Shown here: piece by piece, positions 1-64,000 of the stretch
Layout of the letters: every line of letters starts with the position of its first letter
Position numbering within the stretch: position 1 is the first letter of the stretch
Origin: Diplolepis rosae
Taxonomy: Eukaryota; Arthropoda; Insecta; Hymenoptera; Diplolepididae
Reading direction: 5' to 3'
Assembly (NCBI GenBank): GCA_030998225.1
Contig: JAPYXD010000686.1
Span: 1,488,001 to 1,552,000 of the forward strand
Length of the DNA: 64,000 nt
The notes under the pieces: generated by a model
What the model saw: the letters and a program-made list of their open reading frames with translations, nothing else
The model's database searches: none
What the model was told of the DNA's origin: nothing
Position numbers and translations under genes: made by a program

Positions 1-857
1 GCACACTCCTCAGCATTAGGAGGCCATGAAGGTGTCACAAACACCTACAATCGAATTCGGCAAAAATTTTCTTGGGAAAATATGAAAGTCGATATTCAAA
101 AGTATATTCAAGGCTGTTTACAATGCCAAATAAAAAAAATTAGTTCTAGTTAAGACTAAAAATCCTATGGTCATTACTGATACACCCACTACTGCCTTCG
201 AAAAAATATCAATGGATATTGTTGGTCCATTACCAGAAACAAAGTCTGGAAATCTGTATATTCTTACTACACAAGATAATTTTACGAAATACTCTCTAGC
301 AATACCTCTTCCTAATCATCAATCCAATGGATCACTAGTACGATCACATCATGTCCTAGGTGAATATCTCAAACAATTTGTAGCAAAAAACTCAGAATGG
401 GACGATTGGCTAGAATTAGCAATGTTCTCATATAACACAAGTGTACACGAAGCCACAAAATGTACGCCTTACGAATTAGTTTTTGGCAAATTAGCCCGTG
501 AACCCTCTAGTGAACCTTTATCACAAAATGAAAAATTGCAAACCTATGATGATTATTTGATCAACTATGTCACACAACTGCATGAAATGCGAACACAAGC
601 AGGAGTAAACCTCAATAGGCAAAAGAAAAATCAAAAATGTACCACGATAGAAAAATAAATCCCTTGGAAATAAAAATTGGGGATAATATATTTTTATTAA
701 AAGGAGGGAAAATTAAAAAGCTGGATGATCAATACACTGGACCTCACGAAGTTTTAGACTTACTAGGAAAAGGAGATGTAAAAATCAACATAAAAGAAAA
801 TCGACAGTAGTGCACGTCAATCGAATAAAAAGATCGCGCGTAAATATACAAAATTGA
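1..857 (+). pseudogene. Ty3/gypsy pol 3' end: integrase with internal deletion
   Basis: Remnant of a Ty3/gypsy integrase. The first ~150 bases encode the HHCC zinc-binding region (H..H then CLQC). The long frame 167-658 gives the start of the catalytic core (the MDIVGPLP region) and its C-terminal part (WDDWLELAMFSYNTSVHE). After PNHQ the protein jumps directly to SNGSLVRSHH, so the segment with the second catalytic Asp (DQG region) is missing; the minus-strand copy at 50.1-50.7 kb still has it. After a stop near 658 the GPY/F-type C-terminal domain continues (KIGDNIFLLKGG) and, with one frameshift, ends near 857. Inactive. Family assignment is firm; the window edge cuts the 5' part. Confidence 0.88.
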
Positions 858-2401
858 TTAACTGAATTTGAATTCAAACTTAAAATAATATAAACTTTGC
901 ATAAAACCAAAGCGTTTTGAATAACTAAACCAGGAAATGTTCTAAACAAAAAGATCATTTGAAATTTTATTCTAATCTCATTTTTTCTATTTCAGAGATT
1001 CGAGAAGCTCACTGTACCTTCAAATAGCAATGGAAAAATTTCAATATATTTCATGTTTTTTTCAGAGTAAATTAAACTCCTCAAACTAGCAAGTATTTAT
1101 CAAATCCATCAACATTTTTCAACTTTTCTCTTCTGTTCAGCAAAAACTAATAATCTAATATCATCACAAAGAAATTATATATCTTTAATATTCTTATGAG
1201 TACTTTCTTTGCATTTAATTTAATCAATTTTATTTTTGTACACCAACTTTTCAAAAAACAAACTAATAACCTTTTTAGTAAGACAAATGCTAGATTTTAT
1301 TGGAATCAACATTATATTTTATCACTTGAAGAAAAATATAGAAATATTTGCATTTTTCTTCTTTTTTGGATGAAAAAAAAAGACTTTCGCTGACAAGAAT
1401 GAATAAGCACTTCATAATCGGTGCCATCATAAATATAATTTCAATTTTATTTTTTCTTCCATCAAGGGAACTTTTCTTGATTCCCATCCTATTGGGACAA
1501 CAGTTTCTACAAATATTGAGTTCGTAAATCTAAACTGTGAGATGGCGTTACAAAATTGTTAATGTACAAATTGCTTTTCCAATAGAAATTAATGTGCAAC
1601 AATAACAAATTGAATAATTACTATTCTTCATATGTTTCATGCAGGAATAACTCTGCTAATTTTACAAGAAAGAATAGGAAAACAATTAAAGTACAAGAAT
1701 TGTAGGGAAATCTATTACCCTGTTATTATGTAACATTGTTTTTCTTATGATTATTTTATTCGTTTAATAATACACCAATGAAATTGAAGTTCATGAAATT
1801 AATTTTTAGAAGCATGTAAAAGTAATAATAAGCAATCGCAATGCCATGTTTTGAAGAAATCAGTTTTAGATTAAACCAAGTTTTTTCTCTTTAATGTACC
1901 AAGTTACGACGTCTATTAATTAATACTTGTATATGTTATCAACGATCTAAATATTATTTTTAATCTATATTATTAATATTATATTTGACAAATTCTCTTT
2001 TTACTAATGTATACATCAACCATTGTAATATTTGTAAATTGCTCTTTACTATTTTATATCTAATCGATAAAATTTTACAATTTTTAATCTTCTTTTCATC
2101 AACAATCATCATGTTGTAAGTTTAAATAGTTATTATCAATCAAAGAAAAAATTGTCAAATTACCTAATTACCTCTCTAACATATGTAATCAATTATTGTA
2201 ATATTTCCAGAATTGTATCCTCTGTTATTACTATGTATTTATGTAAAACTTGTAATGAATTTTTAATTCGCAACAATAATTTAAAATGTTAATTACTATG
2301 TATAAACGAAATTTCTTATGTTATAAATTGTTAAATTAAACTAAAAATATGTACTTGATTGAGTAAGCATCCTGGATTTAAGTATAATCTTCTACCGAAG
2401 T
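858..2401. other. AT-rich 3' internal region of the gypsy copy, no gene seen
   Basis: About 1.5 kb between the integrase end and the polypurine tract. This is the env/accessory position in related elements, but no env, CARD or dsRBD homology can be read here; the short open frames are AT-rich and unconvincing. A splice-acceptor-like run (TTTTTTCTATTTCAG) ends near 995. The sequence from about 2350 resembles the minus-strand sequence near 41.25 kb, just before the LTR of the dsRBD-bearing copy. Confidence 0.5.
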
Positions 2402-2448
2402 TTCGATCGCGGATCGTTAACTCCCCGCGTTCGAATTAAGGGGGGAGG
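2402..2448 (+). promoter_or_regulatory. Hairpin plus polypurine tract of the gypsy copy
   Basis: The polypurine tract AAGGGGGGAGG (2438-2448) lies directly before an LTR start and would prime plus-strand synthesis. Just upstream, TTCGATCGCGG (2402-2412) and CCGCGTTCGAA (2425-2435) form an 11-bp stem with one mismatch. A hairpin at the same position precedes the minus-strand polypurine tracts at 46.65 and 47.71 kb with a different stem sequence, so the structure rather than the sequence looks conserved. Confidence 0.7.
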
Positions 2449-2700
2449 TGTCACGTCCCGCGACTCTACCGTTACAAGTAACGAGCGGATCAAGAAAATA
2501 ATAAAAGGATCAAGATAGCATTACAGCGAGTGTGATTCTATCGACGCAGGTTATAGACAAATCTATACATCAATAGGATGATCAATACGAAATAACCATG
2601 TGTCGTTATAATACCCACACATGATAACAAATCGACTGAGCCAGAGAGAAAGTGAATGATGCCCTACAGTACATTAATCAACCTTTCATTAATTCACTTA
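2449..2700 (+). repeat. LTR start (3' end not resolved)
   Basis: LTR begins TGTCACGTCCCG immediately after the polypurine tract. The same start occurs on the minus strand at 46646 (TGTCACGTCCTG) and, with one change, at 47709 (TATCACGTCCCG). No matching second LTR or target duplication was found, so the end given is arbitrary. Confidence 0.5.
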
Positions 2701-3065
2701 AATTAATCTTCTTCGTCTAATTTTTCGATAGTTTTTTTATTATTTCCATAAACTGCTCCTTTTTTATATCCTTAATATTCGATTTAATACAACATTTTTG
2801 ATCATTGTCTTTATCATTGTCTTCATCATTTATCAGTAGATATTCTTCATTGAATAATTCTTCAGCATCATTTCTATGAATTTTTTCTTCATCAATATCC
2901 TCATAATAACGTTTTTTATTATCAACATTTTTCAATAAAGTTTCTTCGTTTAATTGTCCAATATCTTTAAAATCTTCATAAGTTTTTTGTTTTTCAAAAT
3001 CTTCATAATTTATATCCTTAAATTCCTTATTTTTAATATCCTTAATTAAATTACAAAAATTTATT
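2701..3065. other. Low-complexity AT-rich stretch
   Basis: Short degenerate repeats built on motifs such as TCTTCATAAT and TTAATATCCTTAA. The minus-strand frame through it is rich in Asp, Glu and Lys and looks like translated simple sequence rather than a gene. Confidence 0.5.
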
Positions 3066-3540
3066 TTTACCTGGATTTTATCTGGGTTCTATAATGCAGT
3101 TGTCGACTTCCAAATTGTTAAGGTGAAAGTACCTCTGCTACCCGGCTCTACCCTGTACCCATCTGGCATATGGAAACAAAAACTAAAATACAAAAATATG
3201 TTTATACCCGTATCCTATCTTGTTTTTATAAGGCAGTTGTCGACTTCCAATTTGTTAAGGTGGAAGCACATCTGCTACCCAGCTCTACCCGGTTCCTATC
3301 TTGCATATGTAAATAGATATTAAATTACAAAAATATGTTTTTGCCTAGATTTTATCCGGTTTCTATAAGGCAGTTGTAGACTCGCAAATTTGTAATGTGA
3401 AAGTTCACCTGCTATCCGGCTCTACCCGGTTCCTATCTTGCATTTGGAACCAGAAATTAAAATACAAAATATGTTTCTACCCGTGTCCTATCCGGATTCT
3501 ATAAGACATTTGTCGACTTTCAAATTATCAAGGAGTCGGA
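3066..3540. repeat. 137-bp tandem repeat, about 3.5 units
   Basis: Units are marked by CAGTTGTCGACTTCCAA or variants at 3097, 3234, 3371 and 3507, a spacing of 137, 137 and 136 bases. Each contains CTGCTACCCGGCTCTACCC-like and CTATCTTGCAT-like segments. The block ends in a motif (GGATACAAACCGGATAAA) that recurs at 6717-6735 beside the tRNA-like repeat block, so this is one dispersed satellite-like family. Confidence 0.85.
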
Positions 3541-4019
3541 TACAAACCGGATAAAAATCTTAAAGGCCCCGGATAAGATCTTTTCCGGAAAACCGGGTAC
3601 ACTGAGAGAAAATTACCACGTAATTTTACGGCCTTCGGAGGTATAGGAAGTATAATCATTAAATACTTGTTTGCATCGGAATATCTTTCTCAGTGATTTT
3701 CACAGAACGCTATTTTAAAAGCTTCTCTTGATGTCAGTAATAGAATACAAGCCTAAGAGAAAAGTATACCGATAGTGTGTATGAAGAAATGCAATTCCTA
3801 TACTAGCGACTTTTGCCGTGGTTTGGTTAAAAAAACTGTGGACTTAGCAAGCAATTTTTAAGATTTTTTGACTGGGAAATTACGTAATGTTCTTTAAATC
3901 AATAATTTGATCTTTTTCTTTCGAAAATATTTTATTTTATATAAAATCGATTTACTAATTAAAAATCTAAAAAATTTTAATCAAAATCATAAATTAGCAT
4001 TAAATTTGAAAATTCCCGA

Positions 4020-4240
4020 TTACACTAGGGTATCGAGCCCAGGACGCTCCTTTTTTCACAGAAAATTTCTCCAATTTATATTGAAAAATTCTATCTTGTT
4101 TGAATTAAGGTTAAATTAATTCTAAATCATAGGTAGATAAGGTCGATATAGTAGAGTTCCGTTGTCACTGATAGTGATACACTCTTCTAATGATCGACAT
4201 AATCGACTGAAATGATTTGGAAAAATCAGATTTACTTATG
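4020..4240 (-). repeat. tRNA-like repeat family B, truncated copy
   Basis: In reverse orientation this matches 13866-14080: a tail with TCAGTCGATTATGTCGAT, then a linker, then the T-arm-like CTGGGCTCGATACCC, where the copy is truncated inside the tRNA-like part. Probably a short retroposon; boundaries approximate. Confidence 0.6.
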
Positions 4241-4312
4241 TTCCTGCAGATCATTTAACTTTAAAAATGACACTGGGGCCTTTACGAACTACGGAAAGTA
4301 AGTTTTCTTGTC

Positions 4313-6480
4313 TTTTTTTTTGGTGAGGAGGAAAAATGGCGAAATTTTTTATAGACGTTGTACAGGACTCTAGTAGGACGGGTCTAGGCATACCTGTTAA
4401 AACCAAGAAACCCCCTCTCTCTAACCAATACACCGCCCGCGGAACCGCCTTTCGGCTTTGAACTTCACGGGTGGTTGGGTCCAGCTTAAAGTCGCGTACG
4501 ACTCTTCCGTCATCCGTTCACCCGGGACTCCCATCCGCGGCCACACGCCCGTTAGGCAGACCGACTGGCAGCGCCGGCCAGGGGAGGAATAAAGCGATTC
4601 CTCCCCCGAACGACGCGGACAGCCAAGTCCGCCCAAGACGCAGGACTGCAGGTCCAGGCTCCGATGCGATTTCTACTGGCCCACGTTGTTGCCGCGCTCT
4701 GCACGCTCATCGAGCTCCCTCGTCTTCATCACCAGGGTGACGAATGACTCGATACGTATCCATTTTTGTTCAGACTGGAGCATGAGAGCGACCATCGTGT
4801 CAGGGCTGAGTTGTGCGCCCACTGCCCGACCGACTGCCTCCCTTTCCGCGTCCCACCTGGCACAGACAAAGAGTGTGTGCTTTGCATTGTCCACAAGGGA
4901 TCCGCAGTAGCTACACGACTCGTCGTCTCTTTTCTTGAAGAGCTTCAGGTACGCATTAAATCAGCCATGGCCTGAAAGCGCTTGCGCCAGGTAAAAGCCG
5001 ACTTGACCGTGCTTTCTATCCAGCCAGGTGGTGGGCTCCGGGATTAGACGGTGTGTCCATCTCCCGGACTGGTCACCATGTCATCTCGTCTGCCATTTCT
5101 CGGCGAGTCTGGGCCTTGCATCCTTGCGGATGGCCTCCTTCGCGTAAGCGATTTCTTGCAGGTTGGTTAAGCAGGTGAGCTCCTTACAGAGCTGTAAGGT
5201 CTCTTTCCTTTCTTCTGCCAATAAGTCAATTGACGGGGCGCTTGCCAGGACCAGCACAGCACTCGTCGACACAGTTCGGTATGCTGAGACAATTCTCATC
5301 ACCACACCTCTCTGTGCCGAGAACAGCTTCTTCAGGATAGCATGGTTGTTAAGGGCACTTGCCCAGATGGAGCTGCATAAAGCAGCTTCGAATTCACGAC
5401 GCTCACCACAAGCCTTCTCTTAGCTTCCCCGGGTCCACCAATGTTGGGCATGAGCCGAGTCAGGGCGTTCCTACATTGGATGGCTTTGGCAGTCCTGATC
5501 TGCAGGTGTTCGCCGAAGCTAAGCCTTCGATCCAACTGCACTCCCACGTACTTAATGCTCTTTTTCCACTAGATTCCATGTTCCCCGAGAATGATCCTCG
5601 GATATTGGAAGGATCTCCTGTCTGTGACCAGCAAAGCCTCGGTCTTTTCAGGGGCCATTTTCAGGCCTGTGCTATCTAACCAACGCTTTGCCCACCACAG
5701 ACTATCATTGATTCTCAGTTCCAGAATTCCGACGTTGTCAGCAGCGCACACGACAAGTGCGTCATCCGCGAAGCCGATGATGTTCGTTCCAGCAGGCAGT
5801 TCCATGCGCAGGAAGTAATCGTACATGACGATCCAAACGAAAGGACCCACCCGCGACCCTTGAGGTGCGCCACATGTCATTTCTTCCTTGAGAGACCATT
5901 TGTCGCCATCGTATATCACCCACCTGTCGCTGAGATAGTCGTCTATCATTCGCAACAGGTAGTCTGGAACCTTTTTCCACACCATCGCCTCGATGCAGAT
6001 GTTCCATCTCGCGGTATTGAACGCATTGCGTATGTCAATGCTGATCAACGCGCAGAATCCCTTACGCTTGCCATATCCTCTTCTTGCTTTATTGATGATG
6101 TCCACCACTGCCTGAATGGCGTCAACTGTGGAACTACCTTTCCGAAAGCCGAACTGGTTTTCCGAGAGACCATTCTCGCGAACAATGTGACCCTGTAGAC
6201 TTTGTAGGATCATTCCTCCAGAAGTTTCCCTATCGAATCCAACGGTCATATTGGTCTATTTGATGTGGCATCCCCTAGAGGTTTGTTGCCCTTCCTCAGC
6301 AGGGCCAACCTCTGCTTCTTTTACTCCGCGAAGAATCTCCCCTCCCGAAGACTAGAGTTAAAGATTTCTAGGAGGATCTCCGGGTATGCCCCGATCACCT
6401 CTTTGAGGATCTCGTTCGGCAACCCGTCGATCCCCGGCGCTGTGTTTTCCTTGAGCCTTCCACCCGCTCTGTGTAACAAA
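4313..6480 (-). mobile_element. R1-clade non-LTR retrotransposon, 5'-truncated ORF2
   Basis: Reverse transcriptase and C-terminal region of an R1-type LINE. From 5' to 3' on the minus strand: PGIDGLPNEILKEVIGAYPE (about 6440), the RT core in 5569-6249 with LSENQFGFRKGSSTVDAI, the TCGAPQGSRVGP motif and the catalytic FADD box, then the RT thumb (YLGVQLDRRLSFGEHLQ) and the C-terminal zinc-knuckle region (KHTLFVCARW). Several frameshifts separate these blocks, so it is inactive. ORF1 and the endonuclease are absent. The 3' end shows an A-rich tail near 4313-4322. R1 elements of arthropods normally insert in 28S rDNA; no rDNA is visible here. Confidence 0.9.
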
Positions 6481-6589
6481 AAACTACTGTCAAATTACTT
6501 TAAAAAAATTTCCTAGCTTGAAAACAGATTTTTCACTATGAAAACAGTAAATTTAACCTTCCAAGAGAATATCCCTCCGTTGCCGTTAA

Positions 6590-6788
6590 AAACCAGATAA
6601 AAATCTTATAGGGCCCAGACAAGACCCATATAAGAACCGTACAAAATATTGTATTAATCCAGAGAGAATCGGATTAAGTGCTGGATAAGAACCACGTATG
6701 AGTATTTTGAGGAGCCGGATACAAACCGGAAAATCTCAAAGGTCCCGGATAAGAACCATGTAAAACCCGTGTAAAGATATTATGCTAT
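6590..6788. repeat. CGGATAAGAACC-type repeat flank
   Basis: Short repeats such as CCGGATAAGAACCATGTAAA recur at 6590-6775 and in inverted form at 7894-7945. This is the pre-existing sequence into which the tRNA-like block was inserted: GATATTATGCTAT is present at both edges (6776-6788 and 7881-7893). Confidence 0.6.
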
Positions 6789-6833
6789 ATTTAAAGAATT
6801 TGAAAATCTTTCTGTGGAAAAAATGACGCTTTC

Positions 6834-6904
6834 GACTGCGCTGGGATTCGAGCCCAGGTCTTTCGATTGCCGGTCGACTGCTCTAACCACTGAGCTACAC
6901 AGGC
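6834..6904 (-). tRNA. tRNA-like core (pseudo-tRNA), family A copy 1
   Basis: 71 nt that fold like a tRNA: D arm GCTC/GAGC with box A TAGCTCAGTGGTTAGAGC, T arm CTGGG/CCCAG with box B GGCTCGAATCC, and a 7-bp acceptor stem with one mismatch. The anticodon loop CCGGCAA would place GGC (Ala) as anticodon, but position 33 is C instead of the near-invariant U and one stem pair fails, so this is a SINE-type RNA polymerase III promoter rather than a working tRNA gene. Confidence 0.6.
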
Positions 6905-7172
6905 GTCCGACATCTCTTTCTCCACAGGAAGATCTCCTTATATCGCCTAGTGGCTCAGCCTTGCGGCTGTAAATGATTTCAAATTAATTAGTTGAGTTTG
7001 AAATTTTTGTCACTGCCTACATTATCGGAGGATCACTAGTCGCGTATCAGATAGGATACGTTGTCGACAGGTGTCCTCGTAGACAATTTCAAACTCTTAT
7101 ATCGCAAATAATGCAAATAAATTCAATATTTAAAGAATTTGAAAATCTTTCTGTGGAAAAAATGACGCTTTC

Positions 7173-7243
7173 GACTGCGCTGGGATTCGAGCCCAGGTCT
7201 TTCGATTGCCGGTCGACTGCTCTAACCACTGAGCTACACAGGC
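7173..7243 (-). tRNA. tRNA-like core (pseudo-tRNA), family A copy 2
   Basis: Same 71-nt sequence as the core at 6834-6904, in the same orientation, one repeat unit (339 bp) further on. Same defects in anticodon loop and acceptor stem. Confidence 0.6.
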
Positions 7244-7617
7244 GTCCGACATCTCTTTCTCCACAGGAAGATCTCCTTATATCGCCTAGTGGCTCAGCCT
7301 TGCGGCTGTAAATGATTTCAAATTAATTAGCTCGAATCCCAGCGCAGTCGAAAGCGTCATTTTTTCCACAGAAAGATTTTCAAATTCTTTAAATATTGAA
7401 TTTATTTGCATTATTTGCGATATAAGAGTTTGAAATTGTCTACGAGGACACATGTCGACAACGTATCCTATCTGATACGCGACTATTGATCCTCCGATAA
7501 TGTAGGCAGTGACAAAAATTTCAAACTCAACTAATTAATTTGAAATCATTTACAGCCGCAAGGCTGAGCCACTAGGCGATATAAGGAGATCTTCCTGTGG
7601 AGAAAGAGATGTCGGAC

Positions 7618-7688
7618 GCCTGTGTAGCTCAGTGGTTAGAGCAGTCGACCGGCAATCGAAAGACCTGGGCTCGAATCCCAGCGCAGTC
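7618..7688 (+). tRNA. tRNA-like core (pseudo-tRNA), family A copy 3, inverted
   Basis: Same core on the plus strand. A further partial core (T arm and acceptor only) sits at 7331-7349 in this orientation, directly at the inversion junction. Confidence 0.6.
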
Positions 7689-7941
7689 GAAAGCGTCATT
7701 TTTTCCACAGAAAGATTTTCAAATTCTTTAAATATTGAATTTATTTGCATTATTTGCGATATAAGAGTTTGAAATTGTCTACGAGGACACCTGTCGACAA
7801 CGTATCCTATCTGATACGCGACTAGTGATCCTCCGATAATGTAGGCAGTGACAAAAATTTCAAACTCAACTAATTAATTTGATATTATGCTATCCCAGAT
7901 AAGAACCGACTTTTACCCGGTTCTTATCTGGGTCCTATCCG

Positions 7942-8500
7942 TCATTTTAGCAGGGTGCGTACAACATGGCTAGACATTCTTTTCCTGCTTTTGAGTAGTT
8001 TCGCTCGTAGAAGTTCATTACCTGGAAAAAGTAGGCGATGGGCATATCTACTCCATCCTTTTCTTGAGTTAGCATAGCGCCGACAGCAGTTTTGTGCGTC
8101 CATTCTATTCCTGATCGCTACTATCTTAACAAGATTAGGTTTAACTTTGTGCCAACCAATTATGTGGCCTGAATATGCCACCTCTGTTCGTAGAAACTCG
8201 CATTTGTCTGGCTGCGGCTTTATACGCGCTTCGCTTAGCCCCTCCAACAATCTCCTGGCTTTGGTGTCCTATTCTTCTAAGGTTTCCGAATTAATGACAA
8301 TGTTATACAGATAAACGAAGGCTTCGGTTCCATGCATGCCCTTTAACACGACGTCCATGAGGTGTTGGAAGGTAACAGGGGCATTTTCAATCCTCAGTGG
8401 AATTTTCAGATACTCAAAGTGTCCACCAAGTGTTGAAGCCCCTTTTTTGGATCGATCATCGGGATGCTTTTCTGCCTGGTGAAAAGCACTGGCCAAATGA
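7942..8500 (-). pseudogene. Ty3/gypsy reverse transcriptase fragment
   Basis: Minus-strand frames give a diverged RT: GGHFEYLKIPLRIENAPVTF followed by GTEAFVYLYNIVINSETLEE. The usual catalytic YLDDIV box reads YLYNIV, so both Asp residues are lost. It continues with the thumb (KPQPDKCEFLRTEVAYSGHI). Decayed; unrelated in orientation to the AT-hook frame that follows. Confidence 0.8.
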
Positions 8501-8509
8501 GACACACAA

Positions 8510-8835
8510 AAGTACCCCAGTGTCAAAATTGCGTGGCCGTAAGATGCAAGGGAAAATCTTCTGTGCCTGGATCCACATTCTTCAATGCAGCACGGACTAA
8601 ACCCACAGTCCCTCAGCAACCATTCACCTTAGCCAGAGCAATTCCGAAGCGGCGGGGAAGGCCAAGAAAGGACTCTGCTCCCAGAAATCCTGAAGAGGCT
8701 TACGTACCCCAGAATAAAATGAAAGCTCCGAACCTTGACGAAAGTTCCAACGGTAAAAGACTTTTTAGACGAAGAGGAATAAGCAAAGTATTAAAGCGCT
8801 CACAAGAAATAATAATAAATTCAAATTTGACATAA
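8510..8835 (+). pseudogene. Basic AT-hook fragment, probably gypsy RNase H-integrase linker
   Basis: The plus-strand frame ending at 8835 contains IPKRRGRPRKDS, a classic AT-hook (RGRP core with flanking Lys/Arg), in a Lys/Pro-rich context. A very similar AT-hook (PERKRGRPRKS) lies between RNase H and integrase of the gypsy element at 25.8-26.5 kb, so this is probably the same kind of linker. The upstream part overlaps the antisense RT fragment and is unlikely to be its natural N terminus. Confidence 0.5.
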
Positions 8836-9104
8836 ATTCTAACCTCATATTGAAAAAAAAGTCAATTCATTAGGTGGATAAAAATTCGATTAAAGAAGTT
8901 CCAGAATCCTCGTAAATTATTTCTATTGAAAATTATTTTCTCATCTCTCTACATCATACTTTAATTCGTGTTAAATTAAAGTTATAAACATGCAATTAAA
9001 TATATTGATTACAAGAAAACCCTAAATATGGAGACAAAAAAAATAGTATGTATGGCATAAAATTGCAATAGGGAGAGAGAAGCTCCAAATCAATAAGACA
9101 ACCA

Positions 9105-9290
9105 GACAGTAACTATCATTTCGGATAGGATGTAAAGACTGTGACTATGTAGCTACAAACGTGACAGTACGGACAAAGTGTCTTTTTTTGTAACTAGTCA
9201 CAGAAAAGTAACATTGTCAAGATTATCACTTTTGTAAGTACATAGTCACAATCTTTGCATCTCATCCGAAATGTTTGTTACTTTCTGGGT
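9105..9290. mobile_element. Small inverted-repeat element (hAT-like MITE)
   Basis: Ends CAGACAGTAACTATCATTTC and, inverted, CAGAAAGTAACAAACATTTC, with inverted similarity extending about 55 bp inward (TAGGATGTAAAGACTGTGAC versus TGAGATGCAAAGATTGTGAC). CAG...CTG ends suggest hAT, but no 8-bp target duplication is visible. No coding capacity. Confidence 0.55.
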
Positions 9291-9390
9291 GTGATAGGGT
9301 GGAAGGGGTGTCGTGATAACAATGCACAGCCTGAAGTCTGCAAAAAAATTTATCCGGGCACAGAGTTCGATGTAAGAAAAATCGTCTTGA

Positions 9391-9800
9391 CCTTTAAGTC
9401 ACCTTGAAAAATGACGTGAAGGTCATGATGGTCAAGGTGATGTACACCTTAACATTTCATCGAGTTTTGTAGAGCATCTTGAACGTTTTCTTATCCCGAA
9501 AAACCACGGCAATTCAAAAAAGGCATCTGGTCGTTTCTGAGACATTTGACTTTAATTTTTGACCTTTCCAAGGTCACGAAAATCACTTTTACACAGGTCT
9601 TTTTTGACGTGGAATTTCCCGGTCTTTTCAAATCCGCAGTCAAAAATAGGGGTTCTCATTTAAGAAAAGGGTCTTACCTCCATTTGTCCTTGAAAATTGA
9701 CCTCAAGGTAAAAATTGATGGTATAGTCATATGTGCCCTTCGGTCCAGGTCAATCTTTCTACAGACCATTTTTTCGTAGACAAAGTATTTACTATAATTT
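9391..9800 (+). repeat. Copy of the mariner-like element arm
   Basis: About 400 bp matching the arms of the TA-flanked element at 36865-38641, in the orientation of its right arm (GGCATCTGGTCGTTTCTGAG, TTTTTCGTAGA). The overlapping open frames are not genes. The outer inverted terminus is lost or diverged here. Confidence 0.75.
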
Positions 9801-10166
9801 ACTTATTTAGGGAACAAGTGCAAAATTCCACTGTTTTTCAGTATATGAGTTTTGTTTTTTTTGCAGAATCTGACATGAGTCTCTTCCTAACCGTCTTGTA
9901 CTATGAAAATTATGCTTTCTAATAAAGATTAGAATATGGGATTCAGTAAAAACAAAAATAAAAAATCATCGTAAAAGTAACCGAAAATCAACTTAGATTC
10001 ATAAGATAGAATTTTCCTACCGCTGTTCTCGGAAAATAATTACTAGGTCGCTGGTATACTCCTGGCGTTCCAGAGCACTGTCATCTTCAATAAACAAACA
10101 ATTGCTATGAATTAACCTTGTGTGTAGTCATTGTAGCACGATTGAAAAAGTCAGGAGTCTAAACCT

Positions 10167-10790
10167 ATGAAGATAAATAATATTTTGAAACTAGCATTCG
10201 AAAAGTATATGGACAAATATCAGGAAATCTCAATAACAACGGATGAGACTGACTCAGACGAATCGATCTCTTCGATAAAAAACCCTTTTTTAACTACTAT
10301 GACTTCCGTAACTAATTCCCACAACAACTCTCGACGAAATTCCATGAAAGATGTCAACAATCAAGAGATGCATCCTTTACATCAAATTATGGAAAACTTA
10401 AAACAATTAAAAACAATTCAAAAAATGATAAAAATAATGTCTGAAAGCTAAATGAAGGAAATCTTATATGAAGGAAAAAGATAAAAGACTCAGCTCAATC
10501 GACAAATGTTTTAGTCACCAATGATGATACAACGCGTTCCACCCGACACCTTGAAAACGAACTCAACGTCTCGTCTGCGAGGACGAAAGATAGCAGCAGA
10601 GACAGGATGCAACGAGAGAACGAATACCTGCCCCACGCACTGCAGCCAGAAGAGTATTCTTAGATAATAGCCGAATAGTCGAGTTATGCAGAGTAAAATT
10701 ACAAAATATCACACAAGGCCCTGAAAGCATACAGGCATATAGTCAAAAACTTCTTCGGGCACAATTCTGCCTTCGGTAGTAGGTAAATAG
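10167..10790 (+). pseudogene. Possible gag fragment of an LTR element
   Basis: A 94-codon Ser/Asn/Lys-rich frame (10167-10451), then after breaks a segment with SRIVELCRVKLQNITQGPES and IQAYSQKLLRAQFCLR, which resembles gag-type helical sequence. The upstream sequence near 10090-10140 has an AATAAA and could be an LTR end. Weak; I do not recognise the family. Confidence 0.3.
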
Positions 10791-11578
10791 AATCCTTGGT
10801 CCTTAAGCGATGCAAGTCCGGAAAAAGTAGTGCTATATAGTTCCTTTGGACCAAGTATATCGTCGTATTTAGTCATGTCCGTTAATAGTGATTCATTTCT
10901 GAAATGGGGACGAACTAACCTATCCTGTTAACAAGTGTCTGCCTGGTTCATTTCTCGTGTACTTAACAAGATACGTGAGTGGATAATTTTCCTACCAGTT
11001 GATGGACTTGCATCCCTCACACCATACCTCCTGCAAGATTTATCGTTGTTTTGCTACACACGGAGACTCAAACGAAAACCAAATTTCCTCCTGCGAAATT
11101 TATGTAACTTAATACATAACATCTTTTAAAAAACCGGAAAATAGTAACGTAAACAACCATCCGGAGAAACAACGCTGATCCGTTAATAATTTATGGCATT
11201 TACGCGCGCAGCCGTTTATATACGCGTACACATACTCAAACGTCGATTTGCTCTGACTCGCTTGTATTTCAAAACGCTATCTGTCCCTTATTTAGAAATA
11301 CTGACGGATTAAAACCCACTCCTTTTCTGCAACTTTCCTAATCTGTTTTGTATCGTTTTATGGTGAATGCTAAAAATCAGGAAACAATGTTTTCACCCAA
11401 ATCATGCATACTGAACATCATTCTTGATCTGCCTACTTTGACCAGAACTTACCGCTGCAACCATCTATCAAAAAACGGTGGAAGAAAAGTTGTACACCTA
11501 ATAAATTAAATAATATTTGTATTGATCAATTTATATCAAATAATTCTTCTCCAATTAAATTTATCATGATTTATTAAT

Positions 11579-12045
11579 TTTTTTGTGGGGAGGAAAAATA
11601 GCGAAATCTTTTATAGACATAGTACAGAACACTCCTAGGACGAGTCTAGGCATACCTGGTAAACCAAAAACGCCCTCTCTTGAACCATATTGCCGCTCAT
11701 GGGACCACCTTTCGGGTTTAAATGTCACGAGCGACTGGTTCCAGTTTTAAGTCGTAAAGGACTCTTCCGTCATCCGTTCGCCCGAAATCCTGCCCCGCGC
11801 ACGCGCGCCCGTTCAGCCAAACCGGGTTGCCATGCTAGAAAGGAGTGCATAATAATCCCTCTTCCTACCGGCTCACGAGCCCAGACCACCTGACGCTGAT
11901 GAAAAGTACTCCTTTCTTACTGATGGCTTCCTTTATACGATCGATCACCTGTTGGTTTGTCATAGAGGTGAGCTCCATGTGGAACTGAAAGGTCTTCTGC
12001 TCTTCATTCTTTAATGCGCCTATTGGTCTATTGAAGGTCTTGGAA
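11579..12045 (-). mobile_element. R1-clade LINE, 3'-end copy
   Basis: Second copy of the 3' end of the element at 4313-6480: the same 3' UTR (GTCTAGGCATACCTG on the plus strand), an A-rich terminus near 11579, and a diverged C-terminal ORF2 piece near 11960-12040 that joins the 3' region directly, so most of the C-terminal coding region is deleted. Confidence 0.8.
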
Positions 12046-13865
12046 ACGTTTTTTTATCAGCTTTACGCTGAAAGCAATGGTTTTGAATTGAAAAAATTAT
12101 TTGAACTTCATTTTTTAATTTTAAACATATTTTTGAGTTTTTCTCCATCGTGTGCCGTAATTACGAACAAATGAAGATGTGTGTGTCGCGAGTTTTCGAG
12201 GCTGAGACTTGGAGGAATTTTGTGACTCATAGGTGCCAATATATGGTGATAATATGAACTTGATACATGCGGGGGCAGATTTTACATGGTTACCCGGCTA
12301 GGCCCTTTGCCCAAGGCTCTGTGCATCTTAACAAACATATTCTTATGACAAACATTACAACTTACTGGTTGGTTTTGTGTGTGCTTTTTTAGAATTCTCA
12401 AATGGATTTGCAGACATTATTTCATTGTTTGTTGTTAGAAAATACATTTTTTTAATCGATTAGGGAAAAGGTTGAGTTCTGATTCAAAGCAGCCAAAATG
12501 CTATTGAATAATACGAACATCAATTTCATGGAGCAGAGCGATACTATCATTTGATGACGTTTTCTGTCCAAACATAAAATTCAAGTTCTTCTCTGGCCAC
12601 CGTATAAATGATGCATAAATGAAATTTCAAGACGATACATTAAATTAATTTAACTGCTGCTTATCATTTTTCCTGACTTTAATTTAGAGTGATACTCGCT
12701 GCAAATAAGGTGTTTGGCATAATGCTTGTATCTTTTTAGTTTAAATAAGTTAAGTATTAAATGGATTCAGATGCCTTATATAACTTTTGCAACAATTTTC
12801 AGAGGAGATCCTACATAGTTCAGAAGCTGTATGGTTATCTAAAGATGGGCACATGATGATGTACGCTTCGTTCAATGACTCTCTTGTGAAGGAAATGCAT
12901 AACATTAAATATGGAGATAACCAATATCCTACCATGCGACATCTACGGTATCCAAAGGTATAAAAAATATACATTTATTGAAACGAATTATATAGAAAGT
13001 TTCAGACTCTAGCGGAATCTGTCCAGTGAATGGTCTGCCAATTGGCTTACCATTCACTGACCGTTCGCTGACTATCCGCTGACTACCCGCTGACATTGCA
13101 ATAATGTGAATAAGAAGAGCATAAAAAACATTTGAATTGTTTCAATTATTATTCTACGGTACATTTTGAGTTTAAAGGTATCAAAGTTGAGACAAAAATT
13201 TAATTTTTTAGAATTAGAAACCATGAAAAAGCATAATTTGTGTCATTGAAGACCGTGAAGTAGTTCAGCAATGCTTCTCTATCACCACTGCGCTGCCTTC
13301 AATAACAAGTGTTATGATTTTTCTGTAGTTTCTAATTCTGGAAAGTAAAATTATTGTATCAGCTTTGATATCTTTAAACTTAAGAGGTATTGTGGAAAGG
13401 ATATAAGAGGCAAAACTCTACAAGAAAAATATATTTATTTATCAGCTTCAAAAATTCTATTCCTGTTTTTTTTTGCTTCAGCATACAAATATAGATGTGC
13501 AAAACGTGTTCCTAAAGTTATAAACTGAAATAAAAAGTATTTATAGACATAATGCCCAAAAGGTACACGCACGTCATGCAGGCATCCCGCAATTCGGTGA
13601 GCTCAGCCTCTGGGTTCACTTTGATGACTAATATTGTGATCTCAAGAGACAAAATGTTTCCATATTCCACCAAAACTCTGGGAAAGTATTTAAAAAGTAA
13701 AGCAAAAAGGTTTCCAGCGCCTGCAGTTCTTCATCTAACTGTACTGGTATTGTGAGTTCTAGTTGTGTAGTATTTGATGAAAAATTCTCTGCTGTACTAA
13801 TTATGATGCTGACTTTGAAAATAGTTCTTAGTCGGTATGTCAGGTTCTGTGACAATCAATATTTA
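12046..13865. other. Unassigned AT-rich sequence
   Basis: No gene recognised. Near 13030-13095 there is a short run of related GACTATCCGCTGACTACCCG-like repeats. The open frames at 12750-12974 and 13552-13855 have no visible family signature. Confidence 0.4.
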
Positions 13866-14345
13866 TGTACAAATTTTTCTAAATCATTTCAGTCGATTAT
13901 GTCGATAATTAGAAAAGTGCATCATTGACAATGAGAACCGAACTCTACCATATCGACCCTATCAACCTGTCATTCAGAATTAACGTCATTTAAGACCAGA
14001 TGGAATTTTCAATATATATTTGAACAATTTTTTCTGTGAAAAAAGGAACGCTTCCACTCCGCTGGGTATCGAGCCCAGTACCTTACAATTGTCGGTCGAA
14101 TGCTCTATCATCTGAGCTGCGGAGGTTCCACAAAACTTTTCTCACAGAATCTATTTACGCCAATTTGGCCACGGATATATCATGAACTATATACAAATTT
14201 TTCTCAATCATTTCAGTCGATTATGTCGATAATTAGAAGAGTGTATCATTTACCATGATAACCGAACTCTACCATATCGACCCTATCAACTCTTCTAATT
14301 ATCGACATAATCGACTGAAATGATTTAGAAAAATTTGTATATTGT
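13866..14345 (+). repeat. tRNA-like repeat family B with inverted tail
   Basis: Fuller copy of the repeat at 4020-4240. It contains a tRNA-like core on the minus strand (about 14060-14125: box A-like GCTCAGATGATAGAGC, T arm CTGGG/CCCAG). The tail motif TCAGTCGATTATGTCGATAA occurs at 13890 and 14214 and again inverted near 14300-14320, giving about 60-bp inverted arms around 14250-14288. Confidence 0.65.
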
Positions 14346-14361
14346 TCACTATATATCCGTG

Positions 14362-15309
14362 GAATCGAATAGAGTAAAAAAATTCAAGATGTGACGGAAA
14401 AAGCAATCTGGCACTATTTTCCTACTAGGGATAACTCAGCCGACCTTTTATCGAGAGGTACAACGGCTGAGAAACTACTAAGCAGCGAGTTATGGTGGAA
14501 AGGTCCTACATGGCTGCTGACTCCTTCAGAATGGCCCAAAACACCAGTTCAAAATAATGAAGAGATACCAGGTTTGAAAAAAGATGTCGTTTCAATGGTA
14601 GTTTATGTAGCTACAAAAGTACTAACACGGTTTTAACATTATAGAAAACTTCAACGAGTCATTGGATATTGCATAAGATTCATAGATATTTATGCAAATA
14701 AGAAAGTTATCACCGGACCATTGACTCTAAAAGAACTTCAAAGAGCTGATTATTCTATAGTCAGAATGGTTAAAAAAAATGTTTCCATCTGAATTGGAAA
14801 ATCTAAAAATAAAGAAGGGAATTGATAAGAATAGCAAGTTAATTCAGTTGACCCCCTACATTGCCGAAAGGGGAATAATAAGAGTGGGAGGTAGAATTCA
14901 AAAAGCGGGAGTTACTTTAGATCAGAAACATCCTTTTGTTTTTCCTTCAAGGCATTATGTGACGACCTTAATTCTTCGACAAGAACACCTTAGATTGCTT
15001 CATTATGGACCAGAACATTTGCTAAGTTCAATCAGGCATCGATATTGGCCTCTATCTGGGAGACGAGAACCCAAAAAAATAACTCAGAAATGTGTATCTT
15101 GTTTTAGGTTGAAACCTAAAACATTGGACATAATGATGGCAGACCTTCCAAGGAATAGACTCACAGGAAATCTTCGACCATTTACTAAAACCGGAATCGA
15201 CTATGCTGGGACTATTATGATTAAGAAAAGCAGACGACGAGGAAGAGTCAAAAATCATTATTCGAGGTTGTGCATTCCAAAATTTGATATAGAGGGTATT
15301 AGTGTATAA
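14362..15309 (+). pseudogene. BEL/Pao pol: RNase H end and integrase N-terminal half
   Basis: Plus-strand frames show the BEL/Pao RNase H C terminus (TRDNSADLLSRG, LWWKGPTWLL), the pre-integrase segment, the H2C2 zinc finger region (HPFVFPSRHYVTTLILRQEH, CVSCFRLKP), and the beginning of the catalytic core (KTGIDYAGTIMIK). A frameshift lies near 14635. The core is then lost; its C-terminal continuation is at 16986. Confidence 0.85.
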
Positions 15310-16985
15310 GACTGTAGAAAATTAAGTAGCTACAATAAATGCTCACTTGTTTACGACAGCTAAAAGTTGTTGTTTTCCGAGCGCTCGCGAAAAACAGCAT
15401 TTGACGTAAATTCAAGCGCCTCGATTAAAAATTGTGTATCTTGTATCCGGAGTGTCTAAGATTCATTTATCAACATGGAAAATCATTATCAAGGTACGTA
15501 GTAATATTCATATACGTGGCACTTGTACATCTGTTTACATTCAATTATAAATTGTTATCCAACATAACGCTCACTGACATTTTTTTTGTTTACATTTCGA
15601 CAACTGATCCCACGAAATAGTTGTGAACCCGCGAGATCCCGCCGAGCTAGAAACTGTTTTAAATTTCAAAAAGTATATATTTTATAAATTCGAAGGCAAA
15701 TCTTCTACTTTTTTCCCCCTTTTTTTTTAAATAGAAGTTTTCTGACGTCATGACGTGTCACGCGCGTTCAAGCCTGGCTCTCGTCTAATGCTCGCATTTA
15801 TAAAAACACAGTCATTTGTAAAAAAGCATATGCATGGTATCGTGTTCAAAAGAATGAAGTTTTTATCAGGCGTAACACCAGATTTTGCAATTCAACATTA
15901 TTTTTTTATACTATTCACAGTCAGAAAACATTAATTTTATGATCGTGTGGGTTTTTTTGTATCGATTAATAGAATTTCACACTTCATTTTTTAGGATCGA
16001 GTACTGCCGAATTTGCTTTGCGTCGTTCAAAAATTTTTTCTTTAATAAAAGAAAATTTAACCACGGACCTTTACAACCTAATTTTTACTATAGAAAAATC
16101 TCTAACTGACGAAAGACAGAACATTGTGACGATTTGCCGGAATCAAAAATTACATTGAAAAAAGTGCTTTCAAAAATGGAAAGAAGCTCATTACATGGTG
16201 GTCCGATTTAATGAAAAAAATAGGCAATGGCTTGATGATTTCACCATGCTCATGGTAATAACTGCAGTTTATTGGATTAATGTTCTTATGGTATTCACTG
16301 TGATTTCTGCACACGGATACGTTTTTTATTTATTTCTTATAGTGAGGATTTCATTTAATTCGAGTGAGAAGCCTGCAAATTACGTTAAAGTGAAAATTTC
16401 ACTCCTAATGAGTGACATGTAATACATTTTACAGTGATTATTTGCTCTAAAAATGGAAGTTAATATTCACCCTCTTTTTAAAATAAATATTCTCTAGAAA
16501 CGATTGAAATTTCACTCATTTGGAATAGACTTTTCTTTTGAGCTTGATGTGCAGGATTTTCATTCAAATAAAGTGAAATTTAGTTCAAAGAAATGTAAAT
16601 AGTAGATTTATACAAAATTGATCTAAAATTATTTTTCGAGGGAAAAACATGCCATTTTTAATCTAACATCACATTTTATAACACTCATCCCAAGTTTTAA
16701 ACAAATCTGATAGTCCTTTTTTAAAAGTTCCCAACTTTTCATAGTCGCTATATTGTTTTTGAAAAATCTAACTTTAAATTTTAAATCAACAGCCGCAGAA
16801 ACCCACTTACATTAAGTTTCATTCGAATCTGACAGAAATTTTCAAAAAGTGACCGCCATTTTGTAGCAGTAATTTTGTTTTTGAAAAATCTGTTTTCAAA
16901 TTTGAAATCAGCGACCCCGAAAACCCCCGTGTGTGGAATGTTACTACAAAATAATTAAGGTTTAATGTTTTGGCCAGAAATTTGG
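15310..16985. other. 1.7-kb segment separating the two halves of the BEL/Pao pol
   Basis: No gene recognised. It replaces or interrupts the integrase catalytic core. No terminal inverted repeats or target duplication were seen. At 16685-16935 two diverged units about 125 bp apart share TTTTGTTTTTGAAAAATCT followed by an AAATCA...CCGCAGAAACCC-like stretch. Confidence 0.4.
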
Positions 16986-17427
16986 GATTCTGTCCCACTG
17001 TGCGTTGGAAGAATTATATACCCTGCTTACTCAAATTAAAGCTGTCTTGAATTCAAGACCCTTATGCCCAAATCCGTCACTGGTGGAACCAGTTCAAACG
17101 TTGTTGACAGACAGACCCGATAATCGCCTGTCTCGTTGGCAGCATTTAGTAAAGCTCAAGTAATATTTCAGGAAATGATGGAGCGGAGAATATTTACATC
17201 AATTGCAGATTCGAGGAAAATGGGTCACTGGTTAGGAAAGTGTTAAAAAGGGGACCCTAGTGCTGTTGAAGGAAGGTAACGTGCCACCACTCTAGTGGCA
17301 TATGGGTCTAGTTGAAGATGTTCATCCCAGGGACGATGGTGTAGTCCAAGTTGTGACTGTCCGAACTTCTGCTGGTACATTAAAACGAGCTGTAAAAAAA
17401 GTGTGCCCATTGCCTATAGACTATTAA
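16986..17427 (+). pseudogene. BEL/Pao integrase C terminus (DUF5641-like)
   Basis: Reading across frames: ALEELYTLLTQIKAVLNSRP, DNRLSRWQHLVKL, then KKGTLVLLKEGNVPPL and GTLKRAVKKVCPLPID. This is the typical end of BEL/Pao pol and continues the fragment at 14362-15309. Several stops; inactive. Confidence 0.85.
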
Positions 17428-17675
17428 GATTATTTGATAATTATTGATTTCTTTGAATAGTTCGTCATAAGATTTGCTGAATAGATTGGGAGGAGTAGAG
17501 AGTAGAGTACATAAGAAAATCTCTTAATTTTGTCCATTTTAATTTACCTTTATATTAGGATAAGTCTACCGAGCAATCTATATAATGTAAATTTCGTTGT
17601 TTCATAACTGCATTGTAATTTTAAGCACATGTAATTTAATAACAGTCCACAGGGCTGTACCTCAAATGGGTTGTT

Positions 17676-18140
17676 ATGCGACTTCGTTGCACTAATAGCC
17701 AACAAGTATCGTTACGCGACGCGTTAAATTTAGTACCCTCGTTTGCCGGAAGTAACGTTCCATTATCACATTCCATTGAAGGGTGTTATGAGGCAAAGGC
17801 AATGCTGCCAACACCCGCAGCTCAAGAAAATTTAGCACCGTTATTGAGAAGAAAATTAGCAGAAGAAGGAAGAAAATGTATCTTTGGGCCAAATTATAAT
17901 AATATAGAGAAATTAATTGAAAAACGCAAATGAGTATATACCCCTGCAAAAAGTGTATCAATCACAAGCAGAATGAGGGAGTACCCATTTAAATGTGGGA
18001 AAAAGCAAACGTGCTTTCCTATGCAGATAGAATAAAGGGATTTGCCTACAAAATCGAAGATGCTCATAGACTTAACAGTAATGGAAAATTAGATAATACC
18101 TTCAAACAGAAGCTTTGAAGACACGTTATTCAATGCTTTA
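17676..18140 (+). pseudogene. Ty3/gypsy gag fragment (dsRBD-bearing copy)
   Basis: The 85-codon frame carries a gag signature (LVPSFAGSNVPLSHSIEGCY, PLLRRKLAEEGRKCIFGPNY) shared with the gag at 20.5-20.9 kb. After frameshifts gag continues (MWEKANVLSYADRIKGFAYK, EDAHRLNSNGKLDN), closely matching the minus-strand gag at 52.1-52.45 kb. The zinc knuckle is not seen. Confidence 0.8.
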
Positions 18141-18189
18141 TTTGCGGCCTGCGTTATGATTAAAGTGTAGAGAAATAAAAAATAAGCTA

Positions 18190-18460
18190 TATCCATTTGA
18201 ATCGACACAAACATTAACAATTTCAGCTAAAACAGTAACAACATTTTACATTCCAATTGAAAATAGTGGAAAAAGCGAAGGTTACATACCTCGACTACAT
18301 ATTGACGAAAGAATTTATACCGGCGACGCAGTTGTAAAAAATTGCAAGGGTAAAGCTTATATCAAATTTGCAAGTATAATTGAAATACCAGTAACGATAT
18401 CAGTTCAGACTATCACCTTAGAAGATTCTGAAGGAAGACATTCTTAAAATGAAACAAGAC
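18190..18460 (+). pseudogene. Gypsy protease-RT linker fragment
   Basis: Encodes ISAKTVTTFYIPIENSGKSE, GYIPRLHIDERIYTGDAVVK and CKGKAYIKFASIIEIPVTIS, which aligns with the start of the pol fragment at 23915-24364 (same order: YVGNANVKNSGGKACIKEA). RT, RNase H and integrase are deleted downstream. Confidence 0.7.
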
Positions 18461-18479
18461 AATCAAGAAATTTAAAAAA

Positions 18480-18748
18480 TTAAGTGATGATGATTTATCT
18501 AACAAAATTCTGAATAGCTTCTTGAAAACCGACAGTTTGTCCGACAATCCATGCAAATTTTTTAACATAACCTTTTTCAAACCGGAAACATCAGTACCTT
18601 TCCTTAACCGCCATATTGTAACGACGAACCTTGATGAATTAAAATGTTCTGTTTGCGAGGAGCAGATTTTTTAAAATGTTTTAGAGCAGACCAGTCGTTT
18701 CATTTCACTGGATATCTCTTGGAGTTAACAAACGTGGAAAACGAATAA
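18480..18748 (+). pseudogene. Unrecognised segment upstream of the dsRBD exon
   Basis: Partly open frame with LSDDDLSNKILNSFLKTDSL and a CXXC pair (LKCSVCEEQIF), then stops. It ends at a good GT splice donor. It may be a first exon or leader of the accessory gene; no family recognised. Confidence 0.35.
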
Positions 18749-18850
18749 GGTAACTTTTATCTAACTACATCACTATGAATAAATATAAAAACTAACTTCC
18801 ATTTGAATCTATTCAATCATCAACAAATTAAATACATAATTCTTTTGCAG
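18749..18850 (+). other. Putative GT-AG intron before the dsRBD exon
   Basis: AATAAG then GTAACT at the 5' side, and a pyrimidine-rich acceptor AATTCTTTTGCAG ending at 18850, 102 bp apart. The dsRBD-homologous reading frame begins directly after the acceptor. Spliced expression of a 3' ORF parallels env of errantiviruses. Confidence 0.45.
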
Positions 18851-19175
18851 ATGAGGACAATGGCAACGCAATAAAAAGATTTTTAAAGGGTAGCGCTGTA
18901 TGAATACTCAATGAAATGAGCATTGAGTACGATTTTGCAGTGCTAACATAGACGGTAAAATCGTTCGGAATGCAACAGGAGCTTCCGTCGTTTTTTGACA
19001 ACTTGCGAAATTTTATGAAGATAATGTAACTTACGCTTGTATTGGGGAAACGGCATCCCGAAAGAAAGTAGAAAAGCAGAACGCAGCAGCTAAAATCTTG
19101 GAAACACTTTCCAAAAAATACCTATTTTCAGAAGAAGTATCAGAAAAATGCTTAGTCACAGAAAATTTTTTTTAA
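18851..19175 (+). pseudogene. dsRNA-binding domain protein, decayed copy
   Basis: Homologous to the open dsRBD frame at 41727-42032. The N part reads DEDNGNAIKRFLKGSAV, a stop, then ILNEMSIEYDF. After a frameshifted middle the C-terminal helix follows: GETASRKKVEKQNAAAKILE and then KKYLFSEEVS. The lysine-rich start of helix 2 (RKKVEK) is kept, as in true dsRBDs. Stops and frameshifts make it non-functional. Its place after gag and linker of a gypsy copy links the domain to that element. Confidence 0.7.
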
Positions 19176-19856
19176 AAATAAGTGATATAAACTGTAAGAG
19201 CTTTACAAAAATGGACCAATTTATAGGAAAGATGTTATGTACTATAGCATGTTATTTATGATACTAATTTACAGATATGAAATTTCTCAATCACATATAA
19301 AAATTATTGATGTATTTAGAAATAGTAACAAAAATGAATCACTTTCGACCTTATACTAATGTCAAGTTCATACTATTACTAAAAATGATATGACAAGAAT
19401 TTATAACAAAATGTTTTGATATTGGAATAATATAATTGTTTCATGATATCCAACAAATATGCGCCCGTACATTTGATTGTTCGTCTAGTTCGTCACTTGC
19501 ATTTTTCTTCGAAATAATCACCGGTCTCGCGACAATAGTACAGTGCGATTCCTTCAATGTAAAATCCGAGAATCTCTTAGTTTGTGATCGTAAAATTAGC
19601 CCGCGACAATTTAAAATCGAATTTCGGAAGTCGTAAAAGTCATCAAGATGTCAAGTTATCACGAACAACCAACCAGAAAATCAAGATACATAAATATTGC
19701 GCAGCCAAAATATTCTCAATTTTTTTTATTTAAAGAAATTGTTCTTGAAAATTTATCATAAAAACAAATTGAATAGGCAATTGAAAATATTTCGTTTTAA
19801 ATATTGAATAGAATATTCAAAAATTTACAAATATTCAGTCATGTTTTTAATTTTCA
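19176..19856. other. Unassigned sequence between gypsy copies
   Basis: AT-rich with a less AT-rich patch (19436-19640). Could contain LTR sequence of one of the flanking elements; no polypurine tract or LTR terminus identified. No gene recognised. Confidence 0.35.
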
Positions 19857-21125
19857 ATGTTTGGAGAGAATAAAGCAAACAGTTCAGTAGCAAAAGATTC
19901 TGACAAAGTCAGGCTAAAAACGATCCAAAACTCGTAGAACATATAGAAGAAAATAGGCAAAAAGCATTTGAAACAAAAAGTAGCACAACAGGTAGAAATC
20001 AAGGATCAAAACACAATGATTTAAATAGACCTTCACAGATTTCTTCACCAAGTGCCTTAACGTCGTAGAAGTTAGAATTATCGGAAAATCGTAATTAAGA
20101 TACTAGTATAATAATTAGTTCCAGTATATCTCTAAACGACCAGTCAATTTTAATAAACTTGGTATTATTTGGTCAAAGTATTTTTGATACTTCAAATTTA
20201 ACCGGTAATTCTACTGTCGTCGATAAATTTGATTTAATTTTGGTTCCAACAGATACATCAGATTGTAGAGAATAATTGAATTTTTCTGAGTCTTCAGACA
20301 ACTCAGACCAAGAACCAAATTATAATTCTGCTAATAAAATACCTAACGATCTTGAACAATCAATTTCTAATGATCCGCAGTTATTGAGATCTCTAAATAA
20401 ACCAAATAAAAGAGGCTATTTATCTAATTCAAATAGAATTTCAAAGGATAAAATGGATTCCAATAACCCATAGGTTATAAGTATTGCTAACAATCAAATA
20501 GTTTCTTACGTAATGAACTTGAAGTCTTACCTACATTTACAGGAGACAATATTTTCCTTGATCAATTTATTGAAGGATACAGAGAAGCAAAAGATATGCT
20601 TCTAGCAGTATCAGAGCAAAATTTAACTTAACTAATAAAAACAAAAATTAAAGGAGAAGCTAGAAAATGTATCACTGGAGGACAGTATAACAATGTGGAA
20701 GACATAGTAAGTAATCTTAAACGGGTTTATTCTCTAAACAAATCTGATCATCAACTTCAAGGAGAATTAGGAAATATATATCAATGGAATAACGAAAAAG
20801 TAATCCCCTACGCAAATGGTGTCCGGGAACTTGGAGAAAAACTTTTATACGATCATAAAACAAACAATAATGGTGGAATAGATGGAAATTTTTAAGCTGC
20901 CCTTAATAATGATATTAGGGACTGTTTTCTGCGAGGATCAAAAACCGAAATTGAACCCAGATTGCAAGTTATAAATAATTTTTAGGATACGGTAAACAAT
21001 GCTTTGGAACTCGAAAAGAAAATCGCCGAAACTGCAGCATTGCGGCCCGCACGCTCTTCATTCAAACAAAAAGATAATTTTATGGGAACTTCAGAAAAAC
21101 GAGATAGAAATAGAATAAATATAAC
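19857..21125 (+). pseudogene. Ty3/gypsy gag (capsid region)
   Basis: Polar N-terminal part (to about 20470), then the capsid: LPTFTGDNIFLDQFIEGYRE, IKGEARKCITGGQYNNVEDI, YSLNKSDHQLQGELGNIYQW, PYANGVRELGEKLLYDHKTN, RDCFLRGSKTEIEPRLQVIN. Several single stops interrupt an otherwise well preserved frame. It runs up to the TTAA-flanked insertion and resumes in frame at 22055. Confidence 0.85.
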
Positions 21126-22054
21126 TTAAGGCCATGGATCAACCGGGTCACGTGACCAAATTCGTAGGTTAATCGAACCATGTAAGATAACTTTTTTTTG
21201 TTTCTAATATATCTACTTGAAAATTCGAAGGACGTAATAAAAGGCGGTGAGGATCGTCTGTTAACTTCGTTTCACTAAAAATTTTGCAAAAATTTTATTT
21301 TTTAGAAAATAAAACTGGGAGTTATCGGCAATTACAGCTCTGTAACGCCATTTCCACAGGAAATGGAATATCGACCTCAAATTTTGGAACGTAAATATGA
21401 AAGTACTAAGGCAGGTTTGTTGGGTGTCGAATATCGAAATAAATACAAAAATTATTTTATGTAATTGATAACATTACCACAAAAAATCTAGAATTGTTTG
21501 AAGCGCCACCTATGCATAGTGTCGCACTGTAGGTACTAAATTCAAAAGCGGGCACTGATTGTCGGTAACAATGATAATCAACAAGTAAACTAAAATGAAC
21601 GATTCGTAAACCTCGTTGAACTGTTCTAAAATTAATAATGAATGAATTCTCTTATTTTGAACAAATGATAAATATACTTGGTAATAAAAAGTTATAAAAA
21701 GGTTGTAAAAATTTTTACTGATTAGTCATCTTTTGCAGTCAATAGAAATTTCGACAATTTTGTTATAACTCTTCAACACAAATTATACTTCTGTTCTCGT
21801 TCGCAATACAGAGGACAGAGGTAACTATATAGACAGGTGATGTACGAGGTTATGTGCGTCGGTATTTCTGTAGGAATTATAAAACTTTTTTTCATTATAC
21901 ATTCAACGCTTTTGTCACGACTTTTCATTCCTACTTCCTAGTCATTTCTCAAAATATACCCGCTTTTATCCAACTTGGAATTTTAAATGTGGGCAAAAAA
22001 TCGATACGCATGGAACTCAATTCATCAGCTGATGTGGTTGATCCATGGCCTTAA
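21126..22054. mobile_element. TTAA-flanked inverted-repeat element (piggyBac-like, non-autonomous)
   Basis: A 921-bp insertion (21130-22050) with perfect terminal inverted repeats GGCCATGGATCAACC and TTAA on both sides (21126-21129 and 22051-22054). Removing it and one TTAA restores the gag frame (RNRINIT, one stop, GDILCQICERRGHA), which fixes the boundaries. TTAA duplication points to the piggyBac superfamily, although its common CCC end is absent. No transposase seen. Confidence 0.75.
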
Positions 22055-22190
22055 GGAGACATTTTATGCCAAATATGTGAAAGAAGAGGACATGCAGCCT
22101 CTACCTGTAGACAATTAAAGCAAATAAGTCAACAGAAAATTTTAAATAATGACAGAAGACCATGGCAGCCTAAAATAAATTTTCCTTACT
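22055..22190 (+). pseudogene. Gypsy gag zinc knuckle (nucleocapsid)
   Basis: CQICERRGHAASTC is a CCHC zinc knuckle (C-X2-C-X4-H-X4-C), continuing the gag frame from 21125 across the TTAA insertion. Followed by RRPWQPKINFPYYPS, after which homology ends. Confidence 0.85.
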
Positions 22191-22420
22191 ACCCTAGTCG
22201 AAAGTACGTGGTTTCGGCACCAATTTCACGGCAGAAAGTCTAACTTTCATGCATTGGTCAAGCTATATGCGCGCCCTCTATAATAGCGAGAGTAAAAACG
22301 TCAATAACCTCAAGCGTCAAATTTTGTCCGCTCTCTGCTAATGTTTATTAGTGGCAATTAGTGAATATTATTTAGAAAGTATTAGTAATGACTGAAGCGT
22401 AAAAAAATAAAAAATAAAAA
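22191..22420. other. Left part of a 1.7-kb segment interrupting the gypsy element
   Basis: No coding sequence recognised. Gypsy homology stops near 22190 and resumes near 23912; protease is missing. The segment carries the Crypton-like gene start at 22421. Confidence 0.4.
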
Positions 22421-22869
22421 ATGAATAACATATCATCTGATGAATCGACAGATGAAGAAGAAATTAATAAAAACTTTAAACTGAAGCAAAATTAATAATC
22501 GAAACTGACACCTTACCCAAAAAGTCCGCTGACAGATACATGCTAGTCTATGATAATTACCAAAGATGGAAACAAGAAAAGAGAAATGCTTTATCACAGT
22601 CTGAGGAGAGTAATCTAATTGTATATTTCAAAAGTTTAAGTGCAAGATTAAGTCCATCTACTCTGTGGAGTGTCTGTTCCATGCTAAAATCAACGTTTAG
22701 GGCCAGGGACAATATTGATATTAACAAATTTCATAAATTAAAAGGCCTAATTAAAAATAATGCCAGAGGTCACAACCCCAAAAAATCTGCTGTCTTCACA
22801 TGGAATGAGATTATGAAATTTTTAAATAATGCATCGGACTACGACTATTTAGCTCATAAGGTATTATAA
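22421..22869 (+). pseudogene. Crypton-like tyrosine recombinase, N-terminal fragment
   Basis: Starts with an acidic leader (MNNISSDESTDEEEINKNF), a frameshift near 22490, then LPKKSADRYMLVYDNYQRWK and a SAM-like core-binding domain (SPSTLWSVCSMLKSTFRARD, HNPKKSAVFTWNEIMKFLNN). This arrangement is typical of insect genes with a phage-integrase-type core-binding domain, often Crypton-derived. The catalytic domain with the Tyr nucleophile is absent. The frame ends at HK followed by GTATTA, a possible splice donor, so it may be exon 1 rather than a random truncation. Confidence 0.6.
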
Positions 22870-23911
22870 AATAATTTTTGGAAAGTAATTTGCCGAGGGC
22901 AATTATTATACTAGGCACGAGTTGCCTCTTCGTCTATTGGATGTTCGACATGTGACCTGTTTCCGGGTCCGCGATTGGGTCACACGTGTAATTCGTGGGG
23001 CAGGTCGGGAATTTTGTTAGCGTCGCGTCGGCCATCGTCACTCTCGTCCTGCGACTGTTAGCGTCAGGTGTCACCTAAGACTCGGCAGCACTTAAAATAG
23101 GAATTGGAGTTTAAGCTCAGCCCAGATGGAAGGAGAATTCATCCTCAGATTTGTTCCGGAAATCCAGGACGTGATTCAGGTAGCGTGAGGTACCTTTTTT
23201 CTTTATTGATTTCTTTGGCAAGTGGTCCGGAAATAACGGACTCAGTTTACCTGGTATTAACGCCTCATGGCGTACATCTCACATACCGGCCACTTCGCCT
23301 CTTCTCTTCTCTCTCTTACTCGCGAGTGCTTTTTTGTTATACCGCTAGCTTATCAAAGACATGTTAGACAGAAAAAGAAGTTATCGTTATAATTATTATT
23401 GTTATAAGAAGTTATAATTGAAGTAAGTTAGTCGAGTCTGGTTCTCTCGGGTGGTGACGCGTGGTAGAACAAGTCGAATTCGCCATATTGTCGCGCGGCT
23501 CGGAAAGTTCCGAGATTTGTATAATTTTGTTTACTTATTTTGACGTAGATATCTTGGCATTTATTATTCGCATCTAATTTCAATTTGTATCGAGTCTCAC
23601 TTTAATAATAATAAATAGTGTTCTGCCAAATTTATTGTATTTTAATCAAATTCTGGTTCATTTATTCATTACCCGCCAAACTTTTGTGACCTTATTTTGA
23701 CCCTGCCTTGTTTTTAGTGTCGTTAGTTTCGAGTCTCATTACTATTGGAATAAATTTTGTCACTAACCGGAGTGACCTGCGCTCAGCAAAGTCCTCAAGG
23801 GAATATTTTATTTCAGATATACTTTATAAGAAATAGAATCAGTTAGGCCAGCCCGTTTTAAGAGTTGTTAGGTTACGGGTAAAACCTGCATCTCAACATC
23901 CTTAAACCATA
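22870..23911. other. Unassigned 1-kb segment, possible LTR or leader
   Basis: No gene recognised. It is more GC-rich near 22920-23100 and 23230-23500 than the surroundings. AATAAA signals occur near 23610 and 23750. It could be LTR/leader sequence or the remainder of the Crypton-like insertion. Confidence 0.35.
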
Positions 23912-24829
23912 ATTTTGCCAGCTAGATCAATTTCTACTCTTTGTATTCGAATCACAAATGTTAATCAAAAAGAACGGTTCATACTTTTACTTTCTTTGAG
24001 GAAAGGAAGATATGTAGGAAACGCTAATGTTAAAAACTCTGGCGGGAAAGCTTGTATTAAAGAAGCCAACATACTTTCTGTACCAGTGGAAATAGAAACT
24101 CCTACTGTTATAATAGAAGACTTCGAACAAATTGCTATCAATAATTATAAAACTACAATATTCAGAAACAAATACGAAAGCAACAATCCTGAAGAATTAA
24201 TCGACAAATTTATTTTCACTAGCGAAACAGAAGAAACATTGTCACAACTCTATAACATTTCAGGTGAAGATAGAATAAACAAAATTACAGAACTTATTAG
24301 TTTGGATCATTTGGATCATTTGAATCAAAAAGAGCTCGACCACGTTAAAAAAATTAATTGCTGAGCATTTAGACAGGTTCCAAATACCAGATGAACCTCT
24401 AGAACCTACTAATGCTGCTATGCACTAAATCCCTACAGTATATGATCGACGATTTTTTCAAAACAATACAGATTTCCACCAGCACATAAAGAAGAAATCA
24501 CTAAAAAATTTAATAAGGTTTTCATGAATAAAATAATCAAACTTTTCCAATCTCTCTATAATACACCAGTATTTATTGTACCTAAAAAGCTAGATTCACA
24601 TGGTCAAAGAAAGTGGAGAATGGTTCTATATTTTAGGAAATGAAAAAACATTTAGAGATTCTTATCCCTTACCAAATATTATTGATATTTTAGATCTACT
24701 AGGAAGCGTACGATATTTTCAGTCTTAGATTCAGCCACTGGATTCCATCATCCTTGTATACCAACGAATCCTAAAGATTCACTTAAAACAGCCTTTTTAA
24801 CTCCATTTGGGCACTAGGAATTTGATAGG
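23912..24829 (+). pseudogene. Gypsy pol: protease-RT linker and RT fingers
   Basis: Starts with MPARSISTLCIRITNVNQKE, a linker also present at 18.2-18.4 kb. RT begins with QYRFPPAHKEEITKKF, VFIVPKKLDSHGQRKWRMVL, SVLDSATGFHHP and ends at FDRMPFGLKNAPETFQR. Many small frameshifts and stops. Confidence 0.85.
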
Positions 24830-25720
24830 ATGCCCTTTGGATTAAAAAATGCACCAGAAACATTCCAAAGACTTATGTATATAGTATTAACAGGATTAGA
24901 AGGAACAGAGTTCTTTCTTTATTTGGATGATATTGTCTTATATGCTGAAACATTAGAAGAACATGAAGAAAAATTTGATGAGCTTATGAATCGACTTAGA
25001 AAAAGTGACTTACATTTACAAGCTGATAATCGTGAATTTCTCAGACCGGAAACAGTTTATTTAAGACACATTATGGATAAAAACGAAGTTAGATCTGACC
25101 CTAAAAAAATAAAATCTATACTAGAATTCTTGAGACCAAAACATAAAAGAAACATTAAACAATTCTTAGGATCAGCCGGTTACTATAGAAGATTCATGAA
25201 CAATTTTTTTAAGATTGCAAGTCCTTTGACATATCTTTTAAAGAAAAATACACCTTTCGTATGGACAGAGAAACAACAAACAGCATTTGATACGTTAGAA
25301 CAATAATTATGCGAAGAGCCTTCACTTCAAAGACCTGACTTTTCTAAGCCTTTTATACTTACTATTTATGCATCCCGATATGCGCTAAGAGGCATACTTT
25401 CTCAAGGGAAAATAGGACAAGATAAAGCGATAGCTTATACTTCTCGTACGTTAAGCGACAGCGAAAAAAACATTTGACACTTATGAAAAAAAAGCATTAG
25501 CAATAGTGTACTTAGTTCAGCACTTCCGATCTTACCTTTATGGCAGAAGTTTTAGTTTAGTATTGTAACTGACCATAAACCATTAGTATGGTTCAAAAAT
25601 TCTAAAGATCCATGCTCTGGAGTAACAAGATAAAGATTTAAATTAGCTGAGTTCGCCTTTGATTTTGTGTATAAAGCAGGAAAAACGAATGTTAATACTG
25701 ATGCGTTATCACGAAATCTT
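24830..25720 (+). pseudogene. Gypsy pol: RT palm/thumb and RNase H
   Basis: An open 158-codon frame holds the catalytic LYLDDIVLYAETLEEHEEKF intact and the thumb through FLGSAGYYRRFMNNFFKIAS. RNase H follows with stops: PFILTIYASRYALRGILSQG, where the usual first catalytic Asp (TDAS) is Tyr, then KPLVWFKN and NVNTDALSRN. RT well preserved; RNase H inactivated. Confidence 0.9.
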
Positions 25721-26512
25721 GTCAAAAGTATTAAAGAAGATAAAAATAAAACAAATATTTCTTGACCTGAAAATAAAGATGATTCAAAAAATTCTTTGAA
25801 TGATATAAAGGAAAACAATATAGAAGCAAATTTTGAGAAGAAATCCAAATCTACAAGTCGTACAAAATCTAGTTCAAAAAAATTTCAAAGTTCAAAAAGT
25901 TCAAAAAAATCCACAAACCCAACAAAATCTTCTGATCCTCTCTATGCTCCACAAATATGTATCAATTACACAAATTCTAATACAGTAAGGACTTGCAATC
26001 AAGCAAAAAAACAGAATAAAAAAATTAATAATCAACCAAGATATAGAGATCTTACAGACTCAAATGGAGAAAAAGACGAAAAAAGCGGTGATGAACTTTC
26101 TAAAAGGGAACAGAAAAGAATGATTATTGAAAATATAACCATATCAGTACCAGTTCCTGAAAGAAAAAGAGGTCGACCAAGAAAAAGTACATTAAAAACT
26201 TTGGACAAAAATGAAAATAAACCCCAGAAAAAGAAACAGAAGAAAGATGAAAATGAGAATCTTAACGAAGATAAGAAGATAATCGATTCAGACTATGAAT
26301 TTATCAAAAACCCATTAATAAATGAGAAAACAGATTCAGATTCTTCTTCCGAAGATTCTGATATTTTAGTGGACGACAATACCCTCTTAGAAAATTCTGG
26401 AGAAGAAAATCAAAGAAACTTTATAGACGATGTATATTCCCAATCAGGAAATAGTACAAACGGCCTAGAAAACCGACCACCACCAGAACCGCCCCCTGTT
26501 AAAAGGGACTGA
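25721..26512 (+). CDS. Gypsy pol linker: Lys/Ser-rich region with AT-hook and Pro-rich end
   Basis: An uninterrupted 238-codon frame (25796-26512) between RNase H and integrase. It is low-complexity and charged, with an AT-hook (KRGRPRK) about half way, a polyacidic stretch and a terminal RPPPEPPPVKR motif. It is downstream of RNase H and continues into NIIECRDQFTMRKD, which matches the gypsy copy at 50.69-50.89 kb, so it belongs to pol and is not a separate gene. An AT-hook could help chromatin binding of the integration complex (inference). Confidence 0.7.
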
Positions 26513-26810
26513 CTGGCAGTAAACATAACAAAAAACCGCAATATAATCGAATGTCGTGACCAATTTACCATGCGTAAAGATTTAATTATGCGTACTTTGT
26601 TTTTACGAAAGGAGAACCACATGATAATGGATGACAAATTTTACAAAAACGTAATGAATTGCCTAAATTTAAAAATCTATGCACAGGACAAACACACGAA
26701 TTTCGAAGATAATTACAATATTATTTTGCAATACCAATAGAATCTGAAGCAAAGAAAAATCTAAGTGACACATTGAAAAATATTAACATTAGTAAACTTC
26801 TGTTTATTGA
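26513..26810 (+). pseudogene. Gypsy pol: pre-integrase segment, truncated
   Basis: Reads NIIECRDQFTMRKD, then with frameshifts KGEPHDNG, QILQKRNELPKFKNLC, YYFAIPIESEAKKNLSDTLK. It aligns with the minus-strand copy (RTQKNIIECRDQLTMRKDNY). Homology stops near 26810, exactly where DNA polymerase B sequence begins. Confidence 0.7.
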
Positions 26811-26814
26811 GCTA

Positions 26815-27438
26815 GGTATTAGGGTTGGATTAAGCCAATTCTCTAGTCGCTATGCTAAAGCAAATAACCCATACATAGAACTGTATAATGAGAATGAGGA
26901 GATCATTTATTTGGTCTACTTTGGCGCTAACAACTTATATGGACGGGCAATCGCACAATGGCTTCCTCGCAGTAGTTTCGAGTGGGTTCCAAATGTAGAT
27001 ATTAACTGCAATTTTCCTAATGATTACCTTGTTGGCTATATTTTAGAAGTAGACTTAAAATAGCTAAATGAACTTCATAATGCCTATAATGATTTATCCT
27101 TTTGTCCTGAACGCTCAAAACCACTAGGGCTGAAGAAGAAGAAACTGCTAACTAGCCTTGTATCCATGGGCAAACACGTTCTCCATTACCATGCACTGAA
27201 TCAAGCTCTGACTAATGGTCTTAAATTATTCAAATTCCACCGAATCGTTGAATTCAATCATTCCCCTTGGTTGAAATCCTACATAGATTTTAATACCTTA
27301 ATGAGAGCATAATACCATAATGGATTTGAAAAGAAGCTTTTCAAACTAATAAACCATACGGTTTATGGAAAAACGATGGAGAATGTACGCAAACATGTAG
27401 ACATCCAACTTGTCACAAAGTGGGAGGGTAGGTACGGT
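26815..27438 (+). pseudogene. Polinton-like protein-primed DNA polymerase B, part 1
   Basis: Plus-strand frames give GLSQFSSRYAKANNPYIELY, then YLVYFGANNLYGRAIAQWLP where family members have D in YLDANNLYG (motif A): the catalytic Asp is Gly here. After a stop at 27061 it continues with [56 protein letters not shown] (motif B, K..N...YG). The coding sequence stops at WEGRYG, at the left target duplication of the foldback insertion, and resumes at 32313. Type-B polymerases of this kind occur in Polinton/Maverick elements and adintoviruses. Confidence 0.85.
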
Positions 27439-27565
27439 CAGTGTGTCCAGATTTGACACGCGAACGTTACGCACACAACGCCAACAGCAGTACGTACGTG
27501 AGAATGGTTGCGCGCACAGCGTAGTGTGTCTGTTCGCAGTGGTTCTCTGAGTTTTCTCTGTTTGA

Positions 27566-27820
27566 AGGCTCCTTGTACCTACAGCTGATATTACGTGCGC
27601 GAGGAATCACATGTACGCACTGTTAGCTAAAGTTGTGTAAGTTAGATTGCTATATGAAACTCAACAGTGTGTAGGAGCACTGCTTACAAAATACAGATCG
27701 ACAGCTTGCTCGGTTTTTATGTTTCTTTCGACTCTGCTGGATTCCGTGAAAAAGAGTTGCGAAAGAGATGCCGAATTCGAAATGACGGAAGATATAATTT
27801 GAAAACTTAACCCTAAAATC
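27566..27820 (+). repeat. Outer copy of an internal module in the foldback arm
   Basis: Sequence around CAGCTGATATTACGTGCGCG, TTTATGTTTCTTTCGACTC and GAGTTGCGAAAGAGATG is a diverged duplicate of the module at 28985-29222. Its mirror copies are at about 31930-32170 and 30525-30765. Confidence 0.7.
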
Positions 27821-27825
27821 AAAAT

Positions 27826-28420
27826 TTTATAGTGTGTAAAATCTTTTACATGATAGTTTTAATAAACAAGTGTTAATTAAGGGGTTCAATATTTAAGCAA
27901 GTTAATAATTTATATTCTAATTCACATACGAAATTACAATTACTAAACAATTTTTTTGTATGAACTTGATTCGACAAACCTTTACTATTGAGTAAAATAC
28001 TTTAAATACCATTTTTTGAAATACATAACATCTTTTACGTGACAATTTCAATATATAAGTGTAAACAAAAGGTTTCTTTTTTTTGTTGATGAATAAATTA
28101 TATTTACATTTTCATACGAAATTACTCATTGTGATTCTTTGTTATTAAGTAAAAGTGACAAATATTATAAAAATAAAATACTTTTAAAAAAAGTTTTAGA
28201 ATACTTAAAAATTTGTATATGACAATGTTAATGTATAAATGTAAATGAAAGGTTTGATTATTAAAAAAAGCCAATTAATTATATCTGAATTCGCATGCGA
28301 AACTACAAATTGAGATCCCTTTGGTATGAAGATAATTCGACAAACTTTTACTGTAAATTAAAATACTTTAAATAATTTTTTTGAAATACGTAAGAATCGT
28401 TTAACAGATTATTTTAGTAT
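27826..28420 (+). repeat. Degenerate ~190-bp tandem units in the foldback arm
   Basis: Related stretches such as AACATCTTTTACGTGACAAT, with ...AATATATAAGTGTAAA..., begin near 27835, 28025, 28205 and 28390, each followed by an AT-rich part containing TTCGACAAACC or similar. Mirrored in the right arm. Divergence between units is far greater than between arms. Confidence 0.5.
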
Positions 28421-28975
28421 ATGCACTGCCATCAGATATTACAGGTTCACTTGTACTTTTATCTACTGCTAAAGCATCTTCATTTTTATGGTAACATGTG
28501 ATGTTAAAGATTTGAGCCATTCCACAAATTTTTAATGATAATTTATTCGAAATAAATATATTTCCACTTCATATCAGAGAAATCTCAACATGTAATTTAG
28601 TATTCAAATTTAAATATAATATATTTGATATTTAAAGAATCAAACTATTTATTCACACTTGGATAGTCTCTAAATCATTTATATCCAAATACAATATAAT
28701 TTATTTTTGAAAAATCAAATATTTTATTTACATTTATTTGATGAAATTATCTTGTAAAAGGTTTTAAGTATTCCAAAAACTTTTTTGAGGTCCTTTATTC
28801 TAAAGGAAATTTTTTGAAATTTATTTCTTACTAGACAAATTTTAAAGTTTAATTTCTTATGCAAAATTAAACATGTTTTTTAATTTTTTATATAATCAAA
28901 TCTCTTATTCACACTTGTATATTAGAATTTTCTAAAAATAATTTTGGATAAATAAGAAATTTTGTTTCCAAATAA

Positions 28976-29221
28976 TTGATTATTAAATTTGTAAAATTTA
29001 TTTTATATTATAAAACTCTTCAGATGCAATTTCATATGAACTTTCAGCAGATATTGCGTGCGCGAAAGTTGTGTAAGTTTGATCGCTATATGAAATCGAA
29101 GCGTATATTAAAGAACTTCTTAAAAATTGACAGGATGCTCAGATTTTATGTTTTTCTCGATTCTATACAAAAAAGGCGCGAAAGAGACCTCAAATTTGAA
29201 ACATATTATTTGAAAAATTAA
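28976..29221 (+). CDS. Conserved 81-codon frame in left foldback arm, function unknown
   Basis: Basic, Phe/Arg/Lys-rich frame (RKLCKFDRYMKSKRILKNFL) lying within the inner module. The mirrored frame in the right arm (30526-30771, minus) differs at only three residues. No family recognised. The conservation may simply reflect arm identity, so coding status is doubtful. Confidence 0.2.
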   Translation: MIIKFVKFILYYKTLQMQFHMNFQQILRARKLCKFDRYMKSKRILKNFLKIDRMLRFYVFLDSIQKRRERDLKFETYYLKN

Positions 29222-29687
29222 CCAAATACGTGTTTTACTTTCTTAAAGTAATGAAAAAATTAATTTAAAAAATATGATATAATTACTACTGGAAAGGTAC
29301 ACTATCTTTTGTGCTTAAATTTTGTTTCAAATCTTTTTTCATAAAATCGCTTTTTCACCAAAATAGCATTATTCTCTCAATTTAAGGAGGTTCGACCGTG
29401 ACTAGGAAGCCCTTGGAAAACTTTGACTAATTCCCAGTTTAAAAAATCTGAATGCTGTTATCCTATGCATAATATTAGAGAAAGATGTTCGCTTTACCGA
29501 GACCAAGTTAGAAAATATAAAAAATGTCCTTTCTAGTACCAATTACGGTAGGTTGAGCCTCCTCAAATTTGTACATTTTTCACTAATTCAATTAGCACAT
29601 CGAATTTGATAGACATATCAGCAATTTTCAAAAATTTACTTACGTCAACAGTAAAAGAAACTATTAATTAAACTATGAAATTTCACA

Positions 29688-30065
29688 GGCACAGGCAATT
29701 TTTAAGTTGTTTCCTTTGTATTTTTTATAGAAATAAATTCTCACTCATGAGGACTTCAATCTGAGTCGAAACATTTGAAAGTATGAAACTTTGAGTTACA
29801 TTTTTTCTGGACCCTAAAGCCAACTAAGGACATCAACAATTTTTGAATATTAATACTAAGGGTCGATATAAGTTCTGTTCATTATTCATTTTTAGATCAA
29901 TCAAATATTAATATTTTATATATGAAATAATTTGAAAATCTTTCTGAGGAAAAAAGACGCTTTCGACTGCGCTGGGATTCGAGCCCAGGTCTTTCGATTG
30001 CCGATCGACTGCTCGTTAAAAAATTATGATTAAATTGATTCAAAATTTTACATTGAGATGTATGA
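29688..30065. other. Loop of the foldback element with fragments of two other repeats
   Basis: Contains a hammerhead-like core (29744-29772) followed by TGGACCCTAAAGCCAA, shared with 42450-42530, and a truncated family A tRNA-like repeat at about 29930-30014 (GGGATTCGAGCCCAGGTC). The loop seems to be made of captured or nested repeats. Confidence 0.6.
29744..29772 (+). ncRNA. Hammerhead-like core motif, diverged copy
   Basis: CTCATGA, one G, stem GACTT...GAGTC (last pair G-T), then GAAAC. The intact-looking copy at 42452-42480 has CTGATGA and GGCTC/GAGCC: the second stem pair changes G-C to A-T, a compensatory change. Here the core G5 equivalent is C, so self-cleavage is not expected. Confidence 0.3.
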
Positions 30066-30525
30066 AATTTCATAGTTTAATTAATAGTTTCTTTTACTGT
30101 TGACGTAAGTAAATTTTTGAAAATTGCTGATATGTCTATCAAATTCGATGTGCTAATTGAATTAGTGAAAAATGTACAAATTTGAGGAGGCTCAACCTAC
30201 CGTAATTGGTACTAGAAAGGACATTTTTTATATTTTCTAACTTGGTCTCGGTAAAGCGAACATCTTTCTCTAATATTATGCATAGGATAACAGCATTCAG
30301 ATTTTTTAAACTGGGAATTAGTCAAGTTTTCCAAGGGCTTCCTAGTCACGGTCGAACCTCCTTAAATTGAGAGAATAATGCTATTTTGGTGAAAAAGCGA
30401 TTTTATGAAAAAAGATTTGAAACAAAATTTAAGCACAAAAGATAGTGTACCTTTCCAGTAGTAATTATATCATATTTTTTAAATTAATTGTTTCATTACT
30501 TTAAGAAAGTAAAACACGTATTTGG

Positions 30526-30771
30526 TTAATTTTTCAAATAATATGTTTCAAATTTGAGGTCTCTTTCGCGCCTTTTTTGTATAGAATCGAGAAAAACATT
30601 AAATCTGAGCATCCTGTCAATTTTTAAGAAGTTCTTTAATATACGCTTCGATTTCATATAGCGATCAAACTTACACAACTTTCGCGCACGCAATATCTGC
30701 TGAAATTTCATATGAAATTGCATCTGAAAAGTTTTATAATATAAAATAAATTTTACAAATTTAATAATCAA
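30526..30771 (-). CDS. Mirror copy of the 81-codon frame in the right foldback arm
   Basis: Same frame as 28976-29221 in the opposite arm and orientation, with three residue differences (Leu/Phe, Asn/Lys, Tyr/Asn). No recognised domain. Confidence 0.2.
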   Translation of the reverse strand: MIIKFVKFILYYKTFQMQFHMKFQQILRARKLCKFDRYMKSKRILKNFLKIDRMLRFNVFLDSIQKRRERDLKFETYYLKN

Positions 30772-32312
30772 TTATTTGGAAACAAAATTTCTTATTTATC
30801 CAAAATTATTTTTAGAAAATTCTAATATGCAAGTGTGAATAAGAGATTTGATTATATAAAAAATTAAAAAACATGTTTAATCTTGCATAAGAAATTAAAC
30901 TTTAAAATTTGTCTAGTAAGAAATAAATTTCAAAAAATTTCCTTTAGAATAAAGGACCTCAAAAAAGTTTTTGGAATACTTAAAACCTTTTACATGACAA
31001 TTTCATGAAATAAATGTAGATAAAATATATGATTATTCAAAAATAAATTATATTGTATTTGGATATAAATGATTTAGAGACTATCCAAGTGTGAATAAAT
31101 AGTTTGATTCTTTAAATATCAAATATATTATATTTAAATTTGAATACTAAATTGCATGTTGAGATTTCTCTGATATGAAGTGGAAAAATATTTATTTCGA
31201 ATAAAATATCATTAAAAATTTGTGGAATAGCTCAAATCTTTTACATCACATGTTATTATAAAAATGAAGATGCTTTAGCAGTAGATAAAAGTACAAGTGA
31301 ACCTGTAATTTTTGATGGCAGTGCATATACTAAAATTATCTTTTAAACGATTCTTACGAATTTCAAAAAAATTATTTAAATTATTTTAATTTACAGTAAA
31401 AGTTTATCGAATTATCTTCATACCAAAGGGATCTCAATTTGTAGTTTCGCATGCGAATTCAGATATAATTAATTGGCTTTTTTTAATAATCAAACCTTTC
31501 ATTTACATTTATACATTAAAATTGTCATATAGAAATTTTTAAGTATTCTAAAACTTTTTTTAAAAGTATTTTATTTTTATAATATTTGTCACTTTTACTT
31601 AATAACAAAGAATCACAATGAGTAATTTCGTATGAAAATGTAAATATAATTTATTCATCAACAAAAAAAAAGAAACCTTTTGTTTACACTTATATATTGA
31701 AATTGTCACGTAAAAGATGTTATGTATTTCAAAAAATGGTATTTAAAGTATTTTACTCAAAAGTAAAGGTTTGTCGAATCAAGTTCATACAAAAAAATTG
31801 TTTAGTAATTGTAATTTCGTATGTGAATTAGAATATAAATTATTAACTTGCTTAAATATTGAACCCCTTAATGAACACTTGTTTATTAAAACTATCATGT
31901 AAAAGATTTTACACACTATAAAATTTTGATTTTAGGGTTAAGTTTTCAAATTATATCTTCCGTCATTTCGAATTCGGCATCTCTTTCGCAACTCTTTTGC
32001 ACGGAATCCATCAGAGTCGAAAGAAACATAAAAACCGAGCAAGCTGTCGATCTGTATTTTGTAAGCAGTGCTCCTACAAACTGTTGAGTTTCATATAGCA
32101 ATCTAACTTACACAACTTTAGCTAACAGTGCGTACATGTGATTCCTCGCGCACGCAATATCAGCTGTAGGTACAAGGAGCCTTCAAACAGAGAAAATTCA
32201 GAGAACCACTGCGAACAGCAGACACACTACGCTGCGCGCGCAACCATTCTCACGTACGTACTGCTGTTGGCGTTGTGTGCGTAACGTTCGCGTGTCAAAT
32301 CTGGACACACTG

Positions 32313-32987
32313 GGTACGGTGCGGAAGCCTCCATATCGAAACCTAAGTTCCACAGCCACGCAATCTTCAGAGAAGACCTCGTAGCTGTAGAATTGAAAAA
32401 GACCGACGTTTCGTTCAATAAACCGATATACGTTGGGCTTAGTGTGCACGATATTTCCAAGAGTTTGAAATATGACTGACAGCTTCATTTACGAAGTTAA
32501 ATGTCCAGATATTTACGCTGACGTGAAAAACGATATACAAAACTTCGACACGTCTGACTATACTTCGCATAACATCTATGGTAATTCGCAAGCTGATAGA
32601 AAGATCTCAGGTCTCATGGAAGACGAATGTAACGGTAAAATTATAACAGAGTTCATTGGATTGTGGAGTAAAATGTATAGTGTGCGATTCAACGGTTAAG
32701 ATTTTGTAAAAAATGGGAAAGTTATAAAAGCTGGTACAGTCAAGAAAGATATTGAATTTAATGATTATATTGACTGCTCAGAAAATATTAAAACGAAAAA
32801 TAGGATACAACATGTAATTATATTGCGATTATACAACGTTAAAACATTAAAACAATGTAGAATAGCACTAAATCCTTACGGTAATAACAAGAGGCTCCTG
32901 TTGCCAGGCAGCACAGATACCCCGGCATGGGGCCTCTATAGAATTTGGGAAGGTAAAAATATGAGAATGGATGTGGATGCGAATTAA
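32313..32987 (+). pseudogene. Polinton-like DNA polymerase B, part 2
   Basis: Continues from 27438: GAEASISKPKFHSHAIFRED, VELKKTDVSFNKPIYVGLSV, HDISKSLKY, then jumps to MTDSFIYEVKCPDIYADVKN. The segment before TDS, including the first Asp of the YxDTDS motif C, is deleted. The C terminus has LMEDECNGKIITEFIGLWSK and, after a stop at 32698, the end near 32987 (WGLYRIWEGK). With motif A also lost, the enzyme is dead. Confidence 0.85.
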
Positions 32988-33174
32988 TTGTAAATAGGGA
33001 CGGAGTGTGTGTAAAAAATAGATTGTGAGCTAGCATTGTGAATATATTGATGATAATGAGATAAAATAACACAATATTATGTATATATCATATATTTTAC
33101 TTTCCAGAACCTTACATCTAGTTAATACATAAGTTCATTATTAGTTTAACTATAACTTAAGTATGCATTAACTA

Positions 33175-33324
33175 CACTACCGGTCAAAATTATGGGACCA
33201 CCTGTTTTTCGATGATTGCTTAAATTATCTTAATTTTAGTTTTGTGAGTGATAAAATGTATTCTCTTAAGATAATTTAATCAATCATCGAAAAACAGGTA
33301 TTCCTACAATTTTGACAGGTAGCA
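33175..33324. mobile_element. 150-bp Tc1/mariner-type MITE
   Basis: Nearly whole-length inverted repeat: left end CACTACCGGTCAAAATTATG, right end its complement with few changes (CAATTTTGACAGGTAGCA), flanked by TA on both sides. CACTACCGGTCAAAA is a common Tc1-like terminus. No coding capacity. Confidence 0.8.
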
Positions 33325-33419
33325 TATAATTGAACTGTAAGTTACGTATGACTTAACTATAACTTAACTATAATTCAATCATACTGTAACGCTATAATTA
33401 ACTTTAAAACTTTTCTACA

Positions 33420-33815
33420 TATCTGACTTTTCTACCCAACTGTCGTGTGAAGAATCGAAACCAAGCCATTTCACATAGACTTTTTTATCACGTTTTTTGA
33501 AGATCTCTATGAGATAAATGTCGGGGTACTTGACCTTAAGGAGCTCCTCTTGATAGAAGCCACCGGCATGTGGTTGATCTTGGTAGTCCTTAAGTTTGTA
33601 TGTAACTGGTTTAGTTGATATAACTACTCATAGTGAATATTTATATGGACCAGTTCGCAATGTATCTCTTTTTAAAAACGTTTTGTAGTTCGCTCACTCG
33701 AATTTTATCACCAGCTTTGAATTTTAGTTGTCTCATGGGTTTTTTCCTATGTTCATAAAACCGTTTTCTTAATTCATCCTCATAATCAGTGGTGACATCT
33801 TTATTTCATTATTGT
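33420..33815 (-). pseudogene. Polinton-like integrase, C-terminal region
   Basis: Minus strand reads DEYEDELRKRFYEHRKKPMR-type sequence (YEDELRKRFYEHRKKPM), LKFKAGDKIRVSELQNVFKK, then after breaks SYKLKDYQDQPHAGGFYQEE and a chromodomain-like KKVYVKWLGFDSSHDSWVEK. This is the end of the retrovirus-type integrase found in Polinton-like elements. It converges with the plus-strand polymerase gene. Catalytic core not present in the window. Confidence 0.75.
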
Positions 33816-34190
33816 GACTAAGATTTCCAGCTGCTTGAGAGCCCATGAGCAATTGAAAAATTGAAAATCATTAGGATCATCCCAGTGGATATATTCTGGT
33901 CTTGAATCTTGTCCTGCAATCATGAAGTGAGGAAGTGAATCCACACTACTGACGGGTCATCTTTGTAATGACTCACCATTGTTTGAATTACTTTTTTATG
34001 ATTCACCATTGGTTGATCGTCTTTTTTCCGTCGTCTCCTTATTGATAAAAATCGTGCCATAATATTCTTGTACTTGAAACTTTTGTCAAAACGTATAGAT
34101 TCGGAGGAATTGTAATTTCTCTTTTGTGCGCTTGTACCAATAAGGAATTTTTTATAGTTATTCAAATCATCAGAGTTCACATGGGCTTCT
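33816..34190 (-). pseudogene. Polinton-associated hypothetical gene, fragment
   Basis: Frame 33920-34180 (basic: FLSIRRRRKKDDQPMVNHKK) continues after a frameshift with FMIAGQDSRPEYIHWDDPND. The HWDDPN-type motif occurs in proteins encoded next to Polinton-like integrases in insects (from memory, unverified). Function unknown. Confidence 0.5.
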
Positions 34191-34204
34191 TCAGGTTTTT
34201 GTTT

Positions 34205-35075
34205 TTCTTTGTTCTTTGATGTGAAAATAACACGAGGGTAAATGAAAGAGGACTCAATTTTGAGGAATTCAATTATAAAAGAGTGGTTCTAACTTCAATA
34301 GGTCAAAAGTTATGATCTCTCGAACTGGAACCTCTCTGTCTTTTGTGACTTAAATGTACTAAAATTGTCATTTCAATCACGTTTTGATTGATACAGTAAA
34401 ATATAATGCACTAAATAATTAGTATTGGTTGATTAGACATCTTGGATAAACAAACTAATTTTTTCACAGAAATTAATTTTTCATTTTTGACGCATTTTTC
34501 ATTCATTTGTTCGCAGAAATTAACTTAAAATGGTTTGATTGTCAATATTCATGAATAATAAAACATATTTATGAACAAAGAAATGTTCTTCAAAATTAAG
34601 TTTTCACTTGTTTAGCATTTATGACTACTTTTGTCCCCTAAATTGATTTAAAATAGTAAGTATTCATTATTAATGAGTGAAACAAAATATTTTTTCTTAA
34701 GCAATACATGTTAACATTGATTCTCTTTTCCCCTGATTATTCCAATCTTTTAAGAAGGAATGGAAAGTGGATAACAAACGTTTATTTTAAATTTACTTTA
34801 TCCAATTCAAATACTAATTTATTCATGGAAAATGTCTTATTAATCAATACTAAGTATTTATTGCATTATACTTAAATGTAATAGTCAAACTGTGGCCGAA
34901 ATTACATTTTTCAATATGTTTGACTGACAAAAGACTGAGAGGGTCAAGTTCGAGAGGTCATAACGTTTGATCTATTAAAGTTAGAACGACTTTTTTAAGA
35001 ATTAAATTTCTTAAAATTTTGTCTTCTTTTATTCATCCTAATATAATTCTCACATGAAAATTACAGAAATAATCA
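34205..35075. mobile_element. Inverted-repeat DNA element, about 180-bp arms
   Basis: Arms at about 34205-34395 and 34895-35075 are inverted copies (for example GTGGTTCTAACTTCAATAGG and its counterpart, and ATCTCTCGAACTGGAACC against GACCTCTCGAACTTGACC). Divergence is about 15-20%. No coding sequence and no clear target duplication; superfamily unknown. Confidence 0.6.
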
Positions 35076-35389
35076 AGAAAACGGGTTTTCCATTTGTTGA
35101 GAAAAACTGTGAAAAACCACAAAGTTTGAAAAATTCATAACTCCGAAGTTTCTGAAGATGAAACATTATTTCTTCTTTAAATTTACCTGAAATTGTATAC
35201 AATTTTAGATATTCTCCAGCAGCATCAGCGTAGATTTGTCAGGGAACGCTTTAATAGCCAAAAACTGAACTTGTGATTTTTGATCATAAAAATAGGCAAA
35301 AAGGTGTGAAATCTGAGAGATCATAGCTCCCGATCTATTGGTCCTAGAGGACTGTTGGTTGGCTCAAATTGAAGATATTGAGGTCTACT

Positions 35390-35954
35390 TTAAGGGGGTC
35401 TCCTCATGAGTGGCTCATAAAAAAGGTGGTTTTTTAGGATTTTTTTTAAACATGAAAACAGCAAGAGAAACAAATGATCTTTTGCGTATGTTTGAACATA
35501 TATTTATTCAACAATAAAAAGTTTTCTGAATTTCAAAATAAATAAAAATGGCGGATTTATAAACAATCTCGCGCAGCAGCTCGCCGCGGACAACTCAAAC
35601 TCCGTGAAAAATTCAGCCCGTAATTTTTACCTGAAACAAAAAATTGAAATACTTCCTTATTCGGAAGACTTTTCTACACAGTATAGTATCTAAAAAACAG
35701 TGTTTTACTAGTATACATAGCTTTTATAGTTTTTTTTGTAATCGCGCACGGAATTTCAAAAAACATGGCTTGCATAAAATGGGCTTTAAAGTTTTTCGAA
35801 GGAAAAAAATCAAATTAAAGGAAACTTACAGGCATGAGATGTTTATCAGCTATACCCGGTCCGTACAAGAATATTCTCAGATAATTATTCTAACGATTGA
35901 AGCAACAACAAAAAATTGATTTTTTGAAGCTGACTGATGAGGAGACCCCCTTAA
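35390..35954. mobile_element. TTAA-flanked MITE
   Basis: 557 bp (35394-35950) bounded by TTAA on both sides, with ends GGGGGTCTCCTCAT and the exact complement ATGAGGAGACCCCC. piggyBac-type target duplication. The 91-codon frame inside (35644-35919) has no recognisable domain. Confidence 0.75.
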
Positions 35955-36864
35955 GTCATCTGCAGACAACTTCAGCGTAGGTCCATCGATTATTCAAATT
36001 CTAGGTGGTTTTTAGAAAAGTAGTGATTTTCGGGCAAAAATCGAAAAAAACAGGTTTCTTCGGAATGCTGTATCTCGGAAAGTATTGGTGCTAGGACATT
36101 TTTTTCCTTTAGTTTTTAAGAATTTTGTCTACTTTCTTTCCTCTCTACATGTTTTTTCGCTAAAATCCACAGGAGAGCAACGATTCACGCATATGTGATT
36201 TTTGGCACCTTTCTCCGAAAATTCGTTCGGGATCCGGTCCAAAATTCTTGTCATAAAATCAGAAGGTAAATAAGTGACCCAGAATGAAGCGAATAGGCAC
36301 AAAATATGCGCTCGTGAGTTATTACGGTATTTCGTTTCTTCTTACGATAACTTGACTGGACTTAATTGCAGTGAATCGTACGTTCCACATTACGGAAGGG
36401 CGTTTAATTACAACAATGTAATTTTTAAAAATGGGGAACTTGTATCCGCAAGTTCTTCTTCCGACTGACATTAATTATTATAAGCTGAAATTTCGATACG
36501 TAATTTTCAAAACCATTAACACTTTTCTTACTCTCCCATTCTTTACTTACATTAAATTAAGGACGATTTAGAGTATAAAGACATAGATATATAAATACAA
36601 TAAATGAAACATTTATGTAAGACAATATTTTCAAGAATATTTTGATGTGTTGATGGTGCTGGGGGAATGCCGTAAATATTTCAGAAGCGCCCAAGATTTG
36701 TATGCGGTTCGTTATCTGGATAGGCAACAAACGGCATACAAAAAGAGTAATAATAAAGCTCTATACTTTGATAGTTTCAGTAATCTTCGACCACCATCTG
36801 ATCTTGTATTATAAAAAACAATCCCAACCGGGCATGATTACAACCCAAAAAACTGATAAAAATA
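35955..36864. other. Unassigned sequence
   Basis: No gene recognised. The part up to about 36240 resembles the sequence before the TTAA MITE in composition and may belong to the same older repeat. The short frame 36274-36468 has no visible signature. Confidence 0.35.
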
Positions 36865-38641
36865 CACGGTGACCCATTTTAATCTATAATCCCAAATATC
36901 TTCTAAAATACTTCTTTATCTACGAAAAAATGGTCTGGAGAAAGATTGAGCAGGACCGAGGGGCAAATTAAACTGTGCCATCAATTTTGACCATGAGGTC
37001 AATTTTCAAGGTCAAATAGAGGTAAGACGTTTTTCTTAAATGAGAACCCCTATTTTGACTGCAGATTTGAAAAGAGCTGGAAATTTCACGTCAAAAATGA
37101 CCTGTGGAAAAATGGCTTTTGTGACTGGAAAGGTAAAAAATTAAGGTCAAATGTCTGAGAAACGACCAGATGCCCTTTTTCTGAATTTTCTTGGTTTTCT
37201 GGGGTAAACAAACGTTCAAGATGCTTCACAAAAGTCGACGAGATGTTGAGGTGTACATCACCTTGACCATCATGACCTTCAGGTCAATTTTCCAGGTGAC
37301 TTGGAGGTCAAGACGATAAGACAACACAATTCTTTGCAATTCAATACATTTCTTTCCAATATTAAACTGTAACAAATGAAAAACAAAAATTAACTATCTA
37401 AAAGATACTTACGTTTGTAATTAGTATTTAGCAAAACTTGATGAATCAAAGATTCTACCATAGATATAACTATGTTTGACAAACAAATTAATTTCATTTC
37501 TTGTTGCATACAATTAATCGTTACTTTTACAATGCACAAAATTGCAATGGATGAAACTGAAAATTTTCAATCGTAAAATGTTTCTATTTCTATAAAAATA
37601 TTGGTAACAAGTTTTCCCGGATACCTGGAGCAAAGTTGTCAGCATGCAACTGGTTGGGAATAATTAAATTATCAATTAGTTTACACAGAAAAAAGTTTTA
37701 TTCAAATTTAAGAAATCATTTTATTAAATTTATTTCTTTGATTCGAAATAAGAACACATTAAGAACAAATATTAATTTTTATTTTATTTAGAAAAATCAA
37801 GTCTAGCTTTTTTTAAATGAAAGGAATTATTTTTTTAACATTATTTATTTGATTAAATAAAATTCTTGTTTGATTTAAATACAGTGATGGGGAAACCTGA
37901 AGAGCAATTTTTTTTTAAACAAGTGAAAAACAAAACTTAACTATCTACAAGTTTTTCCTCAGCGGCCCACAAGAGAAGATCCATGGAAAGGATTCGAAGA
38001 GCTTGCGCAGCCATCTTTCGAAAAGTTTTGCTGAAAACTGTTGACTGTTTTGAAAGACGTCTACGTTTGTGTCTTCAAGCCAATAGAGAGCACTTCAAGC
38101 AGTTACTCCAAGGCTGATTATAACACGTAGCATTGGTAAGAGGCGAGGGGACTCACGTTAATCAACCACCTGAAGCGTGAGAGGTAAGGGGAACTCACGA
38201 CAAGAAATCACCCTGAAGGAAACAGAACTTACTACGTCCATGCCGTTGTTTCTGGGTAACGCTGAGAATAAGGACAAAGTGTCTTTTTTTTTGTAAACTA
38301 AGAAAATTCATAAAAAGGGCATCTGGTCGTTTCTCAGACATTTGACCTTAATTTTTTACCTTTCCAAAATCACAAAAACCATTTTTCCACAGGTCATTTT
38401 TGACGTGGAATTTCCCGCTCTTTTCAAATCCGCAGTTAAAAATAGGGGTTCTCGTTTAAGAAAAGGGTCTTACCTACATTTGACGTAAAAATTGACCTAA
38501 AAATTTACCTCCAGGTCAAAATTGATGGTACAGTTAAATGTGCCCCTCGGTCCTGGTCAACCTTTGTACGAACCATTTTTTCGTAGATAAAGAAGTATTT
38601 TAGAAGATATTTGGGTTTATAGATTAAAATGGGTCACCGTG
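36865..38641. mobile_element. Mariner-like element with long inverted arms (TA duplication)
   Basis: Terminal inverted repeats CACGGTGACCCATTTTAATC flanked by TA (36863-36864 and 38642-38643). Arms of about 450 and 350 bp (36865-37320 and about 38290-38641) are inverted copies; another arm copy is at 9391-9800. The interior contains a short transposase remnant (37978-38119) and possibly nested sequence: AAAAACAAAA(A/C)TTAACTATCTA occurs at about 37380 and 37925. Confidence 0.8.
37978..38119 (+). pseudogene. Mariner-type transposase C-terminal fragment
   Basis: Open stretch MERIRRACAAIFRKVLLKTV then CFERRLRLCLQANREHFKQLL before a stop. The pattern of a basic helix followed by RL..C....HF..LL is typical of the C terminus of mariner/IS630-type transposases. 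It is inside the TA-flanked element, which supports the superfamily call. Confidence 0.6.
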
Positions 38642-38689
38642 TATATATTGCGCGCAATAATAAAATAAAGTTTATGTATTTTTGCATTT

Positions 38690-39065
38690 TGACGAGAAAT
38701 CAATTTATAAGGGGTAACCACCCTTGACTGGATTTTTTTATGTTTCTGCTAAGTAAAGGAAGTTTCGTGTACAAAACCAAGCAGAGAGATTTCTTCACAA
38801 AGAAGGTTGAAAAATGTAAATTTCTCAATTTAGTCAAATCAATTTACGGGGGTTAACTGCCCCAAAAGAAGTTACGATTATATAAGAAAATGACAGAATC
38901 GGTGTAAATTGACGCGGAAAAATATGGCAAAATATATTTTCCACGCAGTAAAAATATAAAGCCTAAATGTTTTCGCATTTTCATGAGACAGTAATTTATA
39001 CGGGGCAATCAACCTTAAGGGAATTCTATATTGTTTCTCTAAATTACAAAACGTTTTATTATACA
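38690..39065 (+). repeat. Diverged direct repeats about 297 bp apart
   Basis: About 80 bp around AATTTATAAGGGGTAACCAC (38700) recur near 38993 as AATTTATACGGGGCAATCAA, both followed by an ATGTTTCT/TTGTTTCTCTAA stretch; a related GGGGGTTAACTGCCCC lies between. Origin unknown. Confidence 0.45.
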
Positions 39066-39384
39066 CATAAGTTTATTTTTAGAAATACAGACATTACATT
39101 CTTAGCTAATGCAGAAGGATAAACTGATTAAGCTGCTGTTTTCCTCGACCCACGTACCTTTACTGATGCATTCAAATGCACATGAGGTTTAGTTTATTTC
39201 TTTGTCAAAAGCAAGTTTTATTTTTAGGGAGCAAGCTTTTGTGAAGGTCGCGAATGATCATCCAGAGTTGTTTTCATCATTCTAGAGTTGAAAAGTAAAC
39301 TTGGTTCCTGCAGTAAATAGTTTATCTTGTCATGAAAAAGTCATCGTGAGTTAAGTGCTGTTCAACATCAGTTCAGAAGAGTAA

Positions 39385-39830
39385 CATCAGTGCGTCAATT
39401 GAGGCGATGGGCAAGACGAGAAAATAAAGGAGGTACACATATGGAAAAGTTGCATCGTATTACGGAGTACACATTGAACAATTTGAAGTGCAATTGATGC
39501 TGGTATGATAGTTCACGATGTAGACCTACGAAATGGGGTCTACATGCTAAAAACATCATTGCTTTTGATGATACACGATTTAAAGCATCTGACTGGTGGG
39601 TGTGGAGGTTTACACGAACTCTCCGAACAACACTCAGGAAAAACAACAAATTTGTCACCAGAAAAACATTAGAAGATAAGGAAAAGTTGAAAGTGAGAGC
39701 AGAGATTTCTGTGAATGAAGTGAAGCCGTACATCACAAAATATGGAACAGAAAATGTTTATAGCTTGGATCAAAGTGAATTCGAATGTGTTGTCCAATCG
39801 ATTTCTTCTACAACTTTAAACTCTTAACAA
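39385..39830 (+). pseudogene. pogo/Tigger-type transposase, DNA-binding region
   Basis: Across frames: RFKASDWWVWRFTRTLRTTL, then NNKFVTRKTLEDKEKLKVRA and KYGTENVYSLDQSEFECVVQ. This matches the layout of the CENP-B/Tc5-type helix-turn-helix domain followed by the start of the DDE domain (NVYSLDQS, where D is the first catalytic Asp). Truncated after that point. Confidence 0.6.
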
Positions 39831-40010
39831 TATTCAATGTAGGTGGCGCTGTAGTCACGATCCAACAACTTAAAATAAACGTATTTTTTTTATCTTGGAT
39901 TTCTCGATGGCTAACCCGACTCCGAAAAGCGTTGAGAAAACTTTAAATCTATAACAATATCCAAAATAGGTGGCGCTGAAGTGGCGACCGAATAATTAAA
40001 ACAAATTCAG
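39831..40010 (+). repeat. Two direct copies of a TAGGTGGCGCTG motif
   Basis: About 35 bp around CAATATTCAATGTAGGTGGC (39831) and CAATATCCAAAATAGGTGGC (39955) are related, both continuing with GCTG and a GTxxCGA stretch, 125 bp apart. They precede the hairpin array and share its GGCGCTG-like composition. Confidence 0.4.
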
Positions 40011-40183
40011 TCTCTACTACCGTCGCGTACGGTCGGTAACGTAATTCCGCACCTCGCGCGTAAACTCACGAGTAGGGTTATGCTGGAGGTGAGCAGATGG
40101 CGCTGCTCTCGCTAAAAGGCAAAGCCCAGAATCTATCACACCCGTATTTACGGGCCTCACAAAAGTAATGCAAGCCAAATTCA

Positions 40184-40589
40184 CTTGGCCACCAGGATGG
40201 CGTGCACAAGCGCTAAGAAAAATTGTGATTGGTAGCCTGGGTGGCGTACACCAATCAGAGCACACTTAAAAAATACTCTTCACGGCAGCTTTGGACAGCG
40301 TGTACCGTGGAAAGGAGTGGTGGAGATGGCAGCCTAGGCAGCGTACGCCAAAAAAGGAAGATACAGCCTTGGCAGCGTACATCTTTCTCTAAGGATGTAG
40401 GGATACTGTCTCTACGCTTGGGCAGCGGAATAGAGAGCGGGTTGAGACACGAGAGATTACGGTGGAGCCTGTGACAGCGTACCCGCAAGCACTATCTATC
40501 TTCTGGAGCCTGGGTGGCGTGCCCAGAAAATAGATTAAATTAATTTCATTTTGGAGTCACACTAGAGCCGGTACAGCGTACCTAGTGTG
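40184..40589 (+). repeat. Array of hairpins with constant loop and variable stems
   Basis: Eight to nine units with a conserved core close to AGCCTGGGCAGCGTAC, spaced 34-59 bp. Flanking each core is a short perfect inverted repeat whose sequence differs in every unit: TGATTGGT/ACCAATCA (core 40234-40249), CACGG/CCGTG (40281-40309), TGGC/GCCA (core 40331-40346), GAAGAT/ATCTTT (core 40363-40380), TCTCTA/TAGAGA (core 40415-40430), TTCTGG/CCAGAA (core 40507-40522), CACACTAG/CTAGTGTG (core 40566-40581). A weaker unit lies at 40184-40210 and one at 40465-40485. No protein-coding explanation; function unknown. Confidence 0.8.
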
Positions 40590-40989
40590 CTTCTATGCGA
40601 AAAGTCTCTTTACTAGACTGCTGCTCCTCGGTGACCTTTTGGTTGCTTCCGGAGGTGCTGCCTGGGACATGTGTCGCGACTGGAGATACTGCTGATGGTT
40701 ACGCAAGCTAGGTTATAGCCTCGCGGTTTCGAGTCTACAGCGGGCAAGCTTGCACTGCGAGCCTGGCGGTGACTGTTTGAATCGCTGCCCCTGCGGACCT
40801 GCTACGCCCAGAAGTTGTACGGCAAGCAACACCTGCTGGAAAGAATACAATTCCTATGATCATACCAAAAGGCACTACTGGAAAAGATCAGCCCCTTGAC
40901 GTCTACGGATTTCACATATGGAAAAATTATGTGCGACATTTTTCAGATTCAGATATACTGTTAGGCTATGATTTAAATCTGAACATACG

Positions 40990-41232
40990 AAATAATTTTG
41001 TGAATTTACAGTCTTAAGTACGTAATCAATTATCTTTACCAAGGTATCACAGTCTTCTTAAGTACTCCTGGTTTAAAGGTGGTTACGTTGCAGAAATCTT
41101 TATGTCTTCTTTATCTTCTATTGGAACTTTCGCTTTTTATAGAACTTTGAAAGGTCAACTATGACGAGCTACAGGCTATGACCAGTCACATGTTATTATA
41201 AGTTGCATTTTGTGACTGTAATGTTACGATCC
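40990..41232 (-). repeat. LTR (3' copy) downstream of the dsRBD ORF, partial
   Basis: On the minus strand, following TTTCGATCGCGGATCG (shared with 2402-2416), the sequence begins GTAACATTACAGTCAC and contains a TATA box, TTCTATAAAAAGCGAAAGTT. The same promoter segment occurs near 42774-42800 (CCTACAAAAAGCGAAAGTTC). Interpreted as an LTR; outer end not resolved. Confidence 0.5.
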
Positions 41233-41726
41233 GCGATCGAAACTTCGGTTTCGAAGGTGCTTACTTGTTCAAGAAGATATTTCTTAAACTTAATTTAACA
41301 ATTTTATTGTGTCAAAAATTTTGTTGAAACATAGTTATTAGAATTAACATTTTTATTCCTTATTTATGTAAAAAAATGAGGAAGATTATAACAATGTGTT
41401 ACATAAATTTATATTAACAAAAGATTAGACAATTTGGAAGTATTACATTGTTGATTGCATATGTTATATATATAGTATTAATAAGAAAAATTGATTATTA
41501 ATAATTATACAAATTCGCAAACAACATAATTGTTGATATGAAAGGAAAAATTATAAAAATTTATTAATATGATATTAAATATCGAAGAGTGGTTTTCAAG
41601 TATTGCGATCATTACTGTATACATTAGTAAAAAGAACCTAGGAGCACTATATATCATTGATATCGTAGACAACATTAATTTGTTCTTCGCCTACAAAGTT
41701 TTCGTCAATTTTTCTTTGAAAAAAAT

Positions 41727-42032
41727 TTAGTAGTTAGAAATTATTTCTAGAATTTTTCCAGCGACATTTTGTTTAGTTTCCTTTTTGTTACTTGCGGATG
41801 TACCTATACGGACATACTCGCATTTGTCTTTCATTATACTACATTCTGCCCTAAATAGGGGTGGTTCAGCATTTTCGTCTAAGCATTCTATCTCGTATGC
41901 TGCTTTGCGAAAATTATATTCAATACTTATCTCGATAAGTATTTGAACAGCACTACCCTTGAGGAAATTTCTCTGTTGGAAAGTCATTTCTCTTACTTTT
42001 TCCTTGATTGAATCTAAAATTGATTTCTTCAT
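41727..42032 (-). CDS. dsRNA-binding domain protein of a retroelement
   Basis: Open frame of 101 codons, the best-preserved of three dsRBD copies. Residues 25-100 form one dsRBD: helix 1 GSAVQILIEISIEYNF, strands AAYEIECLDE, PPLFRAECSI, CEYVRIGTSA, and helix 2 NKKETKQNVAGKILEII, whose Lys-Lys-x-x-Lys start is the canonical dsRNA contact. It would bind dsRNA in the cytoplasm or nucleus; a single small dsRBD is a common design for silencing suppressors (inference). It lies between two LTR-like sequences with no gag or pol, so this copy has lost the rest of the element. Confidence 0.7.
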   Translation of the reverse strand: MKKSILDSIKEKVREMTFQQRNFLKGSAVQILIEISIEYNFRKAAYEIECLDENAEPPLFRAECSIMKDKCEYVRIGTSASNKKETKQNVAGKILEIISNY

Positions 42033-42114
42033 AAAAGGGCATTGTGGTTTTTTAATACTACTGTTGCGTCACAAACTTAAGACTTCTCTTCTTTAAAGAT
42101 CTGCTTCTTTTATG

Positions 42115-42900
42115 TAAGGATCGGAAGGATCCTCTCTGAGGGATGAGGAATAATCAGTAAATAAGAATGGTTAAGCATATAAAATATATTTATTAACATA
42201 AAAATCGTCTTAAGTAAGTACAATGGAAAAATGAAAATGCATGTATAAAATTTGAAGTATTTAGTATTTAATAATTAAAAGTATTGTACCTTGTATTGGC
42301 CCTTAATTTAAACTTCTCAGAGTCAATCTCGTGTTACTATGTGTTGTTCAGAGAAGCCCTTCAGCAAAAAGAGAAAAAAACTTTCAACTTTGGATTTTGT
42401 GTAAATTATTGAATTTTTTTCCATCCACTTGAAAGATTGTAATAAGTATCACTGATGAGGGCTCCGATCAGAGCCGAAACGTTTGATTAAATTTGACTTA
42501 ATCATTTTATGGACCCTAAAGCCAATTTTCCAACAACATACCATTCTATTTAGTATTTAACCTGAATTGGAAATAAGAGATGAATTTTAATCGGATGATA
42601 AATTCGTGGTCCAGTAGGTTGGGATGATTGATTCTCTGATCCCAGGTTCTAGAAAAGATTTCCTAATGCGATTCCCCTTCAATTTTTACCGTCGTTGAAC
42701 TTGGTGTCGAATTAGAACTGGACCAATTGGCGGTGAATAATCTGATGAGACTGGACTGACTGGACTGACTTATATTGGAACTTTCGCTTTTTGTAGGCCT
42801 TTAAAATTTCAACTATGGCGGAAATAAATGAGTAGGTGCACCACCTTTTCCATATTTGGTATCGAGGTGCTACGTTACAATTGAGTAAATACTAACTTTT
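42115..42900 (-). repeat. LTR-like sequence upstream of the dsRBD ORF
   Basis: The minus strand begins near 42884 with TGTAACGTAGCACCTC, has the promoter segment CAAAAAGCGAAAGTTCCAAT, an AATAAA, and ends near 42115 (TTCCGATCCTTACA). The ending resembles the sequence near 42900 (TTTCGATCCTAACT). Probably the 5' LTR of the dsRBD-bearing copy. The hammerhead-like motif lies inside it. Confidence 0.4.
42452..42480 (+). ncRNA. Hammerhead-like ribozyme core motif
   Basis: CTGATGA (42452-42458), stem GGCTC/GAGCC (42460-42464 with 42471-42475) and GAAAC (42476-42480) match the invariant hammerhead core CUGAUGA...GAAA. One extra G precedes the stem, and I could not find a convincing stem III with GUC cleavage site, so activity is uncertain. 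A related motif with a compensatory stem change is at 29744. Confidence 0.35.
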
Positions 42901-43590
42901 ATCAAAGGTTCCTCGTTTTAAGTTAGGATCGAAACATCCACCCTTAGGGATGAGGATAAGTCAATGAAAGACACAACGATTATCAAAATAATACAAGTTG
43001 AATTTATTTAATTGATTAAAGGTCACTGAACACAGTTGTTAACACAATTCATAGCTAAATGTAGGCACAGGCTTGTTTGGTACGTAAGTTAGAGAGAGAT
43101 TGAAAATAAAGAGAGAGATAGAAGTTCGGTACCGTTATCATTCGTTAAGTTGCGTTGATGGTTAATCAACACGTCGGTGAGTACGTAGTACGCAGGATCC
43201 CCACAGGTGTAGACAAGGTGTGTCAAAGAGACGGATATAGACCGCACAGATATATTCCGTAAATGCGGTAATCCTTATTTATGACGCTGTTTTAAAGATC
43301 ATTACAAAGATCTATACAAGTCCACGATGAATTTTATTACTCCCGAAATGGGATTTTAAATTGTCCCGATCGAATTTTATTAATCTCAAACTAAGAGATT
43401 TTCAGAGTTAAATTGGAAATACCGTGCTGCATTAACTGTTCGCTCTTGTTGTGGGCTTCTTTTATATTTTTCCATACAAATTGATGGTCAGCGTAAATCG
43501 TGACGTAGTCATATCTTCTTAGAGGAGAAGGAGTCCTATACTGCTCCCTACTTTCCCTACTACTTATTCCCCTTTATCAATTTTCTAAAT
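42901..43590 (-). repeat. LTR-like sequence downstream of the env/Cys-rich ORFs
   Basis: The minus strand shows a purine run (GATAAAGGGGAATAAG) near 43570, then a region with TATATCTGTGCGG, an AATAAATTC signal near 43010 and an end near 42900 (GTTTCGATCCTAACT). This fits polypurine tract plus LTR of the element containing the env fragment. AGT...ACT termini, as in errantiviruses, are possible but not proven. Confidence 0.4.
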
Positions 43591-43596
43591 AGATTT

Positions 43597-43986
43597 CTAC
43601 TCAATCCAGCCTGTGTGTTGAAGTTGCATTTTATTTTTCAAGAAATGCTCAATACAACGTTTACAGTCCGTTGCCCTACAGCGTGGCGTTATTAATGCTT
43701 CTCTACAAACGTTACAATTCATTTTAACGCATTGTATTTTACAAACTGAGTTCCATGAGGTACAGAATTCATATTTATTTTGTTCTATTATTGGTAATTT
43801 TTCGAAACAAAATTGGCAAAATTTCTTTGCTGTTTCCTGACTGTAATAAATCAATAAGGTCGACGCTTCTAGGTCGAAATAAAAACTATTTATTAAGTGT
43901 CCATATGTAATTGTATAATCCTGTGGACATACACCGTCCACAGGTCCTGAGTGGAACACGATCTGTGCTGCCGCTGTCGGAATCAT
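43597..43986 (-). CDS. Cys-rich ORF downstream of env, function unknown
   Basis: 129 codons. N-terminal half unremarkable; the C-terminal half has paired cysteines: FCQFCFEKLP, then CKIQCVKMNCNVCREALITP and CRATDCKRC. This could bind one or two zinc ions. It lies between the env fragment and the LTR on the same strand, i.e. in the accessory position where other copies carry dsRBD. No homologous family recognised; it may be a decayed or novel accessory gene. Confidence 0.4.
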   Translation of the reverse strand: MIPTAAAQIVFHSGPVDGVCPQDYTITYGHLINSFYFDLEASTLLIYYSQETAKKFCQFCFEKLPIIEQNKYEFCTSWNSVCKIQCVKMNCNVCREALITPRCRATDCKRCIEHFLKNKMQLQHTGWIE

Positions 43987-44400
43987 TCTATAAATTTAAA
44001 AAAGAAAATAATCTAATTTTAATCAACTATACCCTTGATTATATAATTTTTATACTTTATCCATTTAAATCGTAAAAAAGTACCAAAATTTGATTCTAAC
44101 AGAAGTTTTCCATTATTAGAAGGTATTCTATTTCTCCGTTAGAAAAACAATTTTTATATTACAATACTGTTACAAAAACTGTTCTTCTAAGGGTACATAC
44201 CCAGTGATCATGCTGTGGCTTTACAATATAGAAAGAGAGGGATGGATTGTATCTGTACCAGGAAAATTTGAAACGATCGAAAATATGGGTTTCTTTTAGT
44301 TTAGACACTTTTGAAAAGAAGTAGTTAAAATTTGAATGATAGGTCACTTATTTTCGAAGCGGTTTTTTTGATAGGCTAAGAGGAGTTTTTTGTACTTGTT

Positions 44401-45135
44401 TTATTTTTTTCGTATTTTTATTAGATTTTTTGAAATTTTTTGAATTTTAATCAGTATTATTAATAGAATAAGTATTATAAGGAAAGTAACTATAGTATGT
44501 ATAGTAACTATAGTATTTATTGAATATCGCATATTCAGTGAGTAAGAAAACATGACTTTCAAAAGTCGATATAAGCATGTCATCTTTTTTATGAAAAAGA
44601 TGCAACACATTTTTTGTCAAGTGAGGCTGTGTGATCGACATATTATATAAGAAGGGAGAAATTATTTCAAGAGAAGTGGTCGATTTACTAAGTAGAATTG
44701 AGTTATCAATTATTTTTGTATAATTTTTAGTATTGTAGTATGGAATTGATGAGTCCAAATTACAGTCAGATTCTATTTGTGAAATTCCTATTCCTTGAAG
44801 AGTGATTAGCTTTTTGGAATTTTTGGAGCAAGATAAAAAGAATGCTTTTGGAAGAAAAGTTGAATAAAGCCATCCGCGGTGTAACAGCACTGGTGTTAAA
44901 AAAGGACATCCATTCAAATTTATAAATGTTTCACATTTATACGGTTGGGATTTTATAAACATTGATGTTACGCAAATAGTATTATTTTGAGTACTGTATA
45001 TGGAATGAGAAGGGTGACAAAAACTTTGAAGTCCATTTTGGTGCCATGAAGCGAGGAATTTTTCATTTGTTGTGAAGTAAGATTCGTTATTTGGAGAAAT
45101 CGCGACATAAGAAATTTGAGATTTTATGAATATAG
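44401..45135 (-). pseudogene. env fragment (errantivirus/F-protein-like), C-terminal half
   Basis: Minus-strand frames show ectodomain sequence with paired cysteines (KCETFINLNGCPFLTPVLL, FFLSCSKNSKKLITLQGIGI, ESDCNLDSS) and, after a frameshift near 44530, a membrane anchor of about 20 Ile/Leu residues (FLIILILLIILIKIQ) and a basic tail. The LxGxGI...C pattern is typical of insect retroviral Env related to baculovirus F proteins. The N-terminal half is missing. Membrane fusion glycoprotein remnant. Confidence 0.65.
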
Positions 45136-45710
45136 GTGTAATAATGTAATATAATCAGTATTGAAGTCAAAATATATTGGTGTTGAATGTGTTTTAAACA
45201 CTGATCTCTATAATACACTGGATGCACAATCAATGCAAAGTCGCGTGCCCAATTGAAGGCTGAGCCGCCATATTTACTCAGGTTGATTACAAAGAATGTT
45301 GCGGTAAATTCAAATATAGTAAAAAGGGAAAAGTGTAAATATTAAAGAAACAATATGAAATCCATGCTTTGTTACCGGTATTAGTATTGATAGTATACAT
45401 TATTAAACTAATGAAATAAAATTTATTAAATAGTACTAAAATATAACTCGGTAATATTTATTATTATGGTATATAATGTTGTATATATTTAAATAGGCAT
45501 ATGTATTTATTTCTTAACTATAATTAAATATAAATTTATTATAAATCTATCAAATATAGATTCTAGAATTCAACAAGTAAACGTACCTTGGAGTAGTGTA
45601 AAAATTATCTCACGTTCTGAACGTGAACTATTAATAATAGTCACATATAATAACTATTTTTAGTATAAATTAATTCGCGTTTCATAATTCAACCCTTATC
45701 TACCTGTACA
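45136..45710. other. AT-rich sequence, no gene seen
   Basis: Between the env fragment and the next LTR-like block. No protein homology recognised. Confidence 0.35.
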
Positions 45711-46646
45711 TATGTGACGTCTTAGTGACTTACCCTTTATTATTATATTTCATTTGTTTTCCTCGTTTAAAACGATAGAGAAATCCAGAGGATTTATAAA
45801 CCCAAACTGAGTGAAGGAAGCCAACAACAAATAAATACTCAAATATTTTACAATTATCAACTTTTATTTTATGAGAACTCCCTTCAAATATAAATTTGTA
45901 TGAGAGGGAGAGAGAGAGATTTAGAAATATTCCTAAATATTAGATGGGGTGATGATAAAAACGCTTACTCTTGTTGAATCCCCTCAGCAATCACTGATAA
46001 GCCGAATGTTGCACTAGCCGTCTCTGCTTGACAATGGGGGCGTGAAGGAAGATACTGAAGACGGGTCGAAGAATACTGACTGATGGTTTGAAGAAGACAA
46101 TCTGAGTGCCGGGCGATGGTTGAAGGCGACACTGACTTTTGCCAATTAGCAGCTAGTTTTATAGGTCCTCATCTGGGGCAAAATCCCCTCTATAAGTTGA
46201 TATTATGAGTCAGGAACAACGCGTAAACGCGTTTTCTAAGAATTGTTTTGCTGAATGCTGGCTTATTGTTCGGCACGTACTGAACTTGTCTTTTCCTGTG
46301 GTCAGAATTGCCATATTAGGAAAAAGATCTAGAGTGGTACTCCTACTCTTAGGTTTCTCCGATTTTCCTTCTTTCCGTAGCGGCAGACCCCCCGCTTAAT
46401 CTTCTACCTGTGCCTACAGGTCTGGGAGGTTTGTTGACACAACACGGTTAGACGGAGTTCTTCTTCCACAATGAATAATACCCTTACTATGTTTATTCAT
46501 GGTTTCTCACTCCTCTCTTTCCCTTTACAACTTGTTTATGTTACGTATCTAATGCTTCCGCGTACTTTACAATTGTAGATTTATTCGTTAATATAAAAGT
46601 GTTATTATTATTATTTATGTAATAGAGATGGTCACAGGACGTGACA
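45711..46646 (-). repeat. LTR following the polypurine tract at 46647
   Basis: Starts TGTCACGTCCTGTGACC on the minus strand. Contains TATA-like CCTATAAAACTAGCTGC near 46160 and AATAAA-type signals near 45740-45850; a possible end GACGTCACA lies near 45711. The 46205-46399 frame within it is not a gene. Confidence 0.5.
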
Positions 46647-46694
46647 CCTCTCCCCTTAAGTTTGTACATGCGGATGAAATGACCGTGTACAAAC
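46647..46694 (-). promoter_or_regulatory. Hairpin plus polypurine tract
   Basis: Polypurine tract AAGGGGAGAGG (46647-46657) directly before the LTR. The perfect 9-bp stem GTTTGTACA/TGTACAAAC (46660-46668 with 46686-46694) lies immediately upstream. At 47.72 kb the equivalent stem is GTTTGAACA/TGTTCAAAC: the changed base pair is compensated. Confidence 0.7.
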
Positions 46695-47069
46695 TTTCGA
46701 AGATATTAAGTTTGAAAGTTATAAATGTTTTCGTAATATACATTGGTATTTCCATGGTTGATAATTGCGTTTTCGTAAATAGATCAGCTTACACAAAAAA
46801 AAGAAAATGTTTTCGTATAATCGGTCCTAATAATATTCGAAAAAATTACAGATTTGCATATATTGTAACTTATTATAATGTTACAAACTCATCGATATAT
46901 TAAGCTAGAAGAAAATGTTCCATTGTACACGCATGCATAATTTCATTATTTTTATATATTTTTTCATAATTGTTTTGTTTAATAATAAATTTGTATGAAT
47001 AGTCTTACTAATTATGTTGATAAATTATAATTGAACATTATTTTTTTTTTTTTTTAACGCACACATTTA

Positions 47070-47709
47070 TAAAGTTTATGTGAGTAATCTGTTACACACG
47101 CAGTCACACGCATACACACGCATATACATATTTTGTTGTTTTTCTGTAAATTTGTATACATATAATTTCTTTTTTCTGTTAATTAAGATGTTCAATATGT
47201 ATTAATATTAATTATTCGAAAAAAACGCATATAATTTTTAAGCTTACTTTTTCAGATATCTATCACACATACAAAACACACACACACATATATATATTTT
47301 TCATGTTTTTGTATGTTGCTTTATCAATATTTTTTTTTGTTCATATATATAATTTCATTTTTGAAGATATTTAGTTAACATTATTTGTTTATAAAGAACA
47401 CATATAATTACAAAGGTTTATTTTTTATATCTGACACACATACATATATATATTTTTTGTTTTTGCTTTATCAATGTTTGTAATTCATATACATATAATT
47501 TTCATTTTTGTTATTCAAGATATTCATTCGACATTATTTGTTTAAAAGAACACATATAGTTACATAAGTTTATTCTTTATATATCTATCACACATACACA
47601 ACGCATACATATGTCTATTTTGCATGTTCTTTGGATTTTTGCTTTTATCAAATTTTTCGTATAAAGTTGATTAACTTGATCGTATTCGTGATAGTTACGG
47701 GACGTGATA
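47070..47709 (-). repeat. LTR start with internal 155-185-bp tandem repeats
   Basis: LTR-like sequence begins TATCACGTCCCGTAACTATC at 47709 (minus). Between 47070 and 47670 about 3.6 diverged units share CACACATACA, CTTTATCAAT, CATATATATAATTTC and GAACACATATAATTAC in the same order. Plus-strand period is roughly 155-185 bp with CA/TA microsatellite tracts. The other end of this LTR was not found. Confidence 0.6.
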
Positions 47710-47757
47710 CCTCCCCCCTTTTGTTTGAACACGGGGATGAAATTAACATGTTCAAAC
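47710..47757 (-). promoter_or_regulatory. Hairpin plus polypurine tract of the CARD/dsRBD copy
   Basis: Purine run AAAAGGGGGGAGG (minus strand) followed by the LTR. Upstream stem GTTTGAACA/TGTTCAAAC (47723-47731 with 47749-47757), loop containing GGGGATGAAAT, closely related to the 46.65-kb hairpin. Confidence 0.7.
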
Positions 47758-47866
47758 TTACTTGTTAACCTTACTTAAATTTATTAGAACAATGTGTCAC
47801 ATCGCGTGAAAATCATATATCTAGCTGTATAAAATTTATTATCTTCCTTTACAAAAACTTAAAAAT

Positions 47867-48240
47867 TTATTCTACAAACTTGTTATTACGCTTTGGACCA
47901 TGAAAATTTACTGGTTTATGACCTCTTTGATAACAACGCTCGCATGTACCCGTCCATTTATATAGTTTAATTTTTTCGGAGTCGTTTTCTACAGGTTTTT
48001 TAAATTTATTTTCGGGCTCTCTTTGTTCACTAAATAAATAGTCCTTGTACAGGAACTCTAATAGCTTTCGTGCTGAATTATGCTTGGCTTCTCTTTTGGT
48101 TTTTGATTTCCTTATAGTACATATAGCTATAAGTATCGGTATATTACTAGGAAATTTACACATTGATTAATTTGAACATTTAAGCCCTTAAAATCGTGTT
48201 CCAAGCTTACCTTTTATATCATCAAAACGTCAGCTTAAGT
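47867..48240 (-). pseudogene. dsRNA-binding domain, third copy, with CCH-type C terminus
   Basis: Third dsRBD relative. Upstream of the 98-codon frame, DFKGLNVQINQ aligns with FLKGSAVQILIE of the 41.7-kb copy; the middle of the domain is deleted or scrambled. Helix 2 is kept: KSKTKREAKHNSARKLLEFL, followed by KDYLFSEQ, which matches KKYLFSEE of the 19.1-kb copy. The C terminus adds CERCYQRGHK, resembling a zinc knuckle. It lies just before the hairpin/polypurine tract, in the 3' accessory position of the gypsy element. Confidence 0.6.
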
Positions 48241-49274
48241 CATTAATGACATTCATTGTTTTCTATATTCAAAGTCCGAAATAGATACCTTATATATTAT
48301 TTTAGAAGACCTTCTGCTTTAGAATATCATTGATAAGATTAATTTCACGTAAAAACTTGATATATACATTCAATGCACATCTAAATAAGTGTTTTTCTTT
48401 GCATAAAATTCATTTGCTTCCATAGCAGAAGGGAATATATTATCTTAAGAAAATTTTTAGGAACATTTTCGTTATCGATAATTATCATAGTACACGAGAA
48501 AATTTTCTTGATGTGAGTAAATTATGTGCATGAAAAATATCCATAAATCTCCAAGAAAGTTCAAAATATTTGTATTTTTAAGGGAGAAAGATAATCTTTT
48601 ATTTTATTTGTTGTTTCCTTTTTTTATTAGTAATTCTTTATCAATAGAATTTCACTTTTTAATGAATATTTTAGTTTCCTTCGATTAGTGTTCTTTGGAA
48701 ACTAATTACTTTGCGAGTATCCTTCAAAAACAGTGAATAACTATCTTCTCCCAAAAATAAAATTCAATTTTACAAAGGTTGGAAAAAAATATTGGTTGAA
48801 TGATGTGATTTCTTTTTTTTATATGATAATCATAAAAATTGACTTGTGAAAAATTTGGGACAAATAATGGACTTTAATTATGAAATGAATAAAATGTCTT
48901 TCGGACAAAATGCTTCCTGAATGACTGTTTCCTAGAGAAGAGAACAAAGACTATTAGTATTTGACCTGAAAGAAGAGTTATTTGTTAGATGGGAAAAAGG
49001 TTTACAGATCAAACCTCGTTTATGAGAAAACGTTGAAAAATTTTCTGATAATTGTAGTTTTTTTTCGTTGATTTCTTTGAACAACTGTTTAAAATATTAG
49101 TTGGATTTTTACATATTTTGTATAAAGGTATCATTTTTGGACGTAAAAGTTCTTTTTGTGTTTCCAAATCTCCATAATTGCTTAACAAAGCTCATAAAGT
49201 TCTTGTATTGATTTTATTTGTTTAAATGATGCTTCATTTTCTGTAGCTATTTTTGCTTGGTTTTCCATTCTACA
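48241..49274. other. AT-rich 1-kb gap between dsRBD and CARD-like ORFs
   Basis: No gene recognised. It would lie inside the same gypsy copy and may contain decayed accessory or intronic sequence. Confidence 0.4.
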
Positions 49275-49770
49275 TTATGATATGAAAATTATTCTTTTGT
49301 CAATGTTAAAACCTTTTTGAGATAGAAATTCTGGTTCTTCCAGCTCATATTTAATTGTTGAATCCTTCAGAATTCTTATATGATTAAGATTATCCAAAGT
49401 TTTGGCTTTATATATATCTTCTTGTGATTTTGATTCTTTTTGTCTAGTTAAATTCATAGAGGCTGTAGTCCTTGGTATAGATTGAGTTCCCACGTTAATA
49501 CTTTCCTTGAAGAGTATAAGAAAAAATGCAATTTTGTCGTAAGCTGCATAGTAAATCCTAATATGCATAGGGCCATTTTGTTTGAATGGTTAAAATGATG
49601 TCTTTAATTGTTTCTGGATTTTTGATGTTTTGAGACCAATTTGGTACATTATAGTCGTCGTAGTTAAATATTCCATTCATAAATAAATATGGCCATAATG
49701 CCTTTATATCAACTTGACGAACGATTAACTCACACAATAAGTCAATGTGCTTACGATGTTTTTGTTCCAT
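49275..49770 (-). pseudogene. CARD-like ORF directly downstream of gypsy pol
   Basis: Two adjacent frames (49558-49770 and 49275-49568). The first, from its Met, reads like a caspase-recruitment domain: MEQKHRKHIDLLCELIV, VDIKALWPYLFMNGIFNYDD, NPETIKDIILTIQTKWPYAY. Spacing and hydrophobic pattern fit the six-helix CARD of initiator caspases such as insect Dronc (from memory, unverified). About 20 bases with a stop separate it from the last helix (YDKIAFFLILFKES). Charged sequence follows; no caspase catalytic domain. It starts about 35 bases after the pol stop on the same strand. A CARD alone could act as decoy or adaptor in apoptosome signalling (inference). Alternative: a captured host caspase exon. 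Confidence 0.5.
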
Positions 49771-49799
49771 TGCGATCTATAATCATTTTTATTTAGTTT

Positions 49800-50886
49800 T
49801 AATTCTTTCTTCTTTGATTGGTTGCTGATGGGGTTATATATGAAAGTCTAAGTCTATTAATATTGACGATTTTAGGTTTATTTTTAACTGAAATTTTTAT
49901 GTTTCCTTTGCCTAATATTTGAAGTACTTCGTATGGTCCTGAATATTGATTTTCGAATTTCTTTAGTTCTCCGCCTTCTAGTAAAAATACATTATCTCCG
50001 ATTTTAAAGTTTTGGGGATTAATTTTTTTGGCATAATACTCTTTTGATTTTTCTTTAGCTGCTATTAATTTTGTCTTGCTATTCGACGCATTTCATGTAA
50101 TTTTGTAATCAATTTTGTCAAGTACATATCGTAAGTTTCTATTTTTTCATGTTCTGTTAGAGGATCGTCAGATGGTAAACGTGCTAATATTCCAAAAACT
50201 AATTCATAAGGTGCGCATTTCGGTCCTTCATGAACACTTGTGTTATACGAAAACATTGCTAATTCAATCCAGTCATCCCATTCTGTATTATTTTCGATAA
50301 ATTGTTTAAGATATTCTTTAAGAACGTGATGGGATCTTACCAAGGATCCATATGATTTAGGGTGATAAGCAGTAGTCTTAAACTGACGTATTCGAAATCG
50401 TTTTGCCATTTTTCTGATTAAATTGCTTAGAAAATCTGCTCCTTGGTCTGTTAAAACCGCTTTTGGTGATCCATATATGCAGATACATTTTTTTAACAAA
50501 AGCGTCTGCTATTGTTGCAGCTTGATGATTTGGGAGTGTGATTGCTAAAGAGTATTTAGTAAAATTATCTTGAATTGTAAGTATATACTGATTTTGTGAT
50601 GAAGTTGTTGGTAACTTTCCAACAATATCCATTGAAATTTTCTCAAATGCTGTTCCTGGGGTGTCAGTAATTATCATAGGGTTTTTTATTTTAACCCTAA
50701 CAATTTTTTTAAGTGGACGATTCCTTTTTGTAAATTTCTAAAATTAGGTAATTTTCCACATTTTTCTAAAATTTTAGAGCCTATATCGCGAGGTTCTCCT
50801 TTATTGCTTACAAAATACGCATAATTATCTTTTCTCATCGTTAATTGGTCTCGGCATTCAATTATATTTTTCTGTGTCCTCGGCAA
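49800..50886 (-). pseudogene. Gypsy pol: integrase of the CARD/dsRBD copy
   Basis: Pre-integrase segment (ECRDQLTMRKDNYAYFVSNK, 50686-50886), then the core start (FEKISMDIVGKLP), a frameshift near 50500, then VLTDQGADFLSNLIRKM with the second catalytic Asp and WDDWIELAMFSYNTSVHEG. The C-terminal domain (NFKIGDNVFLLEGGELKKFE) ends near 49805. Closely related to the plus-strand copy at 1-857. Confidence 0.85.
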
Positions 50887-51807
50887 TCCGGATCAGAATT
50901 TTCAGAATTCCCTATTTCTAGTATATCCGGTTGTTCTTACACCATTTTTATCAATTATATGACCTAAATATCCTATTTCGGGTCGTAAAATTTGGCATTT
51001 GTCTGGTTGTAAATAAGGATTCGCTTTCCTAAGTCTTTCTACTAAATTGTTGAATTTAATTTCGTGCTATTCTTGATTATCTGCATACATAACTATGTCA
51101 TCAAGATATACAAAAAGTTCCGTTCCAATTAAACCAGTTAATGTTAAATCCATTAATCTTTGAAACGTGGCGGGTGCAGTTTTCAAACCGAAAGTTATTC
51201 TATCGAATTCGCAATGACCGAGAGGTGTAGAAAATGCGGTTCTATGCGAGTCTTTTGGGTCTATTTTTATATGGTGGAAGACGGTAGCTAAATCAAACAC
51301 AGAAAAATATTTTGCTGATCCTAGAGAATCAAGTACATCGTTTATATTAGGTAGATGATACGAATCGCCAATTGTTTTTTCATTTAATTTACGAAAATCA
51401 AGAACCATTCTCCTTTGTATTTTTCCTTGAGAATCAGGTTTTCTAGGAACTATCCATACTGGCCTGTTATAAGGTACTTGTGATGGCTTGATTATTTTAT
51501 TTTTGAATAATTCATCGACTTGTCTTGTAATTTCTTGCTTGTGAACTGGAGGAAATCTATATTGTCTTGAAAAAATTGGAGCGTCATCTACAGTACGAAT
51601 TGAGTGTTGTAATACAATAGTAGCTTCAAATGGTTCTCCTGGGATTTGGAACATGTCTGCGTTATCTTTAATTAATTTTTCTACATGTTCATATTTATCT
51701 GGATTGAAATGGTCTAGTCGAAGAAGTTTTTTAAAACATTCTACTCTGTCTTCGTCTGCTCCATTATAAATTTTGCATGAGTTAATTAGGGGATTTTCAG
51801 TTCTCAA
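50887..51807 (-). pseudogene. Gypsy pol: reverse transcriptase of the CARD/dsRBD copy
   Basis: A 246-codon frame has RT from the entry segment (IFSRQYRFPPVHKQEITRQV) through VWIVPRKPDSQGKIQRRMVL to the intact catalytic FVYLDDIVMYAD. One stop later it continues (FNNLVERLRKANPYLQPDKC, GYLGHIIDKNGVR). The RT thumb end, RNase H and AT-hook linker are deleted: the next sequence is RTQKNIIECRDQ of the pre-integrase segment. Confidence 0.9.
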
Positions 51808-51851
51808 TAGTATATTACGTGCCTAGGCGCATGAGGGTTATTGCTTGATGA

Positions 51852-51910
51852 GCGACAATGCTCGCAGGAGATAGAAGCCGAGGCGCGATCAGTCCTGCGA
51901 GCATTGTCGC
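51852..51910. other. Perfect 18-bp inverted repeat (hairpin)
   Basis: GCGACAATGCTCGCAGGA at 51852-51869 and its exact complement at 51893-51910, loop of 23. It lies between gag and RT of the gypsy copy where protease is expected. Could be the remains of a small DNA element or a structured RNA. Confidence 0.7.
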
Positions 51911-52089
51911 GAGTCTCGTAATTTCCCGAATTGTGTGCATTGGCACGTATTCTATTTTATTTGACTTCGGTACGGATACGAGTAATTATTCATGCGTATT
52001 GCAGTTCAATTTTTACATTGTATTTCTCCGTAACGGAATACACAACATTCACCTGCTACATTAAACTGAGTAACTTTATTATTTTTATT

Positions 52090-52458
52090 ATTAGTTGGTT
52101 CGTCACTTTTTGAATATTCCATATTTTTATTTCTTCGTAGTACAGAATTTGCAGCCAATCTTCGTTCAATATCTATAGTATAATTAATTAATTCCTTGAA
52201 TGTGTCCTTTCTTCTATACGAATTTCTAACTCAGCACGCAAATCGCGTATAAAGCATTGAATTAAATCTCCTTCTAAATTTTATTTAAAAGCATTATCTA
52301 CCCGACCGCCATTATTAAGTCTGTGAGCGTCTTCTATTTTATCAGCAATTTCTTTAATTCCAGCAGCATATGAAAGGGCATTTTCTCTTTCCCACATAAA
52401 TGTATTACCTAATTCTCCCTGCAACTGGTATACGCTTTTCGCAGAGGCATATTTTTAT
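52090..52458 (-). pseudogene. Gypsy gag fragment of the CARD/dsRBD copy
   Basis: Minus strand: SAKSVYQLQGELGNTFMWER, ENALSYAAGIKEIADKIEDA, GDLIQCFIRDLRAELEIRIE, LINYTIDIERRLAANSVLRR. Homologous to the gags at 17.7 and 20.5 kb. Its 5' part is cut off by the neighbouring element's LTR at 52459; the zinc knuckle region is damaged. Confidence 0.8.
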
Positions 52459-52627
52459 GCGTAATAAAGGAGAAAGAGGTTTTAAGAATATTGCTGAGTC
52501 GTTTGTTTAGAAAGCTCAGTAGTTATGAATTTATTGGTCGGACAAGAACTGAGGAGCCGGCCCTGGGCTCTACATTATATAGGCCTCGAGTGCTAATAGA
52601 AGGGGTATCTTACCGTTAGGCATAACA
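52459..52627 (-). repeat. 3' LTR of the env-bearing gypsy element
   Basis: After a purine run (AAACAGGGGAA) the minus strand begins TGTTATGCCTAACGGTAAG, has a TATA box (CCTATATAATG) and an AATAAA (CCAATAAATTC), and ends near 52459 (TTTATTACGCA) where foreign gag sequence begins. About 169 bp, short for the group but with promoter and polyadenylation signals in order. Confidence 0.55.
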
Positions 52628-52654
52628 TTCCCCTGTTTAGAATGAATTTAGTCC

Positions 52655-54442
52655 CTAAATTTTGATACGTCTATTTTTAGGTGGTTCAGTTAGCAAAGGC
52701 TGAACGCTCGCGTTGTAAGTGATCACATGCGTGGGTTTGTCTATTTTAGTTTTAACGCAAAATAAGCATATTCTTTTCGGGATACAATTTTTTAACAATT
52801 CAAATAATCCGAACCTGTAACTAATGTACAGTGTAACTAATCCAAGTGACGCATACCCTAAATAGCTTAGGTATTCCATGATTGTTTCTGTCGTTGTCTT
52901 GATTCGCCTATGCTGAACTATAGAGTTTAGCATGTTTTTCGTATCGTCTAAACTCAACCTGGCTTGCTGTAATTCGACGTTATTAATTATTTTGGGTAAT
53001 TGAATGAGCCTATTTACGAGACTTGCTAAATCGCTCGAAGAATATTGAAGGTCGTACGTGATGTTAAAATACTCAAAAGTGTTATACTTAATTGTGTTTC
53101 CTAGATATAGTAAGTCGTAATTGTTGTAAAGTTTACCATTGTTTCCTAATAAGATTGCTGGTTCAGAAATCTTTTCTTGTTTGATGTCATTTCCGCAAGC
53201 TAAATCTAGGTCTAATTCCTTTAAAAGGATAACGCTGTAGCCGTTTGTTATGGGTATGAACATTTCTCTGTGAAGAAAGAAGGACGATTTCTTACATTTA
53301 TTATTGACGTATCGCTTGAATAGGGTTGCTTCGCAGGTTTCTCTGTCTAATAATTTTATACTAGGTTGGTTTCTGGAACAAATTTTGTACTCAGAAATCT
53401 CCTTACAATTACTTACTGTCTCTTTGTCTGTTGGTACATAGGAGTCTCTGTATTTTATAACATAGTCATGGTCTGGTATTATAGAAAAGTAAACATTCTG
53501 TACAGGATGGGGGATGGGAATTATTCTCTGGATTTGTCCATCTTCTTTCTCTATAATCGGGATACTGAAAACGTAGGTAAACAATCCTTTATTGATTGCT
53601 ACGGACAGTTGACTAATGTCGATGATGTGCTGATAGTTGCTTTCTTCGGCGTAGAAGTGATATTTCGTTCTTTGTCTTTCTTCGAACTCTCGGATAGTTT
53701 CCTTCAGGATCATTGGTGTGAGCAATTGTGAGTGTACTACTCCGTGTTTGCCGTCATCGATAGAATCAATTGCCGTGTCGATATCTTCGTTATTTTCGTC
53801 TATCATAATTACGGCTATTACCAACTTGCTGTTAACAAAGCTGTCTCTGCATATAGCGTTCACTCCTATGCTCAGATTTCCAGCTAGTTGTCGTTCGCTA
53901 TTTAGATTGTTTAGTAGCTCCTTGTGATTGACTGATGAGGAATCCAAGATGAGTTTAAACATTTTTGTGTGGTTTGAGAACGCGGTATCTATATTCTTAT
54001 TGTCACTGTAAAATTTATCAAATGCAGCATTTATTTGACACAGATCATTTTCGTTGAGGGTTCCAAATAATGTTTTAGAAATATCTCCGACGAAGTTGGT
54101 TAATGCTCTTCGTTGCCTAGTTTGTTGTTTTCCTAAGAGCTTCATGAGGATGGTATTTTTGTATCTTAATCCATTGTATCAATTCCTAACTAGATGTACT
54201 TCATACATAGGTGGACATTCGCTATTGCATGCTGTTTCAGCTGATCTAATAGTGGTGTCGATAGAAGTAAGTCGTTGGTCATTTGCAGTGAAATTTATCC
54301 CAATAACAAGTTTCCACGTTTCGTGGTAAAGGTGAACCTTTGATTGTTCTTCTATATAAACATTCCCTTTAAGAGACATAAGAGTATAATTCGCCTGACT
54401 AATGATAGCTAGTGCTAGCAGCATTATCGTCTGCATCAGCAT
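52655..54442 (-). pseudogene. env: env of an errantivirus-like Ty3/gypsy element, nearly complete
   Basis: Insect endogenous retrovirus envelope gene in two abutting frames. The first (54179-54442) starts with a hydrophobic signal peptide (MQTIMLLALAIISQ). A single in-frame TGA near 54176 separates it from a 496-codon frame. There a furin-type site (RQRR) is followed by a hydrophobic segment as in fusion peptides, then a long ectodomain, a membrane anchor (about residues 448-465) and a cytoplasmic tail. Related in layout to baculovirus F-type proteins. An acceptor-like TATTTTTCAG directly precedes the start codon, consistent with spliced env mRNA. Function would be membrane fusion; this copy is interrupted. 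Confidence 0.85.
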
Positions 54443-54461
54443 CTGAAAAATACGACATACA

Positions 54462-55758
54462 TTAGTCTATGTGTATTCGAATGATGTTATCTTTATTTCT
54501 AATTCTTAGATTGTTTTTGTTGATGTAATCTATGACTTTAAAAGGTCCTTTCCAGGCAGTTTCTAATTTATTTTGCTTGGTGTTGTTGAGTGTTTTGACA
54601 AGATCTCCTGCTTTATATATTGGATGTTTTCTAGTAATATTTTCGACGAGTCTTCTTTTTCTCTTTTCCATTTCTACCTGGATTCTCTCTCGGGTTTTGG
54701 ATATGATCTCTTCGTGTTTCTTCTTCCATTTCCTTATCAGGTCCTGATAAGTTAGGTTAGGTGAGGTGTTGACCGATGACGGTATATTGGGTGTTATTCC
54801 GAATGTTAATTCATAGGGAGAATGTCCAGTCGTTTGATTGGTAGTGGTGTTGATGACGAAATTAATGTATTTTAAGTTTTTGTCCCATTGTTTATTGTTT
54901 TCGGCAATACTAGTCTTGATCAGGTTTACTAGTGTAGAGTGCATTCTTCCGATGTTCCCGTTTGATTGCGGGTGGAATGCAGTTGTTTTAATATGCCGAA
55001 TGTTTAATGCGTTTTCAAATTGTGTCATTAATTCCGATAAGAAGTTTGATCCTTGGTCAGAAAGTATGGTTTTAGGTGCTTCGAAAGTATAAATGTAGTG
55101 ATCGATTAAGGCTTCCATTATTGAATTCGTTGATTCATTCTGCAACGGTACGGGAACTGTATATTTTGTTACTCTATCTTGCATACTGAGTATGTTACGA
55201 TTTCCTTTTTGAGTTTCGGGGAGTGGTTATATGCTCTTCGCTTGATTCTTTATGCGCTTTTTTTTTGTAGTTGGCAAATTGGGCAAAACTGCACTTTTTT
55301 TAAATTTCATTGTCCATTCCGAGCCATAAGCCGATGGTCTTAGACTTTTCTAGCGTTTTCTTTTCTCCAAGATGAGTGGAGTGTGCTTCTTTGAATATAG
55401 CTTTCTTTTCTTCTTTTGTCAATTCTCTGGTAGGCGTGAAACATAAGTGGAAATTTAGGTGAGGGTAATAATTTGAGAGAAATTCCATCATTTCCTGAAG
55501 TATTTCCATTTGCAGTGGGGTAAATAGTGGTTCTCCAAAAATAAGCCTTATGATGGTTAATTTTTCGCTATTAATTTCCTCTATAATCCAGCTTAATTTT
55601 ATGAGCCAATCTTCTTCGTCATAGTCAGGCATTTCCTCCTTTTCTATTTCCTTCCATAACTTTCTTATCGCGTTAGGCTTTGTCTTAACTTTACCGAAGG
55701 TGGGTTTTAGTCTCCAATTTATAAATTCCGTATGCATGTCAAGTTTTTCGGTTGTCAT
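54462..55758 (-). pseudogene. Gypsy integrase of the env-bearing element
   Basis: Frame 54462-55184 gives the catalytic core with TILSDQGSNFLSELM (second Asp) and a C-terminal domain (PIYKAGDLVKTLNN, WKGPFKVIDYINKNN). Frame 55300-55758 upstream gives the RNase H-integrase spacer (TREL...KKAIFKEAHSTHLGEKKTL, the histidines of the zinc finger). A frameshift between them disrupts the zinc finger cysteines. The env start lies 20 bases downstream. Confidence 0.88.
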
Positions 55759-56395
55759 GTCTTCTGTAGATTCGTTCTCTGTTTCCTCCGAAGGTTCTCT
55801 CGTCCTTCTTGGTGGTAAATTGATCTTTTCCTCTCCTTCTAGTACCCTATCTTCTGTTATAACTGGGGTACTAAAAAATTTCGATTTTCTTTGATTGAGT
55901 TTCTAATTCCGCAGTTCCATCTTCCTCATCGGATATTCCTGCTTCCCACATTGCTTGTTTTGAAATATCAGATGTTATAGGGAAAAGTCGGGATAAACAG
56001 TCTGCAACTTTGTTTTCTTTTCCTTTTACGTGTTCGATGTCGTAATCGTATTCCTCCATTCTCAATCGCCATTGTGGCAATCTTGAGCTAGTATCCTTGA
56101 CGTTATGGAACCAGACCAAAGCTCTGTGATCCGTTCGGATTTTGAATTTGTTACCAAGGAGATACTGTCTCAAACGCTTCATAGCCCATACTATAGCTAA
56201 AAGCTCTTTTTCTGAGGTACTGTATCTTTCTTCAGCTTTGTTGAGAGTCCTTGAGATGAATAAGCATGGGTGTCCATTTTGACTAAAAACTGCTCCTACG
56301 CCTTGATTTGAGGCGTCAGTTGTTAAGGTATATTGTTCTTTAAAATTCGGAAACCTTAACACTGGTGCTGATATTAATGCATTTTTCAAGTCATA
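55759..56395 (-). CDS. Gypsy RNase H domain of the env-bearing element
   Basis: Open 172-codon frame. TLTTDASNQGVGAVFSQNGH has the first catalytic Asp; STSEKELLAIVWAMKRLRQY the Glu; FKIRTDHRALVWFHN the second Asp; KGENKVADCLSRLF-type end (VKGKENKVADCLSRL). All expected residues are present, so this domain is intact although the element is not. Confidence 0.88.
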
Positions 56396-56852
56396 GAATT
56401 CTTTTTCGCAGTTTAATGTCTAGTCGAATATTGTATCCTTTTGTGTTAATTTAGTGACTGGTCTTGCAATGCTTGACAAGTTTTTTATAAATTTTCTATA
56501 GTATCATGCGAGTCTTAAAAAGGATTGTACGTCCATTACTGTTTTTAATTGTTTAAAGTTCTGTACTGCACTTAATTTCTCTGGGTTGGGTCTTACTCCA
56601 TCCTACATGTCCTAAATATTCCAATTCTGGTTTAAGGTATTTGCATTTGCTGGGTTCTAGACGTATCCTAGGGTTTTTATTCTTTCCAAAACCGCTTCTA
56701 AATTTTCGTAATGTTTTTGAATAGTTTCGCCGAAAATGTTCGTGCAGGATGACTTTCTTTTCACCACATTTCGGTCTCCCTGACATACGTCTGTGCCTCC
56801 GTTATTGCATTGCGTTTAAGTAGTAGTATCTGTGTACCCATCTCTTTCTTAC
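56396..56852 (-). pseudogene. Gypsy gag-RT fusion caused by internal deletion
   Basis: From the MULE edge: GTQILLLKRNAITEAQTYVR (gag), then directly FGETIQKHYENLEAVLERIK, IRLEPSKCKYLKPELEYLGH (RT thumb) across frameshifts. The gag C terminus, protease and RT fingers/palm are deleted. It continues into RNase H. Confidence 0.75.
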
Positions 56853-59403
56853 GGGCGTGTTCTAGTTGGTCACTTTGGAAAAATCGATTTTTTTTTTACT
56901 TTTTTCGAATTTATATGTATCTAAGAATATTGTGTTCAATTCTTATGAATATCCGAGCAGTATAAGTATTTTTATTTTAACCCAAACGTTATCACCTGAC
57001 CGCGCGACGCGCGACTTCGTGCGAGCAGTATTGAAACGTGTTAGCATCATGCCTAAAAGTACAAGGAAGCATCAGAATAGAAGTAAGAAACGTAAATTCT
57101 GTGGCAATATATTTACCAGTTAACAAAATCCAACCGAATCAACAAGCAAAGCTGCTGAAAAATTGCAAAACTCAGATGATTCGTGTTTTGATGTAGAAGT
57201 CGATCCAATGTCTAAGTACGTTATTATTAACTTTCTGAGTGTTTTTTCAATGCTGTCAGCATTTTTGATGTGTAAAAATTGCCTCGGAGATATTTTGTTT
57301 ACTACATTAGGAATTGGATGACTGGGATTTCAATTGTGTTTAACGGGTGACTGTGAAAAAAGATACATCGATTCGTGTCCGCGTGTTGGAGTTGGTTATG
57401 AAATTAATCGTCGCATAGTGTTTGTAATGCGATGAATTGGAGTTGGATTATCAGGCATTAATAAATTTTGTGGTCTGATGGAGTTAGGCAAAGGAATACA
57501 CATAACTGCTTATTACGATATTCTCAATCATATTACCACCGCAGTGAACAGTGTTTTTGATGTAGTAACGCGCAAAGCTGTTACCGAGGAGCAAGAAAGG
57601 CAACAGAGTAAAGGACTTCCCAAGGATGTGTTAACGTTTCGGGCGACGGTTCTTGGGCGAAACGCGGCTTTTCTTCTTTGATAGGGATAGTTTCTCTTAT
57701 TCTGAAATTCACGGGATAAATTGTGGACGTGACTACACGCTCAAGTATTTGCAAAGCGTGCGATAAGTGGAAAGGCAGAGAAGATGAACCTGAGTATGCT
57801 GTCTGGGCCGAAAAACACGAAAAGTTTTGCAATATAAACCACTCTGGCAGGTCTGGTTTGATGGAAGTTAATGAAATCGTTGAAATGTTTATGCGTTCAG
57901 TCGAAAAATTTGCAGTGAAGTATGGATTCTATATAGGAGATGGTGATTCTAAAACCTTTAAAATTTTGCTGAGTACTACAACATACGGTTCCGATTTTGC
58001 TGTGAAAAAGTTAGAGTGCGTTCTGCATGTGGCAAAAAGGGTTTTTAAGCATGCTAGTGAGGCGAGAAAGGCACTTATTCAAAAGAAAAAAGCCTTAAAG
58101 TTGTAGCGAAAAAAAGGCTGTCGCAAAGGTTCCCGTTGTCAAAACTCAAAGTTTAACAATCAAGTTTATGAAGGAGCTGTCACAAAACTATGGTTTAGCT
58201 GTTTGTAGAAATTGTGATTCTGTTGAGAATATGCGAAAAGAGATCTGGGCCGGATTCTATCATAAAATCTCAACAGACAAGAAGCCGCAACATTCCTACT
58301 GTTCGCCCAGTTGGTGTACGCACCTTAAAGCTAAAGAGAATAAAACTCTTAAGAAATATACGCAAAAACCAGCTCTTTCTGCTGAAGTTCAAGAGGTTCT
58401 TAAGCCCATCTACGAAGATTTGACGAAGACCGAACTACGTGAAAGGTGTTTAGGTGGCCACACACAAAATAATAACGGAAGTTACAACCATTGTGTATGG
58501 AACATAGTACCTAAGCACCTTTTCAATGGCAAGCAAGTAGTTGAAATTGCATCAAAAATAGCTGCATGCATATTTAATAAAGGCTACAACCTAGTTTTGA
58601 AAATCATGGAGGAAATGGGTCTGAAAATCGGGTCGAGCTCCGCGAATTACATCGACAACCACGATTTTAGGCGCGTCCAACATGCGAACCGCCACAACTT
58701 CGACACTTCAAAAGAGGTCAGAATGGGAAGAAAGAAGGCCAGATTAGCTGAGAATGAAAGTTTCGAGCGAGCAGAAGGCTCTTCGTACGGTACAGGCATC
58801 GCCGATTGAATTTTGGTAAGATTTTTTAATGATTTTTTGTTAATAAAAACTTTAAACGCGTTTTTCTCAAAACAACGTTATTTCGGACTAGCTCCACGAT
58901 TTCTCCAGAACCAGTGGACCGATCCTTCTGAAATTTTAACCACATATTCTACACATAAGAACTCACAAAGTGAACTACAATTATGTTAAAAGTTTGATTT
59001 TTACTATATTTTTAAAACAAAAAACAGCGAAAAAAACAACTAATTTCAATTTTTTTTGGTTTTTTCTACATAAAATTAACAAAATTAGTTAAAAATTAAT
59101 GTCCGTAGTTCATTTTGTAGCCACTGCCATACCGAATCCAAAAAGCTTCGGTTTTTTCGTTTCAGATAAGCCGTTCCTGAGATGTCATGGAGAAGGCAAC
59201 TTGCTGCTAAGTTATTGCGTTGTGTTCAAATACGGATTTCGTTTGTAAAAGTTGAAAAAAATGAACAAAAGAATATTTTTTTTTGTATTTTAAGACTTTA
59301 TTTATCATACCTAATAATTTTTATATCCATATATTCCATAGCATGCTCACAAAAAATTCCCGAAAATAGCCTATTTTATTAGCCCACGAACTAGAATACA
59401 CCC
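56853..59403 (+). mobile_element. Mutator-like DNA transposon inserted in gypsy gag
   Basis: Terminal inverted repeats: left GGGCGTGTTCTAGTT (from 56853), right AACTAGAATACACCC (to 59403). Gypsy gag homology is split exactly here (YILSLK on one side, KEMGTQILLLK on the other), which supports the boundaries. The expected 9-bp duplication is degraded. Carries a transposase pseudogene (57049-58809). Confidence 0.75.
57049..58809 (+). pseudogene. Mutator-superfamily transposase (insect type)
   Basis: Starts with a basic leader (MPKSTRKHQNRSKKRKFCGN). Key parts across several frameshifts: YEINRRIVFVMR, GVGLSGINKFCGLMELGKGI, GDGSWAKRGFSSL (first catalytic Asp region, +2 frame near 57645), YIGDGDSKTFKILLS (second Asp region), AVCRNCDSVENMRKEIWAGF, FYHKISTDKKPQHSYC, TELRERCLGGHTQNNNGSYN, and a C terminus GSSYGTGIAD. 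Matches the Mutator-type transposase common in ants, wasps and other arthropods. At least four breaks. Confidence 0.85.
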
Positions 59404-59575
59404 TTTAGGCTAAGGATGTATCGGTTTACTGCTTCTTGTTCTTAGGGCTTAATTTTTAATCGACGCTCCATGGGATTGACATTCTGTGCCTGTACAGCGT
59501 AATTAATTTCATTTACAATCTGTCTGAACCTAACAGTGAAATTTTGAACACACTCACTTGCTCCCTAGCAAACAC
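59404..59575 (-). pseudogene. Gypsy gag upstream part, beyond the Mutator insertion
   Basis: Minus strand reads GASECVQNFTVRFRQIVNEI, NYAVQAQNVNPMERRLKI, a stop, EQEAVNRYILSLK, and continues at 56852 on the other side of the Mutator element. 5' part of gag and the 5' LTR are missing. Confidence 0.75.
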
Positions 59576-59830
59576 TGTTATATAACATTTATGTAACTGT
59601 TACGTAACAGAATGTAACACGTTACATAGCTGGTGACTTACAGGTGAGTCACCTGTGACGCAAAATGTCACACACTGTGAGATGAATTAGATCTATAACA
59701 GCTCTGTAACGCTGTGATGTAAGGGGTCTGTAACAGATTTATGTAACACATGTGCTATATTGTTACGCAGCATCAATGTAAATATGTTCTATATGTGTTA
59801 TGCAATTATGTTATATAGAAGTTTTGTAAA
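59576..59830. other. Region with short palindromes
   Basis: Contains CTGTTACGTAACAG (perfect 14-bp palindrome) and AATGTAACACGTTACAT, leading into the 24-bp minisatellite. No gene. Confidence 0.45.
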
Positions 59831-60075
59831 GGTGATATATAAATCGTATGTAACGGAGACATGTAAAAAATATGCAATGGTGTTATGTAAATCATATATA
59901 ACAGAGTTATGTAAAGAGTTATAACGGAGTTACGTCAAGAATATAGGAACGAAGTGATGTGAAGAGTGTAGAACGGAGTTATATAAAGAATATGTAACGA
60001 TATTATGTAAAGTGTACATTACGGATTTGTGTAAGGAATACATAACGTGTTTATGTAACTTGAATGTATGAATTA
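59831..60075. repeat. 24-bp minisatellite
   Basis: About nine or ten diverged units with consensus near TGTAACGGAGTTATGTAAAG (plus AATA), 23-25 bp each. Examples: TATAACAGAGTTATGTAAAG, TAGAACGGAGTTATATAAAG. More degenerate related sequence extends left to about 59690. Confidence 0.7.
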
Positions 60076-60493
60076 TGTCTTTATGTGCTGTTTAAATATC
60101 AATACTTTTTATTTAATACAATACTTATAATATTATAATATAATAATACAATACATTTAATACAATACTTCGTTTATTCATTTAATACATATTTTCGATA
60201 CATCCATATTTCATTGGGAATAGAAAATTACTGTAGTATAAAAAGCACATATAGATATAAGTGGTTAATCTAGTTTTTGAATTAAATTAATTCAAGAATT
60301 AATATAAAACTTCGTCTATTAGATTCCCTGAAAAATTACAAAAATGTTATTTGGATACAATGATATACTTTATTCAATGATATGTTGCAATCATTTTATT
60401 GAGGGGTTTCCAAAAAAAAAATTCTATACTTTCTTCGACGTTTATTATTAAATCACTTAAGTTTTCACCTGTTATCCAATTTGAATATTAAAA

Positions 60494-62760
60494 CTAATTA
60501 TTTTTATGTAGAAGTGGAATAATCACGAATGTATTATACTTCTGTCTAATTCGGAGGCACTTTCTTTTGATCTCTTTAATTTCAATTTTTTTAGTGTTCG
60601 AAAGTGATTCTTGAGAGACGACTGAAATCCCAAGTTTCTTGGAATTGCAAGGCTTCGTAAAAAATGGTTCGCTTTTAGTAAAATACTTAACATCTAAAAA
60701 AGTTTTGTTTTTGTCTTTATATATTTTAAATACAAGTACTACCGAACTGTCACGTAGCATACAACAGTTGTTAAATCTTTGAATCGAGACAAGATATCCA
60801 ACAAACTGTATGGACTCAATTTCTCTGATTTCCACTTGGTTTCCAAGACTCTTATTTTTGTATCGCAAAATAGGATATTTCATAGGATAGGAAGTTTTAA
60901 CTGGCAATTTATTTTTTTATGAAGTTACGTTAACTGCTTGCTCTAATGGTCTGTTATTAGTTTTAATATGGTTTTTAGGTTTTGCAGCTGATTTTCAAAT
61001 TTAAAGGCGCTAAAATCGTCTAAGGGGCCGAAATTTTCAACGCATTCCGGTAAATGTAATGCTACATGAACGTTGTAAGTTATAAATTGAGCACTATACA
61101 AAGATGCGTAGTTTTCATTGAACCACTGTATAAGGTTTTTTGCATAACTTCTTAATTCTGAATTTGAATGCAATTCCTCATCAGCCAAAATTCGAATGGC
61201 CACACTCATAGAAAGAAGATGTGTATAATAATTATTTTTAAGTCCATCCTTTAGGACAACCATACCAGTGTAGAGCAGAAACTGACGGCATTCAGTGGCC
61301 TTCCACCTCTCAATCTCTTTCAAAGATCTCGGATTACGAGCAAATTCGCTTGTTATAAATTCTTTCATATTTATTAAATCGTCAGAAAATGCCTCAATTG
61401 TACATGTTGGCAATCTTGCATTCGCAGGACCTTTAGTCCATAACCAAATTAATCGCCTAACTACAACGAGGCACACGCAGTGCATATAATAAATAGGTAT
61501 CTGTGCTATCATGTCTTCAATTATTTCTTCTAAACAGAAATAAGTAGTGTGATGCTCTGGTTGTGACTTATGTCGAAAAGAATGATCTGTTCTTGGAGCG
61601 GATCGGGTTTCCGGGAAAGTCATTCGGTGCATAATAAATTCACCTTCTTGAATGCATTTAGGACAAGCGTAGTATCCTGTATGAGATTTAGTTCCCGATG
61701 CAAAAGCTCGAGCTGGTGCATCACAAATTATAGAATTAATCGATACTTGTACTAATTTTCCTTCAATATCTATACCGATTCGAAGACAGTCGGAATAATC
61801 TAATACAAAAGGCCTCAGGAACTCATTAACATCATTTCGTTTAGTAAAACCATGATACATACCAACGATTATCGGCTCTGTGTAAAAATCGGTAACAATA
61901 GAAATCATCATAGGCCAAAACTGACTGCCGGAGCTCTTAGCCAATGGAACTTCATCAATAAACACATTTATTTTTAATATATCAGGAATATTTTTGAACT
62001 ATTTAGTTCCTAAACGTTTTATGCAGGATTGAAGACCAAAGTGAAAATACTGCCCTCCACTGTTTGCTTGAAGTTTCAGTGACATGTTCTTCGGAGTTTT
62101 TAGTAAAGTTCTTTTGTCTTTTGGTAACTCTATGTGCCCATGCTTCCTCAATACACGAAGTAATTTATTAGTCACTTTTTGTGTCAAATTTCCTTGTAAA
62201 ACAATATCTCGTATATCACTTTGTAAATCAGTACCACTGTTACAATTTTCCTCACTTTCATAAATACTATTTACCAAATCATCATCACTAGAGTCGTCAC
62301 TAAGAACAACATCGCTATCAAATTCGTTAAATGTATTTTCTTGTATTATTTGATTATTCTGAATCGGAACTTCTACAATTAAGTCTTGTGCAATGTACTC
62401 ACGCAAATCTTGATCTATTATTTGTTCTGGCGGCCTACTGCCAATAGTGCACTGTACATCGGTACATTCCACCGTCTGTAAATTACTTTCCAATGCGCTG
62501 CTTGTCTGATTGTGAGTGGTATTAGATGAACCAGAAAAGCAAGGCGCAAAATTCGTATTTTCAAATATCTCGTCTACTTCTCAAGTTTCAGTATGAAAAT
62601 TTTTAATTTCTCGTTCCATCAAGCGCCACTTATGCCTTTTAGAAAAAAATTTAAATCCTACGGCATGATTATGATAAAATTGAATGTACTCGCACAATAA
62701 AATACTGGCTTGGCAAAATGAGTCTTCTTCAGGTATACGCAGCACTTTTATTCATTCCAT
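60494..62760 (-). pseudogene. Transposase_21/CACTA-like transposase gene, lightly damaged
   Basis: Three frames in order. N-terminal part (62493-61999, acidic, with LLRVLRKHGHIELPKDKRTL and SGGQYFHFGL) with an upstream extension to about 62760; central catalytic part (61965-60943) with FIDEVPLAKSSGSQFWPMMI, INSIICDAPARAFASGTKSH, a CPKC zinc pair, PIYYMHCVCLVVVRRLIWLW, SEFARNPRSLKEIERWKATE and YNVHVALHLPECVENFGPLD; C-terminal part (60907-60494). One stop joins parts 1 and 2 in frame, a frameshift lies between 2 and 3, and one stop lies in the upstream extension. Relatives usually have PLDYMH where this reads PIYYMH, a likely catalytic loss. Superfamily label from memory. Confidence 0.7.
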
Positions 62761-63106
62761 TGACATTCTATCTACAACAATAATTTACAATAAATAGAAA
62801 TTATAATTATAAACCACCTTTTTTATCATTTTTGCCCCAAATTACAAAAGTCTCCTAGAATACAAAAAAAAAACAAGAATTTTTAAACCTTTTTTACCAT
62901 TTTCTTAATTTCATAAATTGCATTGCGATTTGGGGAACGACGTGTTATATTGAGATCTTTCGCTAGTCATTATACTAAATTTTATTAAAAAATATATGAA
63001 ACAGTAAGATAGGTTGTAACAAAGTTTCATATAATTTTTTATAATATTTATAAATATTATAAATTTATAAATATATTCGGTAGCAAAAATTGTCAATGCA
63101 CTTATC
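62761..63106. other. AT-rich sequence, no gene seen
   Basis: Upstream of the transposase pseudogene on its strand; could contain its promoter or terminal repeat, but none was identified. Confidence 0.35.
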
Positions 63107-63152
63107 GTCCTATTTTGTGACGGCCTCGGGTCTGGTAGTCACAAAATAGGAC
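63107..63152. other. Perfect 15-bp inverted repeat (hairpin)
   Basis: GTCCTATTTTGTGAC at 63107-63121 and its exact complement at 63138-63152, with a 16-base GC-rich loop. No terminator or transposon assignment can be made. Confidence 0.7.
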
Positions 63153-63159
63153 TATTAAA

Positions 63160-63580
63160 GCCCAGGTGAAAAAGTCCACGCGTAATTTTCACGTGAAATT
63201 CGGGTAGTAACTTGGAATACTTTACGTACAATTCCACACTGATTATTAAAAGTAATTTTCAATTGTGAGTATCTCGCAAACTGTAAAAGATACGGAAAAA
63301 TGGATATCATTTTTGAGATTTGAATACTCCGTATACTATAGTAATGGGTCTTATTCCGTATCTCTAGAGGTAATTTTACGCGGAATTCTTTGTAGAGTTC
63401 CACGTGAAAATCAACGTAGAGTTCTACGTTCAATTACATGTGTAAGTCCATGTGGTTTTCCTGAATCACTAAGAAATTCGCGTAGAGTTCCACGTGGAAC
63501 TCTATAGTATAGAATTCCACTTGAAACGTTCCAATTTACCACCCAAATTTCACGTAGAATTTCATGTGGATTTACCCTAT
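63160..63580. mobile_element. MITE with ~45-bp inverted ends and internal GTAGAGTTCCACGTG repeats
   Basis: Left end region GTCCACGCGTAATTTTCACG ... GGGTAGTAACTTGGAA and right end region TTCCAATTTACCACCC ... TCATGTGGATTTACCC are inverted relatives (about 80% identical). Inside, CGTAGAGTTCCACGTG-type motifs recur (63390, 63420, 63480). No coding capacity; target duplication unclear. Confidence 0.55.
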
Positions 63581-63754
63581 TTTTTTTTAATTTCCATTTT
63601 TTTACACTAATATTTTCTTATTTGTTACTACAAAACTGTTTGTATATGTGAAATTTTTTAATTGATTATAAATACGTTATAAATAAATGTAAACGTCTAA
63701 GGAGACAAAAACAAAAAAAAGTAATTTTTTTTCAAATTACTTTTATTTAATATT

Positions 63755-64000
63755 TAAAGAATTTGAAAATCTTTCTGTGGAAAAAAAGACGCTTTCGACT
63801 GCGCTGGGATTCGAGCCCAGGTCTTTCGATTGCCGGTCGACTGCTCTAACCACTGAGCTACACAGGCGTCTGACATCTCCTTCTCCACAGGAAGATCTTC
63901 TTATATCGCCTAGTGGCTCAGCCTTGCGGCTGTAAATGATTTCAAATTAATTACTTGAGTTTGAAATTTTTGTCACTGCCTATATTATCGGAGGATCACT
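63755..64000 (-). repeat. tRNA-like repeat family A, copy at window end
   Basis: Same unit as 6789-7127, with the tRNA-like core at 63797-63867 (minus strand) and the same tail; cut off by the end of the window. It confirms that the tail belongs to the unit. Confidence 0.8.

What the first reader, a model, noticed from the sequence alone, without database searches (positions are those of the whole stretch)
41727..42032. A dsRNA-binding-domain protein travels with a Ty3/gypsy lineage (three loci)
Seen: an open dsRBD frame at 41727-42032 has homologues at 18851-19175 and 47867-48240. All keep the lysine-rich helix 2 (NKKETK, RKKVEK, KTKREAK), and two keep the extension YLFSE. One follows gypsy gag and linker, one lies between gypsy pol and a polypurine tract, one lies between LTR-like sequences. 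Known: stand-alone dsRBDs are used by viruses to sequester dsRNA from Dicer. Inference: an LTR retrotransposon may carry its own silencing suppressor. I know of no such gene as a standard part of insect Ty3/gypsy elements.
Basis: partly seen in the sequence, partly recalled or inferred. Interest (0 to 1): 0.92.

Follow-up and report, generated by a model that had tools for sequence, protein, structure and literature searches.

The report
Retroelement carrying dsRNA-binding accessory genes
The small double-stranded-RNA-binding gene in this window is a leftover of a large, recently active, virus-like jumping element that carries three such genes and two unrelated envelope genes, perhaps to shield its RNA from the host's silencing machinery.

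Summary
The window ORF (minus strand) is a relic of a multicopy gene: 150 copies scored of 900 candidates in the 758-Mb host genome, 133 without a stop. Its model has the dsRBD order of helices and strands. Of 20 copies fetched, 19 have the element's LTR downstream and 19 have sister genes upstream. Two copies are 17.2-17.7 kb elements with one mismatch per LTR pair and 4-bp target duplications. Gene order: gag, PR, RT/RNase H, integrase, chuvirus-type glycoprotein, dsRBD-A (two domains), dsRBD-B, baculovirus-F-type envelope, cys1, cys2, dsRBD-C with CCHC knuckle. Where measurable between lineages I and II, accessory genes show purifying selection (dN/dS 0.14-0.28). A second gypsy lineage has one dsRBD-CCHC gene between pol and env. 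My ten paper searches listed no dsRBD gene in an LTR element. Silencing suppression is the likeliest role but is inferred; RNA export or packaging remains open. The window copy itself is a decayed internal-deletion remnant.

The parts
41727..42032 (-). dsRBD-C ORF of the finding (101 codons; homologous start at 41987); relic lacking the CCHC tail
42056..42229 (-). 3' end of a lineage III LTR directly 5' of the ORF
   Evidence: 78.3% over 175 bp
41115..41198 (-). internal piece of a lineage III LTR 3' of the ORF
   Evidence: 91.7% over 84 bp
42628..42817 (-). two further lineage III LTR fragments
42868..43618 (-). lineage I LTR in two pieces (42868-43424, 43443-43618)
   Evidence: 82.6% and 91.0%
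43600..43986 (-). cys1 ORF (86% identical to the lineage I copy)
44528..45145 (-). env2 (baculovirus-F-type envelope) remnant
   Evidence: the window frame itself has no Pfam hit, family known from relatives
17694..18154 (+). gag remnant of the same element type
18552..18745 (+). cys2 remnant
18886..19253 (+). decayed dsRBD-C copy (stops and frame change)
19476..19644 (+). lineage I LTR fragment
47870..48166 (-). partial dsRBD-CCHC copy
49958..50877 (-). integrase remnant of the related gypsy element
50935..51822 (-). reverse transcriptase of the related gypsy element
   Evidence: 84.6% to the lineage I RT
52048..52451 (-). gag remnant
2451..2672 (+). lineage III LTR fragment

Best explanation
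Shown: the gene is multicopy, lies in a fixed place between LTRs and is under purifying selection between lineages; the element also has dsRBD-A (two domains), dsRBD-B, a chuvirus-type and a baculovirus-F-type glycoprotein, and two small cysteine-rich genes. Inferred: the accessory genes are made from spliced mRNAs; dsRBD-C binds dsRNA formed by sense and antisense element transcripts through its KKxAK helix and keeps it from Dicer, blunting the siRNA response; dsRBD-B, whose equivalent helix lacks these lysines, more likely binds a protein such as a Dicer or a sister dsRBD. I put element membership at about 0.97, dsRNA binding by dsRBD-C at about 0.8, and silencing suppression as the main role at about 0.5.
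For: Own-genome search: 150 rows scored of 900 candidates, 133 without a stop in the matched stretch (17 rows with stops counted from its table). 19 of 20 fetched loci have the LTR downstream and 19 of 20 a sister gene upstream, every locus one or the other. Linkage: of 74 dsRBD-A rows that I picked out of the 149 rows by their profile span, 27 have a dsRBD-C row within 8 kb downstream, all 27 on the same strand, 20 of them at 4.04-4.07 kb, 0 upstream; chance about 0.0008 per row. LTR pairs of 850 and 762 bp with one mismatch each, a third at 97.9%; 4-bp target duplications in three copies. Domains. Selection between lineages I and II: C 0.14 (bootstrap of one pair 0.08-0.25), B 0.14, A 0.28, env2 0.16, cys1 0.19. 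Fold; closest solved folds Loquacious, TARBP2, ADAR1, R2D2. Helix-2 lysines: K95 in 27, K96 in 24, K99 in 27 of 29 rows. In IIV-6 340R, helix-2 lysine mutants lose suppressor activity relative to wild type (PMC4231766, section read; that these are the same positions is my reading, not aligned here). A YAG within 22 nt upstream of 19 of 20 starts against 335 of 793 other ATGs. The host has two Dicer loci.
Against: No expression, splicing or binding data. The window copy is below the Pfam cut-off; its model is of moderate confidence (mean pLDDT 65.2) and no PDB match reached E 0.001 (best 2.7e-3). In 340R the dsRBD without its C-terminal part does not suppress RNAi, so the truncated window copy would be expected to be inactive. 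dsRBD-B is weak in lineage I (E 0.11; 0.0035) and passes the cut-off only in the lineage III frame. Within lineages dN/dS is often higher (C 0.11, 0.30, 0.51; cys1 up to 0.82), and cys2 and several deeper comparisons are saturated. Insects silence such elements mainly with piRNAs, whose precursors are single-stranded (recalled), which a dsRNA binder would not block. CCHC knuckles fit RNA packaging equally well. Another gypsy element in this window (52655-56419) has integrase abutting env, with no other frame of 90 codons or more listed between them, so gypsy elements do without the gene.
Confidence: 0.55

Rival explanations
1. RNA-handling factor: one or more of the dsRBD-CCHC proteins binds structured element RNA and exports unspliced genomic RNA or packages it, as Rev does in complex retroviruses (recalled) and CERV does in Cer1.
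For: The gene layout implies unspliced and spliced RNAs from one element, which creates a need for export (acceptor-like sites). CCHC knuckles are in 17 of 18 open dsRBD-C, 3 of 8 open dsRBD-B and 0 of 5 open dsRBD-A frames. Precedent: Cer1 CERV, made from a spliced mRNA, is required for genomic RNA export (PMC10309623, abstract read).
Against: The closest solved folds and sequences include Dicer partners, though a shared fold does not show function. Three separate dsRBD genes are more than one export factor needs.
Confidence: 0.3
2. Mimic of a Dicer partner: the proteins derive from, and compete with, Loquacious/R2D2/TARBP2-type proteins, one binding RNA (C) and one binding Dicer or partners (B), rather than simply coating dsRNA.
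For: The lineage IV dsRBD is closest by sequence to TARBP2 (E 5e-10) and Loquacious (1.6e-6) among solved proteins. The dsRBD-C model is closest to Loqs-PD, Loqs dsRBD2 and TARBP2. dsRBD-B lacks the lysines (GPTSELAENRAA in lineages I and II; sequences).
Against: Profiles of dsRBD-A and dsRBD-C matched no solved Loqs or TARBP2 chain at E 0.01 (A none; C only two Staufen chains). ADAR1, Staufen and RNase III rank near the same scores.
Confidence: 0.25
3. Passenger: a host gene piece captured once and copied along without function.
For: Many copies are decayed, including the three in the window, and within-lineage dN/dS is often 0.3-0.8.
Against: dN/dS 0.14 for C between lineages I and II at dS about 1, start sites in fixed position, and recurrence in a second gypsy lineage.
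Confidence: 0.03
4. Evasion of a dsRNA-sensing or editing pathway other than RNAi, or a helper of reverse transcription.
For: dsRBDs occur in many enzymes and inhibitors; BFVD matches include poxvirus kinase inhibitors.
Against: No specific feature points to it.
Confidence: 0.1

Closest known systems
IIV-6 340R, dsRBD silencing suppressor of an insect DNA virus (PMC4231766: abstract and the section on the dsRBD read)
   Same: Small stand-alone protein with one dsRBD plus a C-terminal extension needed for activity; lysines in helix 2.
   Different: 340R is in a large DNA virus and was tested; here the gene sits in an LTR element, its tail carries a CCHC knuckle, and there are two sister dsRBD genes. 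Function untested.
Retrotransposon-encoded helicase domains proposed as silencing suppressors (PMC6338049: passages read)
   Same: The idea that a retroelement carries its own suppressor: the paper reports a weak suppressing ability of transposon-encoded helicases in a plant test.
   Different: A helicase domain, not a dsRBD; the word dsRBD occurs 0 times in its main text.
Errantivirus-type insect endogenous retroviruses such as gypsy and ZAM (PMC12992720: passages read)
   Same: Ty3/gypsy pol, baculovirus-F-type envelope, env from a spliced RNA.
   Different: 17-20 kb instead of the usual 7-8 kb (recalled); a second, chuvirus-type glycoprotein; dsRBD and cysteine-rich accessory genes.
Anakin, BEL/Pao elements with a chuvirus glycoprotein (PMC7642597: passages read)
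   Same: Chuvirus-type glycoprotein captured by an LTR element.
   Different: Here pol is Ty3/gypsy. PMC10084718 (passages read) reports gypsy pieces beside such glycoproteins in Hymenoptera but no clear evidence of capture by gypsy.
Cer1 CERV, C. elegans LTR element (PMC10309623: abstract read)
   Same: LTR element with an extra gene made from a spliced RNA.
   Different: CERV exports genomic RNA; its abstract mentions no dsRBD.
Bdelloid rotifer LTR elements with additional ORFs (PMC5408684: listing and a term search of its text only)
   Same: LTR elements with captured extra genes.
   Different: The terms dsRBD, dsRNA, dsrm and double-stranded RNA occur 0 times in its main text.

Membership tests
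dsRBD family (Pfam dsrm PF00035) | profile score over the curated cut-off of 23 bits | tested here: met
   Met by relatives: C 31.1 and 27.8, A 49.4, 42.3 and 23.2, lineage III B 25.9, lineage IV 43.5. Not met by the window copy (17.3) or the 47867 fragment (13.2), nor by lineage I dsRBD-B (13.5; 18.3).
dsRBD family (Pfam dsrm PF00035) | alpha-beta-beta-beta-alpha fold | tested here: met
   H40-50 E57-64 E71-77 E86-91 H95-112, mean pLDDT 65.2
dsRBD family (Pfam dsrm PF00035) | dsRNA binding | not testable with these tools
   only residue conservation: K95 27/29, K96 24/29, K99 27/29
Ty3/gypsy (Metaviridae) | protease-RT-RNase H-integrase order with gypsy-type domains | tested here: met
   L029; the protease match is weak and below its cut-off (18.4 of 28.2 bits)
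Ty3/gypsy (Metaviridae) | LTRs TG..CA with 4-6 bp target duplications | tested here: met
   three copies, 4 bp each; the 3' LTR of copy 3 begins TA where the 5' LTR has TG
Ty3/gypsy (Metaviridae) | GPY/F motif after the integrase core | tested here: met
   'YTGPYEIL' read in L030 ORF 5395-6339; motif role stated in PMC12440569
Errantivirus-type insect endogenous retrovirus | baculovirus-F-type envelope gene | tested here: met
   env2 PF12259: L009 3.3e-18, L016 4.6e-23, L019 8.2e-21, L013 3.3e-11; the related frames of L012 and L021 gave no hit, although L012 is 91% identical to L009
Errantivirus-type insect endogenous retrovirus | infectious, env from a spliced RNA | not testable with these tools
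   acceptor-like sites only
Anakin | BEL/Pao polymerase | tested here: not met
   pol matches RT, RNase H and integrase models in gypsy order with GPY/F; no BEL/Pao family was listed for it
Viral suppressors of RNAi | suppression of Dicer or RISC activity | not testable with these tools
   fold and lysines only
Troyka | 5'-CG..CG-3' termini, 3-bp target duplications, no envelope | tested here: not met
   TG..CA, 4 bp, envelopes present

The most novel reading that the evidence does not exclude
A lineage of complex insect retroviruses has evolved inside Ty3/gypsy: two unrelated fusion glycoproteins plus a three-protein dsRNA module made from alternatively spliced RNAs, in which dsRBD-C coats dsRNA and dsRBD-B acts on Dicer or its partners. 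It would be the invertebrate counterpart of the accessory-gene set of lentiviruses, aimed at RNA silencing instead of restriction factors.
Probability: 0.3. Interest if true: 0.95.

Novelty: new variant of a known kind. Interest (0 to 1): 0.85.

Why it matters
Animal hosts hold LTR elements down by RNA-based defence. A silencing suppressor carried by a retroelement has been suggested for helicase domains (PMC6338049, passages), but my searches listed no dsRBD gene in an LTR element. Here such genes are multicopy, conserved between lineages and present in two gypsy lineages, which makes the question directly testable. The element also holds a chuvirus-type glycoprotein inside a complete gypsy element beside an F-type envelope; PMC10084718 (passages) looked for such gypsy capture and reported no clear evidence.

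Tried and rejected
Splicing from the long pol-dsRBD frame: the PF00035 search listed a dsRBD inside a 1798-codon frame. Comparing L035 with L036 shows a deletion with short shared bases and no GT..AG, so it is a deletion product and not a spliced copy.

cys1 structure: model useless (mean pLDDT 38.1), so no fold search was run on it. cys1 and cys2 have no Pfam family over its cut-off and no PHROG at E 0.1.

Relatives in IMG/VR: none for dsRBD-C or dsRBD-A. Protein searches at E up to 1: 60, 34 and 18 relatives for C, A and cys1, all 'ena' entries without a name. Two of them read from env1 into dsRBD-A (P0097) and from dsRBD-A through the start of B into env2 (P0078), which supports the linkage from other sequence records.

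Troyka and Anakin were considered and rejected (see membership). The PF16087 search of the host was a poor choice and says nothing here. The LTRs of lineage IV were not found in the stretches fetched. An RT tree with named gypsy clades could not be made; lineages were compared only with each other: RT identity I-II 97.8%, I-III 82.2%, I-IV 57.4%.

Literature: ten searches, judged by titles and abstract starts of the rows listed (often 12-20 of more); none listed a paper on a dsRBD gene in an LTR element. The library lacks most subscription journals and holds no Repbase. Of PMC12440569 (Troyka) I read parts 1-3 of 5; of PMC13172572 only passages.

Full report

Copy number and context. A six-frame search of the host found 900 candidates and scored 150, the window's own included; 17 of the 150 rows hold a stop, 133 do not, and open frames of 157, 162, 168 and 178 codons recur. 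I fetched 20 of these 150 loci, chosen by frame class and score before I saw their surroundings. In 19 of 20 the element's LTR lies downstream on the same strand, starting at most 1.9 kb away; in 19 of 20 at least one sister gene lies upstream; every locus has one or the other. Independently, of 74 dsRBD-A rows that I picked by profile span from the 149 rows, 27 have a dsRBD-C row within 8 kb downstream, 27 of 27 on the same strand and 0 upstream, 20 of them at 4.04-4.07 kb; chance is about 0.0008 per row. Both lists are capped at 150 rows, so this is a lower bound; the other 47 A rows had no C row in the capped list.

Anatomy. For three copies I read the flanking stretches piece by piece. LTR pairs: 850 bp with one mismatch (copy 1), 762 bp with one mismatch (copy 2), 863 aligned columns with 11 mismatches and 7 gaps (copy 3). 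Target duplications are GTAT, AAAT and ATAC; LTR ends are TG..CA, except that copy 3's 3' LTR begins TA; a GGGGGGAGG purine tract precedes the 3' LTR. From the locus coordinates the copies span 17,682 bp, 17,183 bp and about 19.5 kb. About 14-16 bases after the 5' LTR comes TGGTGCATCGGCCGGGA in copies 2 and 3, with differences in copy 1. It is complementary to a tRNA-Gly 3' end (recalled); a pattern of that tRNA end occurs 8 times in the genome against 0 for the reversed control.

Genes, 5' to 3': gag with CCHC (21.3 bits); protease (weak, below cut-off); RT 2e-35 and RNase H 5.3e-39; a linker with an AT-hook; integrase H2C2 5.7e-21 and rve 5.7e-13; env1 = PF24664 Monjiviricetes_fusion 1.1e-236; dsRBD-A, two matched stretches, 7e-13; dsRBD-B, 1.5e-5 in lineage III but 0.11 and 0.0035 in lineage I; env2 = PF12259 Baculo_F, 3.3e-11 to 4.6e-23 in four frames of lineages I-III, while related frames of L012 and L021 were not listed; cys1 and cys2, no family; dsRBD-C with a C-terminal CCHC, 3.7e-7. 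The lineage III loci show no cys2 match at the threshold used. None of the three copies read at length has every gene open: copy 1's pol is split over frames and its dsRBD-B and env2 are shorter than in other copies; copies 2 and 3 have short env1 frames.

Selection. Using only naturally open frames, dN/dS between lineages I and II is 0.14 for C (30 pairs, dN 0.144, dS 1.05; bootstrap of one pair 0.08-0.25), 0.14 for B, 0.28 for A, 0.16 for env2 and 0.19 for cys1. cys2 and two of the deeper C comparisons are saturated. Within lineages the ratios are mixed: C 0.11, 0.30 and 0.51; B 0.63 and 0.61; env2 0.66; cys1 0.26, 0.24 and 0.82, as expected if many young copies are already free of constraint. 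Choosing open frames biases towards intact copies, but would not by itself give a low ratio between lineages.

RNA-binding surface. In 29 aligned C relatives the helix-2 lysines are K95 27, K96 24 and K99 27; the CCHC motif is in 13 of these 29 (many are fragments) and in 17 of 18 open C frames from the fetched loci. In 340R the lysine mutants K86A and K89A lose activity relative to wild type, and the dsRBD alone is not sufficient (PMC4231766, section read). dsRBD-B has GPTSELAENRAA there in lineages I and II, so it may be a protein-binding domain; this is inference.

Expression. 19 of 20 accessory-gene starts (several copies of the same genes, so not independent) have a YAG within 22 nt upstream, against 335 of 793 other ATGs; 9 of 20 reach the top 5% of the background for pyrimidine content. 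env1, env2, cys1, C and the lineage IV gene each have a copy in that top 5%; cys2 does not, B just misses it, and one of the two dsRBD-A starts has no YAG at all. No RNA data were available.

Second lineage. L035, L036 and L038 show gag - PR - RT - integrase - dsRBD-CCHC (204 codons, dsrm 4.8e-11) - Baculo_F envelope (6.7e-28) (gag and protease read by eye). Frames of exactly 204 codons appear in 24 of the 149 rows; only L036 among them was read. Its RT is 57% identical to lineage I, its dsRBD gene matches dsRBD-C over 140 columns, knuckle included (34%, E 4.7e-15), and among solved proteins it is closest by sequence to TARBP2 (5e-10) and Loquacious (1.6e-6). So the dsRBD-CCHC gene is shared by two distinct envelope-bearing gypsy lineages.

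The window. 41727 looks like an internal-deletion remnant: an LTR 3' end at 42056-42229, then dsRBD-C, then an LTR piece at 41115-41198, all on the minus strand, with lineage I LTR, cys1 and env2 pieces at 42868-45145. 17694-19644 is a decayed copy with gag, cys2, dsRBD-C and LTR pieces. 47870-52451 is a related element with gag, RT, integrase and a partial dsRBD-CCHC.

Mechanism. The host has two Dicer loci. One is clearly Dcr-1-like (4.8e-39). The other is a divergent Dicer that matches Dcr-1 (1.5e-5) and Dicer-2 (3.2e-5) more weakly than vertebrate Dicers, so calling it Dicer-2 is inference, as is calling the host an insect. The most economical reading is that dsRBD-C binds dsRNA from element transcripts and hides it from Dicer. 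The export or packaging reading is not excluded, and with three dsRBD genes both may be true.

Novelty. Ten paper searches listed no dsRBD gene in an LTR element (titles and abstract starts). Extra genes in LTR elements, F-type envelopes in gypsy, chuvirus glycoproteins in BEL/Pao, suppressor-like helicases in retrotransposons (PMC6338049, passages) and dsRBD suppressors in viruses are each known; I did not find their union described. I therefore call it a new variant of a known kind.

Noticed in passing
L035:2-5035 (G000:C154:3967700-3977699): A copy of the second lineage in which a deletion with short shared bases fuses integrase in frame to the dsRBD gene, giving one very long open frame.
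   Followed up: yes
L029:4465-6534, L031:1-3894; also window 25766-26512: pol of these elements has a long linker with AT-hook repeats (GRPRK) between RNase H and integrase (AT_hook 17.8 bits over cut-off 17.4; 15.7 bits in the window frame). Unusual for gypsy pol as I recall it; it might direct integration.
   Followed up: no
L009:3855-4268 and 4375-4752: Two small cysteine-rich genes (cys1, cys2) with no known family; cys1 dN/dS is 0.19 between lineages I and II.
   Followed up: partly
L038:2806-3195 (minus): A 130-codon frame upstream of gag in the second lineage, no Pfam match.
   Followed up: no
window 6988-7311 and 7550-7873: The same 107-codon frame occurs on opposite strands with identical translation, which implies an inverted repeat.
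   Followed up: no
window 60943-62580 (minus): Two long frames that look by eye like a DNA transposon's transposase region; not identified.
   Followed up: no
window 4673-6255 (minus): Frames that look by eye like non-LTR retrotransposon reverse transcriptase; similar DNA lies in L009:8294-10000.
   Followed up: no
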